Positions 1 through 64,000 of a stretch of 64,000 bases of DNA are shown one piece after another (the first letter of the stretch is position 1; every line of letters begins with the position of its first letter). The stretch lies in NCBI GenBank assembly GCA_025602905.1, contig JAHLKI010000049.1:1-64000 (forward strand), in the 5' to 3' direction. The notes below the pieces were generated by a model. It was given only the letters and a program-made list of their open reading frames with translations. It made no database searches and was not told the origin of the DNA. The position numbers and the translations under genes were made by a program. The stretch is from Phlyctochytrium arcticum (taxonomy: Eukaryota > Chytridiomycota > Chytridiomycetes > Chytridiales > Chytridiaceae).

Positions 1-248
1 TCACTTTCTTTCTTATTTGAAGCTGTTGAAGCTTACCTGTCCTCCTCATCTCCGGCTTCCATAACTTGTTGTCGAACTTGGATTGGCGAAAGAATGTGAT
101 CCTCTCTGGCATCCAACGCGTGACTTTTGCCCAGCCGATGACACTCCTCGATCCCGCCCAATCCTGACTTTCACCTTGCGGAAAACCGACTATACAGATC
201 TACCCAATAACCACCGCCCGTTAGCCTGACCAGCAAGCACAGCCTACA

Positions 249-976
249 ATGCCCGAAGACGCCGTAACCTCAGAAAGATCCAAGATGCTAGCTTTGCTCG
301 CCCACCCCGACGGCTGGTCCCGCGCCTGGGAAGCGTCCATTACGCCTTGGGATCACGGCAAAGCTGCACCCGCCTTTACCGATCTGATCAAATCAAATGA
401 AGTGCCAGAGTTGTCAAAAGGCCGTGCGCTCGTTCCAGGATGTGGGAGCGGGTATGATGTACTCTTGTTGGCTGGGACGGAGGGCAGAGATGTGGCTATT
501 GGATTGGACGTGAGTGCCGCCGCAAAGACGGTCGCAGAGAAGGTACGATAGTCAAAGCATCCGTAATCGAACAATATACTCATGATCCGAATGAACAGCT
601 GCGCGATGAACACAAAATCAGTCCCAGTAAAGCCCAGTTTGTTACATCCGACTTCTTTGCCTACAATCCCTCTCAGCCATTTGACGTAATTTACGACCAT
701 ACGTTTCTGTGCGCTTTAACGCCGGACCTTCGCGCCCAGTGGGCTGAGAAAATGGCGTCCCTCTGCGTTCCGGGAGGGCATCTCGTAGCTTACATGTATC
801 CGCTGAGCGACCATGAGGGGGGCCCACCGTACGCTCTGTCGGAACAGATCTACCGTGATTTACTTGGCCCACATTTCGAAGAGATCTTTGTAGAAGAAAT
901 TTACAACACTTTTGAGACAAGACAGCGGCAAGAGTACGGAGAGAGATTATCCTTATGGCGAAGGCGTTCGCAGTGA
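249..976 (+). CDS. TPMT-family SAM-dependent methyltransferase
   Basis: Small class I methyltransferase of the thiopurine S-methyltransferase/thiol methyltransferase type, which moves a methyl group from S-adenosylmethionine to a small sulfur or halide substrate, probably in the cytosol. Two exons (249-542 and 599-976) joined by a 56-nt phase-0 intron give 223 aa. Motif I, ALVPGCGSGYDVLLLA, is at about residues 57-72 with an acidic strand end (GLDVS) after it. The second exon carries FDVIYDHTFLCAL, typical of the family's post-motif II region. The N-terminal tryptophans (GWSRAWE, TPWDHG) also fit TPMT-like proteins. The start is the first ATG in a good context. The exact substrate cannot be told. 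Confidence 0.85.
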
Positions 977-1139
977 AAAATTTAGCCATTCTTTTCGGTG
1001 CTTTGAAAATTGTAAATATACATGCCTCTTACTGAGCAATAATCCATGTACAGTACATCGCAGGCGGACCATAGTGTCTCAAATCAAGTATACATGGTGT
1101 GTCTAGAAATCTAACTAACAATCCGTGGTTCTTAGAATA

Positions 1140-3472
1140 TTATGCCCTCTCTTCCAATTGGGCCACGAGCGAATCACAAATTTTGGTCAATTCTTGATTC
1201 TCCTGGGTTTTGCTTTCTATAGTGCGTTCCAGTGTGCTCATCTGCACCTCTGATCGGGATAACTTTGCTTTCAGCGCCGACACTTCCTTGTCGTATGCCG
1301 CGCGGATCCGCGTCATCTCCGTGTTTGCTCTGGAAATTTCAGTCAGTTCAGGTCGGTGCGGAGCAGTAAAATGCACGACTACTTACTCTTCGAGCTTGCT
1401 TTCGGCGTGCTTCTTCAGCCCCTCAAAGCGTTCATTAGCTCTGACAACCTCGGCTTTCAGATTCTCCATCATATCATAGAGACGTGCCCCGTTCTAGCGC
1501 AAACCCAAAATTTGAGCCACAAAGTACGTATCAACAGAGCGATATAACTCACCTCCTTCAAATCTTCGACAAAAACACGCGATTCTTTCCATTTGTGCGC
1601 CAAATGTGCGTTTTCATTTTGTAGGCGTTTCTTGTCTTCGCGCATATTTTCGATCTGCGACTCAAGACGATTCATTTCCATTGCCGTACGTTGCTTCTCC
1701 AACTCCTTTTCGACTACAATCAAAAGCAGTGTTGGTCAATATCAATGGTTTATCTCCGCAGTGGAAATCACCTTACCCAGCATGCTCTTCATGATTTTGT
1801 CATATTCGGCCAACGTTTTCACAGCTAGCTCATGCCCCTCCACAGCAGCAGCGCGTCTTTGTTCTATGACATTCATTTCGGATTGTACTAGATCAAGCTC
1901 GCGTTGAAACTGTCAAAAAAAGAATGAGCTAGTATCGGCACGAACCTCCTGGATCAAGGACATACCTCTCCTTGCATGGTCAATTTGGTCTGTTGCACGT
2001 CGCGTTCGGTATATTTTGGCATACTGGTTGGTGTTGGGGGTTCGATCATCGCGTCCAGTAATGAAGGTGGAGGGCTCATTGGGTTGCTTGAGCCTGTACT
2101 AGCTTGCATAGGGGTATGCATGGCTCGCGATACATTTGTCATTTGGGTGTTCTGCTGCGGTGAGTCAAATTTCATAAACCAGTCGCTGGCAGCTGGAGGA
2201 CGAAATGGGTCAAATTCATCAATTGCAACGTTATCGCGGGAGTTGTTTTTGGACGGGGTGGATTGGGATTGGGAAAGGCGACCCAGATTAGCAAAATAGT
2301 CATTGCTCGCAGAACTGGAAGATGATGAAACGCTGTTCTGCAATGCGCTACCCAACTTCGGTTCACTCACGGTTCTGGGTTGCGGATTCATGCTGTTCGA
2401 AGCGCAAATTTCTGAGGAGAAGTCAGATGGAAGCGGCTGGCAGGGTGGAAGTTGATGTTTGAGGGGCGACTCATGTGGGGATTGCCTGATACTCATGCCG
2501 ATTTTCCACTTTGGTCCGCCCTTAGGAGTTCCAAGAATATCATCGTAGGATCCAACCAAGCCACCTGTAGCTTGCCTTTGAGGCAAGTCGTGAGCAACGT
2601 GCGGTTTTGGTTGTTCGGCGGGAGCCTCCGAAGCGTTTGGAATGGGTTCGGCTGGGGAAGCATCATTTTCCATAGTATCTACAAGATCATGCTCCATTGA
2701 TTCATCTACAGCAGGCACGGTAATGACTTGCGGTGTATTTTCTGTTGGGGCCTTTGGCGATTCGAGCACCTCCATCATTGGTTCCAAGTCTCCTCCCGAA
2801 ATATCTTCCAAAAGGGTTTCCTCCAGCGGCTCTTCCCCAAACAATTGCGGCGCTCGATCTTTGGTTGGTGTCAAATATCTAACCTCCTCCTCTTCTAAAT
2901 ATGTGTCTGGCTCGTCATCCCAGTTATAGATTGGAACGCCTATTGTGGGGAAGCCAAACCCGGATGGCTTGGAGGGTGGGGAGTTTCGGGGAGGGTAGGC
3001 TCGGGAAGAAAAGGAGTGTCGGGCAGTTGAAGGAGACCGTGGGGATATTGATGCAGAATAGGGTTCTTTGGGACGGGGAGAAGGGGAACGCGGTGTTGTC
3101 AGAGATGCGGGTGTTCCAGCTGCTTCAGGAGAACCTCCATTAGGACTGGCCGCCTATACACATCAAAGATTTCAGTGAAATTAAACAGCTTTGCTTGCAA
3201 GTTTATGATCGCACCTGGGACTCGACCGGGACGGAAAAACCTAGTGATACACGCTTGTCAGATCTCTTGGCTGAAGGAATGAGCGAACGCGGAGAGGTCG
3301 ACGACGTGCCGGCGGCCGGATTGGGGGATGCAGACAGCATTTCCAGCAAAGAGATGTTTGCTGGTGCGAATGCGGATGTGATTTTGAGTCCAAATTCAGA
3401 GTCTAATCTCGCACTTTGGCGCGTGTGGAAAAGATCCGATTGAGTGGACGCGGAGGTCACGTGAAGTCGCAT
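1140..3472 (-). CDS. TACC-domain coiled-coil protein
   Basis: Protein with a C-terminal TACC (transforming acidic coiled-coil) domain. In animals and fission yeast (Alp7) TACC proteins recruit XMAP215/TOG microtubule polymerases to spindle poles. The last exons form a long heptad-rich segment interrupted by short introns and ending with KTQENQELTKICDSLVAQLE, the conserved TACC terminus. The middle part is long, acidic and disordered, rich in S, P, E and D. The first exon (from 3472) is joined to the acidic exon by a phase-0 intron at about 3150-3215. The ATG at 3472 is the first in frame, since the codon at 3511 is GTG. A flagellated cell may use it at basal bodies as well as the spindle; that is inference. 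Confidence 0.8.
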
Positions 3473-3630
3473 TTGAGCGGTTGGAGCGGTGAGCGTACCC
3501 TGATTTCCCACGCTCGGAGGACGCTCACGCTATAGATGAATGGATCGGGTATGCGATACACAAGGGGAAATGCGGCATTGGAAGATAAGTAATTTATGCA
3601 CATATTGTAATTTATGAAGGTACAGTACGA

Positions 3631-6600
3631 TTACCGCTTGCTTCCCCCCAGAAACCCAAAAAGCCCTTTACTCTGCCGATCCTCAGAACGCTGGGATGCG
3701 CCGGAACCAGATGCCGAGCGCTCCATTGCACGACCTCCCGTCCCTGAAGATGACTCTGTTCCATTATTGGTCGGATCGCTTTGACCGGAGGAATCAAATT
3801 GACCTGATTGGACTTTGGCGATTGCCCGTTCTTCTCCTAATCGGGCCGCAAGGCGGTACCATCGCTGAGCTTTTTCAAAGTTGATCGAACATCCGATGCC
3901 TGTTTCACAAAAGTATCCAATAGCGTATTGAGCTTTTGGGTGATCCTTGAGAGCAGCCTTGTATGTCCATGAATACGCTTCGTGGTCGTCCTGGGGCAAG
4001 ACGTTGTCACATCCTTGCAGATACCAACCAGCCAAAGCAAAAGCTGCATCGGCATCCCCGTTCTCGGCCGCTCTTCCATACCAATAAATTGCCTCGCGCT
4101 GGAAAAAAGACGGTCATGAGAAACAGATGCGCATGACAATCAACACTAGTGATTCGTACCAGATCGCCTGGACATCCCATCTTCCCGAATTCGTAACAAC
4201 AACCGAGCTTATATTGAGCAGGGGCATAATCGAGGCCGGCCGCTTCAACGAGAAAACCCCGAGCATACGCTTCATCTTGCTGGATTGCAGGTGGCACGCC
4301 GAGCTCATAGATTAACGCCAATTGAAACAAGGGTTGCGGATGATCTCGGTCAGCGACAGCAGCTCCTCGTTTGAGCCAGACTACAGCCTTTCGCACATCA
4401 CGTCGGACACCAATCTCGCCACGCAGCTCAATCATTCCCAGCCGGTACAAGCCGGGTTTAAATCCAGCTTGTGCTGCCTTATTGTAGAATTCCAGGGCCA
4501 CGCGATTCGATTTTTTTGTTCCCAGGCCTCTTTCTGCACATTTAGCGACCAGATAACAAGCACCGGCATGTGAACGCTTGGCGGCATGCATGAGTTGCGA
4601 GTAGGCTAGATCATATTTCCCGTCATCAAGGTAAGCTTGTCCCAAAGTGTACTGTTGACTCAGTTAGTCCCACAAATATAACCGGAGTTGCCCCATTTGA
4701 GATCATACCATAGCATCTGGCAGACCAGATTTAGCAAGTTCTTTCAGCAAGGCAAAACCCTCCTCAACCATCTACGATTCTCAGGTAAGAAAGGGTCACA
4801 AAAGTATGTGGGTCCAGAAACTCACCGTTTCATTGGTCTTCGGATCAGTCGCCTTGTCACTCTCTTCAATGCAAAATCTAATATACTAATTAGCACATAG
4901 GACTCTCCAGGCACAAAAAGTAAACATACTTGGCAAACTCAAACTTCAGCCTTGCGTCGTCGCTCTTTAGCGCATTCTCTCGATACATGGCCATAGTTTG
5001 CTCAAACGACACTTTCATGACAGAAGATCGATGGTCCGCCGCAGCTGCTCTGCGCGACGGTTTCCTGGCAAGCGTAAACTTTTTGAAGGTTGGACGAGAA
5101 GCAAGCTCCACATGATTGGATGAGTCGTCCGAAGACCGGTTGGTACTCATTTGTTGCGGCGACTCCTGGGGTGAAAGTTCGGTCGAGCCCAGCTGCCGTG
5201 CCAAATCATCAACATCAGATCGATGACTTTCAAAGGATGATCGCGTCAGATGACTATCTGCTGGTGGAGCTGCAGAAAGTGATCCTCCTGGCGAAGAATG
5301 CGGGGGTGGCAAGGGCTGCGGAGTCGGCATAAAATTGGGGGAAGCGTGAGGGTGCAGTGGTAATGGTCCCTGACCAGAGACCGATGGTCGCATGTGAGGA
5401 GAGTGAGGAGGTCTCGGTAAAGGTCGCCCCTGAAAGTGTCCGGGTGCACCAGGCTGACCAGGACGTAAATGGCCCATTCCACCAGGTGGGCCAGGCGGGC
5501 CGGGAGGTCCACAGGGGCCGCCATAGAAGATTGGCCGACCTCCTTGAGTATTAGGGGGGCCAAAATATGGCTGGGATATAGATGGATGACGCGCAATGTG
5601 GGAGTGAAGTGGTCCAGAACTCGGATGTGGCATAGAAGGTGGACGTGCTGGATGATTCATGGTATGATGTGGAAAGTGTGGTGGGGGAGGTCCACCCCGA
5701 GGAAAAGTACTCAAGTGAGCGTACATCCCTGCTGGTGGCGGTGGCATTGTGCCATGGGAATACATATGACTACCCGGGGGTGGGCCAGGTGGCATGCTTC
5801 CAGGAGGGAATCGGGGAGGTGGGTATGGTCCCATTGGATAGCCATAGGGAGGAGGCGGACGTGGCAGACCTTCAGGAGGCGCGGAGTGAAATGGTGCTCC
5901 TGGTGGCGGTCGAGTGAAGTGTCCAGTATAATGAAGCTGGGAAGGAGTTCTAGTCACATAAGACCCAAACTGATCCGGCAGTCCGTGGTGATGAGGAGTA
6001 GGGCTTCCCGCTGGTTGTGATAACATGGATGGTGAAGAGTTTGGCAGTACATTTCGAGCATCATCGAAGGACTTGGCTTTGGCAATCTAGAGTTTAAATT
6101 AGATACTTTGCAGGCACATATGCGGTCGCTTGGTACTCACAGTATGTTCAGGAAGGCCCCCGGTGCCTGGCTGTGGAATAAAAGCGTCTTTCGGAGGAAG
6201 ACGCGGAGAGACATTGCCATTCTAAACGAGTGTTAGTCTCATAAGCAAAACTCTTGTATTGACAATGGCCCACATACTAAATTGGGGGACGATTGGACTC
6301 TCAGCTGATGGGGGGAAGATCGGTCATTTACTGCTCTGTCAGCTTCATCATGTGTGAAGGGAGCTGCGAGCTGATTTCTATTGCTGGAGGTCTCCTCTAC
6401 CGGCGATGATACAAGTATTCTTCTCGTGTCAGGCACATCGTTATACGTTTGATTTGACTGAGAGTTGAAATTATCGGCCATTCCCACTCTTTGAAGAAGT
6501 GAATTTTCATCATTCGCTTCGTAGTAACTTTGGTCCTCGATGAAATTACTTAGCGCGGATGACGGCTGAGACGCAATTGGGCTTAATTGGTCATCTTCTG

Positions 6601-6844
6601 CCCCATCAGCGGCAAAATTTAGCGATGGGTCTTCAGCAGACCCGTGGCTGTATTGTGGAGAGTCCGGCAACGACATCAATGACCCATGGCTCGAGCCCGG
6701 GGATGGCGGGACCTCTTGGTGGATTTGTTCCATAGCGGTACCCTGAGGGGCGGGATCATATGGTGATGTATGAGATTGAGGAACGTGCTCTTGGTTAGTG
6801 TCGCGCGGGGGAACCCGTGGGGGTTCCAGTGAATAATCGTCCAT
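3631..6844 (-). CDS. SKT5: Skt5/Chs4-like chitin synthase activator with Sel1 repeats
   Basis: Likely regulatory subunit of chitin synthase (yeast Chs4/Skt5 family), a peripheral membrane protein that activates and localises Chs3-type enzymes. The N-terminal half is disordered, with an acidic/serine-rich exon and a very proline-, glycine- and histidine-rich stretch (about 5300-6030). The C-terminal half has consecutive Sel1 repeats, for example LGQAYLDDGKYDLAYSQLMH, VALEFYNKAAQAGFKPGLYR, FLVEAAGLDYAPAQYKLG and KAQRWYRLAARLGEERA. It ends with the basic tail KGLFGFLGGSKR and shows no CaaX box, unlike S. cerevisiae Chs4. Several short introns interrupt it, with the clearest junctions near 4090-4160 and 4640-4930. 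The start is the ATG at 6844. The TACC gene follows on the same strand 158 nt downstream. Confidence 0.85.
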
Positions 6845-8182
6845 ATCGGGCCGTTTCTATGGGAAGTACCAGCTTGTCTTCTGATGAGTCTCAATTGTCT
6901 GTCGCAAAGAGGTAGTCTTTGGGACGCGAAAGGAGACGCTGTTGAAGGTCCTCCAATATTGGCAAGCGAAACTCTTTCAGTATCGATGAACTAAAATAAA
7001 TAATGAAATAGTGCGCAAATCGATTTGCAGCATGCAAAGACCACGGATGTTGACGATTTCAGATTCGTTGGATTGATTCTTTGATTCTTCGTCTGATATT
7101 ATACGGCCGCAAGTTGGATGCTAGTGGCGGATCTCGTACAAAGTAACAGTCCTTCAGCAAAAGTGCTTCTTGTGAATTATCCTCTAGCGATGCTTGCCGG
7201 CTCTCACCAGCTGGATTCTATACGAGCATGAAGCGATTAGTGGGAGAGTTTGTGACATTGTCCAGAACGGCAAATTACCTATAGGTGTAGCAAGATTCCT
7301 GGCGGCGGGCGGCTCAAGACTTTGAAGAGGTCGTTTTCCACAAACTGAATCACAGACAGACGAGTCCTGCGACTGGGAGGATCCGGCTAGGAAAAAAAAA
7401 CTTATGCAGGGCTAAAATCCGGAGTATGTTTGTTACAGCCAAAATGCTGCTGGCATTGGTCTGATTTTTGCGCAAAATGTTTGTGTTTGAGCCAGCGCTG
7501 GCTGATGACGCCGCCGCTGCTTGCGCGGGTTAGGGCTCGTGAACGGTGTGGGATTTTTGGGTGGGGGATTTTTGCTCTCATCTTTTTACCACCGGCTTCA
7601 TTGTTCATTCAGTCAAATGCAACATGGATAGGTATACTTGGGCACCCGCTGCATTACGATGCTTTAGAATCGGCCATTTGTGGGTGGAAGCGACCGAAAA
7701 GTGGACTATCCAAGGCAAGTACAAGAGCCAAGACCAGGCTAAGACGTGGACTAGGATCTAAATGTCTCGGAGTCAATAAAACGCCGAGAAACGTCTCCGG
7801 GTTCATCAGGCATGAGCCGAGCAAGGCTTTGCCGAGTGCCCCGAGTGGGTTTAGTGACTTTGAAATTTGAAACATATGTAATTGCGCGTCGCGCGCAGAG
7901 TGCGTTTCCAAAACATTCACACGGGTATTTTGGAACAAAATTCAAGGAAATTGACGGAAATTGGCCCGGAAAAAATTAGATTTTGGAAAACTACGTAAAT
8001 CACACGTGAAAATATCAGATCGTAGTGACACCAACAGATCCATTACATGTCATCGCGGAAAAACATCGACAACCAGGTAAAGAGTAATTTCATTCACTGC
8101 AAGTTTACAAAATGCTTGAAAAGATCCACTGGATATGGAATCAAATAATATGTATTCAGCAGTTGGGTATATCAATACAGAT
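6845..8182. other. Intergenic stretch, no supported gene
   Basis: Upstream region of the Skt5-like gene and downstream region of the receptor gene. A 146-codon plus-strand open frame lies at 7430-7870, but it has no recognisable domain, no splice partners and an odd Trp/Cys-rich composition, so I do not call it. Nothing coding on the minus strand extends the truncated receptor. Confidence 0.6.
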
Positions 8183-10325
8183 TCAAACATTTGAGTGATT
8201 AGATTGGATCCCTGGCCTTCTCAGGTCTTTGTTGCTCTGGATTGACACGGCGAAAGCGGATATCATGGCTCGGAAAACGTATTGGACAGAGTTCACTTCC
8301 TTGCAGGGCGATGCATCGGAAGCGTCCTTCTGCTGTTGTTTGAGACTGGTAAAGTCAAAGTTTGTCGCCTGGAGGAGCAGCCAACAATTAGCTGACAGCG
8401 CACTTTTTGGGCCAAGCACTTTTAATTACCTTCAGCATCCCATTTTCTAGTTGCTTCAACGGCTTGATGATAAAGTAGTACGCAACGGGCAAAATAGCAA
8501 CAAATCCCACAATGATGAGAGCGGCTGTGATGAGGGCCGAATTTCTCACAGCTCGCACCATGTAGGACGTAAAGTGCTCCGACATTTCGGTTGCCGTCGC
8601 TAGGTTTGAGATGTCAGATCTTTATGAAATCATCAAATTGTTGTAATAAACTGACCTGTGTAGTATGTGGATTCACGCCCAGCAATGACGAGCCCCGGGA
8701 AGACAGCAATACTGTTTGTCCCGGAATTGAGATAAAATGTACTAAACTTGTACCAATAGTCGTCCCCGCGAAATGTCTCAGTCTGCGCCGCAGCAGATAC
8801 TTTTTCCAGCACTTTGGGGGACGTGGATCGGGTAAACTCATTGGTACTGTTTATGGCCTTGGTTTGTACAGCGCTGGTTCCTCCAGCAGGCTAAAGTAGC
8901 GGAATGTAAGACCGATGTCCTCATAAATCCCAGGAAATATCAATACTTACCACGTAAGAAACAGGCTCAAGTGCTGAAGAGGCCAAGAGGCCTCCTGTTG
9001 GATCCATAACGTACGCAAAACCTCCAGTCTTGTCCGTCACAGATTTCAAGAAGAGACTCAGGGGCTGAAGTAGAATGTCTACCATAAATACACCGGCGAT
9101 CTCTCCTGGCCTCGTCTTGGAATAAAACGGCTTCGCACAGCCAACCCCACCGACACCTCCGATGGAGTGCGGAGTAAAGTTGGTCCACACCTATCGAATC
9201 GCGTTAGTTCCCATAATCGACTCTTTGGAAATCGTAAACTTACAGTTTTATTGGCCTTGACTGCGCTTTGAAACCAAGAGCGTGTCTTGACGTAGTAGTT
9301 TGAAAAAAATCTTGAAGAACTGGCACTGACCACTCCTGCAGGTGACACCGGGTAGAAGTATTTATTGTTGGGAGGGGTAGCACCGCCAGCTATTCCGCAG
9401 ACATTGCACGTTGCGTTGCTATTCAGCATGAGTTCAATTTGAAAATTCCCGCTGTCTGCATTGGTTTTTGATATGAGTTTCGGGAGAATGGCTCGAACTG
9501 TCGAAAAACAAACCTTCTCGATCAAAACTTAGATATGTGTTCTTCTCCACGTCAACGTAAGTAATGCCGGTCAAAAATGGATTAACTAAAATCTGTGATG
9601 AAAAAATAAGCATTCACTCTATCCCAAATAATAAATAGTCGGTAGCCATACGCTGCGATAGAAAAAGTTGTAGTATGCGTCGAAATTGCCGTCTGGAAGC
9701 AATGGGACGACTGCCCCAGGTTGCTGCAGTTCCGCGATGGTATTCACCAGAGTCTCGGCTGTACTTAAGAATGATCCTATAGATATCTTTGTAAGTTGAC
9801 GGCGTACTGAAACTTGCAATAACAAAAGAATATTTACCGAGCTGCGCCATGACTTCGTCATTAGCAGACTAAACGGAGCAGTTAGTTATCATAGAGACGC
9901 CATAGCGAATGGGTAAATTTACCTGCAATAAGGTATCACCGGTATTCAGAAAGGCAATCTGGGCCGCTCCGACGACTTCGGTTCGCAGAGAGGATTGCGA
10001 ATGCGCCCAAACAAGTGAAACTACAACTCCCACCACCGCAAATCTAAAATCCCGCTAGAAGTTAGACAAATGGATTTACACAACCCTGACGCATGCATAC
10101 GTACGCCAAACCAAAGAGCGTGGGGAATACGACATTTAGCGAAAACACCCGGACACTACCATACTTCTTCGTCGTCTCATCGATTTTCAGCCTCTGATTG
10201 GTTGACTGTCCAGATTGAAGTTTGGTGGCCGAGGAAGGGTATCGTGGAGAAGTAGCTTCCGAAAAGGTCGCTCGTGGTGAATCATTGAGAGCCAAGCTGG
10301 TGGTGGAAATTTTGGGAGTGACCAT
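8183..10325 (-). CDS. dCACHE-type transmembrane receptor lacking an output domain
   Basis: Two-pass sensor with an extracellular ligand-binding domain of the double-CACHE class. The N-terminus is cytosolic and basic, followed by TM1 (VVFPTLFGLAFAVVGVVVSL after splicing). The extracellular part includes GITYVDVEKNTYLSFDREG, NYYVKTRSWFQSAVKANKT and GVFMVDILLQPLSLFLKSV, then a second lobe, YVMDPTGGLLASS, all hallmarks of dCACHE sensors. TM2 (ALIIVGFVAILPVAYYFII) is followed by a HAMP-like start, KPLKQLENGM, and a signalling helix (FRAMISAFAVSIQSNKDL). The protein then stops, where related receptors continue into a cyclase or kinase. About ten small exons with 50-70-nt introns; individual boundaries are approximate. 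ATG at 10325. Ligand unknown. Confidence 0.75.
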
Positions 10326-11787
10326 GTTGGCAAACTTGAAAGATTTTTTTGGGGGTTTTTTTATGCAACGTTTCTTATAGGAGCAATTGCCTTAAAAGCC
10401 CCATACTAGAGAACAATTTCCCATTCAGAGATAACTTTCTTTGTTAGATTTTTCGCTCCGTGATTAGTTCTGCCGCTCCAGCTGCCAAAAATAAATTCAA
10501 CGACTCATAACCATCTCACTAATTACGAATCCCGCCATGTAAATAGTAAGTGCCCCAAATATTCAAAAATACCGCGGGTACCCTCGGCTGCCGGCAAAAT
10601 ATCATAGTCCATCATAGATTCGAGACTGGCGGGAATTCTTTTTGCCGGTATTATGATAGATTCCATAGTCCACCCGTGGTGAATACGAATGTTCTGTCAG
10701 CCAGATTCCAAACCTGTATTTGGGGAACTATTTATGATACATTCCAGACCTGGGCGTGAACCGTCTTTTTTGGCGGTATTATGATTCAACAACATGAAAA
10801 AATGCCATAACAAGTGGAAACATGCCGGAAGGTTTGCAAACTATCATAGACTTGGCATTCTTTCAAACTTGAAACATAAATACCCGAAAATTCTACCGAA
10901 CCTACTTTCATTATCGCCTTCAACTTAGCTTTTGGATCTGCTGGATTCATTGCTCAACCCCGCTAGACCATAATCGGCTGTTTGTAACTTTGGTAACGTT
11001 AGGAGATAGGAAAAGCAGATGTATTTTGTCGCTTCCGCCTTAATAAGCTCGAACGCATGTTTAGCGGCGACTAATAGTTAAAACTGCAAATAGGTTTCGA
11101 CGCCAATGTGAATCACTGATGTCTCGAAGGACAATTCCAAGCATGGGAAAAATGGTCGACGCGTTCGGCTTCGATGAGGATGGGGGAAAAACAGAGAGTA
11201 GCCTTTCTGGCGGAGTTGTGGGCAAGTAAAGCAAATTGAATGCATATACGGCTAGTTTCCGTGTATGTGAAGTATTTGACCCCAGGGAGAAATGGTGCAA
11301 CACGGTCTACAAAATAGCGGTCGTTCGAGGACTAACATTTTCCGCTCTGTAACATTGGGCAGCGCTTGTCAGATGTGATGCAAGACGTGAGCCCTTTCGA
11401 CAAGCAATCGAGAAAGCGTTACTTAGAAATTGGATTTTCCAATCGTGATGAGAAGCGGAAAGATTATAGAAAGGCAGAATGAAAGCAAAGAAGACATGAA
11501 ATGCCAAGGACGGAAGCCGCGGCGGAATTAATCATGTTCTTGTGAAGGTCCGTAAGATCGGAGACGAGGGCTATTGTAAGGCTCAAATCTAGGTCAGAGC
11601 CAGAGCCCTGGCCTGGCAGCCTGTGCTGCCTGTGCTGCCCCAGGTGCTGCCCCCAGGTGCTGCCTGTGGTCGATCGCAATTTGGCCATATATGGCAAATG
11701 AGCCAACCCTACCGGAGGGAACCTCAATTCAAGTTCAAAATCTTGGTCACCGCCTGTTGACAGATCTTCACAAATTCGTAGGCATCA
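10326..11787. other. Intergenic stretch with decayed short repeats
   Basis: No gene is supported. Between about 10590 and 10860 there are related short sequences: GCCGGCAAAATATCATAG near 10590, its approximate reverse complement (TTTTTGCCGGTATTATGATAG) near 10638, and a second copy (TTTTTTGGCGGTATTATGAT) near 10767. They look like remnants of a small inverted-repeat element. The rest shows no domain-bearing frame on either strand. Confidence 0.4.
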
Positions 11788-13092
11788 ATGACAAGCGGGG
11801 TGAATAAGGCTCTCTACCAGACGACTTCCAGCAACACCATCAACGCAGTCAAGGAAAAGCTCCTAGCGAGCAACTCACTGCTATCCACCAGCAACATTCG
11901 CACCTCAAACGCTTTCCCCCCCGTGGGGCTGCTCGACCCCTCTGCTCGAGAATTTGTTCCGTCTACCGGCAAGTCCAAACCCGAAGAGACCAATCCAATG
12001 CCGGCCGCGGATATTCCCGAGGTGAATGGTGCCCCTGAATGGCTCAAGGCCGCTGTAATGCGCTTGGCGAGCGATGTGGTGAGTTTTTTTTTGCCCTTTG
12101 TTTATTTTTCTTCTAGTCTGACCGAAGTTTCTGGAAATAGACCGCAGGAATGAAAGTGGAACAAGAAGCGCTGAATCGCAAGCTTCTGTTTGACATGAAT
12201 GCTCTGAAATTGGAGAGAGACAGTGCTAAAAAGGCTTTGGAGGCGGAAAAGCGGGCACGATTGGATGCTGAGAACAATCTGGTCTGTTTATATATTGAAC
12301 TCACCGAGCCGCACACACTGTAGGCTTACCCATTGTACAGGAACAATTGAAGCAGCGGGTGCTGGAGGAGGTAAAGGATTCAGAAAATCAAGAGTTGGAG
12401 CACGCACGAGAGATGCAAAAGCGAAACGCTGAGGTAGCCAGTTTGCGCGAGCAATTAGAACGCGAGAGACGGAATGATGCTGAAGCGATAGCAAGCTTGG
12501 TAAGTTTTGAGTTGTATACCAGTATGCAGTCGGGACCATTGGTGACACGTTATGCCACCAGACTCGAGAACAGGAGGAGCTACGAGCAAAATTAAAGGAG
12601 AGCCAGCTCCAGATTAACCAGGGTTCGGCATCAGCCGCAGCACTTGCATCTAACCTTGGCGAAAAGATCTCGCAAGAGCAAGCCCGGCATGAGGAAACCA
12701 AAGAAAAACTGAGAAAGCGCGAACAATACATCGAGGAAAGAACCAAGAGTTCAGCTGCGTTGAACGAAAAGCTTCAGAAGGAGCTCAATCTTGCCTTGAC
12801 GGAAAAGAAAGCATTGGAAGAGAATTTGGAGAAGGCGCCTCAAATTGCTTCTCAACCCAAACCGAGCATGCCTCCGGCCGGCCACAAGAGCATTTTGGAC
12901 AGTGGTTTGAAATATCTGGTTGAGCAAATGCCAGCCTTCCTGAGTGCCTCTACGGAACAATTGGTACTAAGCCCGGAACAACAAACAGTGGCCCGAGCGT
13001 TAGTCAAGGGTGTCCTGGCGTACCAGGCTACCCAGGAAGGCAATGGGGGATCTGCTGGACACGACCGACCCCGAGTAGTTGTCTGGAGTTAA
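11788..13092 (+). CDS. Coiled-coil protein, unrecognised
   Basis: Function not recognised. At least four exons split by short introns (11788-12078, then exons beginning near 12146, 12341 and 12567). The N-terminal ~90 residues are Ser/Thr/Pro-rich; EWLKAAVMRLASDV precedes the first intron. The middle is a long heptad coiled coil (LKLERDSAKKALEAEKRARL, AEVASLREQLERERRNDAEA, EKISQEQARHEETKEKLRKR). The C-terminus has a compact helical part (LDSGLKYLVEQMPAFLSAST) that might be a small folded domain. Heptad periodicity through several phase-compatible introns supports a real gene. It could be cytoskeletal, but nothing in the sequence decides this. Confidence 0.65.
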
Positions 13093-14117
13093 CTCAAGTC
13101 AAAAGGATTATTTAGATAAGCTTAACATAATCGTAACTTTATTGCATTCAACATAACCAACAAATTAGATACAAGAAGAGAGACATTTGAAAGGTTGTCA
13201 AGGGGGAGAATATCAAATAGAAGACCTGACAAGTGGAGCTCCAAAATTCCAGTCAATGTGGGGTGACATTGCAAATTCAAAAAACACCCCTGCCGTCCAG
13301 ACGTTTGTGATGTCAAGAGATGGTATACAAGACTGAGAAAACGAGTGAGAAGGCTCTTGAGCAATAACAAAGATACTTACTCGAGTACCCGCTGTCTTTG
13401 TGGTCGAGAGGTAAATGATGACAAGTCGCAGATAGCGAATGAGTTACAATAAAAAATGAAAGAGAAATCGGCATCAATCAGTCAAATAGCTGGTCTGAGC
13501 CGAATCAGAAAGAAAGGGTACTGGCGGCTTTAGCCTGAAGAGAGGCGACCAGCGCAGAGAGCGCAGCGATTCGATGATCAACTGCGCGAACCAAGAGTTT
13601 GCTGTTTAGCAGATGGATGGGCGATTCGGGGACGCTGCAATTTATATCAAGCTCGAAAGACACATGAGGGCAATAGAAGGATCTCGGGACATGTCCTAAA
13701 ACATCGAATCCTCGCTTGACTGAAAGCAAATGATTGAACGTCGAGTCGGGGTCGCGTCGCGTCCCAAAGCAACCAAAGCAAAGCCGAGTTTCAGAGAGTG
13801 CTGCACATCAAAATGCGACGGGGGTCATCATAAATAAGCTTTCTCGTTCGCGTCGATCATGTAGAGTGTAGAGCTGAGATGCGAGTCGGGCGCACCAATT
13901 GTGTGAGATCTCACGCGTTGCAGGTGCAAAAGAGTGGAGGTTGCGGTGGAAACATCCGGTTCTTTTACACAGTCAAACGCAAAAACTGTTTGAGATCCAA
14001 AACTTTGTAGACACAAAGAGGGGTCAATTGTAGTTGTAAAGGCAATCTGATATTTCTACTAGCTCTATAAAAATGTTACATATTTACTCAGGCTTTATAT
14101 CTATGCTATCTAAATAT
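13093..14117. other. Intergenic stretch, no supported gene
   Basis: Lies between the 3' ends of two convergent genes. A 74-codon minus-strand frame at 13505-13729 opens with TTG and has a leucine/alanine-rich end, but no clean upstream exon could be joined to it. Nothing else stands out. Confidence 0.5.
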
Positions 14118-15116
14118 CTACTGGTAAACGTATCCTTGGTACTCCTTGGTTGGTACAGGGGGTTGGTAAGTATAGGCAGGGCGCTCATAATGACTTTGCT
14201 GTGATTGTGGTGCGGCACTTGCTGGCCCACTTGGTCGACGCGCCTGACCAGAGTTGGGTGCTGGTGAGAATGTAGCGTGCTCAATCATTCCAGTCGACCA
14301 GGGTTGAGCTGGAACTTGAATAGTTGGTTTGTAGGTGGGTTGATTCAGAGTGGCGGAAAGGTTGCTGGGCACGGCGAGGATGGCATTGGGAGGTGGGGCG
14401 GTAAAGTCATCGTTGGATCCCGGTCCGTAGTAGTAGCTACTCATGTGAAAGGGTGTATCCGAAGCTTGAGAATCTCGATTGTTGTTCATCGCCATTTCAG
14501 AGTCGGATCCGGTTGTTGAGCGACCACTGGCAAATCGAGAGCGACGACCTCCGGATGGCAGACCGACGCGGCGAACCAGGCAAAGACCCAACATCGCTAG
14601 GGCAACCATACTGCCTGTAACAGCAAGCGCAATGGTGACGGCTTTGGGAAAGGATGTGAAGCTGGTTGCCAAGGGATCCTGCGAGTCCAAGTTTGAAGCG
14701 GGTGAAGATGGAGTTGAAGATGGGGAGTTGCTGAGCGTGGAAGAAGAGGTAGGGCGCGTATTGGGAGCGGTGGAGGGTGTGGGGGCAACCACGGATGGTA
14801 CAGTGGGGACCACTGTAGGCACCACCTGCGTAGGAACAGGAGTTGCGACAGTGGTAGGAGCAACTGTGGGGATGACGGTGGGCGCAATTGTAGGCTGAAC
14901 TGTGGTTGGAGCGACCGTTGGCGCGACCGTGGGAACAATGGTGGGGTCAATAGTGGGAACGACTGTAGGTGCAACTGTAGGTGCGACTGTAGGTACGACT
15001 GTAGGTACGACAGATGGAGCTATCGTTGGGACGACATCGGAAGGCGTGGCCTGGGCGAGGACCGATGGCAAGAGAAGGACGGTGGTAAGGAGCGCAGCGC
15101 GAATCTTGAGTAGCAT
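14118..15116 (-). CDS. Secreted VPT-repeat single-pass membrane protein
   Basis: Type I membrane protein of 332 aa with no introns. A signal peptide (MLLKIRAALLTTVLLLPSVL, cut after LAQA) is followed by about 80 residues of degenerate V-x-P-T repeats (TVAPTVAPTVVPTIDPT), a Ser/Thr/Pro-rich stalk and a TM segment (AVTIALAVTGSMVALAMLGL) followed by a basic stop-transfer stretch. The ~140-residue cytosolic tail is Pro/Gln/Tyr-rich and ends in EYQGYVYQ. The layout resembles fungal Mid2/Wsc-type wall sensors or wall-anchored mucins, which carry heavily O-mannosylated ectodomains, but no WSC cysteine domain is present. The ATG at 15116 is chosen because it begins the signal peptide; the frame is open further upstream. 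Confidence 0.8.
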   Translation of the reverse strand: MLLKIRAALLTTVLLLPSVLAQATPSDVVPTIAPSVVPTVVPTVAPTVAPTVVPTIDPTIVPTVAPTVAPTTVQPTIAPTVIPTVAPTTVATPVPTQVVPTVVPTVPSVVAPTPSTAPNTRPTSSSTLSNSPSSTPSSPASNLDSQDPLATSFTSFPKAVTIALAVTGSMVALAMLGLCLVRRVGLPSGGRRSRFASGRSTTGSDSEMAMNNNRDSQASDTPFHMSSYYYGPGSNDDFTAPPPNAILAVPSNLSATLNQPTYKPTIQVPAQPWSTGMIEHATFSPAPNSGQARRPSGPASAAPQSQQSHYERPAYTYQPPVPTKEYQGYVYQ

Positions 15117-16041
15117 ATTGACGCGGATGTATGTGGTAGGATGAAGTATTGGGAGTTGAGTTTGTAAACGTTCTTCTTGCTGACCCCCCGACGCATTATA
15201 TACTCTTTTCAAGGGACAGCAATGTGAGTATGTGACTTTCTCTTGCAATGACCGCACAACGGTTAGAGCGGCAGATACCAAGTATAGAATGCCTGCGAAC
15301 CTAATAATAGTATTACCGCCATCTGCACCGCACGTCCAGTCCACAAATAGCAGAACAGCTCTGCCCGTACCGTGGTTACGCTAATAAGGTTAACCTTGAT
15401 GACTTTAGACCCTCATCATCAATTTACCGGCGCGCGGGAGAATCATTAATTTCCCCGCAAGGTCTCAACGACATTGAACTCCGCACGATATGCAATGGAT
15501 TTGAGGAAAAAGCCACTGGTAAGAATGTACATTGGTACATTGGGCAGCTACTTGTCTGCTATCAAAAATTAATTTTTTTCATTTTATGTGCTTTTCCAAC
15601 GTGCCAACGCTACATACATTACATGCCTGCTCGATATACAAATTCTCCTTAGCAAATATACAGTACTTCTCACCTACAGTGCGTACTGTGTGCAGCTGAC
15701 CTTTGCCACTAATACAAATGTCACATCGCTTTAAGTGTATCCAGCCCCGGAAGAGCCCGAAGGAAATCCCGGATTTTTCCGTATAGAGCCACGTGATCAT
15801 TCCCCCTTGTGAAATTTGAAAGCCAAAGTTCGCGCAGTCTGAGAAACAAACGAAATCGATTCAGACTTTTTTTCCGACCAGATCCAGCTGCAATAACTCA
15901 ACTCTCACACTCCCTCGACTACCACGACTGTAGTATCGGTGTATCGCCCTTTCCCTGTTCTAGTAGTGTCGACACAGCGCACTCTGTGCTATTCCTTTGG
16001 GCAATCAGGCTTGCAAGGGGATTGGGCCCTGAGTCGTGACT
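15117..16041. other. Divergent promoter region
   Basis: Space between the start of the VPT-repeat protein (-) and the Bye1-like gene (+). No coding exon could be joined to either. A 76-codon plus-strand frame at 15809-16039 ends two bases before the Bye1-like ATG and is probably leader sequence. Confidence 0.5.
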
Positions 16042-19000
16042 ATGACGGTAGCGGAGGGCGTATTGCAGAAACGAATGACTGCCTCCTACGAAGATACGTT
16101 TAGCGAGTTTGTGGACGCAGCCGAAACCGGCGGCGCTGAAATGGAAGAACTAGGAGGAGAGCAATCGGATATTTGGTCAGGTTTAGGTATGCTACCCGGT
16201 GTATAAGTTGCGCACATCCAGTCACTAATAGTAGATATTTCCTCACAGGAGATATAAACCGGGAGTCAAGGCTTACACCTACCCTGGATGAATCAACGCC
16301 AATGGCAGCTATTGCAACCCCTGAGATTCCGGCTACTTTGGCATGGACTTCCGAACACAGCTTACTCGGAGACATCGAAGGTGAGGAGCGGGAACAGGCA
16401 CCTAATTCTTTTATTTTACTAAATCTCATTTGGCATTGAATAGCGTGTACTCCAACGGATGAGTTCTCGCTAACTCCAGCGGGACGCATGGAGAGCGATC
16501 ATATCCTGGGAAGCGATAAGCAATCTGGGGGCGGGGATTCAGAGGACGATAGTGACCCCGGAGAGGACTCGATAAAGGACTCAAAGTCCACAGAAATGGC
16601 AGTCAGCGCTGATGCTATTCCGTCATCTGAAGGGCACACGGATGCCTCACAGACAGAACAGTCGTTGGGTGCTGGCAACGCGGACCATACGACAGCCAAA
16701 CCCGATTCTCCCTTCAGTCCTTCGACAACCAGTTCATCACATGTGGAACGTCGTATTACACGAGGTAAAACAAATGTAAACTACAAGGCGCTACTGGATG
16801 GGCCATCGATTGCACGCAAGCTTGTTCCACCCAAGAAGCCGTCCTTTAACGAGGATGGGGAGCGCGTGTATTGCACATGCCGCCAACCAGACACTGGAAA
16901 GTTTATGATCCAGTGCGACAATTGTGAAGAATGGTAAATTGACGAGAATATCACTTAAATTCTGCCTAATGGCTTCTAAACGAAATCTATAGGTTCCATG
17001 GCAAGTGTGTTGACTTGACAAAGAAAGTTGGACAACAATTAAGCACGTACCACTGCCCGCAGTGCCGGGAAATTCTGGGTCATACTAAAACCGCCGGTAA
17101 GTGTTGTATACTATTTTCTAGTTGTGCCATCCTATATTTTCCGGGATGCGAGCGTAATGCAATGCTATTATGTTTGCGTATTTCCGTAATCAATGATACA
17201 TTGCCAAACAATCTGGGCTGCCATCTTGTATCTCCTTGTATGAGTAGTAGTGGTCTAGCTGTCAATGTATCGTGGTCGGAACCGGGCCTAAGCCAAGTGG
17301 TTCCCACCTGCCTCGGTGATCATAGACGCTACTGAACGGCCTACAATTTGGGTTTCAGGCAACTTCTCAAATTGGAATGATTCACTTTCCCAAAGTTTCA
17401 ATATGTGATCCAAATGACATCTCGTAACTCAATCTCGTTCCTCACAGATTCACATCCAAAAGCCGAGAGCTCATCTATTAAAGAGTCGAGCAAGGCCGTT
17501 CAAAAGAGTCCCGTAGCCGTGAAGCGCGAAACGCCTGTCAAAGTTTCGAGGCCTACAAATCGAAAACCCATTGCTGTTGACGCGGTACGTTTCTATATCG
17601 AGAATGTCAGTTTGCTTGCTTCCATTATACAGAATACATATGAGCTGACACCTTCATTTCTTTTTGTTTCTACCAGTCGCCACAAGTCATCAACTCCAAG
17701 TGTATTCTTCAGGACTGTCCAAATCGGCCGATAGCATCAACACATTTTTGTTCGCAGCACTGTGCCCACAAGTATCTTACAATTTCCCGGGGGTGGCTAT
17801 GTGGGTCTGCCATTTGCCGGAATCCTCCAGCTCCTTCCGCCAGTTTCTGTTCTCGGGCGTGTGAAATCGATTTCGGCAAGGAGTTAGTGCAGATAGGGAA
17901 AATTGATAAATCTTCAGCTGCTGCTGCCGCTGAACTCATACCCACTCAAATTCTACCTGGCACTATCGGCTCGAGACCTATACAATCAGTGCCTTTGCCA
18001 CCAGCATGGACAAAGTCTCCGGTCAGACGCGCTGCCCGACGGAACTTTGAAGAGACGTTCGCAAACCTCTTTGCAGATGCGCAAGCGAATCCGGAACTTT
18101 ACGACGATCTGCTTGATGACAAAATCAACCTTGCGGATCCCAAAGCATACGTTGCTCAACTCGAAGAAGCATTGTTTGAGGCATACGCGACACCTGTGCG
18201 AGGTGATGCGTCAGGAACGTTGGAGTGTGGTCAAGCATACAAAGCCAAATTTAGATCCTTGCAATTCAATTTAAAAGATGCCAAAAATATGCGTCTGAAG
18301 CGACGGGTGTTGTGTGGAGACGTCTCTCCCCAAGAATTAGTTAGACTTCCCCCAGAAGATTTAGGTAATGACGATGTCAAAGCTGCCGCCGAGGAGGTGC
18401 GGCGCCGGTCCCTGCGAGACGCAGTACGAGTCAACAATGACGCTGGCAGTTACCTTAAAAAGACCCACAAAGGGGAAATTGAAGTTGTTAGGCCAGCCCG
18501 GATAGAGGTTAATGCAGCAACAGTGCATATGGAGCAACAACACCAAATAGCTAAGAATGTTGGCATTGCCACGCAGCGAAGGGAAGACGTCGTCCAAAGT
18601 GCCCATCCCTCCGAACATGCTTCCATTCCGGAAAACAACGATGCAGACGACAAATCCCCTACCATTGATGGGCCAGCAAAGCGTCCAATCACAGAGGATG
18701 AAGAGATGCCAGAATCAAAAAGATTGAAGGAAGAGGATGAAACATCGCCTTCCGAGCTGACAGGAGCCTTACAACCCAACGGATCTGAAACGAATGTGGA
18801 CGGTAATTCTCACGCAGTGGGCGACGAGATGACATCGCGACTTCAACCAGAGTCAGACAGCGAGCAGCCGCGGGAGGAGCTTGTTTTGGATGGAGATGCT
18901 GCCGGAGACAATTATGAATATGAAGCGGACAACATGGATGTTGATGCCAGTACGGCCGTGAACGAGGAGCCGGAAGCCATCGCCGTTGACTTGGACCTAT

Positions 19001-20295
19001 CCGTTTGGAAAGGCCGCGTTCACATGCCACAAGTTGGTAAATTCAGCGGCTCATGCAAGCAAGTATGCGGGCGTCCGATCGGCGACATGAAGGCATGGGA
19101 AGATATTCTCCCGCCAACCATTTCTATTGATGGACGGGTAGCAGCGAAGCATGTTGAGAAGTATATTCAAGAACAACGCAAGGGTGCAGGCAAGCAAGTT
19201 GTCGCCATTGAGTTTTATGCTGGCGAGGATACCATCCCGGAGGGAATGGACGCAGCGTTGGCCCGAGATGAAAAAATAGAGGACGAAACTGGATTTGCTG
19301 CTCTTATTGAATATTTCCGCTCGCGGCAGCGACTGGCCGTTGTTGGGCATCACTATGTGAGCATTAGAGACATGTATATCCTACCTCTCACCAAAGATGA
19401 GCCACTGCCCGCCTTTTTGACAGATTTGGAAGACTGTCGTATTCCGGACGCTCCGCGTCAGCGAGATACTCTGATTGGGTTGATTATCCTCTCGAGCGCA
19501 TTTGCGCGAAGCAGTTCAGAGCACGAACATAGTCCGACGCGAGACACTCGGGATAAAATGAAAGTACCAGTGCCAGGTTCTGAGCGTTCTGCGCAATCAT
19601 CTCCCGTCCCTACTCCTCCACCCGCCATCCCGAATCTTTCCATCTTTCGCAATTCAACTCCAGCCGGCAATACAAAGTTTGTGCCGACACCCAACCCGTT
19701 TCAGGTCTCGCCAGCTCAGCAACAGCAAACCAATCCCCGCGCGTCTCATCACCAACCCACTCACCGGCCGCTACCGCCGCAACAACCGAAACGCAGTCTG
19801 CTCGATACATTTGCTCCATTACCAGCCACGTCTTCCATCCCCACTTCCGCCGCTCCCCTTCTCCAACAACAATCGATGGACACAACAGCCATGCTTACCT
19901 CCCTCCTCTCCAATCCGCAAAACCTGGGTCTAGTCTCGTCTCTCTTTGCGCAGCTCACCCAACAACAGCAGCAACAACTACCAGGCGGAACAAACAGGAT
20001 CCCACCATTGTCGGGAACTGTGCCTGGTGTGACTGGAAGCACAGCCGCCATCCCTGCTTCATCCGTCAACACAAACACATTGCTGTCCTTGCTGGCCGGG
20101 GGTGCAGGTGTCCCAGGTCTGTCGGCTCCTCTTTCCTCGTCCCAATCGCAACACCCATCAAGTACCACCAGCTCCACTATCCCAGATTTATCAGCGTTGC
20201 TGAATTCCATGCAAACACTCGCACCTACATCGTCTGCATTGCCCGGTAGCACGAACCGCCAGGGAAAAGCATCAAGATGGGATAGTCGGTCTTAG
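16042..20295 (+). CDS. BYE1: Bye1-like PHD / TFIIS-M / SPOC transcription regulator
   Basis: Nuclear protein of the Bye1/PHF3/DIDO family, which binds RNA polymerase II and the histone H3 tail. After an acidic N-terminus comes a PHD finger split by an intron at about 16935 (YCTCRQPDTGKFMIQCDNCEEW, then FHGKCVDLTK and YHCPQC). Next is a paired Cys/His cluster (CILQDCPNR, FCSQHC, then WLCGSAICRNPP, FCSRAC). It is followed by a TFIIS-central-like domain (RRNFEETFANLFADAQANPE, LKDAKNMRLKRRVLCGDVSP) and a SPOC domain (VWKGRVHMPQVGKFSG to QRLAVVGHHYVSIRDMYILP). The tail is long and Gln/Pro/Ser-rich. The start ATG at 16042 opens exon 1; most downstream coding is one large exon from about 17680. Domain order matches Bye1, apart from the extra cysteine clusters. 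Confidence 0.85.
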
Positions 20296-20446
20296 ACGAC
20301 GTTGAATAAAAGTTTTTGTATTAAACTTCTAATGGGCATTGTGTTATCCTTTTTTTTCTTTCTTATACATACGAATACATATCCGTTTCTGGCGATGCTT
20401 GCCATATATATTGTGGCCCAAATGCCTTTTCTTATTTTATGATGTC

Positions 20447-20749
20447 TCACCATGAAGAACAAAAGTACGGCAGCAAATGCGAGATATAGGACAAAACTGT
20501 GAAAATCATGCCGACATCATAGAGACCTCCGTCCACGGCTCTGTCCTTCTCCCGGCAGGCTCGCTTGTGTTCCCACTGCGATTGGCAGTAAAGGAGCGGT
20601 TCGCCAGCGCCCTTCAGGCCATTGACGCACCCTACCTCGTCGTCTAAACAATTCAAAAATGGCATATGGGAGCGGTTATTGCAGAGTGGGCGCTGGCTAT
20701 CCTCCCGTACCACTACTTTCCAATATTTAGCTGTTAATTTCTCTTTCAT
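20447..20749 (-). CDS. Small cysteine-rich ORF with CX9C-like spacing
   Basis: ATG-initiated 100-codon frame, not matched to a known gene. Cysteines are spaced LCNNRSHMPFLNC (C-x10-C), then GC, and YCQSQWEHKRAC (C-x9-C), with about 20 residues between pairs. This roughly resembles CHCH proteins of the mitochondrial intermembrane space, which are oxidised by Mia40. The end is hydrophobic (MIFTVLSYISHLLPYF), unusual for CHCH proteins, and may be a read-through into an intron. It lies between the Bye1-like gene and a dispersed repeat. It may be real, but chance is not excluded. Confidence 0.35.
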   Translation of the reverse strand: MKEKLTAKYWKVVVREDSQRPLCNNRSHMPFLNCLDDEVGCVNGLKGAGEPLLYCQSQWEHKRACREKDRAVDGGLYDVGMIFTVLSYISHLLPYFCSSW

Positions 20750-20879
20750 CTCATTGGTACAAAGTCAAACATATCGTTTGGGAATTCGTCAAGTCAGTTG
20801 TTGTATGGGCGCTTGGTCGACTTTTAGAACAAGAGGGCCATAAAAGAAATTTTGGATGAGGGGTCATATTATATTGTGC

Positions 20880-21850
20880 CAAAGATAATCTACTTTATTT
20901 AACCAGAGATCAAGACCACACGAGGGAGGAGGAGGGTTTATGGTTGTGTAGGGGTGTGTGTGTATATAGAACTGCATCTGTCTTTCTCGAGCGTGATGGC
21001 GTAGGTAGCACGCCCGTACTTCTTTGAATTCCCGTAGATGTCGCGCACCCGAAAAAATCCTGGCTAGAGTAACAGTTAGTATTGAAAAACGAAGCACAGA
21101 GGTAAAACTCGAGATGTCCTCACCATATTTCGCGCTAGAAATTGCCCGTTCATGTCTTTGGCTTGAGTTGCTCAACCGGCTTCCAGTACTCTCGTCTGAT
21201 GAGTACGTTCTCCCCTTCGGATTGTCTATGGCAAGCGGGGTTCGTTAGAAAATGTAATCAAAGGAGAGAAAGCGAAAAGATGACACCAACATACCAAACT
21301 AGGCCCCCAAATAAGCGAAGGCAGAATACGGGTGTACTTGACTTGAAGGTATTAACTGGTAATCCCACTATTCTCGGTAAGAAGTTAGTACACGACCAAA
21401 TAAATCATGGTGCAACAAAGGGTTGTTTACCTTCCACTCCAACGCATGAGCCTCGCCGATCAAGAGTTGACAAACAAAAACCAGTTCAAAACAAGTCACC
21501 CGTCAAGAACAAGTGGTCTCAATAAATACACCACCGACAATGGTGCATACCTACACCCTCCGTCTCCGATCCCCACATGGTCTCACGGATCAGGAGTTCC
21601 AAATCAAGTTCTCAAACGTTGGCAACAGACAAGTGCAAGTCTGGCTCCCCTTTCGATCCCCGTATGGTGTCACGTAGGAGGAGGTCTTGCGCTTATCCTT
21701 GCCCTCAACTGGCTTTTGTACCAACAGAAGATCTCTCGGTGCAAGTAGGATTGGGGAAGATGAGGGAAGGACGCGACGCTATTATTATAGAGGGAAAGTT
21801 CCAATGGTGGCACAGCGATCTTGCAATGTTACTGTGCCGCTATTATGCTG
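20880..21850 (+). repeat. Dispersed repeat, copy A (inverted partner at 50.4-51.5 kb)
   Basis: This ~1-kb segment matches the reverse complement of about 50440-51480 over most of its length with many small differences. Shared stretches include GGCAGAATACGGGTGTACTTG (21 nt, at about 21320), CCAAATAAATCA followed by GGTGCAACAAA, CTCCGATCCCCACATGGTCT and CCCCGTATGGTGTCACGTAG. Inside are two related sub-units of about 57 nt, 21543-21600 and 21636-21690, each with a CGATCCCC-ATGGT-TCACG core. No protein domain was seen. Probably a non-autonomous transposable element; family unknown. Confidence 0.75.
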
Positions 21851-23532
21851 CGCTCAGTCGGAGTTCAATTCTGGTCGAGTTCTTCACATTGCCTCAGACA
21901 TTGCCTGTGTCTTTGTACCATCCCTTACGTTCAGGAAACCCGCAGGAATGGCGGGTGGAGGGTTGACTCTCAGGAATTGATAAACTTACGGTACTGGCAA
22001 TTCTAACTTGTCGAAGATCTTGAGTGACCTGGGTGTCTCGCCGACGTGTGTCTGTCACCGAAAGTCAGACCTTTCAACCTTACAGAGCTTCCAAAAATGG
22101 CCAATTCAACCACCATCCCTCCCATATGGATTCAATCGGTGAATAACCGGGGCACCCCAATCTCCAAGACCCGCAGTGGTATCGACGCCATCCTCCTCCC
22201 AGAAGGCTCGCTAGTATTCGAGGTACATTTACGGAAGCACTTGACGCCCATTGCCAGTTACGCTTAGACGCCCCAGTGGAACTGCTGCATACAACCTTTA
22301 CAGAACCCCGCTGCTCGTAGTGATACCAAAATCAAAGTTAGCTTTCCATCAGACCCCACCAGTTCGTTTGGGAGGATTTATCTGATGCATCTCCGTCGGC
22401 TGCAAATGGCTCACCCTGGCCAAGGATCCGTTCTGCCTGGGCACTCCCCATCTCGGCACTCGCCTCCTCGTACGTGAGTGAATCCTCCAATATATTATGG
22501 CAACAAATCGATACCGTACTTCTCAAGACAAGGTTTGTAATAAGTGCCTGTTTTTCCAATGTTCCTTTACGATTTCAATCTCATTCATCATCTCAAAAAA
22601 AGGGACTCGGAAAACCCTTTTTCAGCATATACCTATTACATCAAATCCGCATACATCATAAAGACTCTATCGCAATCTGGTTGCCCGGGTGGAAAATAAC
22701 CTCATTCCTCTGGGCCGATGGACGACTAAAAACTGCTCAACCCCGTCGAAGCTGTCAAATGAAAGCAACTGGTTCATTTCTGATGCCCAGAACGTTGGGT
22801 TTTTGGGTGCTCGAACCGTTCTGCTGAGATTCGATGAACAGACCGAATTGTTATGCCACCATAGCCGTTTGGGAGAAATCAAATCACACTTGTGAGTAAT
22901 TCCCACCCGGATATCTGCATGGAGGATATTGAAAGGGTACGGGATGGTTCCTCGTGCTGTACTGAAAAATTGTCGGCGGCGGGTGGCGGAGGGTAATCCT
23001 TCAAGAAAAATTACTTTGAAAGTAGACGATCATGGCAGACTGGGCGCGCTCCCCTCACCAGCACTGTGAGCGCACCCACTCTTGCGATCCTCTCGTACCG
23101 CTTGAGCTTCACGTAGCATCTACTTTCCGCTGAGACTGTCGTTCATTTGCATAATCAATTTATATATACGATACCTTGCTTGGAACGTTGATAGATACCG
23201 TCTGAGACACCGGGTGTATGGAAGTCTGGCCGAAATGGAAGGCCTGAACATAACCGATACTTTTGAACAAGAGGGGTCATATTCGTAAATTTTGGATTTA
23301 AAAAAAAAGTCATGGAGTTATCCAGAGTGTTACACGTTTTTCGGGCCATTCTTTTTCCTTCTCAAAATAAGTTGTGATATTGCGTGTGTATGGATAAATC
23401 TCAACTCATATAAAAAACAAACAAATCATGTACAAAAATATACCAGAAAGAATACCATCCAATCAAAAGTCAAAAAAAAATCCCCTACAAAATCACACAC
23501 TTCCTCTCTTCTTCTTCATACTCATCTTGGCT
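21851..23532. other. Intergenic stretch, no supported gene
   Basis: Several short frames of 70-130 codons occur, but none has a recognisable domain, a splice partner or biased codon use. The stretch starts where similarity to the dispersed repeat fades and ends at the 3' end of the kinase gene. It may hold further degraded repeat sequence. Confidence 0.5.
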
Positions 23533-25976
23533 TTAATTCCCATTAACTCCTCCTTTAGCCGTACACAAATGCGTATGATGCTGTCCCCCCTCCTTTTCCG
23601 AGCATACTTCCACTTCCTTGACCCACTCATCCTCCAATAACGCCTTCATGTTCATCCGTTTGGTAGGGTTGGGTTCGAGTAACCCGTACATGACGCGGCG
23701 CGGGCCGGGGGGAAGTTTATCCAACGGCCAGAATTTTTTTAGGTTGTCCAGGTAGTGTTTATACCGGGGGTCAGAGGTACAGGCTGCCTTCCAGGGGATA
23801 GAGTTGTAAATCATCACGTAGCTATTCAAAAAAAAAGGGGGTTAGGATTAAAGTGAAAAGGTGAGAAAGGGGATGGTGGACGTACTAGATGATCCCGATA
23901 CTCCATATATCGACCAATTCAGAATCATACTCTCTTGTTTCAAATTCTTCGGGTGCAATGTAGGGTCCAGATCCACAGAGTCCTTTGGCTTTGCGGGTAA
24001 GTGTACAGAAGGGTGTACGGAAAACTTCCGAGACGCCAAAATCCGTGATTTTAAGGATCCGACCGGGTCGATCTAATAAAAGGTTTTCGGGTTTAAGATC
24101 CCGGTGAGCGACACCCATGGAATGTAAGTACTCGACGCCCTGAACGAGTTGTTTGAAGTAGCAGTTGACTTCCGAAGAGTTTTTCAATGTTCCGCCGTGG
24201 ATACGACCAAATAGGTCGCCACCCGCACAGTACTCCATCACGACACACCAATGGCGTTTTTCGTCTTGGATCAAGTCAACGGTGCTCACGACGTTTTCGT
24301 GGTGAAGGGTAGACGAAATACAGAATTCGGCAATCAGTTTCTTGACGTATTCTTTTTGGGTTTCATTCTTGCGGCGTTTCCGGAATTCCTTGATGGCGAG
24401 TTTGGTCGCGCGGTTGTCGGCGGGGCAGCAGAGACGGACAACGGCGTTGGCGCCCCGGCCTAGGATTTGCTGTTTTTGGCCGTATTTCGACAAAGAGTTT
24501 TCCGAGAGGGAACGGGCCATGGAGGGTTTTTCGGAATCGGGGGAATGGGAGGTGGTTGATGAGGAGTTGGGGGTTAGATTGGGTGGGGTGATGGACGACG
24601 GGCCAGCCGCGGTGGAAGTTGAAGCAGTCACGACGGCATCACGGGGAATGTGAGGCGAGTAATGGCTTTCGGCCGCACGGCTCGCAGCTGCCGCTGCCGT
24701 CGTCTTTTTGTGCCGGGCACTCATAATCAAGTCTTTGAAGAGATTATGGGATGTCTGGTGATGCGTCGATGCCTCTTTGTGATGCGAGGACGAGGAGGCG
24801 GTCGAGGATGTTGCGCTGTCGGGGTCCGAGTCGCTGCTTTTCCCACTGGACTGTTCGTCAGAGCTATAGTCGGGGGATGAAGGATGAGCGGCGGCAGAGG
24901 GACTAGGCGGGCCACCACTACTGCTAGACTGGGGGGCCGAGGCAAAGGCCATGGTGGAGGGGGGAGGGGGAGGTGGGGGAGTAGGTTTAGAGCGACCGCC
25001 ATGCAACAAGTCGTAAAACAAGCTAGATTTAGTGGCGCGACGCTGGGGTTGGGCCGGGCGAACGAGTTCGGGCTCTGATTCCGAGCCAGATCCCTCGGTG
25101 TCAGACTGACCACCTTTGAACATGGAGGGTCCACGGGCGGGTTTGCCTCGAGAAATCAGACTGCCAGCTGGGTTTTTGACGAGAATGACTCCATTGCCGC
25201 TATGACCCCCTCCAAGGCCACCACCCGAATTGGCACCGCCCAAGGCAGAGGTACGATCTGAGGATGATCCACCGCCGCGACGATTAGAACCGTTCCCAGA
25301 AGAGTGTTCGGCAACGTCGGCGAGACGCATAGCTTCGGTCAACGAGTTTTTGCGGCGACGAGGGCGGCCAAAGAACCCGCCCTCCGAGTCAGAGTCCTCG
25401 GTTCCCGAGTGTTCGTCGGCGGATTCGGCTTCACTGCCGCTGCCATAGGAGCGGCGCGAGCGACCAAAGACGGGTCCACGTTCTTCGTCGCCAGAAGACT
25501 CTCCGGGATGGAAAATGCGGTACAAAATATTACGTTTAGGGGGTGCGGGGAATATAGCTGGTATTATGCTTTATTCGTTTTCTGTTAGTTTTGGGTGATT
25601 TCACTTTTAGGATAGGGAAAACTCACTCCAATTCACTACGGGAGCCGTCTTTGGATAGGTTGGGAACGATGGGAGGGCGTTTGTCATTGTGATGGTGGTG
25701 GTGGCTCTGACTGGCAGAGCTACTGGATATTGACGACGCCGAGACGGAGCGGGCGGTCGTAGTGGGAGGTTTTTGGGCGTGATGATTTGAGGTGGTTGCA
25801 GACTGTTGCTGTTGCTGTTCCTGCGACGAATTCTGCTGTGATGAAGTTTGTCGCTGCTGTTGCTGCTGCTGGGACTGTTGTTGTTGTTGTTGCTGTTGTT
25901 GCGACTGCTCCTGTTGGGGATGGCGGGGTTTTTCCGACAGACCCGGGGTCCAAATCTCTGTTGCAAATGTTGCCAT
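23533..25976 (-). CDS. HAL/SAT4-type (Npr1 family) serine/threonine kinase
   Basis: Fungus-specific kinase family (yeast Hal4/Sat4, Hal5, Npr1) that controls plasma-membrane transporters, notably K+ uptake. A long disordered N-terminus has a CAG/CAA-encoded poly-Gln tract (about 25800-25915) and His, Ser and Pro runs. The kinase domain follows: P-loop ILGRGANAVVRL, VAIK-type lysine in KLAIKEFRKRR, HRD loop VAHRDLKPENLLL, DFG in KITDFGVSEVF, and APE as YIAPEEF. SEVFRTPF and CGSGPYIAPE are typical of this family. The last exon continues from WSIGII into YYVMIYNSIPWKAAC across an intron at about 23825-23887. The junction after exon 1 (near 25625) is uncertain: the best donor by sequence and the best by phase differ. 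ATG at 25976. Confidence 0.9.
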
Positions 25977-28076
25977 ATTGCTAATTGTCGTTGGGGGTGT
26001 GTGTCCTTGTCTCTGGTTTGAGATGCTCCTGAGATGCTAATGGGGTGTCAGTTGGGTTGGTTGGCAAGTGTCATTTTCCATGTACTTGCCTTGCTGTTCA
26101 CCGCTGCAATCCTCTGTCTCTCTCTGTTGTTGTCCTCAGTACACAGAGTACCAAAGTCCTGCTGAATTATACTAAACTGTTCAAGTAACGTAAAGTCAAG
26201 GGAAAAAGTAAAAGAAAAAGAAAAACTCCAGGGCTTTGGGCCCTGCGCTTTTCCTTTTGCCTTGGCTCTCGCTTTCGCTGCTCTCTTTGTTCCCCGCCTT
26301 TGCCGGTTCCCCGCCCGGGCATAACCCTAGCCCTAGCTAGACTGGTCACGTGAGACAGCGGCAGCTGTCGGCATTCGATCCCCCTGGAACCTTCTGGAAC
26401 CCCCTGGAACCCCTGCACACTGTGGGCTCTGAGCCCAGAGTCCCTACACGCCTGGTGCGTGGCTCCAATAGCGTGTGGCTTTTTTGTGCTAAAAACTTGT
26501 GGGAGCTTATGTAAAATGACCTCTTGAACCCTAAGAACTTGAGATTCACCAGCTCGCGAGCTCGTGAGATCCTAAGATCACTGCCAGGCATTTCCAGACA
26601 ACTTGAGCAGCACATAACTTCTAGTCTATCAGTTCCAGACGCCCGCAGCGCCAGACACTATAGAGCAGCATATACCGCTCCCAGATATATCAACCCCAAA
26701 AGTCTGACCATACTCACACATATATATACATCGACTACACTCGTTACCAAAATGGGAGAGCACCGGAGAGCATGCATTTTGACATTCCAAATACTAGCAG
26801 AAACCGGTATAGAGAACGTCGGTTTGCCGCAAGTGAAGTTTTTCGAACAGATTTCATCATGTTAAGGAAGTCTGCGAGGAAAGGTGCATCATGGTAACGC
26901 TTCAACGCCTCCAAGTTTATCGGAGGTACCTCCCTCCCTTTAGTCCCTTACCTCCCTCCCTATATATCATAATGAAATTGGTACTGCCTGAGATTTGCCT
27001 GCCCCAGACGAAAAGAGTACCACTGTCATCTTCAAGATAGTGCGAATTCTCTTACGCAACATGAATGGTCCCGCCAACCTTACTTTTCCTGCCATAACGA
27101 CTATACTGTACTTACTGGATTGGTTCGTTGCCCGCATCTCCGCCCCAAAAAAATAAACTATGGTTATAATACAATACGGTACTACGGTACTCCTCTTTGA
27201 GAAAACTGACAGCAACATTCCGACGCGTAAGACCTTCTATTACCTGATAAAATAAATTGCTGCGAAAACTGACAGCACGCGTCACTTACCTCAGCACATT
27301 CCGACGCGTAAAACCTTCTATTACCTGAAATCTGTGCGAATGCGCGGATCCCACTGTCTTCACTTGTGGAGAGAACGAACACGCATGTACACGTACATAT
27401 GTTGAGGTCTCCCTCACGCTCCCTTCGGAATAATTTACGGTTTTTACCAATAAGAACAACCTCGATAACCGTTGCAATCCTGAGTTCACTTTACAACACG
27501 TCGGAATCTTTATTTGTTGCGCCGGATATCCCATTCGTTTTGACAACGTAGGTTGACAATGACGTTGCGAGTTCTTCAAAAACATAACTGATCTTTTTTG
27601 CAGGAGAATATTTCCGAACTCTGTCCCGCCCGCAATCATTTCGTTTCTCCGCAACACGGTCGTTGTCCTTGTCCGGTCGAAACCTTGAACACATTTGCCG
27701 ATAATCATCATTGTCGTTCGAAATTTTGCAGTTTCCTCTGAACACGTAGGTTAACGTAGCTTTTCCACGCTTACCGGATGGATCACTAACTTGTTTTTAA
27801 AGCATTTAGAGCACTCGTTCATAAAATTTGACGCCTTTCAGTCAACAATACCCCCGCTTCCTGCCAACTTTTGGCTGGCGCCCTTCCCAACGTCTTTGCA
27901 ACCTGAAGCTCATCGCGCCCGCCACCTCTCCGGAACTTATTATGTAAGTTTGTCTTGCATCCTACCAAATTATCCAATGATTGACCTCTCAATGGTTTAT
28001 TTATGCAGCTCGTCATTTGCTGCTGCTGCCCGACCATTATGCTCTGATTGCTCAAAGTCCTCCATCCGCATCGACC
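25977..28076. other. Kinase promoter and 5' region of the Fanzor-like gene
   Basis: Mostly noncoding. From 26.2 to 26.7 kb it is pyrimidine- and repeat-rich, with CTGGAACC-type short repeats near 26385-26410 and TACCTCCCTCCC repeated at about 26927-26962. A strong GT-AG pair (GTAAGT at 27944, TTATGCAG ending at 28008) lies just before the Fanzor-like gene. Since no upstream ATG is open into the downstream frame, I read it as a 5' UTR intron. A 141-codon minus-strand frame (27286-27711) has no recognisable content. Confidence 0.45.
27201..27328. repeat. Short direct repeat upstream of the Fanzor-like gene
   Basis: Two near-identical units are placed head to tail. GAAAACTGACAGCA, ACATTCCGACGCGTAA and ACCTTCTATTACCTGA occur at 27201-27247 and again at 27263-27328, the second copy with about 18 extra bases in the middle. 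This looks like a tandem duplication or part of an element's end. Confidence 0.8.
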
Positions 28077-31000
28077 ATGGTGACTGGTTATTACATCACT
28101 CGGCCAGTGGGACGACTGCGGGGTCTTTGTCAAGCCGGTTACCCCGGGGTTGAAGGACACCTACGCGCAGCGGTCGAAGATGTGGATACTGCGCTATTTG
28201 ATGCTTGGAATCTCGCTCATGTGCATTTCCAACGACAAGCCGGAGCATTTTTGACAGCTTGTACTGATGAAGCAGCAGGTATAGTGGTCATCTTATCCGG
28301 TCCATGAAAGGGCTCAAAAAGTAATTATCCTTTGTTTTACAGAAGTCATTGTTCCCGAGGGGTTGACCTTAGATGGCTGTGGGTCTAGCCAGACCTATTT
28401 TGAACACATGCTTCGAATCGCAGTGGACATTCCAACTCCCGGTACTCACCGCCACCCTGTATTTCCATCGCTTCGCACATCCCTAGACCACTTCTTACGC
28501 CCGGCGCAACATGCAAACTTTACCTGGCCAGATGATGAAGAAGAACCCAGAGCACCAGGCCCATACGATCAGCAGCTGTACGCGAGACCAGCGTATTCTC
28601 ACGTTCAGCATGGCCAGCTGTTTGCCATTGAAGCAAAGAAAATGAAGACAGCTTTTACCACTTATGTCGCACTGAATATAGAAGATCATATAAAGCAGAC
28701 GATCAAGCACTGGCTTGGGAAAAACGAAGATCTAGCGTTAAATGCTGACCAAAAAGCTAGGTACAAAGCTTTTGAAAGCAATTCTTGCCGCGGCACCAAA
28801 TTTAACATACAACTCTAGTCTCCAGGACACTGCTTTTGCTTCATCCGTTCTATTTGTGCAGCTTACTCGAGCACGGCACGGTTGAACATGCCCTCACACC
28901 AGGTAACCTAATTCTATTTGCTGGGCTCCCGGTGAACGCAGCTCAGCAAGGACAATATGTTCAGTTTCTAAAGTAAGTATTTTTGCGGCGTAAACCGCCA
29001 TCAAATGCGTACTTACTGCCTTTATTTATAGTCCTATCGTTCAACTCATTTCTTGGGCGATGAGGATGATTTTACTTGAAGTTGTAGATTTGCCAACCGC
29101 GGGTTTGGCGACTAATCTTGCAGAAGCACAAGCAGAGGTCCTAGCCAATAAGAACTGGAAATGGAAACGGGTTGTGTCCAGCAAGCACAGTCGCGCCCAC
29201 TATTTACTGCCCCTGTTAGAATGGCTGGCGCGTTACGAAGCGGAGAACCGCCCTAATGCCCTTTCACACGTTCCCCTATGTCCCGGCGCGACTTCCCGAG
29301 GCACTCGTTTCGTGCAATTCGACTACCGCGCATTGTGCGAGACTCTCGGTCGGCGTTCCAATCCCCCCATTATGATAACGGATCCAGTGGCAGCCTGTGT
29401 CCGGCATTTATCCAAAGATGGCCGAGACTTTCCGAACGATAATAAATCGCGATCGGACGTTTTCTTCCAAATATTCAATCGTGGAAAAGCTCGGTTTCTG
29501 ACACTCGATCATGAAGGGCAGACGTGCTTCGTCGCAATGGCCATCTCATCCCCATCAGGCGTCTGTCTTTGATTACCAACGGATATGAAGCCAAGTTGAC
29601 TTTTGAGGTGCTCGGACAGGGAGAACTGCGACAGCGTAAGTAGCCTGGAAAGATTTTTTTTGATTGTTCACTTCGGGTTTAACGGACCGTCTTTAGGAAG
29701 GATCCCCCTGATTACGGAACTCTCGGAGCCTCGTCACCCTGCTCATGCAGAGTTTCGGCAGGTCCAAGACCCAGACCAGAGTGGGGGAGGCCTCTTTGCC
29801 ATCAATCGCCGCCCAATCGCCCCTGCTGCACGGGTGCTAGGCCAGCCTCCGTGCCGACCAGTGATTGGCATTGATTTCGGCCAAAGATTCCAGGTTGTGG
29901 CAGTGTCACAAAATCTGGCCTCGATTGCAGAGGCGGCTGAAGTAAACTTGCGACGGCCCGATGCTGCCGAGGAGGAAGTCCGGGAGGCCCATCGACAATC
30001 GCGCAGACAGGCGATTACGCGTGTACGGGGTCGCCACTACAGAGAGAAGAGTCTGACCGCATGGTTTGAGCGGAAACATGCGTACCGCGTGGCAAATACA
30101 CAGGGGCTGCCAGGTCGGTTGTTTTGCGTGCTTTCTATGTCCATACTGGATGCTGAATTGCCCCCTGCTCACAACAGTACTCATTGATGAAGTACGCGGC
30201 AGGAAAGCAGAATTGAATGGGTTAGGGACGCGAAGCACGTTGGCCTACCTTCACACCGTCTACGGCAATCTAGACGAAATGCGATTGCATTTTAGGGGAG
30301 CGCTCTATACCCGTTGCTCTCTGACCCGAGGAACCGCCCGCCAGAGTGCCTTGACCACACTAGCCCGCTACATTATCGACCCGCGCTTTGTCAATGCGCA
30401 AGGGGTCGCGCTCGCCGAGCAAATGCAACTCACAGGCAAGAACAGGACACAGAACATGCACTTGACATGATTTTTAACAAATTGCAACGCACAGGCATGA
30501 TCAGCGCCATGCGTGATCGCAACACGCGGAGACGCCTGGCCAACCTGCAACCCGGAAACCCGCAAGGTAGAGTCAACTTTGAGGATCCCCACAGGCTGAT
30601 GTCACTGACTGACGGTGAGTTTAGCACTCCGACCCGCCCCGTTAATCGCCTGCGGCTGGGCCAATTTCCATTGGGCCAAAGGCCATGGTTCTGTCCCGCC
30701 AAAGAGCCTGGCCCGGGAGATGGCAGTCCAGGGGGCGACGGTGGCAATGATGAGCGAGAAAGGGAGCAGCGAGCGGGATTCGGCTCAGATGGGTCGCATG
30801 GAGGAGCGAACGGCCATGCGCCAACCTCTACCCATCCTGCTATTGACGGATGAGGTGCGTCTGCGGGTGCCACGCTGTTCCCAGCACCGCAAGCAACGGC
30901 TTCGTCGCAGTAATCTCGGTCATCGGCGCCGCCTTTACTGCACCCTTCCAGACGATAACAAGGTTCTCACTTCTGGCTGTCCCTCCAACCAACCTCCTCC

Positions 31001-31238
31001 ACCCAATCGGCCCGGTGTCGTCCATCTCAGGCTACGGCAGAGTCGCACTGCCAACGCCATTTTCCCTCCCGCCCAGCAGCAAGCACCCCATCGTGTCATT
31101 TTGGACAGCGATGTTAATGCCGCCAGCATTATGCGGTACCTCCTCTGGATGTACAGCCACTATCGCGGGGCCCGAGCACCTTGGAACGTTGCTGCTGGGT
31201 TTGCCTATCAGCCGCCGCCGTCACATTTATGGCATTAG
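28077..31238 (+). CDS. Fanzor-like (eukaryotic TnpB family) RuvC nuclease
   Basis: Candidate RNA-guided DNA endonuclease. Proposed exons are 28077-28278, 28343-28760, 28862-28972, 29032-29493, 29559-29635, 29697-30113, 30178-30389, 30446-30566 and 30625-31238. All junctions are GT-AG and phase-consistent, giving 877 aa. A helical N-terminal part (FTTYVALNIEDHIKQTIKHW) precedes the wedge-like barrel part ending RRLSLITNGYEAKLTFE. RuvC-I is VIGIDFGQRFQVVAVSQ (Asp483), followed by the helical STLAYLHTVYGNLDEMRLHF. The RuvC-II region reads ACGWANFHWAKGHGSVPPK with Gly684 where TnpB has Glu, and the displaced Fanzor glutamate is LLLTDE (Glu750). RuvC-III is ILDSDVNAASIMRYLLWMY (Asp836). The zinc ribbon between Glu750 and RuvC-III looks degenerate (CSQH, then HLRLRQS). 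The start ATG 28077 is the first in frame after a probable 5' UTR intron. The protein is longer than many Fanzors, and exon 2/3 and 7/8 borders are least sure. Confidence 0.8.
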
Positions 31239-32423
31239 GCGACTGTTCTGAATGGCACACTGAACGGTGTGCATCCATCAATATACAGAAATGGTAAGTT
31301 GCTCAATCTTTTACAAGTCACTTGTCGTTGCACGCACTAAACATCGTAACCCTCTCTCTCCCTGTCCGTCTCCCTGGTTGTCTCGATCTCTCTCTTCTCT
31401 CTCTCTCTTGCCTTCACTGCTTCACTGTAAAGACTGTAATCGTGATTATGTAATAATGGTTCGAATCTTTGCGAATATAGTAGTAGTCCTCCTCCCCGGA
31501 ACACAGGAACCACAGGAACCACAGGAACACACACTGCCGTTCATTCAGCCGTTCATACGAGTACTGTAGTTGAAAAGGTCCCCCGCCATAATCCTGCAAT
31601 GGCATATGCTGATTGCTCTGCCCGAATGAATATGTTGTTGCTCCGAACCATTGCTCATATTAACTCGATCTATTACTCGTAATCTATGCGATATGTCTTT
31701 TGTCTGTCTCGGGCTCTCCAAAGCAGAGTCTTATAATATATGCGCTCTGAGTGCACTGACTCTGGTGCGCCTGAACCCACTGGGCACTGCTGGGGCACTG
31801 GGCACTCGCTCCGACTCGCTCGCAGCCGCTCGCCGCCCCTCGGGAGAATCGACGGAGATGCCCGAGAGATGCAAAAGCAGAGAATCAGAGACCACGTGAC
31901 GCCTGACATAAGCAAGAACGCGTCCGCGAGAGCGCAGCTTGATATGATCAATTGAAAAAAACGCGGCGCGCGCGGCGGCCACGGAACAAACGGCGTCGTG
32001 GTGCGGCGTTGTTTGTGGCGGCGGCCGCTTTGTTGCGGTTTCGGGGCATTTGGAATTTGGTTTACGGGGGTTTCCATTTCCATTAGCGACAGTCTTTTCC
32101 ATTCGCGCAGGGCCCAGGAAAACATACGTTGCAGGCCAGCGTCAATCAACTTTGCCCAAAGTACATTCGCTTCGCAGCAACCCCGTTTCATTCCGCCCAA
32201 CAGCTTATTGCGTTTTTCATCACCTTCTTCACCTTCATTGCTTTCCACCTATAAGGACGTTGAGCGTTGACCTTGGTCCCGTATACTTGAACCCAACCTC
32301 CTACTCCATCCCTCGCCTCTCTCGAAACACTATCCTCCACTCCCCCCACAGCAACCAAAGCACAGAGTGCCGCCTCATTGATTTAACAGCTGCTGCAAGC
32401 ATCCCAAAAAAACAAAAAGCATC
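31239..32423. other. 3' flank of the Fanzor-like gene and Ste12 promoter/leader
   Basis: No coding gene supported. The first 350 bases hold a CT-rich microsatellite-like stretch (about 31350-31412) and three copies of CCACAGGAA-like sequence (about 31500-31530). In TnpB/Fanzor systems the guide RNA usually derives from the 3' end of the gene and its flank, so this is the place to look for one; the sequence itself does not prove it. Nearer Ste12 the region is CT-rich and probably leader. Confidence 0.4.
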
Positions 32424-34634
32424 ATGCCTTTGTCGTCTGCGGACGCTGCTGCTGCTGCTGCTGATGCTCCTTCTATTACGAGTAAGACTACTGCGGGTCC
32501 AGTAGTCGCTGCTGGAGCGAATGAACAACAACAGTACTATGCCCAGGAAACAAGTCTGGTCACCGCGACCCTCTCCGACATGGACCTCGCTCAACATCAC
32601 CAGCAACAGTTACCCCCTCCCCCACCACCACCATCACCCAACTCACAGTACCACCACCTTAACCATCAACACCACCATCAACAACACAACCACTCTAGGA
32701 CTGGCTCCTTTGGTGGCAGCAGCAATTTGACGGAAGGGCTGGCTTCCCTCCCCGTCGTGCATCCCCTTTCTCAACATTCCCAACAGCACCCACAACAACA
32801 ACAACAACAACAACCCGTCATGATGCTGGACATGCAGCAGCAGGCTGCTCCCCACCACCACCCACAAAACAACCAGAATAACCACCAACAAGTGGATACA
32901 TCACATTTGGACCAAGAATCAGGCGAAATCGTCGGAACAATAGACCAAAACGGCCAAAACGCTCATCTCCTCGACTCTCTCAAACTCTTTCTCGCCACTG
33001 CCCCCACCAACTGGGACCCCGACCAAACCGTCAAACGCTTCCCCTTACCCAACGGCGAATACATTTCCTGCGTCCTCTGGAACAATCTCTTTCACATTAC
33101 CGGAACTGATATCGTCCGCTCCCTCACTTACCGATTCCAGGGCTTTGGCCGCCCCGTCAAAAACGTCAAGAAATTCGAAGAGGGCGTCTTTTCCGACTTA
33201 CGGAATTTGAAACCCGGGATTGATGCGACACTCGAAGACCCCCGCTCTGAATTCCTCGAAATGCTCTATAAATCCAATTGCATTCGCACCCAGAAAAAGC
33301 AAAAAGTCTTTTACTGGTTTTCGGTGCCCCATGATCGCCTGTTTATGGATGCTCTTGAGCGGGACTTGAAACGGGAGGCTTTAGGTGTGGAACCGACTAC
33401 TGTGGCTACGAATCCAATGCCGTTGATTCCTACTCTCGAACTCGCGAAACAACAGTGTTTGCCTACCTTGCAATTTCCCAAATCCGAGGATCTGTTGGAA
33501 TCTTCCTCTTCTTCTTCACTGACTTTGGGACCCGCAGCACCACCACCACCACCTCAACAACAACAACAACACATGGCTGGACCATCATCAGAAGGAGGAG
33601 GACCAGGAGGACCTGTTGCGCTGGAAGAATGGATCCATGACTCGCCGGTCGGTCAACAGATTCATCAGCAACAACACCAACTCTACGCTCCTCAACCCCA
33701 ACAACCCCAACCCCATCCTTTAGCCCAATCCCAAGACTTTACCACCTACGATCCCAACCACCAACAACAACAACAAATCCCGTACCTGACCCACGCATCT
33801 CCACCCCTCCCCCACGCCTCTCCCTCCCTCTCCAGCGTCACCTCCGAAGACCCCTCAACCTTTCCCCCCCTCGACCCTGGACAACAACCCCCTTACCCCC
33901 TCTTCTCCCTCTTCGAAGGCTCCCCCAACTACAAACAACGTCGAAGGGCTCAATCCCTCTTTTCCATTTCCAAACCCCAACACACACCACCCCCCTACGG
34001 TCCCCGCCACGCTACCCCCGACCCCCCCGAAAAACGCAACTACACGTGTACATTCGACGGCTGTTCGCGCCGCTTCAAACGCTACGAGCACCTTCGCCGC
34101 CATGAACGGTGTCATACCGGTGAACGACCTTACGTCTGCCCCGTCGACGGATGTGCCAAGGGATTTAGCCGGTCCGATAATTTGGCGCAGCATATGCGGG
34201 TTCATTCTTCTTCTTTGGCCATGCAACCCCAACCCCAACAAGCACAACATCCTACTGCCATGATGAATAAACCCGACTTGAAATTATCTCATAATAGTAG
34301 TCCCATGATGGAATTCGCTGAACCGTTTCAAATCCCTCCTCAACCTTACTACCCACCCTACCATCAACCATCCCACCACACCCATTCCCTCTCTCACCCG
34401 TTCACCCCACCTTTCCTCCCCCACCACCACCAACACCACCAATCCCAGTCCCCCAACCACCAAAGATCCCACTCCCTCCCCTCCGTCTCCTATTTCACAT
34501 CCCAGCCGCAACAGTACATGGACTACAACCCCCAACAACAACAACAGCAGCAACAGCAGCAGCCGGCGTACCTGGTCCACGGGATGGTCCCTAATTCGGG
34601 GTATACCGAACAGGAGGGTGGATATGTACTCTAG
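32424..34634 (+). CDS. STE12: Ste12-like transcription factor with two C2H2 zinc fingers
   Basis: Sequence-specific activator at the end of mating/filamentation MAP-kinase pathways. This is the Ste12/SteA form with C2H2 fingers, found in most fungi but not in S. cerevisiae. A single intronless exon of 736 codons. The STE homeodomain-like region spans about residues 185-310 (LKLFLATAPTNWDPDQTVKR, LWNNLFHITGTDIVRSLTYR, FSDLRNLKPGIDATLEDPRS). Two C2H2 fingers lie at about 540-600 (CTFDGCSRRFKRYEHLRRH and CPVDGCAKGFSRSDNLAQH), joined by the linker TGERPY. Extensive Gln, His and Pro runs surround the domains. The ATG at 32424 is in good context after a CT-rich leader. Confidence 0.95.
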   Translation: MPLSSADAAAAAADAPSITSKTTAGPVVAAGANEQQQYYAQETSLVTATLSDMDLAQHHQQQLPPPPPPPSPNSQYHHLNHQHHHQQHNHSRTGSFGGSSNLTEGLASLPVVHPLSQHSQQHPQQQQQQQPVMMLDMQQQAAPHHHPQNNQNNHQQVDTSHLDQESGEIVGTIDQNGQNAHLLDSLKLFLATAPTNWDPDQTVKRFPLPNGEYISCVLWNNLFHITGTDIVRSLTYRFQGFGRPVKNVKKFEEGVFSDLRNLKPGIDATLEDPRSEFLEMLYKSNCIRTQKKQKVFYWFSVPHDRLFMDALERDLKREALGVEPTTVATNPMPLIPTLELAKQQCLPTLQFPKSEDLLESSSSSSLTLGPAAPPPPPQQQQQHMAGPSSEGGGPGGPVALEEWIHDSPVGQQIHQQQHQLYAPQPQQPQPHPLAQSQDFTTYDPNHQQQQQIPYLTHASPPLPHASPSLSSVTSEDPSTFPPLDPGQQPPYPLFSLFEGSPNYKQRRRAQSLFSISKPQHTPPPYGPRHATPDPPEKRNYTCTFDGCSRRFKRYEHLRRHERCHTGERPYVCPVDGCAKGFSRSDNLAQHMRVHSSSLAMQPQPQQAQHPTAMMNKPDLKLSHNSSPMMEFAEPFQIPPQPYYPPYHQPSHHTHSLSHPFTPPFLPHHHQHHQSQSPNHQRSHSLPSVSYFTSQPQQYMDYNPQQQQQQQQQQPAYLVHGMVPNSGYTEQEGGYVL

Positions 34635-35227
34635 TTGTTTGACCATTTTATTTGTTTAAGCCGTTTTGGATAAAATTTACATGATTTATTTTTATTTTTT
34701 GGGGGGGGGGGCTTCTCTTTGCTATGTTCTTCTTTTGTATATATGTGCGTTTCCATGATGTTAAAGAAATTGCTTTTCGTCGCGCATGAGAATCACCGTC
34801 CCAACAGGTTTCTGATGTGGAGTATAGTTAGATTGAACAAGAAAACTAGAAAAAAAACCTTTTTCCCACGGATCGCGCCACGAGCCAAATCTAGAGATGG
34901 GGGGGTTTCTTCCCTTGAACGATTTGGGGGTTTTGTATATTCAAAAACTATAATACAAGTATATGTTTTCCCGAAACGTCACTGTAACTCAAAAATCCTC
35001 CAGTTCCGTTCCGGGCAAAAAATACCCAACAAATCTTCATCATCAAAAGGTGAAATCCGAAAGAAGGCCAAGTCCATGATTGTCACACAATGTGGACTTT
35101 GTACACAAAAACAGATTCTCTTTCTTCTCTAGCGTCCCATCGGGCGTTGTTTCCTCGATGATAAAGTAATGGGACGGGACTAATACACTTTGAGAGAACA
35201 CCAAAATCATGCACACCAAGCATTCGT
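34635..35227. other. Ste12 3' region, no supported gene
   Basis: Includes a run of ten G at about 34699. The 137-codon frame at 34719-35132 has no domain and probably overlaps 3' UTR sequence. Confidence 0.5.
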
Positions 35228-35499
35228 TTACTTACGCTTCGGGACTACAATACGCACCGGGGGCGTGCCGTATCCATATCCAGGCTGTGTCATACCTAAA
35301 ATCATTGCAGAGGCAAAGATTCCAGCTGCTACGTCCTGAGCCTCCCCATTTAGTTTTCACTCGGATCAATTGAGGAGATAGGTCTTGTGTGGGGTTAGTT
35401 AATTGATACCAGATGTTTTTTGGGCAGGGTGGGGGAGGAGGTAGGAGTTAGGTCTGTTGATTGATTGATGTTGGCTGTGGGAAAGTAAAAAGGAGTCAT
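35228..35499 (-). CDS. Candidate small two-exon protein (65 aa)
   Basis: Two short exons join in phase 0: 35410-35499, starting with ATG (MTPFYFPTANINQSTD), and 35228-35335, ending VRIVVPKRK and stop. The 74-nt intron runs GTATCA...CTAAC...CTCAG. Exon 2 contains a short hydrophobic stretch (VAAGIFASAMILGM) followed by TQPGYGYGTPPVRIVVPKRK, so it could be a small single-pass membrane protein with a basic C-terminus. I do not recognise a family. Support is limited to intact splicing, phase and a plausible start. Confidence 0.35.
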
Positions 35500-37133
35500 T
35501 TTGAAGAGATTTCGAGAGAGATTGGCGTACAAGAGTTTTTTGGAAGCAAAAGAGGGACAAGACATAAAACTCTGCTGGACCAAGACAGCAACACCAGAAA
35601 TGGCTGATCCCCCATCTGGTATTCAACTGTTGGTCGAACCTGCGGGATGCAAGTGTGCAAACAAATGTCATTCGCTTTAGACTCCCAATATGGCAGCAAC
35701 TTGACACCACAAGTCTGACCATGCAGATACTGATCTTGGTGCGCGGACCGACACCAATTCCACAATTTCCTTTATCGCAAACTTGGAATGAAGCGTCTCA
35801 TCGTCATCAAAGGTGGTCCACCACCAGATCGTTGGACAAGACATTCATCACCCAGTTAGCTCAAACTAGAACCAGTGCAAACGCACCAAACGACTGACTG
35901 ATTCTCCCAGCGAGAAGAGAGAGGGCCACTCGCAAACTTTGTAAAGATTCGGCTTTTGAAAGGATATGCGTGAGACACACGCCTGAGGAGCGCGTGCGCA
36001 GCAAAGTCTGAATTGTCTATACTCAAACATGGAGGAGAAAAATCAAAAATTGTTTTGGATTACTTGAGCGTTCTGCCAGGATTATCATACTAAACTATTT
36101 TACCTTTTCTGCAGACGGCGTAGAATGCCATAACTGCAACCTTCAGCGATATTGAATGCGGGGTAACATGACAAAAACAAAGGAGTTTAGGTATGCCATG
36201 CCCTTTTCCCCCTTCAGAGATTTTCATACCAACTTTGAAATCGGTGGCCAGCATAGCTTGGAACCCCTTACCAGTTTGATTTTCGTGATGGGTGACGGAT
36301 GAACCCCCCCCCCCCCCCAAATCGTTCGTCCGTGCCGTTTCTCCAAGATCCGGAGTATACAATGCCCGAGGCACTGGAACTGGGAGATATCGACAGGCCC
36401 TGCCAATGCCTATGCGCCAAGATTTGGGTACTTATCCATTATCGACCAACAATGAAATTCGAGGTTGGGTTTCGCCAGGGAAACCGGAAAATCAACTATT
36501 TCCTTATGTTGCTCAGGGGTATCCGGTACGCACCCCAAGGAGCGAGATACTCCTCCTCCTCCACCGAATCCCAAGGGATGCTAGTGTGCACTCCGATTCA
36601 GAATGCACCGCACTGTGACAGGCCATTCTTTACTATTATATCGAGCAAATTCTTCCCACAGAATTCGACTCGTCAATTGATTCAAAATGACTGGCGCCGC
36701 TGGTTCTTTGGGTTATTTTTCCACTTTTTTTTTGATTTTTGAATTCCCGCAGTATCAATTGATTCGGAAGGATCAACTTTGATGGCTTGCTTGCATAGAT
36801 GTAGGTCTTTTGTATTTTGCCTGGAACTTACTGTAGGATTTGACTACTGTACATGCACGTTTCGGGCAAAACGATAACGTTTTTTTTTTCGAAGACATCA
36901 AAAGATCCCACTGTTTTCCTCTTGAACTTCTTGCCTTGCAGCAGTTAATTTCCTAAAGTTGAAATGTTTTCGTTTTACTTGATAGACTGAAGTGCTATCT
37001 GTCGTTGTCACTGTCTTATAGTATTGAAGTGTAAAAAGCATAAACATGAATATACACTGAATCAGAGTTGGGAAAACTAGTTGACTAGAGGGTTGAGGGT
37101 TGGGAAAGACGATATAACTAGAGCTTGACATCA
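35500..37133. other. Gene-poor stretch
   Basis: No gene supported. Contains a homopolymer C tract of about 17 bases (about 36305-36320), which interrupts overlapping short frames there, and AT-rich sequence. The minus-strand frame from 36898 is better explained as noncoding sequence downstream of the splice discussed for 37134-37792. Confidence 0.5.
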
Positions 37134-37792
37134 TCATTCCCAGGATCGCGGCGATCGCGTCTCCAACCGCGGACTTGATTGCCCGGAAAGCTCCGGCCTT
37201 CCCTGCGCGAAGTACAGAAGCCAGAGCAAAACACACGCCAGCAAAAGAGATTTGACGAGTTTCCCCCAAGGCGATCTCAGGAACGTGGCAAGCTGGTGCC
37301 GCTCTGTTTTTTTTTTTTGAATTAAAACGGGTTAACAGCATCCACAGTGAATTTGTCAAATGGAGACCTACCTGGCGTGTCTTTCTTCTCCAGCATCAAC
37401 AAAAACCTGGAATTAGTGGCTACAGAGAGGCTGTAATAGGTTCCCTCTCCATCCACCAGGTGTTTAGAGAGGCAGCCGTCCTCCACTTCCTTGCCATCGA
37501 CCGCCCACGTCATTCGTAGGTTCCCGATTTCGAAGTTTGCCGGCCTTGCCAAGGCGCCCATCGAGGTCTTCATTGCATAAAGAATCTGAAAGATGTAGTT
37601 TGGCGGTTCGTCGAAACAGGTTTTTGATATGGACGCTTTCAGCCCAGCTGATGTTGACCTACACAATGAGACTACGGATGAGCGCGGCACGGGTTCACAC
37701 AAGTATAAAGCAACGTACATCGCGAAAAAGACCTTGCGTATCACATACAGCCTGGCAAATGATGGACTGAAGGAACATCCGCAAGCAGTCAC
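37134..37792 (-). CDS. Possible C-terminal part of a membrane protein, unrecognised
   Basis: An open minus-strand frame (37380-37792) contains MTWAVDGKEVEDGCLSKHL and TYYSLSVATNSRFLLMLEKK. It reaches a strong donor (CCAG/GTAGGT near 37370). Splicing to the acceptor after an A-run near 37312 keeps phase and adds RHQLATFLRSPWGKLVKSLL, followed by a hydrophobic segment (LLLACVLLWLLYFAQG) and a Ser/Arg-rich end, stopping at 37134. The hydrophobic helix near the C-terminus suggests a tail-anchored or single-pass protein. The 5' end is unresolved and abuts a Helitron fragment, so this may be a broken gene. No family recognised. Confidence 0.3.
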
Positions 37793-38040
37793 ATCATGCC
37801 ATGAAAGTGGAATGCCCCACGTTCTTTGATTTCCACCAGTCCGTAGTAAGCGGAAACAGGGCCAAATATACTTTTATCATCCGGGCGGACATGGTGCTTG
37901 AAAACGACGTCTGAAAAATAGCAGAGTTGACAGGATCTTGGACCATGGCAATCGGTATAGGCGTTGTCGACTTTATCTCCAAATGGCTTCCTCGCTTGGA
38001 GCTGCTTTTCAACAATGGCTGCACCGGGAAAATGCCTTTA
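37789..38040 (-). mobile_element. Helitron Rep (HUH endonuclease) fragment
   Basis: Reading the minus strand in one frame for about 80 codons gives CQLCYFSDVVFKHHVRPDDK, then SIFGPVSAYYGLVEIKERGA, then FHFHGMM and a stop. This matches the pattern of the Helitron helicase-like N-terminal domain, where a G-x-x-AYYG-x-VE-x-x-x-RGA stretch leads into the HUH metal-binding motif (here HFH). A stop codon follows at 37789 and another lies upstream near 38040, so it is an isolated fragment. Rolling-circle transposons need a full Rep and helicase; neither the helicase nor the element ends were found. Confidence 0.5.
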
Positions 38041-38068
38041 AGATTATCTCCCGGGCCCCATTGGTATA

Positions 38069-38210
38069 CAGGTGAACCTGGATTAGCCTATAATTTTCCG
38101 TGAGTTTTTGATCGGGATTTGCTATTCCAGGACCTCGATAGGAGTCGATACTGGGTTAGCCGATACTGAAGGGCCGTGATTTTGGGTATCGGCTAATCCA
38201 GGTTCACCTG
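38069..38210. repeat. Palindromic (MITE-like) element
   Basis: CAGGTGAACCTGGATTAGCC at 38069-38088 is the exact reverse complement of 38191-38210. Inside, GGGTTAGCCGATAC (38153-38166) pairs with GTATCGGCTAATCC (38186-38199) with one mismatch, leaving a 19-nt loop. The nested arms share the GGxTTAGCC core. Lies directly beside the Helitron fragment. Confidence 0.8.
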
Positions 38211-39827
38211 TCACGCGATCGCGAATGGCCCCAGCGGTGGCAGGATTTTTCCAGAAGAAGTCGGTGGTCCTGCCCGGAACAGGCGATAGTGGTTGGGCTA
38301 ACTTTCGCAAGTGTCCGTCGGTCGGGATCAAGCGCTCCCAAAGATCTTCGACCGGGGATCGACAAGATGATTGTCGAGGTCCGGGTGGGAAGATCAGGCG
38401 AGGTAAATGGCGCGTTTTTCAGCTAGGTAAAAGAGCCTGCTTGGGTTCGTGAGGATAGAGTGTGTGGGTGATCTGGCCTTGGACATGTTGGTTGAGGTGT
38501 CGTATAGTTAACTGTCTCAAGATGGCACCTCCATCTCGGCAATTCCCAAGTGCTGTCAGTCTTTGGAGTAATAAATTGTTGGTCTCAGCATGAAGCCCCG
38601 TGAATTAAGCGGCGTGAAGCCCCTGTCTGAAATCTTGACAGCGTCAAGGATGAAACTTGAAGACTGGGTTTTTGATTCAACGATTCGACCTTCCTGTCAT
38701 ATTTCCTATAGTTGCCAATGGCACTTACTATGGTATGATCTCTGAGGAGTAATACTATCCGTATCCCCATGCTGAAGGAGTCTATGCATTTGTACTTGAT
38801 CCGAATTGGTGTACCAGCATATATGGGGGGAGAATTGTAACGCCGGATCTGAAATAGCAGTCTCCAACGCAAGACAGTGCTATTTCGTAAATTTGATGGT
38901 GGTGCCCGGTGAGCTGTCAAAGAAACCGGAGTATTCCGTGCAATTACTTTAGATATTAGATTGCAAACGACATCAGTTGGGGTTTCCGGCACTCCCACGG
39001 CGCAATCGCCTTGTCAAGTGTGATTACTCTTGTCGGGAGTCTTCTTTTACTTGAAAGATGCCTTTGATGGAGCAAGCAGCTCTTGATCCGCAAAAAGGAA
39101 TGAAACTACATATGTTCGATTTAACGAAAAATGGCTAAGGATATCAAAGAGTATCAGTACGAGACTTTGTACGAGACCAAAATTTCCCCAAATGGTTGCC
39201 GAGAATCCATCGGAATTCACCGGAGTGCACAAGGAACTTCTTGGTGTGGGTAAACGGACCCGGGCTTACCCGATACGGTATAATCATCAATGAGAAGTAG
39301 TTTTTCTAACTTTCTGGGTATAATACCGCCGATTCTTTCCTCACCATACTATTTTTACATTGCATTGAAGAGGGCAAAGCAGAGCTTCGCTACCCGCCAA
39401 TACACAATACATACATATTTGCCATAGGTACGGTAGCCCATAACAATTGAAGTCCAAAGGAAGAAAACACTTGACAATTGTTACCATATATATGGGTAGG
39501 TACGAAGACAGCTGAAAATGCAGACGAAAAGTTCCCGTACGTATGGGATAACAACCGAAATTTAAACAAAAAGATTTGCCGGGTTTGCGTTCCATATCCC
39601 CAGTGTGGATCTGTTGTCATTGTTGACAGTCCATTTACTGATTTAAAAGTAAATAACCATTTTATACCTCGGCTGCACACCCAGGCAGACCCCATCAAAC
39701 AAGGGATTTTGTTTATTCACAAGGACCCATAGAACGATGGCGGTGCAACAGTTGGAAAATCAGGTTCGACGGACTGATATCGCCACTCTTCTACAGCTCC
39801 TCATCAGCCTCGCTTTCGGCATTGATA
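38211..39827. other. Gene-poor stretch and copper ATPase promoter
   Basis: No gene supported. Short frames (up to 137 codons at 38585-38998, minus) carry no domain. An ATG at 39737 opens a 57-codon frame (MAVQQLENQ...) that overlaps the copper ATPase start in another frame and could act as an upstream ORF. Confidence 0.45.
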
Positions 39828-42800
39828 ATGGAATATTTTCGGAACTTGGTGTCTGGCAGATGGAAGTCGTCACTACAGAGGTTACAAAGTGGGCTTTCCA
39901 GCCATGATTTGGGTGGCCCGCTGACAGTCACAACCACACCCTCCCCATCCGGAGGAAAGCACCTCAAAAAATCGTTTCTGCCTCACTCGACCTCGCAACT
40001 TCCCATCCTCGCATCTCGTCCAATATTGTCTCCTGACGGTCTAGGTCAGATTCAGAGCGTCTTTAACTTGGAGGGGCTTACCTGCCACTCTTGCGTGAAT
40101 GCCGTTGAGACCATCGTTAAGGGTATCAAAGGTGTCGAGCAAGTTGTGGTCACACTTAAACCCAATCAACAGGCTATTGTAGTTCATGATGGTGGAGTGG
40201 TCAGTGTGCAAGGCGTGACGGAGGCAATTGAGAATGGGGGATTTGGAGTTACAAGCACGTCTTCTGAGAGATTTAATGCGTCGACCTCGCAGATTATAGG
40301 CGGACGTACTGGTTCCATGTCTGTTGCATCGAGAGAAAAGGGGGAGGCCAATTATCGCACAACCAATAGGAAGTCAGTTCGATACTCGCAATTCATCACT
40401 AGTGCGGATCAGTTTGTCACGCACAGCAAGCAGTTGACGTCCTTGGTTGCTTCCAAGCGCCGCACAACGTTTAGCATTCACGGAATGACTTGCGCCTCCT
40501 GCGTCGGCTCATTAGAAGCCAAACTCAAGACTCTACCTGGTGTGGAAACAAGCACAGTGGTGGTAACCCTTTTTCCCCAGCGCGCAGTCGTAACTCATGA
40601 TACAGCTCTGATTTCTACGGAGAAACTAGCTTCAACCATAGAGGATGCTGGTTACGACGTGTTGGCGACGGAATCACAATCATTTGTCGTGAGTGCCGTA
40701 CTTACAACGCGTCAGGACGATGGTATCGTCGAGATTCTGGCCGAACATACTGCGTCTACAGGACCGACTACGACCTATCTGACCATTACGGGCATGACAT
40801 GCGCGTCCTGCGTTGCGGCTATTGAGTCCACATTGCGGAAACATCCCGCGATTGAATCCGTTACCGTAAATCTCTTGACCCGACAAGGCAATATCCTTCA
40901 TGATCCTGTCCAACTGGGTCCTCGTGATCTTATTGCGCTAATTGAGCAGCTTGGTTTTGAAGCTTGCCTGGCATCGCAAAACTCAAAACTCTCTCTTGTT
41001 AATGCTCGCGATCAGCAAGAGCGCCGTAATTATTTGATCCAAATCCTGATTTGCGCTGTATTTGCCATTCCCACATTCTTGATTTCGATGATTTTCATGA
41101 TGGCGCTACCACCGGGTCATTGGCTAAGGGTCAAGATGATGGACGAGGTTCGGCCGGGACTAACCCTTAGCGGTCTCATCTTGGCAATTTTAGCGACACC
41201 AGTGCAATTTGGTTTGGGGTGGAGATTTTACAGGGGAGCTTGGAGAAGTTTGTGGTACGCAAAGTCAGCCAATGTGAGTATCTCCGTGTTGCTTCCTTTC
41301 CCTTTCATGGTTGACCACTAAGTCTTCTACGCATTTCAGATGGATGTACTGGTCGCATTAGGAACATCCGCAGCATACTTTTACTCAATGTACGACGTTA
41401 TTAATGCGGCTGCGACCAAAACAATGGGCCCAGACGGCGCATTCTTCGAGACAAGCATTCTTCTCATATTTTTCATATTGGTTGGCAAGTATTTGGAAGC
41501 TTATGCCAAAGGTATGTTCAGACAGCCACGGACTAGCATTTTGCAGTAGGCCCAAGTGATGAGCTGAACAATACATTCGTGCAGGCAAGACTTCTGATGC
41601 CATAACAAAACTGATGGACTTGACCCCTCCAATGGCAGTCCTGATCACAACTGAGAAGGGGGAAGGGGGTGTTGATAAGGAGGTGGAAAGAGAGATTGAG
41701 ATAGGACTTGTGCAAGGTAAGGTTGACAAATGAGTTAACTGAGTGGCCTCTGAAAACTAATATCCACGGGGGGATGATAGTGGGAGACGTTTTAAAAGTT
41801 GTCCCCGGGGGTCGCATTCCCTGCGACGGCATTATCCTGACAGGATCGTCATATGTGGACGAATCCATGTTGACGGGAGAACCACTTCCCGTTCCAAAGC
41901 ATCCCGAATCTGCGGTCATGGGCGGAACAGTCAATACCACTTCTCCCCTTGTCATACAAGCCACCAAAGTGGGAGCCGACACGGCATTATCCCGCATCGT
42001 TAAACTGGTTGAGGACGCGCAAACATCCCGTGCCCCTATCCAGGCCGTTGCGGACACCATCTCGCGCTACTTCGTTCCTTCCGTGGTGTTACTTAGTGTA
42101 ATTAACTTTGTGATATGGATGGCATTAGCTTATGCAAATGTCCTGCCTGAAGAGTGGACGAATGGTGACAGGACTGCATTTGCATTAGACTTTGCAATTT
42201 CAGTGCTTGTTATTGCATGCCCCTGCTCGTTGGGATTAGCTACCCCAACAGCTGTCATGGTGGGAACAGGAGGTGGGTCGGTCTTTTGTGAGGATCTAAT
42301 TAGTTCCTACTAACCACCGCTTCCCTTAGTCGGAGCAAAGTATGGCATACTCATCAAAGGCGGTGGGGCAGCTTTGGAGATGGCTCATTCTGTGTGTGCT
42401 ATCGCGTTCGACAAAACTGGTACCCTCACTCAAGGCTTTCCCATTGTCAAGGACAATGAAATCTACCTTCCCTCTGGTTCAAATACTAATGTATACCATC
42501 AGAAGGGTGATCCCGCTCGACATGTACTTAGTGAGATGGACTTTTGGGTTCTGCTGCATGCAATCGAGTCAGCAAGTGATCACCCGCTCGCCAAGGCTGT
42601 CGCGAAGCATGCTGTGGATCGGCAAAGTGAATGTAGAAAGCGGGGCATCTTACCTTCTACAACATATGAAGTTATCGACTTATCGGAAATACCTGGTAAA
42701 GGTCTGATAGCAGTTGTGGAAGCACAGCCGCAAAAAGATGAAGAAAAAGGGCGTTTCGCGGTTTATGTTGGATCTTATCGCTGGATGACAGAAAATGGAT

Positions 42801-43768
42801 GCGGTGTTCCCGAGACTTCCAATTTTGATATGGAGCAAACTGTCAACCGATGGAGCGGGGAGGGAAAGTCATGTGTATATCTAGGTATCGGTCCCGCCCC
42901 CTTGGCAGAACAGCAGCAACCGACCAGCAATGACCTCGCACCCCCCCTGCCACACAGTCGCCGGATTTCCAACGACTGGTCATCCCCTAGCCGTCCTGTC
43001 TCGCGTCTGTTCGGCCAAAGAAAGGCGTCCCTTGCTGCCGCCGCGACAGTTCCCGCACGGGCACCTCAAGCGGGTATATTAGGTATCCTCGCTCTGTCGG
43101 ATCCTTTACGCCCTGAGGCTACAGTCGTCGTATCTGAATTAGCTCGGCGGGGCATTGTCGTTTGGATGATTACAGGAGATACGCGCCGTACTGCACATGC
43201 TATTGCCAAGCTGGTGGGTATTCCACCGTCGCATGTGCTCAGTGAGGTGCTGCCAGAGGAGAAAGCTGAGAAAATACGATGGTTGCAAAATACAGTTCGA
43301 AGCAAAAAACGAAGTGGGAGAGTGGCCATGACGGGAGATGGTATCAATGATTCGATTGCTCTGGCGCAAGCGGATGTTGGGTAAGTAGAACCTACAGCTC
43401 TTGCTGAACATTTGTCGCGTCCAGCTTCAGTAAATTGATTTAATGCCTTGAACATCATTAGAATTGCTATTGGCACTGGCTCCGACATCGCCCTAGAATC
43501 AGCCCAAGTCATACTCATGCGCTCCAATCTTCTGGATATTTTGACTCTCTTTACCCTGTCCCGCGCAACATTTCGGCGAATAAAACTCAACTTCGTGTGG
43601 GCTTTTGGATATAACGTTGTTGGATTGCCAATCGCGGCAGGCTTGCTGTATCCAGCTGGACGGGTAGGGCTGGTCCCCTGGATGGCAGGTATGGCTATGG
43701 CGGCCAGTAGTGTTTGTGTAGTATTAAGCAGTCTCGCCTTGAAACTGTTTAAGCCTCCAGTTGTGTAG
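39828..43768 (+). CDS. CCC2: Copper-transporting P1B-type ATPase (Ccc2/ATP7 family)
   Basis: Pumps Cu(I) into the late secretory pathway to load cuproenzymes such as multicopper oxidases. Three N-terminal HMA domains carry LTCHSC, MTCASC and MTCASC metal sites (about residues 85, 225 and 325). The core follows: actuator loop [11 protein letters not shown], intramembrane CPC in [13 protein letters not shown], phosphorylation motif [12 protein letters not shown]-domain HP motif [10 protein letters not shown], and hinge [18 protein letters not shown]. Introns occur near 41274-41340, 41512-41584, 41717-41780, 42273-42330 and 43382-43461. The hinge has Ile where most P1B pumps have Pro (GDGINDSPAL). 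The N-domain has a long Ser/Arg-rich insert (about 42900-43060). ATG at 39828; the in-frame TTG two codons earlier is not needed. Confidence 0.95.
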
Positions 43769-44061
43769 TATTAGGTATGGGAATCCTTCTTGAAAGAAAC
43801 AGTAGCAGTAGAATCGTGTTAGTTAGGGGGATACTCGTTGAAAGAAGCTGTAGTAGTAGTAGAATTGCTGGAAGCGTGCAGAATAGAATGAATATGGCCT
43901 TCCGGTATCCCACTTGCTAAATTCTTCCAAAATCGCTGCAAATCATTAGCCTACATTTTGAAAACGCAACACACTAGCCAGCTAATTCACGTTAACTATA
44001 TGTACAAAACCATATGTACAACTGCTTTATCAACAAAAATACAGAGACTTCGGCAACGTTC

Positions 44062-47000
44062 TTAGATTTCGATTGGCTTGACCATGGGTCGTCGGAAATG
44101 CCGCATATTGGTTCCCTTCTCTTGTGGTCGGAACGGTGCATGAACACCGTAAGGCTTTGGTATTGGCAGCTCACCAATGAGACCTTTACCAGCGACGTCG
44201 GGAATATAGGCATTGGGACGGGGCTCGGCAGTTGTGCGAACTTTGTCAAGAATGTAAAAGTCATCCTCCCTAGTCCAGATAATTAGCATAAGAATTTCTA
44301 TTTGCACGACCGACCTTATGATACACGAAACGTACATTTCCACCGAAACACCGGGCCCATTCCGTTGCTGCCTTTCTTGTAACGCGCGTAATTCTTTTTC
44401 ACGCTCTTGCCGGCGGCGCTCTGCCCGAAGAAAGTCCCGCTCGATTTCTGCAGTTGGAGGTTCCCCAGCTTCCAACCGTTGCCGGGCTATTTCTATGAGG
44501 GCCTCCTTGACTTCATGTGTTAGCGTTTCTTTTCATTCCAAGCTGTCGTGATACACAGCAGAACACACCTTGTCACACTTTTCCTGATACAGTCCCATGG
44601 CCTTGGCCTGATGCATGGCCAGCTCAGAGACACGGGCCATCATGGCCTTTGTGAGATGTTTTATGCGTTTCGACAGATCATTGACTTTTCCAGCCACTTC
44701 GTAGCTTTCTGAGCGGCCATCCAACGTCTGTCGCCTTAGTCGGTCGGTGAGAGTGGTGACCTCCTCGAGTACCAAGTCGCGCTCCAAAATACGCTCCTAT
44801 CAAAGAGTCAGTTGAAGAGACATGTGAAGTGTCTGCAGAGGACCCACCTCCTTCTCTGCCAATAGTTCCTCGACGTGTTGGATCTTTCCCATCAGCTCGC
44901 TTTGGGATGGATCATTTCCACCCAAGTCTCTCGTTCTACCTGGCTCCTCTGGTGTCTCCATAACTTTACTCATTTCCCCCACCTGCCGCCGCTCTTCTTG
45001 AACTTGACTTTTTACTTCCTCTAGTCGCGTCCGCCACTGTTCAATCTCCTTTCTTCCCGCCGTCCTTTTTCCGAGCTCTACTTGTCGCTTCAAGTCACTC
45101 AGCATTATTTGTAACTTTCGCATCTCGTCTTTCCGAGATGTAAGCTCGGCCTCTCCATGTTGCATGACCTCTCGTTGCATATTGAGTTTCTCATATAAGA
45201 TGCAAAGTTCGTCGTTTCGATCAAGCAAAAGCATTCCAGTGCTGTTTCGGCCTTTGAGTAAAGAGTCGTGCCGGGACCGAAGAGCAACAAGGTCACTTTC
45301 GGCGGCGTTGATCAGGATTTGGAGTGTTTCAATGCGGGAAAGGTTCTGATCAATTTCGTCTACGAGTTTGAAAGTCGAGTTTAGTTTTGGATTGATGAGG
45401 GCTGGCTGCGAGTCGACAGACCTCTCCTTTCTCGATACTGCATCAACAGCTTGTTGGCTTCATTTTTGGCAGAATCCCGCTGTGCATAAGCAGCAGTATT
45501 TGCTTGCCGGCGTTTCTAATCAGAAAACTTTGTTGGTCATGTCCCCTCCATTGCGCTATTCCGTTACTTCCACAAACCGTTAGTTCTCTGGCCTTCTTGG
45601 TAATTTCATGACGTAGAATATCAATCTCATTAGACAGGATGCGTATCTTCTCCTTCATTTCTGCTGCTCGCTGTGTCGTGGCTTGAATTTGGTTGAGCTA
45701 AATCATTGTTGGGTCTAAGCCTATGCCGTTGCTCGCCAGGCACCAAACATCATACTCACGTATTTGTTGCGCTCATTTTTCACAACGTCATACAGAGTTG
45801 CAAATTCTTTGAGACGTGTCATGGCTTCTTGACAGCGCTTGGAAGCATCCAAGGCGGAAATCTCCTTCACACTCAGATCATCTTTTATGGTCTTATTTTT
45901 ATTCCGGATACGGATGAGTTCCCGAGACTGACAAAATCAACCAATGCATTTAGCTCATGCACTTTTGAAAAGGGTGGAAGAAAATACCTTGAGTTCCTTT
46001 TCTACATTCAGTTCATCAACTTGCTTGCGCAGCAGCTGTGCCTGACTGGTTTTCTCCACAAGCTCTTCCTCAAGTCGCCTGTTGACACCTAGCTCGCGTG
46101 CTAATTGCTCCCCCTGTGTCCTTTCTCCATTTTCTGTTCGAAGGTATTCATACAGCGATAAATCAATCGATTTCCGCAATTCTTGTGCTTGTTTGCGGAA
46201 AAAGCGTTCGTCCCGCTTATATGTTTCGAGCTGTTGGGTATGTTCACCTAGTTGCTGATGAAGAAGAGGGGTTGACATGCGGATGTTGTTGACTGTTGTC
46301 TTGAGGCGACGGAAGAGCTTGAGGAGTGCATCTTTCTCCCGGAGACTTCTTAGTAGAAAATCATGCTCGCGTTTGATCTGTGATAGTATAACCTTTTGTG
46401 AGGCGATACCGTGGCAACGAAAATTTCAATATTCTGACACTTACGTCCGCAACACACTTTTTCAAAGTCATGTCCAGCCGAACGCGCTCCCCCTTCTGGA
46501 CAGCAAGCTGCTCTTTAGCCAACTCATGTTGCTTAAATGTCTCATCGCACTGGCGCTCCATTTCGTGGATTTCTGCCCGGCGATCCTCATAATCGGCTGC
46601 TTGATCCAATTTATGCTCCTCCAATTCCTGTTCCAAGTTTAACGACAAATCTTGCTTGGTACGTGCGTACTCAGGTCATACCTTTCGCTTTTTGGCAAGT
46701 CGTTCCAGTTCTTTATCAAGCTGCTGCGCAAGCGTTCCCTGCTTGACATTTTCCACCACCAGCGAGCTGATGGCATCTCGAAGTACCTCGGACTGCTTTC
46801 TGCAAACCGTGTCAAATCATACTTGGTCTACAGGCGGATAAGATATCAAGCGCATACATGATCTTTTGCGGCATTTCATTGGCTTGGCTAAAGGCTGCTG
46901 CATGACGCTCTCTATCCATTTCCAGGCGATCTACTTCATGCATCACCATCTCATAAGTAGCGTCTTTTTCTTCCTGGTCTTTCTCCAGGTTTTCAACTTG

Positions 47001-47903
47001 ATGGCGGCGCTGGATCACTTCCAGCTATCAGATCGCGCGTTAGTCATCGGCACGAGCCCCACAATCAGAAGTTATATTACCTTCAGCTCCTTGCTGGATG
47101 CTATCAGTTGTGGTTCCAACATGTCCGCTTTATGCCGCCGGATCTCTTCAATGTCATCCATCAAAGTTTGCCTCTTTTCTTGGGTCTCCTCGATGTCCTT
47201 CTGCAGCTTCCCCTCGCGCTCTTTCGCAAGCTTGACTTCATTTTCTGCCTGAACAGCGGATTGTGAATACAACACCAGGCGCTGAAGATCATACAGCACC
47301 GCACCTTCAATAGTTCTCTTTTCAGTTCCCCAATTTCCGTGTTTTCTGTGAACTGTTTGCTGGCTGTTCTGTCAATCTCCAGCCGTTGCTTCTGAAGGTC
47401 TTGGCCGACATCTTTCACCCGCTTGATGAGTTGTTTCTCATATTCAGCGCATGAAAGTAAAAATGCGTGTAAGGAGCGTAGCCGATCTTCCAAGTAATTA
47501 ATGCTGTGGGACCATTTGAGAATAAAATTTGACAGAGTTCCGTTAGCGTGGATCACCTCTCTTCCGGCACATCCTTTTTCCCCCGGAGCGTCTCTAAGAA
47601 TTTGAATCCTGGGGAAACCTCAAGATTGAAAAGGCCCCCAAGGTAGAATTCTTCCCCACCACCGCCTTCTTCATTGTCGGTTGGTCGAGCTCCAGTCCTG
47701 GTTCGAGTAGATTTTGCTGGCGCAGGATTAAAAACATCGGCTGTAGATGCGGTTATTGATTGAGTGGTTTCGGAAGTTGCAGCAGCGCCGGCTAAAGTAA
47801 ATAGTTACAATGCAATTACTATTATTTAGCTTGACAAAATTTACAGACCTGCCGATAGCTCATACGAGGAGGCAGCCGGGCGGTCACCATCTCGATCAGC
47901 CAT
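44062..47903 (-). CDS. CCDC146: CCDC146-like centriolar/axonemal coiled-coil protein
   Basis: Long coiled-coil protein whose animal counterpart is a microtubule-associated protein of centrosomes and sperm flagella. More than ten exons with 50-80-nt introns encode almost continuous heptads (for example [34 protein letters not shown]). The C-terminus is diagnostic: [20 protein letters not shown], then [20 protein letters not shown], ending PMVKPIEI. The N-terminus begins [18 protein letters not shown] at 47903, then an acidic/Gly-rich segment leading to [20 protein letters not shown]. It is convergent with the copper ATPase (293 nt between). Supports a flagellated organism. Some exon borders are approximate. 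Confidence 0.85.
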
Positions 47904-48339
47904 ATTCGGTGTTGCAAAATATCTAACAGCAAAGAAAAAGAATCTTTTCTTTAGATTATTACGTATGCAGGGTCAGATCATTTGAAGTAAGGTAAAGTTT
48001 AGGTTATTTTGCAGACTACCTTCGTCTGCAATCGGACACTTTCCTGTAGTAGCTACAGTGTACGAAGATGACATGACGGTAAAAATCACCTCACGACAGA
48101 TTCACAAACTTGCTGGACAACGGTTTTAGTGCCAAAAACCGCGAGATGGACGCTGGACTCTAATTTTTACATCCCGCCAAGCATCCTCCAAATGGAACAG
48201 AAAGTAGGTGCGTTTGCAAACTAAAGCTTGCACGCAAGTCTGGGATAAGGAGAAACATTGACTATGTTGGCGTAGGCAATTGGATTTAAGTTACTTAATT
48301 TAAAATGCAAAAGTACAATATGTGGTGGGGCCCTGGCCT
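47904..48339. other. CCDC146 promoter region
   Basis: AT-rich space between the CCDC146 start and the stop of the next minus-strand gene. Nothing coding seen. Confidence 0.5.
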
Positions 48340-49845
48340 TTAGGCAGGGGAAATGATTTCACTGTCTCGCTCAACTGCCTCCGCAGCCTCGGCGGCGGAT
48401 ATATCGGCCATTGACAGTTTTGCTTTTTTGGTCTTGAGAGGCGGCGGTTTGGCGACACCGGGTTCGACCAGGGGAGTGGAACTGCTATCGAAATGGGTAT
48501 CTACGGGGGGAACACCAGACGCGCGCTTTCGTTTTACTTGACGAGTAGGTAGATCTGCCAGAGATGGTGGGAGCGGAGTTGTACGTGGTGTGTATAGCGG
48601 GGAAGCATGGGGAGGTGGTGCATAGGGTGAGTAGTTCATGTTGGCGTACATTGACGGATAGTATGCATGAGACGATGCCCCAAGGTGAGGCGGGAATGGA
48701 CTTGCGAATGGCGCAGAGTGGTGGTATGGGTTCCCGTCATAAGGAGTGGGTGTCGACGGTTGTGGTGGGTATGGTGTGTGGCGCTTTGTTGAACGGTTGC
48801 GGTGTCGTGGGGGTGACATGGGCGGCCCTGGCATGTATGGCGAGTAGTAGTGAGGATGAGCTGCAACTGGTCGGGACGGGCGACCACGGCCAGAGTATGA
48901 ACGGGGGGAGGATCCCACATTTCGATCTGAGCTACTTTCAGCCTTGTCTAACCGATCTGGAATGTTGACGCCAACCTCGCGCGCGGCCTCCTGCCAGTTG
49001 GTAACCATCTGCATATCCATCAAGAATTTTGCATGAACGGAGTTGCTGTCGGAAGGACCAAGTTTGCTGGATTTCCTTGTCGGAATGGAGGCTGGAATGG
49101 AGGAGTTACAGACTTCATCCCGAGTTGGCGAGACGGACTTGGCCGGTGCTGTGAACCTGATGTAAAAATTGCGAGACTTGATGCCCTTCCCGCTCGTGTT
49201 AAAGTTTGACGGGAGGTGAGTGTAGGTTGACATTGGAGGCTCCGCGGCACCGGCCAATGAGAAGGGAGATAGATAGGTAGACCCGTACAGCTCTTGTGCT
49301 GAACTATCCCATTCTGGAGGACCAGGCGTGTAATCACTCCTGGCCAAACCCATCTTTTGGATTTCCCTGGAATCCACCGGGATGTTGAATGGATCTATTG
49401 GAACTGATGGGGCAGATGCGGCTGATGATGAACCAGGTGGGGATTGAAAGCTTCTCGACAGCTCGTACGGCCAGTTGAATCTATCTTTGCCGGCGGTCCC
49501 TGGGCGAAGGCCAACCATACCACCCACGGATAGTTTGGGAGCCGAGAGCTTTGGGTCTTGAGCAGCTACCACGGATATTTGACAAATGGCTCCCCATGGT
49601 GCAATGTATCCGCAATTTCCGAGGTCCTCGCGAGTCCATTTGACGTGGTTGAGATAGTGATGTAAGGAGGCTACTGCAGGGAGAAACTCACGAGAGCCAG
49701 CGAGCTCTACCAAGCGCTCGAACGCCTCGCAGACAATCGGATCCAATGGTACTGAAAGGTCCAAGACTAGTCGAGCAAGATCCTCAATCTCGCGGATATC
49801 GTGCAAGTGTCGCGCGGTCGAAAAAATGGGAGGTGGCTCAAGCAT
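48340..49845 (-). CDS. Proline/histidine-rich disordered protein, unrecognised
   Basis: Single exon of 501 codons, family not recognised. The N-terminal ~100 residues look folded and helical (EIEDLARLVLDLSVPLDPIV, FERLVELAGSREFLPAVASL, HHYLNHVKWTREDLGNCGYI). The rest is low-complexity: Ser/Pro-rich, then Pro/His/Tyr-rich (about 48560-48930), ending with two basic, possibly nuclear-localisation patches (RQVKRKRASG and PPLKTKKAKLS) and an acidic/alanine tail. The ATG at 49845 is the first in frame. The composition suggests a nuclear regulator, but this is only inference. It lies in tandem upstream of CCDC146. Confidence 0.7.
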   Translation of the reverse strand: MLEPPPIFSTARHLHDIREIEDLARLVLDLSVPLDPIVCEAFERLVELAGSREFLPAVASLHHYLNHVKWTREDLGNCGYIAPWGAICQISVVAAQDPKLSAPKLSVGGMVGLRPGTAGKDRFNWPYELSRSFQSPPGSSSAASAPSVPIDPFNIPVDSREIQKMGLARSDYTPGPPEWDSSAQELYGSTYLSPFSLAGAAEPPMSTYTHLPSNFNTSGKGIKSRNFYIRFTAPAKSVSPTRDEVCNSSIPASIPTRKSSKLGPSDSNSVHAKFLMDMQMVTNWQEAAREVGVNIPDRLDKAESSSDRNVGSSPRSYSGRGRPSRPVAAHPHYYSPYMPGPPMSPPRHRNRSTKRHTPYPPQPSTPTPYDGNPYHHSAPFASPFPPHLGASSHAYYPSMYANMNYSPYAPPPHASPLYTPRTTPLPPSLADLPTRQVKRKRASGVPPVDTHFDSSSTPLVEPGVAKPPPLKTKKAKLSMADISAAEAAEAVERDSEIISPA

Positions 49846-50439
49846 TGTTGATATACGAGTATATATGAGGCGAAGAATAATAGAGAGGCGTCGTCGGGAG
49901 AGAGCGCTGATCCGTAAAGTGTAGTCCGTTCCCAGATGCGAGTTGAGGAGATGTTCACTTTTGCCACAAAGTAGCGGATTGGAGGTAAGGACTTGAGGCG
50001 AATCCTGCTGGCAAGTTCTTGCTCCTTGCTCTTCTTTTTAAATACCTACCTGTTCCCCCGCAGACTCTTGACAAGACCTTGTGACTTCTTGCTCCTAGCC
50101 GGGTGTGCTGCGTTGCGTCAAGCTAGTATTCTAATGCTTCACAAAGACCATTGTTGCTTGGGGATCCTTTCTAATTCCCGGCGCGCTTTTACGCTGTTGG
50201 TATAGCGCTGGACCCGTACCAGTGGATAATCATGGATGTTGTTTGCTCAGGTCCAGGATGATCTGACCAAGGGTCGTCGCCTGCCCAGAGCTGAGGACCG
50301 CACCCTCATTGCACTTAGTATTCTGAAGGCCCATACCGAGCCGGTTGGCCCGATCTATTTCTGGCCTTCGGTTGCTTGCTGACGGGAGCGCGCGTTCGCG
50401 TCGTCGGACATTTGCTTACGTGCTCGCCCACGTGATGCA
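49846..50439. other. Upstream region with a 48-codon ORF
   Basis: Mostly noncoding. An ATG at 50236 opens a short coding-like frame (LTKGRRLPRAEDRTLIALSI) stopping at 50382, just before the dispersed repeat. It may be an exon remnant or chance; no family recognised. Confidence 0.3.
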
Positions 50440-51480
50440 AAATAGCGCGGATCGAGCAGCGGCACAGTACATTCGCTGTGCCACCATGGGAACTTCGCTA
50501 ATACAAAAGCGCGTTGGGCGCGTCGCCGGTGGCCATCCATCTTGCACAATCTACTTTTGCCGAGATCTTTTTGGTACAAAGCCAGTTGGGGCAGGATGAG
50601 GCAAGAACTCCCACTACGTGACACCATACGGGGATCGGAAGGGGAGGGTGTAGGTATTCATACTGAGACTTTGCCTTGTCTGCTGCCACGTTGAGACTTG
50701 ATGGAACTCCCGATCCGTGAGACCATGTGGGGATCGGAGACGGAGGGTGCAGGTATGCACTATTGTCGGTAGTGTATTACTGAGACCACCTGTTCTTGAC
50801 TGGTGACCGCCTCAACTGGTTTTGTTGTCAACTTGATCTCGCGCATTGCTCTTGCTCAATCCTTGAGTGGAAGGTAATTAAATTAACCTTTGTTGCACCG
50901 TGATTTATTTGGTCAAGTACTAACTCCTTACCGAGAACAGTAGGAACATCACTCACGTAATATCTTCAAGCCAAGTACACCCGTATTCTGCCTCCGCTCA
51001 TTTGGGGCCCATAAACTCGGCCTATTTTGGTATGTTGGTATCGCTTTTTCCTGATCCACTTGATTTCCTCTTTTAACGAACCCTCGCTTGCCACAGCTGA
51101 TCCAAAGAGGGGGACGTCCTCAATCCAGACCAGAGTATCGGCGATGGGGATAAAGCCGGCCTAGCAAACCAAGCCGCTGACTGAAACAAGCAATTCTCGG
51201 CACAGAGTATGGTGAGAATTTTCGAGTTTGCGGTATGCCTCGTCTTCTGGTATTAATTGTTACTCTAGCCAAAATTTGTCGGGAGCGAGGCATCTATGGG
51301 ATTTTAAAGAAGTCCGGGTGCGCTACCTAAAAGTACGCATGAACAAGACAAATGCACCCCCTACACACACGCACACATTCTTCCCCCTCCCATCGTGTGG
51401 TCCTAAATGTATCAGTTGTCAAATGGATTATAGTAATTCTAGCACAAACAATACAATATGAACCCCCTCTTTTTTCAATC
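50440..51480 (-). repeat. Dispersed repeat, copy B (inverted partner at 20.9-21.85 kb)
   Basis: Reverse complement of the 20.88-21.85 kb repeat, diverged by substitutions and small indels. The two internal sub-units are present here too, at 50606-50662 and 50703-50760. Each reads, on the minus strand, as an ACACCCTCC or GCACCCTCC start, a TCCGATCCCC core, then ATGGT(C/G)TCACG. No open reading frame is conserved between copies, so the repeat is probably noncoding. Confidence 0.75.
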
Positions 51481-51873
51481 GAAATTTCTTACATGACCCT
51501 GTTGTTCAAAGTATCCAAAACGTGTGGGATATAAAATCAAGTCTAGTACTAGTATGCAGACCGATGAAACAGAACGCGGTGGGAGGGCGCTAGTCTTGAT
51601 AACTCATAAAAAATGGGTCCTACATACCCGACAGGTCTACCCATACCAACGCCTTATCTGAAACATAACACGTATTTGTACGGCGCAGTACCGTAGTAAC
51701 AACGAGTACCGCACGCAAGTACGTTACACTTCGTTCGCAACAAGATGAACTTCCGGCAGGAGGACATTTGCAAGGCTATACTCGAAATACCTATACCGAT
51801 CAGAAAGGACGCGTCTACATACGTCACACTTTCACTGCTTATACTTTTCATTGCACCTGAACATGAACGGTAA

Positions 51874-53422
51874 CTAACTTTTCTCTGGCTGCGAGAGCTT
51901 CTTTTGCCAATACGATTTTAATCTGGACAGAGAGGTTATGATGGTCACTACAACATCCATACAATCATTTTCCGAGTTTCTAGTCACACGGTCACTCGTC
52001 CAACCTCTGCCGCTTCCTTGGCATGCTTCTTCAGCATGACTAGAAGAATACACAAATTTCTCCAAAGCGGCAATAGCTGTTTGGCAGTCGGTGTTGGGGT
52101 GTCTGTGGTTTTCAGGCTGCTCCTTTTCATGATGAACGTTGGTTTTGTCAAAAGCGTTGCATGCTGCGTCATTGGCTTCCTTCATCTTCTTGAAACCCAC
52201 TGATATGAAACCTCGCTGGTGAATTCACGATGCAATCTCCGTGGGTCCAATATTTTTCCCAAGTTTGCGTCGCCTATCCGCAAGGTATTGATCGTGACAT
52301 AGTGTGGCCAATTGCCGGAAAGAAATTGCGGCGCTGGTGGCTGCGAAAATTTGCTGGAGAAGGGTCAAGAACGCAGCGCACAATAGTTGAGAGGCAGTGC
52401 AAGACTATCACGACATGGTTTCTCTTTCTATATCGGATGAATAGTGGGAGCAGCCTCTTTAGGGCAAGCTTGTATTCGGCTATACTTCCACTGGCCAAAG
52501 CTGTTGCCGCGTCCAACACCAATGGCAGCTCCTCGTCAAATAGGCGGATGAGGGAGTCGATGATCACGGCCTGCATGGGTGAGAAGGCATCTTTGTGCCG
52601 GGTATAATTGTCCATGACACGAACTTTGCATCGCTTCCATGCCATGAAGAGCATGGTCAGTAGCATTACTCTTCTTACTGGCCGCAATTTGACGAGTTGG
52701 ATGGCGAGGTGGGGGAAGGCCGAACCCCAAATGGGCATAAAGACGCCAAAATTCCATACAAGCAAAGCTGAACTGAATGCGATTAGCTAGCATATTCCCT
52801 CGATATAAATATGGCTTTGTACCTTGCTGCGCGTTCAGGGCTATGTGCGTGGCATCTGGCCATGGGAAGAGCAGCTGGCGAAGATAGGAGGTTATCGTGA
52901 ATATTTTGACTTTGGGACCATAATGCCTTCAGGACGTTCCGCCAGACATAAAAGCCCCCTGCCAACCATATAAAGCCGCCTTTATATGATTTGATGAATG
53001 TCGCAACATTTCTCTTGCCGAGGAAGGATGCCTGGGGATTTATGAGGCATCGCTCGCAGAACGTGCACAGAGAGATTGTTTCCCGGTAAAAAGTGGCGAA
53101 ACCTGGATGGCTAGGTCCCGGAGTGAGGTATTGGAGTAGCCGTTGGTGAAGCTTGCGACGTTGCCTTGGTTGTCTGCGGTCCCCAGGGGCTTGTGGTCGG
53201 CGAAGGTGTCTCTGCCTCATCAAACCACATATCCGAAAGTTGCAATAAGCACACAAACTGCCCTCTCTGCATGAGCAAATGTTGGACAGCAAACATGGCG
53301 AGATTGCGTAGCCCGAGCATGCTGTTGAAGTTTCGCCAATGAGCGTATGCCCTTTCGGCTGGATGTCCGATGATTTGCTCTTCAACCCACTCCGGCGAAA
53401 ATTGAATGTTGTGGTTTCTCAA
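51874..53422 (-). pseudogene. Possible transposon-derived multi-exon gene or remnant
   Basis: A series of coding-like minus-strand frames: QFSPEWVEEQIIGHPAERAY and LRNLAMFAVQHLLMQRGQFV (53.2-53.4 kb), FADHKPLGTADNQGNVASFT (about 53.15 kb), a frame at 52274-52765 (VIIDSLIRLFDEELPLVLDA, LALKRLLPLFIRYRKRNHVV) and an end at 51874 (GFKKMKEANDAACNAFDKTN). A 50-nt intron (52773-52822) joins two of these in phase, but around 53.2 kb no splice reconciles the frames. The middle faintly recalls DUF6589-type proteins linked to fungal mobile elements; I cannot confirm this. It sits next to the dispersed repeat. Confidence 0.3.
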
Positions 53423-54702
53423 GTCTCATACAATAGCCCCCGCATCGAACAAATGACTCGATACAGCTTGACACTCCTCTTGGCATCTTTGCGAGGCCGG
53501 CGAGTGCGTGCTTCTATATTTGCGTTGAACCGTTTGTCGCGTGAACGACTATAGTGATGGTAAGGATTGCGCAAGCGGTGGATCCGGCTTGGGCATAGCA
53601 GCAGGCGCACCGAGGGCGCGTGTGTATAGAGGGTTGGTTTTCCGCGGATGACAGTCGTTTGCGGGAATTTGGCCCTTTGATCCGTTTGGTCCACCCCTCT
53701 TCCTTTGAGTTTCCGTATGACTAGCCAGTCCACTGAACACTTTTGTTCTCCCAAGTAATTATGTGCACACCTCCCAGACTTCCCAATCCAAACGATCCGT
53801 TCGATTGACGTTGTATTCCTGTGTTTTAGGATATCGACTTTCAAACTTTTGTAGAATACCAGCACAAGCGATCTTTGGGGGGAAAAGATTGAAATTAGTA
53901 TAAATGACAGCTTTATCGCCTCCCATGCGGTCTTACATGTATCAGAACTTCTTTGTTATTGACCGTATGCCTGTCACTTTGCGGAGATCAGCAAGGCCGT
54001 TGGTCGGTTCGCTCTGCGGGAAGCTGCCCCGGCGGGTTGGGGGGCGCATTCCTTCATTGCTAATGCCCTCCTCCTTCCCATATATCCCGCTGGAGTGGAT
54101 CTACGTCTTGCCGGCAAGAGTGACAGGTCCGGTCCCTCCGTTTGATTGCGGCACATTCCTCGCCGGCACCTTCACAAGGACATGGCGGCAGGTGAAGCCG
54201 ACATCAAGCAAATAGTAGAGACACCAGATCCGGCACTGGTAGATAAGCTGCCTGTACTGAATTTCTTCGCGTGAGACACTGAGAATCGCCGCGACGCGAT
54301 AGTTATACGCGACCTCTCAACCCTAGCTCACCCAATTCGGGTGTCGCCGCCTATCAACGGAACGTTCGCTGCGATTTCGGCCAGCGCATCATCACCTTTT
54401 CCGCCTGCTAAATCTGCTCTAGTCAGACCGGCCTATTCTCATCACCACCAACCTTAGACATATACCGCCGCAACAGACGTCTGGCGTAAGAAGCAACCGC
54501 CGAGTTTACTTGTTGTGTAGGTGGCCAAGAAAAAACATGTCTGCTCCTGGAGCGCAATCTTACGCAGTCTTCTCTTTCTCAACAGGCATATACTGAAAGA
54601 ACCACAGAAACCCCTGAATCTCAATTACAAGAATGTAGGCTACCGCACCATACATTCTCATGTTTAGGGACTAATTACTTGTTGGCAGCATCGCATTTTT
54701 AC
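53423..54702. other. Intergenic stretch, no supported gene
   Basis: Region upstream of Sec14. A 148-codon minus-strand frame (53419-53865) and a 103-codon plus-strand frame (53904-54215) have no recognisable content. They could be further pieces of the neighbouring remnant or chance. Confidence 0.4.
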
Positions 54703-55638
54703 ATGGCAGAGGGACAAACCGGGCGCGTGGGAAACCTGACCCCACAGGAACAAGAGACATTGGCTCAGTTCAAAAAAGAGATTACCGAGGAGAATGTCTA
54801 TGACCCGGCAAAACATGACGACCACATCTTGCTTCGATTTTTGCGTGCCCGCAAGTTTCAAATTCCCGCGGCAAAGAAAATGTGGACAGATTATGTCAAT
54901 TGGCGGAAAGAGTTTGGTACCGAAGAAATCCTGACTTCCTTTGACTTTCCCGAATACCCGGTCGTGAAAAAGTTTTACCCGCGATTTTATCACAAGGTGG
55001 ACAAACAGGGTCGGCCAATCTACATCGAACTCCTTGGTGGCGTCGATGTCAAGCAATTGTTTGCGGTCACGGATATTGACCGCATGTTGAAGAACCACGT
55101 ATATGAGTACGAAAAGCTGGTGAATTACCGCCTGCCGGCCTGCTCCAAGAAGGCCGGGCACTACATAGAGCAGAGCTGCACGATTTTGGACCTTAAAGGT
55201 GTCTACATCACCCAGTTCCCAAGTGTGGCCAACCTTGTCAAACAAGTATCCACTATTGCACAAAACTACTACCCAGAGATGCTGGGGAAAATGTACATTA
55301 TCAACGCGCCAATGCTGTTCACGGGAGTTTGGTCGATCGTGAAGGGATTTCTGGATGAGGTTACGGTCAGCAAGATCAACATTCTTGGTTCAAGCTACAA
55401 GTCAAAGCTTTTGGAGACAATCGATGAGGCAAATCTTCCAAAGATGTTTGGCGGATCATGCAACTGCCCAGGAGGATGCGACCACGCCGACGTTGGACCA
55501 TGGAACGATGGAACCGTTGAAGGTTATCCCCAGGAAGTCATGGAAAAGGTATGCACACGTATTGTACGATTTTTTGAAACAGCATTGCTAATTTTACGAC
55601 AGTTCAACCGCTTGTACGGACCTGCCCCACAGAAATAG
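54703..55638 (+). CDS. SEC14: Sec14 phosphatidylinositol/phosphatidylcholine transfer protein
   Basis: Sec14-family CRAL-TRIO protein that exchanges PI and PC and supports lipid signalling at the Golgi. Two exons (54703-55548 and 55603-55638), 293 aa. The CRAL-TRIO N-terminal part is DDHILLRFLRARKFQIPAAK. The lipid-binding domain has PRFYHKVDKQGRPIYIELLG, SCTILDLKGVYITQF, YYPEMLGKMYIINAPMLFTG, VSKINILGSSYKSKLLETI and LPKMFGGSCNCPGGCDHADV, closely following yeast Sec14. Length is about that of the yeast protein. The ATG at 54703 gives MAEGQTGRVGNLTPQEQETL; the frame is open a few codons upstream but only from TTG. Confidence 0.95.
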   Translation: MAEGQTGRVGNLTPQEQETLAQFKKEITEENVYDPAKHDDHILLRFLRARKFQIPAAKKMWTDYVNWRKEFGTEEILTSFDFPEYPVVKKFYPRFYHKVDKQGRPIYIELLGGVDVKQLFAVTDIDRMLKNHVYEYEKLVNYRLPACSKKAGHYIEQSCTILDLKGVYITQFPSVANLVKQVSTIAQNYYPEMLGKMYIINAPMLFTGVWSIVKGFLDEVTVSKINILGSSYKSKLLETIDEANLPKMFGGSCNCPGGCDHADVGPWNDGTVEGYPQEVMEKVCTRIVRFFETALLILRQFNRLYGPAPQK

Positions 55639-55831
55639 GTTTTCCGGAGATTTTCTTTTCTGAAACCATACGATGTCGTCTTATTATTTTTGTTTGATAC
55701 TCCCACTGTTGTAATCTAGTCTGATCCTATACCAGAGCCTCTGGTCGCTTTTCCGGACAGGACCCTCTAATCCAATTGTCCCCGAGCACGCGATATCATC
55801 CTGAAACCATCTACATAATATGGGATAAAGA

Positions 55832-56871
55832 CTAATCGGAATCGTCATCATCAGCGGTCATTCCAGCTGCATAGCCGGTCCCGGTCGCTTGCATCAAGTA
55901 CGATGCTGTCTCATCGGATTTTGCGATTTCAACGGCGGTCTTGCCGTCCTTGTTGCGTAATTTTGTGTCTATTCCGCCTTGTGCCAACAGCTGCTGAACC
56001 ACTTTCGCATGACCTCCTGCACCAACAGTTAGTTTCGTACGAGTATACACTCAAGATTATAAGCTGTACTGACCCCAAGCTGCCAGATGCAGAGGTGTAT
56101 CGCCCAGTTTGTTCTATTCATAATCAAACAAGATTAGTCTCTGTCTTTCTCTGCCTCAGACTTCAACGTACTTGAGAGTTGAGAGCTGGCTGCTTTGGGA
56201 GGAGAAGATTCAACACCTCAAGATGTCCCCCTCTGCAAGCCCAATGCAATGGGGCATTGCCAGCCTTGTCCAAGGTGTTTACGGAAATACCCGCATCCAG
56301 TAGCTCCTTGGCAAATCCCGCGTTACCTATGGACATTTCCGTGAGCTGAATGTCGGCTGGATCAGAAGCTCCGCGCCAAACCTCGCTTGGCCGCCTCTGC
56401 GAGAAAAGGATGGATGTTCAGATTTAGGTAAACAAACAGTATAACCTCATGATAGACTCACCGTGCAATGGATTATCTATTTCAGCCGTATTTTCTCCAA
56501 CTAGATTGATGTATGAAGCATCATCCATGGTGCTGATATACGCCAGGACTTACCGTAATTCGAAGGAACCATGCCTTCCTTGTCTCCACATCGACACTTC
56601 CACCAACTAGGCTCGTCTTTACTCAAAACACTGGATCGTTTTCGTAAGTTCATGACCCGTTTCTAGTCTATAGATCCCACTCACTATATGACATCCCCTT
56701 CCGAGAAACTCAGCTCGTCTGGCCGTTGTCCTTGATAATCATACAGGGCACGAACAACAGAGATTTCCTTCTTTCCGGGTCTGCGATGGAGGGATCCTTC
56801 AAGTCAGATCGACCAAGACTTTCCTCATTCCAAGTAACCTACCGGCTGGGGCGTGGTGGTGGTGGTGGCAT
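55832..56871 (-). CDS. OSTF1: OSTF1-like SH3/ankyrin adaptor
   Basis: Small cytosolic adaptor with one SH3 domain and ankyrin repeats, orthologous in layout to osteoclast-stimulating factor 1. The first exon (ATG at 56871) encodes MPPPPPRPSR and joins PGKKEISVVRALYDYQGQ in phase. The SH3 continues with RPDELSFSEGDVI, DEPSWWKCRCGDKEGMVPSN and Y. After DNPLHG come the repeats: AELLDAG-type GNAGFAKELLDAGISVNTLD, KAGNAPLHWACRGGHLEVLN, NKLGDTPLHLAAWG and GHAKVVQQLLAQGGIDTKLR. The tail is acidic (DDDDSD). About six exons. Head-to-head with the LIM gene. Confidence 0.85.
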
Positions 56872-57013
56872 TTTGCTGATCGTTTCACGGCAAACAGTTA
56901 ATGCTGTTAGATGGGCGGAAAAGAAGAACGTTTTTGAGCCAGTCACGGTGCTCACGTCACGACCTCGAGAATTCAAACGGAATTCGCCAATCACCAAACA
57001 CAAAACTCACAGG
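56872..57013. promoter_or_regulatory. Short shared bidirectional promoter
   Basis: Only 142 nt separate the start codons of the OSTF1-like (-) and LIM (+) genes, so the two must share or overlap promoter sequence. No TATA box is obvious. The interval contains CTCACGTCACGA near 56952, a CRE/E-box-like stretch. Confidence 0.55.
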
Positions 57014-58659
57014 ATGGGATATTGTCAGAAATGCGGAGAGATTGTGGCCAATACTAGTAATATATGCGCTGCTTGTGGCAGCAAGGCGGGGGATGCCTCA
57101 GGATCCGGCATGTCATCCAAAGACAACCGGGGAGATACCTATTCCAACGCGTATCTCTCATCGGGTCTCAACGCGGGTGTCGAGCATGGGATAGGGCGGA
57201 TGCTCGGTGTGGATCCCAAGAATGTCAATGAAGTTTGCATCGAGTGCAGTAGGAAGCTCACTCATCACGAAGAAGTTTTTGTCGGTCCAACGCATGCGGG
57301 CGGCCACATCTACTGTCAGGGATGTTATGCCAAGAATTTCAAGAAGGGGGATTGTGAAAAGTGTCGAAAGCCTGTGCTTGGCTTGGGAAAAGAGTTTGTT
57401 CAACAAGAAGGACGCGTATGGCACAAAGAATGCTTTGATCAGGGCAAGAGTTGCGTGGAGTGCAGCAAAGTCATCTTTGGGGCTGCGATTGAGGCAGAAG
57501 GCAAATACTATCATCCGCTCTGCTTTAAGGTAGGGAAAAGCACTTCGATCGCTGCCCATCTGTCTTTTCAAGCAAACTCAAATCCGTTAGTGCTTCAATT
57601 GCGGTGAGCGATTGACGGGCTCGTTCCTTGAGATTAACGGCAATCCATGCTGTAAGCCTTGCCACAGCAAGATTCAACAGGCACGCCCTTCAGCAGTCTC
57701 AACATCGCGAGCACAACCTATCAAGCAGTCAGGAGGGTCCAATCCTTCCAATTCAGGCAATGCATCTAGTGGACTTTCGGACGTTTTTGAACGAAAGGAA
57801 GTTGCGGATCTGGATAGACGGTGCGATAAATGCTTGGAAGTCGTCAGCAACGGTGGAGTACAGCTTCCCGACGGATTACTTTTTCACGACAACTGCTTTG
57901 TGTGCCAATCATGCGGCAAGGGCATCAATGGAAAGTATATACTAGACGAGTCAAAAGTGTACCATCAGGAGGTAAGTTGAGAAGCGAAAAGTCCAACTTT
58001 AGCGCAGCGGTGCTCACAGTGACCCAGTGTCGTGTTAGCTTGATTAGCGCGAATGCCAATCTGCAGTGCCTAAAGTGTAAAAAGGCGGTCAGCGGCAAAT
58101 TCGTGAAACTGGACAATGGCATGATGCACTCCGAGGTAATTGGAATCTAGATATTGGGGTGAAATGATCTTACTTCTTATGCTCTACCCATATCATGCCT
58201 AGTGCTTCACATGCGCAGGATGCAATACTGGCCTGGCGAGTAAGCCGTTTGGAGACACGCCCTCTGGGCCCAAGTGCGAGCAATGTCTGACAAAACTCCC
58301 ACCCAAATTCACACCCGGATTTACCGTTACCCAGTCCGGGCTGAAAGAAACCCGCGGAGTCGGAGGCGCCAAATTGGAAGACTCGTCCGTTTTGAAAAGC
58401 TTGGGTGGAACAAATACATGCCCGGCTTGTAACAAGGCGGTGTATATGCAAGATCAGGTCTTTGGTCCGGTCAACACCAAATGGCACCGGTAAGATTGAG
58501 TGGAACTGCGTTATAACTGTCACATATCACTGACAAAGCTGTTCCGGTACCGTAGGGGGTGTTTAAAGTGCACGACATGTAAGACGGCTTTGGATTCAAT
58601 GGCAAAGATGAAGGACGTATCTCCATATTGTACTCAATGTTTCTCGAAACTCAAGTAGA
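57014..58659 (+). CDS. LIM-domain protein with N-terminal zinc ribbon
   Basis: Cytoskeletal or signalling adaptor of the LIM family. The N-terminus MGYCQKCGEIVANTSNICAA, then CGSKA, is a small zinc ribbon. Then come LIM modules: CIECSRKLTHHEEVFVG with CQGC; CEKCRKPVLGLGKEF with WHKECFDQGKSCVEC and YYHPLCFKCG; CDKCLEVV with FHDNCFVCQSCGKGINGKYI; CLKCKKAVSGKFVKLDNGMM leading to CFTCAGC; and a last CPACNKAV with WHRGCLKCTTCKTALD ending in CTQC. Introns fall inside LIM modules (near 57528-57605, 57971-58061, 58135-58200 and 58490-58556). The 58061 acceptor was chosen because it restores YHQE-CLKC. The start at 57014 is the ATG of the zinc ribbon. Confidence 0.85.
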
Positions 58660-59742
58660 CCTGATCCATTCAAAGCCAAGGTTCCCTATTTACACCACAA
58701 ACTCCTCTATGGCAGCATGCTAATTTATTAATCCACTCAACCATATAATTCCTTAGCCGTAGCTTATATGGTTCGCTCGTTTTCGATAAGTCAAAAACAC
58801 CAAAACCTCTGCCCGGGTAATTTCAGAAATTTCAAAGGATGAAATGATGGAGCAAACACAGTGTGTTTTCAAATGTTGTAGGAAGAAATGTGTGGGAAAC
58901 ACTGGTTTTTGTATCTTTATGGCGATAAAATGGTTAGATCGTAAAATGATACGGACGATACAGTACTCTCGCGACTCCTTGTGCGCAGCAGCTCGAGACA
59001 CCTATGCGCCTTCATAGCAACTTTACCGCTACCCACACCGTGCGAAAATCTTCTTCAAGTTACTCAGTAGATGTAGCGTGTAGCCCTGCTACTTTTTCTC
59101 GAATATATGAGGTGCTTGAAACGTCCTCTGAGGTTCAAAGCCATCCCGACTCGTCTACACTTTCCTGTGTCGAATGGGTCTCAAAGATATCCGCCGCAAC
59201 CGATAGGTCTGGAAATTCCCACCGGCTCGCAGTCGATGATGATTCAGCCGTTCAAATTTTGAACTCCTGAATACTGTCGAATAAGTGTTCTCAGAGTTCA
59301 CGGGGTACAGATCCTACGATATGGGTTCTGAATTTGGCGACATATCTACGAAGAAGGTTGACTGTCGTTTAATTCGATGCCAATTCAAACTACTCTTTGT
59401 AAGAAAAGTTAGTGTCCAGGTGTTCGAGTTTTCACATCAGATAAGTAAGTCTCACGGACGACAAGGCGCGTATCCATACTTGGGAGGACCCTTGAAGATC
59501 TTTGATTCCAGTTAAAATTTTACCATGAGTATCGACCAGTTGAAACCAGATTCTGATCATGAAGGGAGCAGGCAGGGGGGCAGGTATATCTACAGTTGGA
59601 AAGGCAGACTTTCTGACACCTGTCATTTTGTGTTTTGAGTAGGGTTGAGGTGGCGTTCATGTTCATGAAGAGCAATCCCTTCGATGAAATCGAAAGGGCG
59701 AGAGTTTGAAGGCATTGGGATTTCAGTAAAGCTTACCTCAAA
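58660..59742. other. Intergenic stretch with one short candidate exon
   Basis: An ATG at 59626 on the minus strand opens MTGVRKSAFPTVDIPAPLPA and continues PFMIRIWFQLVDTHGKILTG, head-to-head with Prp46 (117 nt between starts). It looks coding-like but no continuing exon could be found. An 88-codon plus-strand frame at 59004-59270 has no domain. I call neither. Confidence 0.4.
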
Positions 59743-61715
59743 ATGACAAGAAGGCAACCCAAACGAAAGGCTGCTCCGAAGTCAAAGAAGGAGGCAACAC
59801 CCGAGACGGCCGAGTCGTCCGAACCGTCCGTTCCACCGCTCGAGGAGCTCGCAGATCGTTCAATTAAACGCACGCACGAAGTTTTCCTCGCGAACTATGC
59901 AACACCAGCACCACCAGATCCACCTAGGTATATGCGGTATTGGGAAAGTGATACTGACATTCATTTATTGACGAATTACCTGGCAGCCAACGTCTGAAGC
60001 TAACATCGAAAGTCTTGGATGAATGGGACGAAGTGCGAGAGCTGCCGCCAGCGGTCGCTGCCCATATTGCCAAAACAACATCAAAGGCCGAGGCAAAGAA
60101 GACTGCTAAAGGTATGAGTGACTTAGTTTCAACCGATTGCGGGTAATATGGACTCATATTGTGGCATTGTAGTGGAAGGGGTGCGTGGAGGAGAGAGCGA
60201 TGTGCAAGATATGCTCAAGTCAATACCGACCAAATCTGATGTACAAAATAGGTAAGTAAGTTTGGGAATGGATATAGTTGCGTTTTCTGAGCATACGTTA
60301 CAGTACGTCTGGACCACAAGGCTCAAGTGGAACTGTCGCACTGCGACATCAACCAAAAAATCAAGTCACACTACGTTCTGCGGGAGGTTCACAGACATCT
60401 GCGGCATTGGTGCGGATCAAAGAGCCACGAAAGGTGCCAAAGCCAAAATGGCATGCTCCATGGAAGCTAATGCGGGTGCGAATCTATATCGGACGGGGTA
60501 CTTTGACAAGAATCCTGACATTGTTTATGTAGGTTATCAGTGGGCATTTGGGATGGGTTCGGGCAGTAACAGTGGAGCCTGGAAATGAATGGTTTGCGAC
60601 CGGTGCGGGTGATCGAGTCATCAAGGTAATTGATAGATGGCCTTTGTAGAGATAACCGATCTCACACAATCACCCGGCAGATTTGGGATTTAGCCTCCGG
60701 AACACTCAAGTTGACATTAACTGGTCATATCTCTACTGTCCGCGGCTTGGCTGTTTCACCGCGGCATCCGTACCTCTTCTCCTGTGGAGAAGACAAGATG
60801 GTGAAGTGTTGGGATTTGGAGTACAACAAGGTCATCAGACATTACCACGGCCATCTCAGTGGTGTCTTTGCTCTTTCGTTACATCCAACCTTGGACCTTT
60901 TGGTAACTGGTGGTCGTGATTCGACAGTTCGAGTGAGTAGTGTTCAAAAACTTGTTTATATGTGAAGGTCACCCGCTGACCAAAGTCACACAAGGTGTGG
61001 GACATGCGTACAAAAGCGCAAGTGTTTGCTCTTACAGGGCACTCACAAACTATCTCTGATATCAAATGCCAAGAAGCCGATCCGCAAGTTATCTCGGCAT
61101 CGATGGACTCCACCATCCGCCTTTGGGACTTGGCTGCCGGCAAGAGTATGTCGGTTCTTACACATCACAAGAAAGCTGTCCGTGCCCTTGCGGTCAATCC
61201 TCGGGAGTTTACGTTTGCAAGTGCCAGTGCCGACAACATTAAGCAGTGGAAATGTCCAGAAGGAAATTTCATCCAAAACCTAGAGGGCCACAATACGATT
61301 GTCAACACTTTGGCATGTAACCAGGAGGGCGTTCTAGTGTCCGGCGGTAAGCAAGAAACTGGAGGTGCACTTTATTCTTGTGCTGATGATGACTTTTACA
61401 GGCGACAATGGATCCATGTACTTTTGGGACTATAAATCAGGCTACAACTTCCAAACGGCAGAATCGCTTGCTCAGCCAGGATCGCTGGATAGCGAGGCGG
61501 GCATCTTTGCCTCTACGTTTGACCGAACTGGATCTCGCTTTATCACGGGCGAGGCTGACAAGTCCATCAAGATTTGGAAAGAAGATGAAAATGCGGTACG
61601 TCTACTTGCTCTCATACTTGTCTTTTTCCTCAAACTCACTCACATGTGATTACAGACCCCAGAAACGCATCCAATCAACTGGCGGCCTTCGTTAACTAGG
61701 GGAGGTGTATACTAG
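59743..61715 (+). CDS. PRP46: Prp46/PLRG1 spliceosomal WD40 protein
   Basis: Core component of the Prp19-associated complex (NTC) needed for activation of the spliceosome. A basic, Ala/Pro-rich N-terminus and the linker [17 protein letters not shown] precede seven WD40 blades. Blades include [100 protein letters not shown] and KIWKEDENA. The end [12 protein letters not shown] is the conserved PLRG1 C-terminus. Eight or so short introns, many placed at blade borders (for example before IWDLASG and VWDMRTK). ATG at 59743. Confidence 0.95.
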
Positions 61716-61888
61716 ATCTAAAAATTGACTATTTGTTGCGTTGTGCATGCGATTGATGAATTTTGACACCCGGATTTTGGCAGTCGTGGCTTGTGACATG
61801 ACGGCGGCCGCGGCGGCGATTCCGGTGAAGCAGTTGGCTATGACATTTTAGACATTAGAATAGAAATCTCGATAAACACTGCATCTCC

Positions 61889-62799
61889 ATGTTACGGTAC
61901 ACAGCACGGAGAGCCACCAGGCCCTTTACATGCTCGGAAGGCTCGTTCAGAGCCGTACGAGAGTCCCTCTGGTCTTTTCTCTATTACAACAGCAACAAAC
62001 CACCAATACACCACCGCCTATTTTCCTCAACTCCGACACAATGCGCCCGCCGGACACACTACCAAACGCTAGGAGTAGCGCACAATGCCGACAAGAAAGC
62101 TCTGAAGAAACAGTTTTACAAACTTTCTATGAAGTAAGGCACCAGCTCACCGTGCGGCCGGGCACATTACTTACTATGATCATTCAATGTAGATATCACC
62201 CCGACAAGAATCCCAATGATACTGCCGCTGGCGACAAATTCATTGAGATTAACGAAGCTTACACTATACTCAACAATGATTTCAAGCGCTCAGAGTATGA
62301 TCGACATCTTCAGCAGTCTTCGAATCCGTTTGCTGCTACACGGACTGGTCCTCGACGAGCGGCGCATGTATACCAACGCAGCAACAACCTCGATCCCGAA
62401 GAATGGATTCTGTTTCGACGCAAACGGCCCTCATCACGACCTGTATATGATTTCTCCAAACATGAGCAAGGTCATTATGGAGCAGAGGCAGCTCACGAGC
62501 GCGATGGGACCCGACAAACCCGACAGAATAAGAGTACGTACTATCGCAAAATGCAGGAGGCGGAGCGGATGGAGCAAAAAATGTTTTGGACATTGACGAC
62601 AGGCTGTGTATTGGTGTATTTCCTGTTCTATTCAGGGCTGGTCCATTTGATATTCCTGGACAACGAGCCGCTTGATGAGGAGGAAGTCGCGGACCGAATG
62701 CGAGAGTGGACGAAATTGAAGCATAACATAAGAGAGGCGGAGCGATCAAGTACCATCCAATCCCCACCACCACTGCAGATAGAAGGAGATTGTACATAG
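61889..62799 (+). CDS. Mitochondrial J-domain protein with one TM segment
   Basis: Hsp40 co-chaperone, 283 aa from two exons (61889-62133 and 62193-62799). The N-terminus is an Arg/Ser-rich presequence ([20 protein letters not shown]) typical of mitochondrial import. The J domain begins [20 protein letters not shown] and has its HPD triad in [13 protein letters not shown], with the intron just before it. It ends [18 protein letters not shown] later TM segment (about residues 215-240, [20 protein letters not shown]) is followed by an acidic and charged tail. The layout resembles DNAJC4-like or fungal Mdj-type membrane J proteins. Which Hsp70 it serves is not shown. Confidence 0.85.
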
Positions 62800-63061
62800 T
62801 ATGCGCATCAAGTCTAACTTATTGTCAAAATACCCCATGGCACATTCATTAAAAGCAAATAGTTGATGCACTGTTCTTTAGATCATTTATGTCGTTGCGT
62901 TAACCGGTAGAGCTGTGTGTTGTTGCCAGGGGGTTGTTGATGTGCGGCACAAAGCGCCACTCGAAGCAGTCGAAGCACCGCACGCGGAACAAACTTCGCA
63001 GATCAACCTCGATAATCCATCTTCACTTTCTCAAAGACTTCATCTATTTTAACGACAAAAA
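62800..63061. promoter_or_regulatory. Cyclophilin promoter region
   Basis: Space of 262 nt between the J-protein stop and the cyclophilin ATG. CAAAGCGCCACTCGAAGCAG and TCGAAGCACCG near 62950-62975 are a short imperfect repeat; no clear TATA box. Confidence 0.35.
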
Positions 63062-63860
63062 ATGCGTTTCCTCTCTGTAGCCATTACACTGTTGTTGGCA
63101 ACGGCTGCGGCCGCCAAGGGGCCCAAGATCACCCACAAGGTTGCCTTTGATATTCAGCAAGGAGACAAAGATCTTGGTTCAATCGTGATTGGCTTGTACG
63201 GCAAGACTGTCCCCAAGACGGTTGAGAACTTTCGAGCTCTCTGCACTGGCGAGAAGGGCTTCGGATACAAGGACTCCAAGTTCCAGTGAGTAGTTTTTCT
63301 TTGGCTTTCAAATAAGCATATCAACCCACGGGCCCTCCATTCTAACTCGGATTGGATATCAGCCGGGTCATCAAGAACTTTATGATCCAGGGCGGAGACT
63401 TTACTCGTGGTGATGGAACTGGAGGCAAATCCATCTATGGTGAGAAGTTTGCGGACGAGAACTTTAAGTTGCGCCACACTGGACCTGGAGTTTTGTCTAT
63501 GGCCAACGCTGGTCCTGACACCAACGGCAGTCAGGTACAGTCCTCCAGAGTTTTATGATTGTTATGTGTGCAAGCTGATTGACGGACTTGCAACCAGTTC
63601 TTCCTGACCACTGTAACAACTTCTTGGTTGGATGGTCGTCACGTCGTTTTCGGAAGTGTCGTTGAAGGCATGGATGTCGTTAAGGCTGTTGAGACCACCC
63701 CCACCAACCCAGGTATGCCCATATCTTTTTCCAATATGATAGCACTATCAGTACCTAACTCCATTCTTTTGTAATTCCAGGTGACAAGCCCAAGGTGGAT
63801 GTTGTCATCAGGGAGTGCCGTGAAATTCCTGTTGTTGAAGAAGTGAATGCGGAGCTGTAG
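63062..63860 (+). CDS. Secretory-pathway cyclophilin (CypB type) prolyl isomerase
   Basis: Peptidyl-prolyl cis-trans isomerase of the ER/secretory pathway. Four exons (63062-63285, 63363-63534, 63598-63712, 63781-63860) give 196 aa. A signal peptide [18 protein letters not shown] is followed by [20 protein letters not shown]. Catalytic residues are intact: [20 protein letters not shown] (Arg and Phe), [20 protein letters not shown] (Gln-Phe) and [15 protein letters not shown] (Trp and His). The C-terminus EEVNAEL is not a canonical KDEL/HDEL but resembles short acidic ER-retention-like tails. Active-site completeness makes function confident; final location is less sure. Confidence 0.95.
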
Positions 63861-64000
63861 ATTTCCGCCGATACATTAGAGTATTTGGACGTTTTGTAGT
63901 TGTTTTCGGGATGATGACCAATGATATAAATTTAAGTTGAAACCTCGTGAATATATACAATCTGAAAGCGGAGCGGGGTGTCGGAAATGTCCAACACGGC

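Follow-up and report, generated by a model that had tools for sequence, protein, structure and literature searches.

The best described relatives of the locus examined here are the Fanzor and TnpB proteins. In PMC10711439, the Fanzor fingerprint includes DPG at RuvC-I and a glutamate six residues before the zinc finger, the so-called alternative Glu being defined by its position in the RuvC fold. A motif for TnpB and Fanzor together, given in PMC3627910, consists of D-X(125-275)-[TS][TS], a C4 zinc finger two residues further on, and RD at RuvC-III. For SpuFz1, the Fanzor1 protein of Spizellomyces punctatus (PDB 8gkh), PMC11423790 gives a triad of D383, E541, and D606, with the glutamate between strand 5 and the TNB domain. 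Note that, by our own count along the SpuFz1 chain, E541 is the glutamate of DEYKTS. According to PMC10432273, the right-end scaffold of the SpuFz1 RNA is 75 nt long, and is extended by 14-15 nt of flanking DNA.

We analysed one stretch of 64,000 nucleotides (contig JAHLKI010000049.1, positions 1 to 64,000; hereafter, the window). A preliminary description, made from the letters alone, had placed an intact Fanzor-like nuclease gene at 28077-31238 and guessed at a chytrid-type genome. The guess was correct; the host is Phlyctochytrium arcticum. As for the gene, we consider it likely that the locus is a mobile element copy in decay, and that the nuclease gene it carries is related to Fanzor1 but highly divergent. 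The literature on Fanzor, chytrids, and Phlyctochytrium arcticum (supplements aside) yielded no account of such a family, and the word Phlyctochytrium is absent from the main text of PMC10432273 and PMC10711439.

A repeated mobile element and its boundaries

The P. arcticum genome (31.5 Mb in 91 contigs) was searched for copies of the family. With the RuvC-I exon as the query, at least 31 matches, in at least 20 loci, were counted by hand; both counts are lower bounds. The window locus thus belongs to a repeated mobile element with 20 or more related loci in this genome. This element spans about 26445-31482, and comprises a left arm, the gene at 28077-31238, and a right arm, after which the DNA is unique to each copy. 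Hence, the feature first reported was too small. The parts outside the gene are listed below, with loci denoted by L numbers and contigs by C numbers.

26445-28076, + strand: left arm and leader, starting TACACGCC; by eye, L049 and L050 have the same start
27944-28008, + strand: probable leader intron, GTAAGT..CAG, with GT and AG aligned in the window, L029, L034, L035, and L036
31239-31482, + strand: right arm, candidate guide-RNA region, ending ATAGTA
31483-31502, + strand: unique flank that, from its position, would supply the guide if the element is Fanzor-like

Compared by eye with L049 and L050, the element start at 26445 has two small gaps. Against L035, the left arm is 86-100% identical in nine of ten 150-base blocks (26551 to 28050), and 79% identical in the tenth. 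At the other boundary, seven right ends (window, L034, L035, L036, L037, L051 for the C43 copy, and solo L052) lead into seven different flanks. The sequence AATAGTA is also found at the aligned right end of L040, L033, and L038. By eye, only TAC/GTA is inverted at the element tips, and the three left ends compared have no common motif that would indicate a target-site duplication or TAM. The one arm ORF scanned had no Pfam match.

Copies resemble the window to different extents. Most 150-base blocks of the C43 copy (L029) are 99-100% identical to the window. This copy also has indels of its own, and about 7 kb separate it from its right end, the junctions being marked by an 8-bp duplication. 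Each of L034 to L038 has at least one arm, left or right, in common with the window. Two of these, L036 and L037, are about 80 kb apart on C1; both keep the right end, while left-arm similarity begins only at about 26686 and about 27992, respectively. As one gene type, L035, L036, and L037 are 99% identical, and their flanks differ, which indicates recent movement. A lone left arm, L053 (G000:C41:155000-156000), matches window positions 26559-27006 at 84% and parallels the solo right end L052. In the RuvC-I exon search, C41 had no family gene match.

Ordinary-looking host genes flank the element in the window.

17644-20292: host gene with TFIIS central and SPOC domains
23888-25570: host gene for a protein kinase
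32382-34631: host gene for an STE-like C2H2 factor
39657-41318: host gene with three HMA domains
42314-43381: host gene for a HAD hydrolase

The window gene, its damage, and its intact sisters

Both gene boundaries given previously are present (ATG at 28077 and stop at 31236-31238), as are the letters of GIDFG, TDE, DSDVNAAS, and RGARAPW, in that order. These strings are spread across frames, with probable GT-AG introns between them. Alignment to L036 suggests the following exons.

28077-28278, + strand: putative exon 1, aligned to L036 exon 1, with donor GTATAG 4 bases off the aligned place
28343-28760, + strand: putative exon 2, with a frame-breaking 5-nt deletion at about 28757
28819-28972, + strand: putative exon 3
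29032-29635, + strand: putative exon 4, with a frame-breaking 1-nt deletion at about 29530
29697-30113, + strand: putative exon 5, bearing RuvC-I
30178-30566, + strand: putative exon 6, with a 59-nt insertion near 30414 that is common to the C43 copy
30625-31238, + strand: putative last exon, with the likely catalytic Glu, Cys/His ligands, RuvC-III, and stop

In both sister loci, L036 and L037, eight exons separated by GT-AG introns encode 955 aa, and no stop interrupts the frame. Measured against intact L036, the window gene is damaged, rather than intact as originally supposed, with the 5-nt and 1-nt deletions and the 59-nt insertion in its exons. The 5 bases missing from exon 2 are present in the C43 copy. 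Three remaining length differences from L036 are, in our reading, not damage: 2 nt in exon 1 would reflect a shifted donor, the 37+8 pair of exon 5 would keep the frame, and 7 nt ending exon 7 would go with intron 7 of L036, which the window copy lacks. Judged from these lesions, the window copy probably makes no full-length enzyme. Genes in L029, L034, and L035 are each broken in ways other than that of the window. In L040, the putative exon 2 has two in-frame stops; its relative L041 is without these stops, but runs off the contig end.

Conserved residues were located using alignment A1, which has five family rows; the window row holds an intronic stretch in place of exon 3. Alignments A2 and A3 were left out because window fragments are misplaced there. 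Invariant across A1 is GIDFGQ.FQ.VAV. Also conserved are the block C.WANF.WA.G..SVP.KSLAR..AV.G.TV.M..EKG, four Cys/His positions, and then D.D.N with its tail. In the window, the key positions are these.

29873-29875, + strand: RuvC-I Asp codon (GIDFG), from A1 and an hhalign block at 3.3e-4
30756-30758, + strand: likely catalytic Glu codon (MMSEKG), in five of five A1 rows and aligned with EYNTS of Fanzor1
30852-30854, + strand: Glu codon of TDE, in two of five A1 rows and not conserved
30876-30980, + strand: four conserved Cys/His (codons 30876, 30885, 30939, and 30978), in five of five A1 rows, a possible zinc site
31110-31112, + strand: RuvC-III Asp codon (second Asp of DSDVN), in an hhalign block at 1.4e-5

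The triad glutamate had been assigned to TDE. Here, the A1 rows read TIP, TTP, TTE, TDE, and TND, so that only two of the five have Glu. Instead, the family glutamate sits in MMSEKG, and is conserved in every A1 row. By exact pattern, M..EKG occurs at 12 of the 20 loci; the other eight gave no match. RuvC-I could be read at 17 of the 20 loci (16 by pattern and L034 by eye), giving 15 DFG, one DLG, one NFG, and no DPG, with three loci unmatched. For RuvC-III, DRD is present in nine of the ten loci matched, the window has DSD, and ten of the 20 gave no match. The distance from Glu to the first Cys is 40 residues in the window (codons 30756 and 30876) and 48 in L040. The intact sister proteins keep a predicted RuvC-type triad, consisting of Asp in GIDFG, Glu in MMSEKG, and Asp in DRDIN. 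The Cys/His cluster might bind a metal, possibly zinc.

Could the locus at 28077-31238 still be an intact, unannotated, and possibly active Fanzor gene, with a D-TDE-D triad and introns in place of lesions? The start, stop, and motif letters are all there, and assembly errors can produce small indels. However, three differences change the frame, and those of 5 nt and 59 nt are too large for a base-calling slip. Furthermore, the 59-nt insertion is common to the C43 copy, and TDE is not conserved. We regard such a gene as highly improbable. The statement that all three acidic residues are kept, making activity possible, is likewise not supported, as it placed Glu at a non-conserved position in a copy with a broken frame. 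Our preferred reading is a decayed copy in a family with intact members.

The genes nonetheless carry a record of constraint. Over 900 codons, the window and L036 have dS 1.88, dN 0.268, and dN/dS 0.14. Together with the repeat matches, this ratio indicates that the motif letters are no chance pattern. For L034 and L036, 947 codons give dS 0.62 and dN/dS 0.27. In the young group, dN/dS is 0.55 (L037 versus L036) and 0.86 (L035 versus L036), on very few changes. We conclude that the long-term record of the family is one of purifying selection (dN/dS 0.14-0.27).

Homology of the RuvC half to Fanzor1

Library searches used single sequences and the A1 rows. The TnpB/Fanzor profile match anticipated in the preliminary description did not appear: nothing rose above curated Pfam or NCBIfam cut-offs, and nothing was significant in PADLOC, PHROGs, or PDB. 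The P. arcticum genome has 15 PF07282 matches, with none in the window and none at the 20 family loci. Pfam RRXRR matched the RuvC-I exon below its 25-bit cut-off (E 0.0083, 16.5 bits), and no A1 row had a Pfam HNH match. Other weak candidates were rejected as well, among them Pfam DUF3323, with a sub-threshold match only, and FabG-type reductases, the sole PDB matches to the A1 profile (best E 0.21); PADLOC gave no hit. A database of 5.8 billion proteins yielded two hypothetical proteins of the same species (E no higher than 1), out of 7,995 candidates scored. With the window model alone as the query, there was no relative among about 8,000 scored candidates. Combined pattern and tblastn searches gave 66 pattern matches in 84,980 prokaryote genomes, and 61 in 2.9 million viral contigs; no relative was found in either.

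In the database gene models P0001 and P0002, some of the Glu block is left out or misread, which makes annotation of the family unreliable. AlphaFold2, run on P0001 with three sequences only, returned a mean pLDDT of 32; the prediction failed because there are too few relatives.

Other TnpB/Fanzor-type sequences occur in this genome. L006 and L007 (both G000:C8) contain near-identical TnpB-type frames, of 583 aa in L007, that are possibly Fanzor2. In L048 (G000:C2:1676000-1685900), ORF 2683-4326 is a 547-aa frame. By eye, its start resembles Copia reverse transcriptase/RNase H, and it ends in a TnpB/Fanzor Cys cluster and RuvC-III (PF07282, 2.1e-17). This reads like a fusion or a nested insertion. 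Finally, ORF 964-1761 of L004 (G000:C2:593041-596202) has both DPG and EYNTS, and represents a fragment of another gene, of canonical Fanzor1 type.

Through the L004 ORF, we gathered a canonical chytrid Fanzor1 set of five proteins (P0003-P0007; alignment A4), which matches SpuFz1 at 6e-10. Blocks of the family profile were then compared with Fanzor1 using hhalign. Note that these blocks were cut by hand, around motifs already expected. Three matched, in collinear order: RuvC-I at 3.3e-4, the Glu block at 7.7e-4, and RuvC-III with its tail at 1.4e-5. For each block, none of 200 column shuffles reached the observed score (0/60 each in a separate run). The Glu block is 38% identical to P0003 over 45 columns, with 43-45 aligned residues. 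Here, the M..EKG glutamate is aligned to EYNTS in Fanzor1, and EYNTS in turn to DEYKTS in SpuFz1. The uncut comparison gave 0.00099, at 22% probability, and leaves the two glutamates unpaired in its alignment. Allowing alternative alignments gave 0.0015 and 0.0046, left the Glu block at no better than 0.14, and added a non-collinear match at 0.19. The half of the protein before RuvC-I did not match the Fanzor1 profile (0.12). Since three collinear blocks match, with 0/200 shuffles each, we conclude that the family is a remote Fanzor relative. Hence, the kinship first proposed is supported by comparing the family with Fanzor1, profile to profile, and not by direct library searches.

Logically, RuvC motifs might also converge. 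The gene could then encode another RNase H-like nuclease or transposase, for example of IscB type or of an unknown family, that is Fanzor-like in these motifs only. The sub-threshold RRXRR hint, the lack of any library match to TnpB/Fanzor, and DFG in place of DPG all point this way. Conversely, the matches to Fanzor1 come from three independent blocks in the right order and extend into the tail that follows RuvC-III, and none was equalled by shuffling (0/200 each). In addition, a Cys cluster preceding DRD.N is the TnpB/Fanzor order. Convergence is therefore unlikely, and kinship with Fanzor1 is the favoured reading.

Kinship and class membership are separate matters. The RuvC half is homologous to Fanzor1 by three collinear hhalign blocks, the uncut comparison being weak. 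Two features of the fingerprint in PMC10711439 are absent: the family lacks both DPG and a glutamate six residues before a zinc finger. For the alternative Glu, the observation is the alignment of the M..EKG glutamate to EYNTS of Fanzor1. Of the motif in PMC3627910, D-X(125-275)-[TS][TS] and RD at RuvC-III are present. Thus, L040 has 242 residues between D566 and T809 (counted on A1), and [TS][TS] is TS, TT, or SS in the loci matched. The C4 zinc finger of that motif is not found two residues on; Cys, His, Cys, and Cys lie far downstream instead. The RRXRR and HNH combination of IscB is also lacking, with RRXRR below cut-off on one exon and no HNH. Because the defining fingerprint features are absent, we do not file the family as Fanzor proper. 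We class it as a Fanzor1-related variant whose mode of action is probably that of a Fanzor. Surveys based on profiles, or on DPG and the alternative Glu, would miss such a family, so eukaryotic RNA-guided nucleases may exceed the variety so far counted. The two intact sister genes, L036 and L037, make the family directly testable.

Arms, candidate RNA, and comparison with known systems

Near-identical arms surround diverged genes. When the window is compared with L036, 38.4% of 365 intron sites differ, against 9.3% of 659 in the left arm and 2.2% of 231 in the right arm. Equivalent values for L034 and L036 are 22.1% of 435, 2.6% of 656, and 6.1% of 230. The window and L035 reach 97-100% identity in the blocks between 26551 and 27300, but mostly 60-73% in their genes. 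High identity extends slightly beyond the ATG and then falls. With 2-9% divergence in arms, against 22-38% in introns, arms and genes probably have separate histories. The simplest reading is that arms have been exchanged, or converted, among copies.

Alternatively, selection on an RNA scaffold, promoter, or transposition sites might keep the arms alike. Consistent with this, copies with about 42-44% protein identity retain both the hairpin after the stop and the terminal ATAGTA. However, across some 656-659 sites of left arm and leader, divergence is 2.6-9.3%, compared to 22-38% in introns of the same copies, and some 150-base arm blocks of the window and L035 are 97-100% identical. Selection over that much non-coding DNA would be unusual. 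We consider selection the doubtful alternative, and exchange between copies the better account. A bolder idea, which we offer tentatively, is that the family is a deep, unrecognised branch of eukaryotic RNA-guided nucleases, with TnpB-like DFG, Fanzor-type Glu, and displaced Cys/His. In such a branch, arms would be repeatedly homogenised, perhaps via repair of breaks made by the nuclease itself, while genes diverge. A single genome in which old, diverged genes sit between near-identical arms offers a route to studying end exchange.

The right arm contains one candidate RNA structure.

31255-31272, + strand: 6-bp hairpin directly 3' of the stop, in which 34 of 34 two-sided cells pair

One C-G pair is G-C in L040 and L038, with both sides changed; L033 is gapped at two pairs. 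The hairpin is not decisive, since 47 of 500 shuffles were as good and 359 of 500 reached one both-sided change. Of six right arms, none gave a better fold than its shuffles (z between -0.6 and +0.9), and Rfam had no match in the window. By analogy with SpuFz1, an intact sister protein may bind a transcript of the right arm. The guide would come from the flank next to that arm, which varies from copy to copy; for the window, this is the DNA after 31482. The guided protein might then cut matching DNA, and cutting could help the element to stay or spread.

How, then, does the family compare with known systems? Fanzor2 belongs to the same superfamily but, according to PMC3627910, sits in IS607-type elements. 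Prokaryotic TnpB (IS200/IS605 and IS607) has the same D-hydrophobic-G at RuvC-I, as described in PMC10711439. Unlike TnpB, the family has a eukaryotic gene with introns, and in the profile alignment its Glu falls at the alternative, Fanzor, position. Fanzor1 (SpuFz1, P0003-P0007, and L004) differs in several respects. The family protein is about 955 aa, from eight exons, with DFG for DPG, ligands C, H, C, and C set 40-48 residues past Glu, and an N-terminal half in which no similarity was detected. According to PMC10432273, the inverted repeats of SpuFz1 elements are 30 nt long, whereas no terminal inverted repeats were visible, by eye, at the ends of this element. Otherwise, the family follows Fanzor1 in its succession of features: RuvC-I Asp comes first, then Glu at the strand before [TS][TS], then the Cys cluster, and finally RuvC-III Asp with the tail. 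As with Fanzor1, the element is repeated, its right end is conserved and the flank beyond is unique, and a chytrid has several copies, many of them broken.
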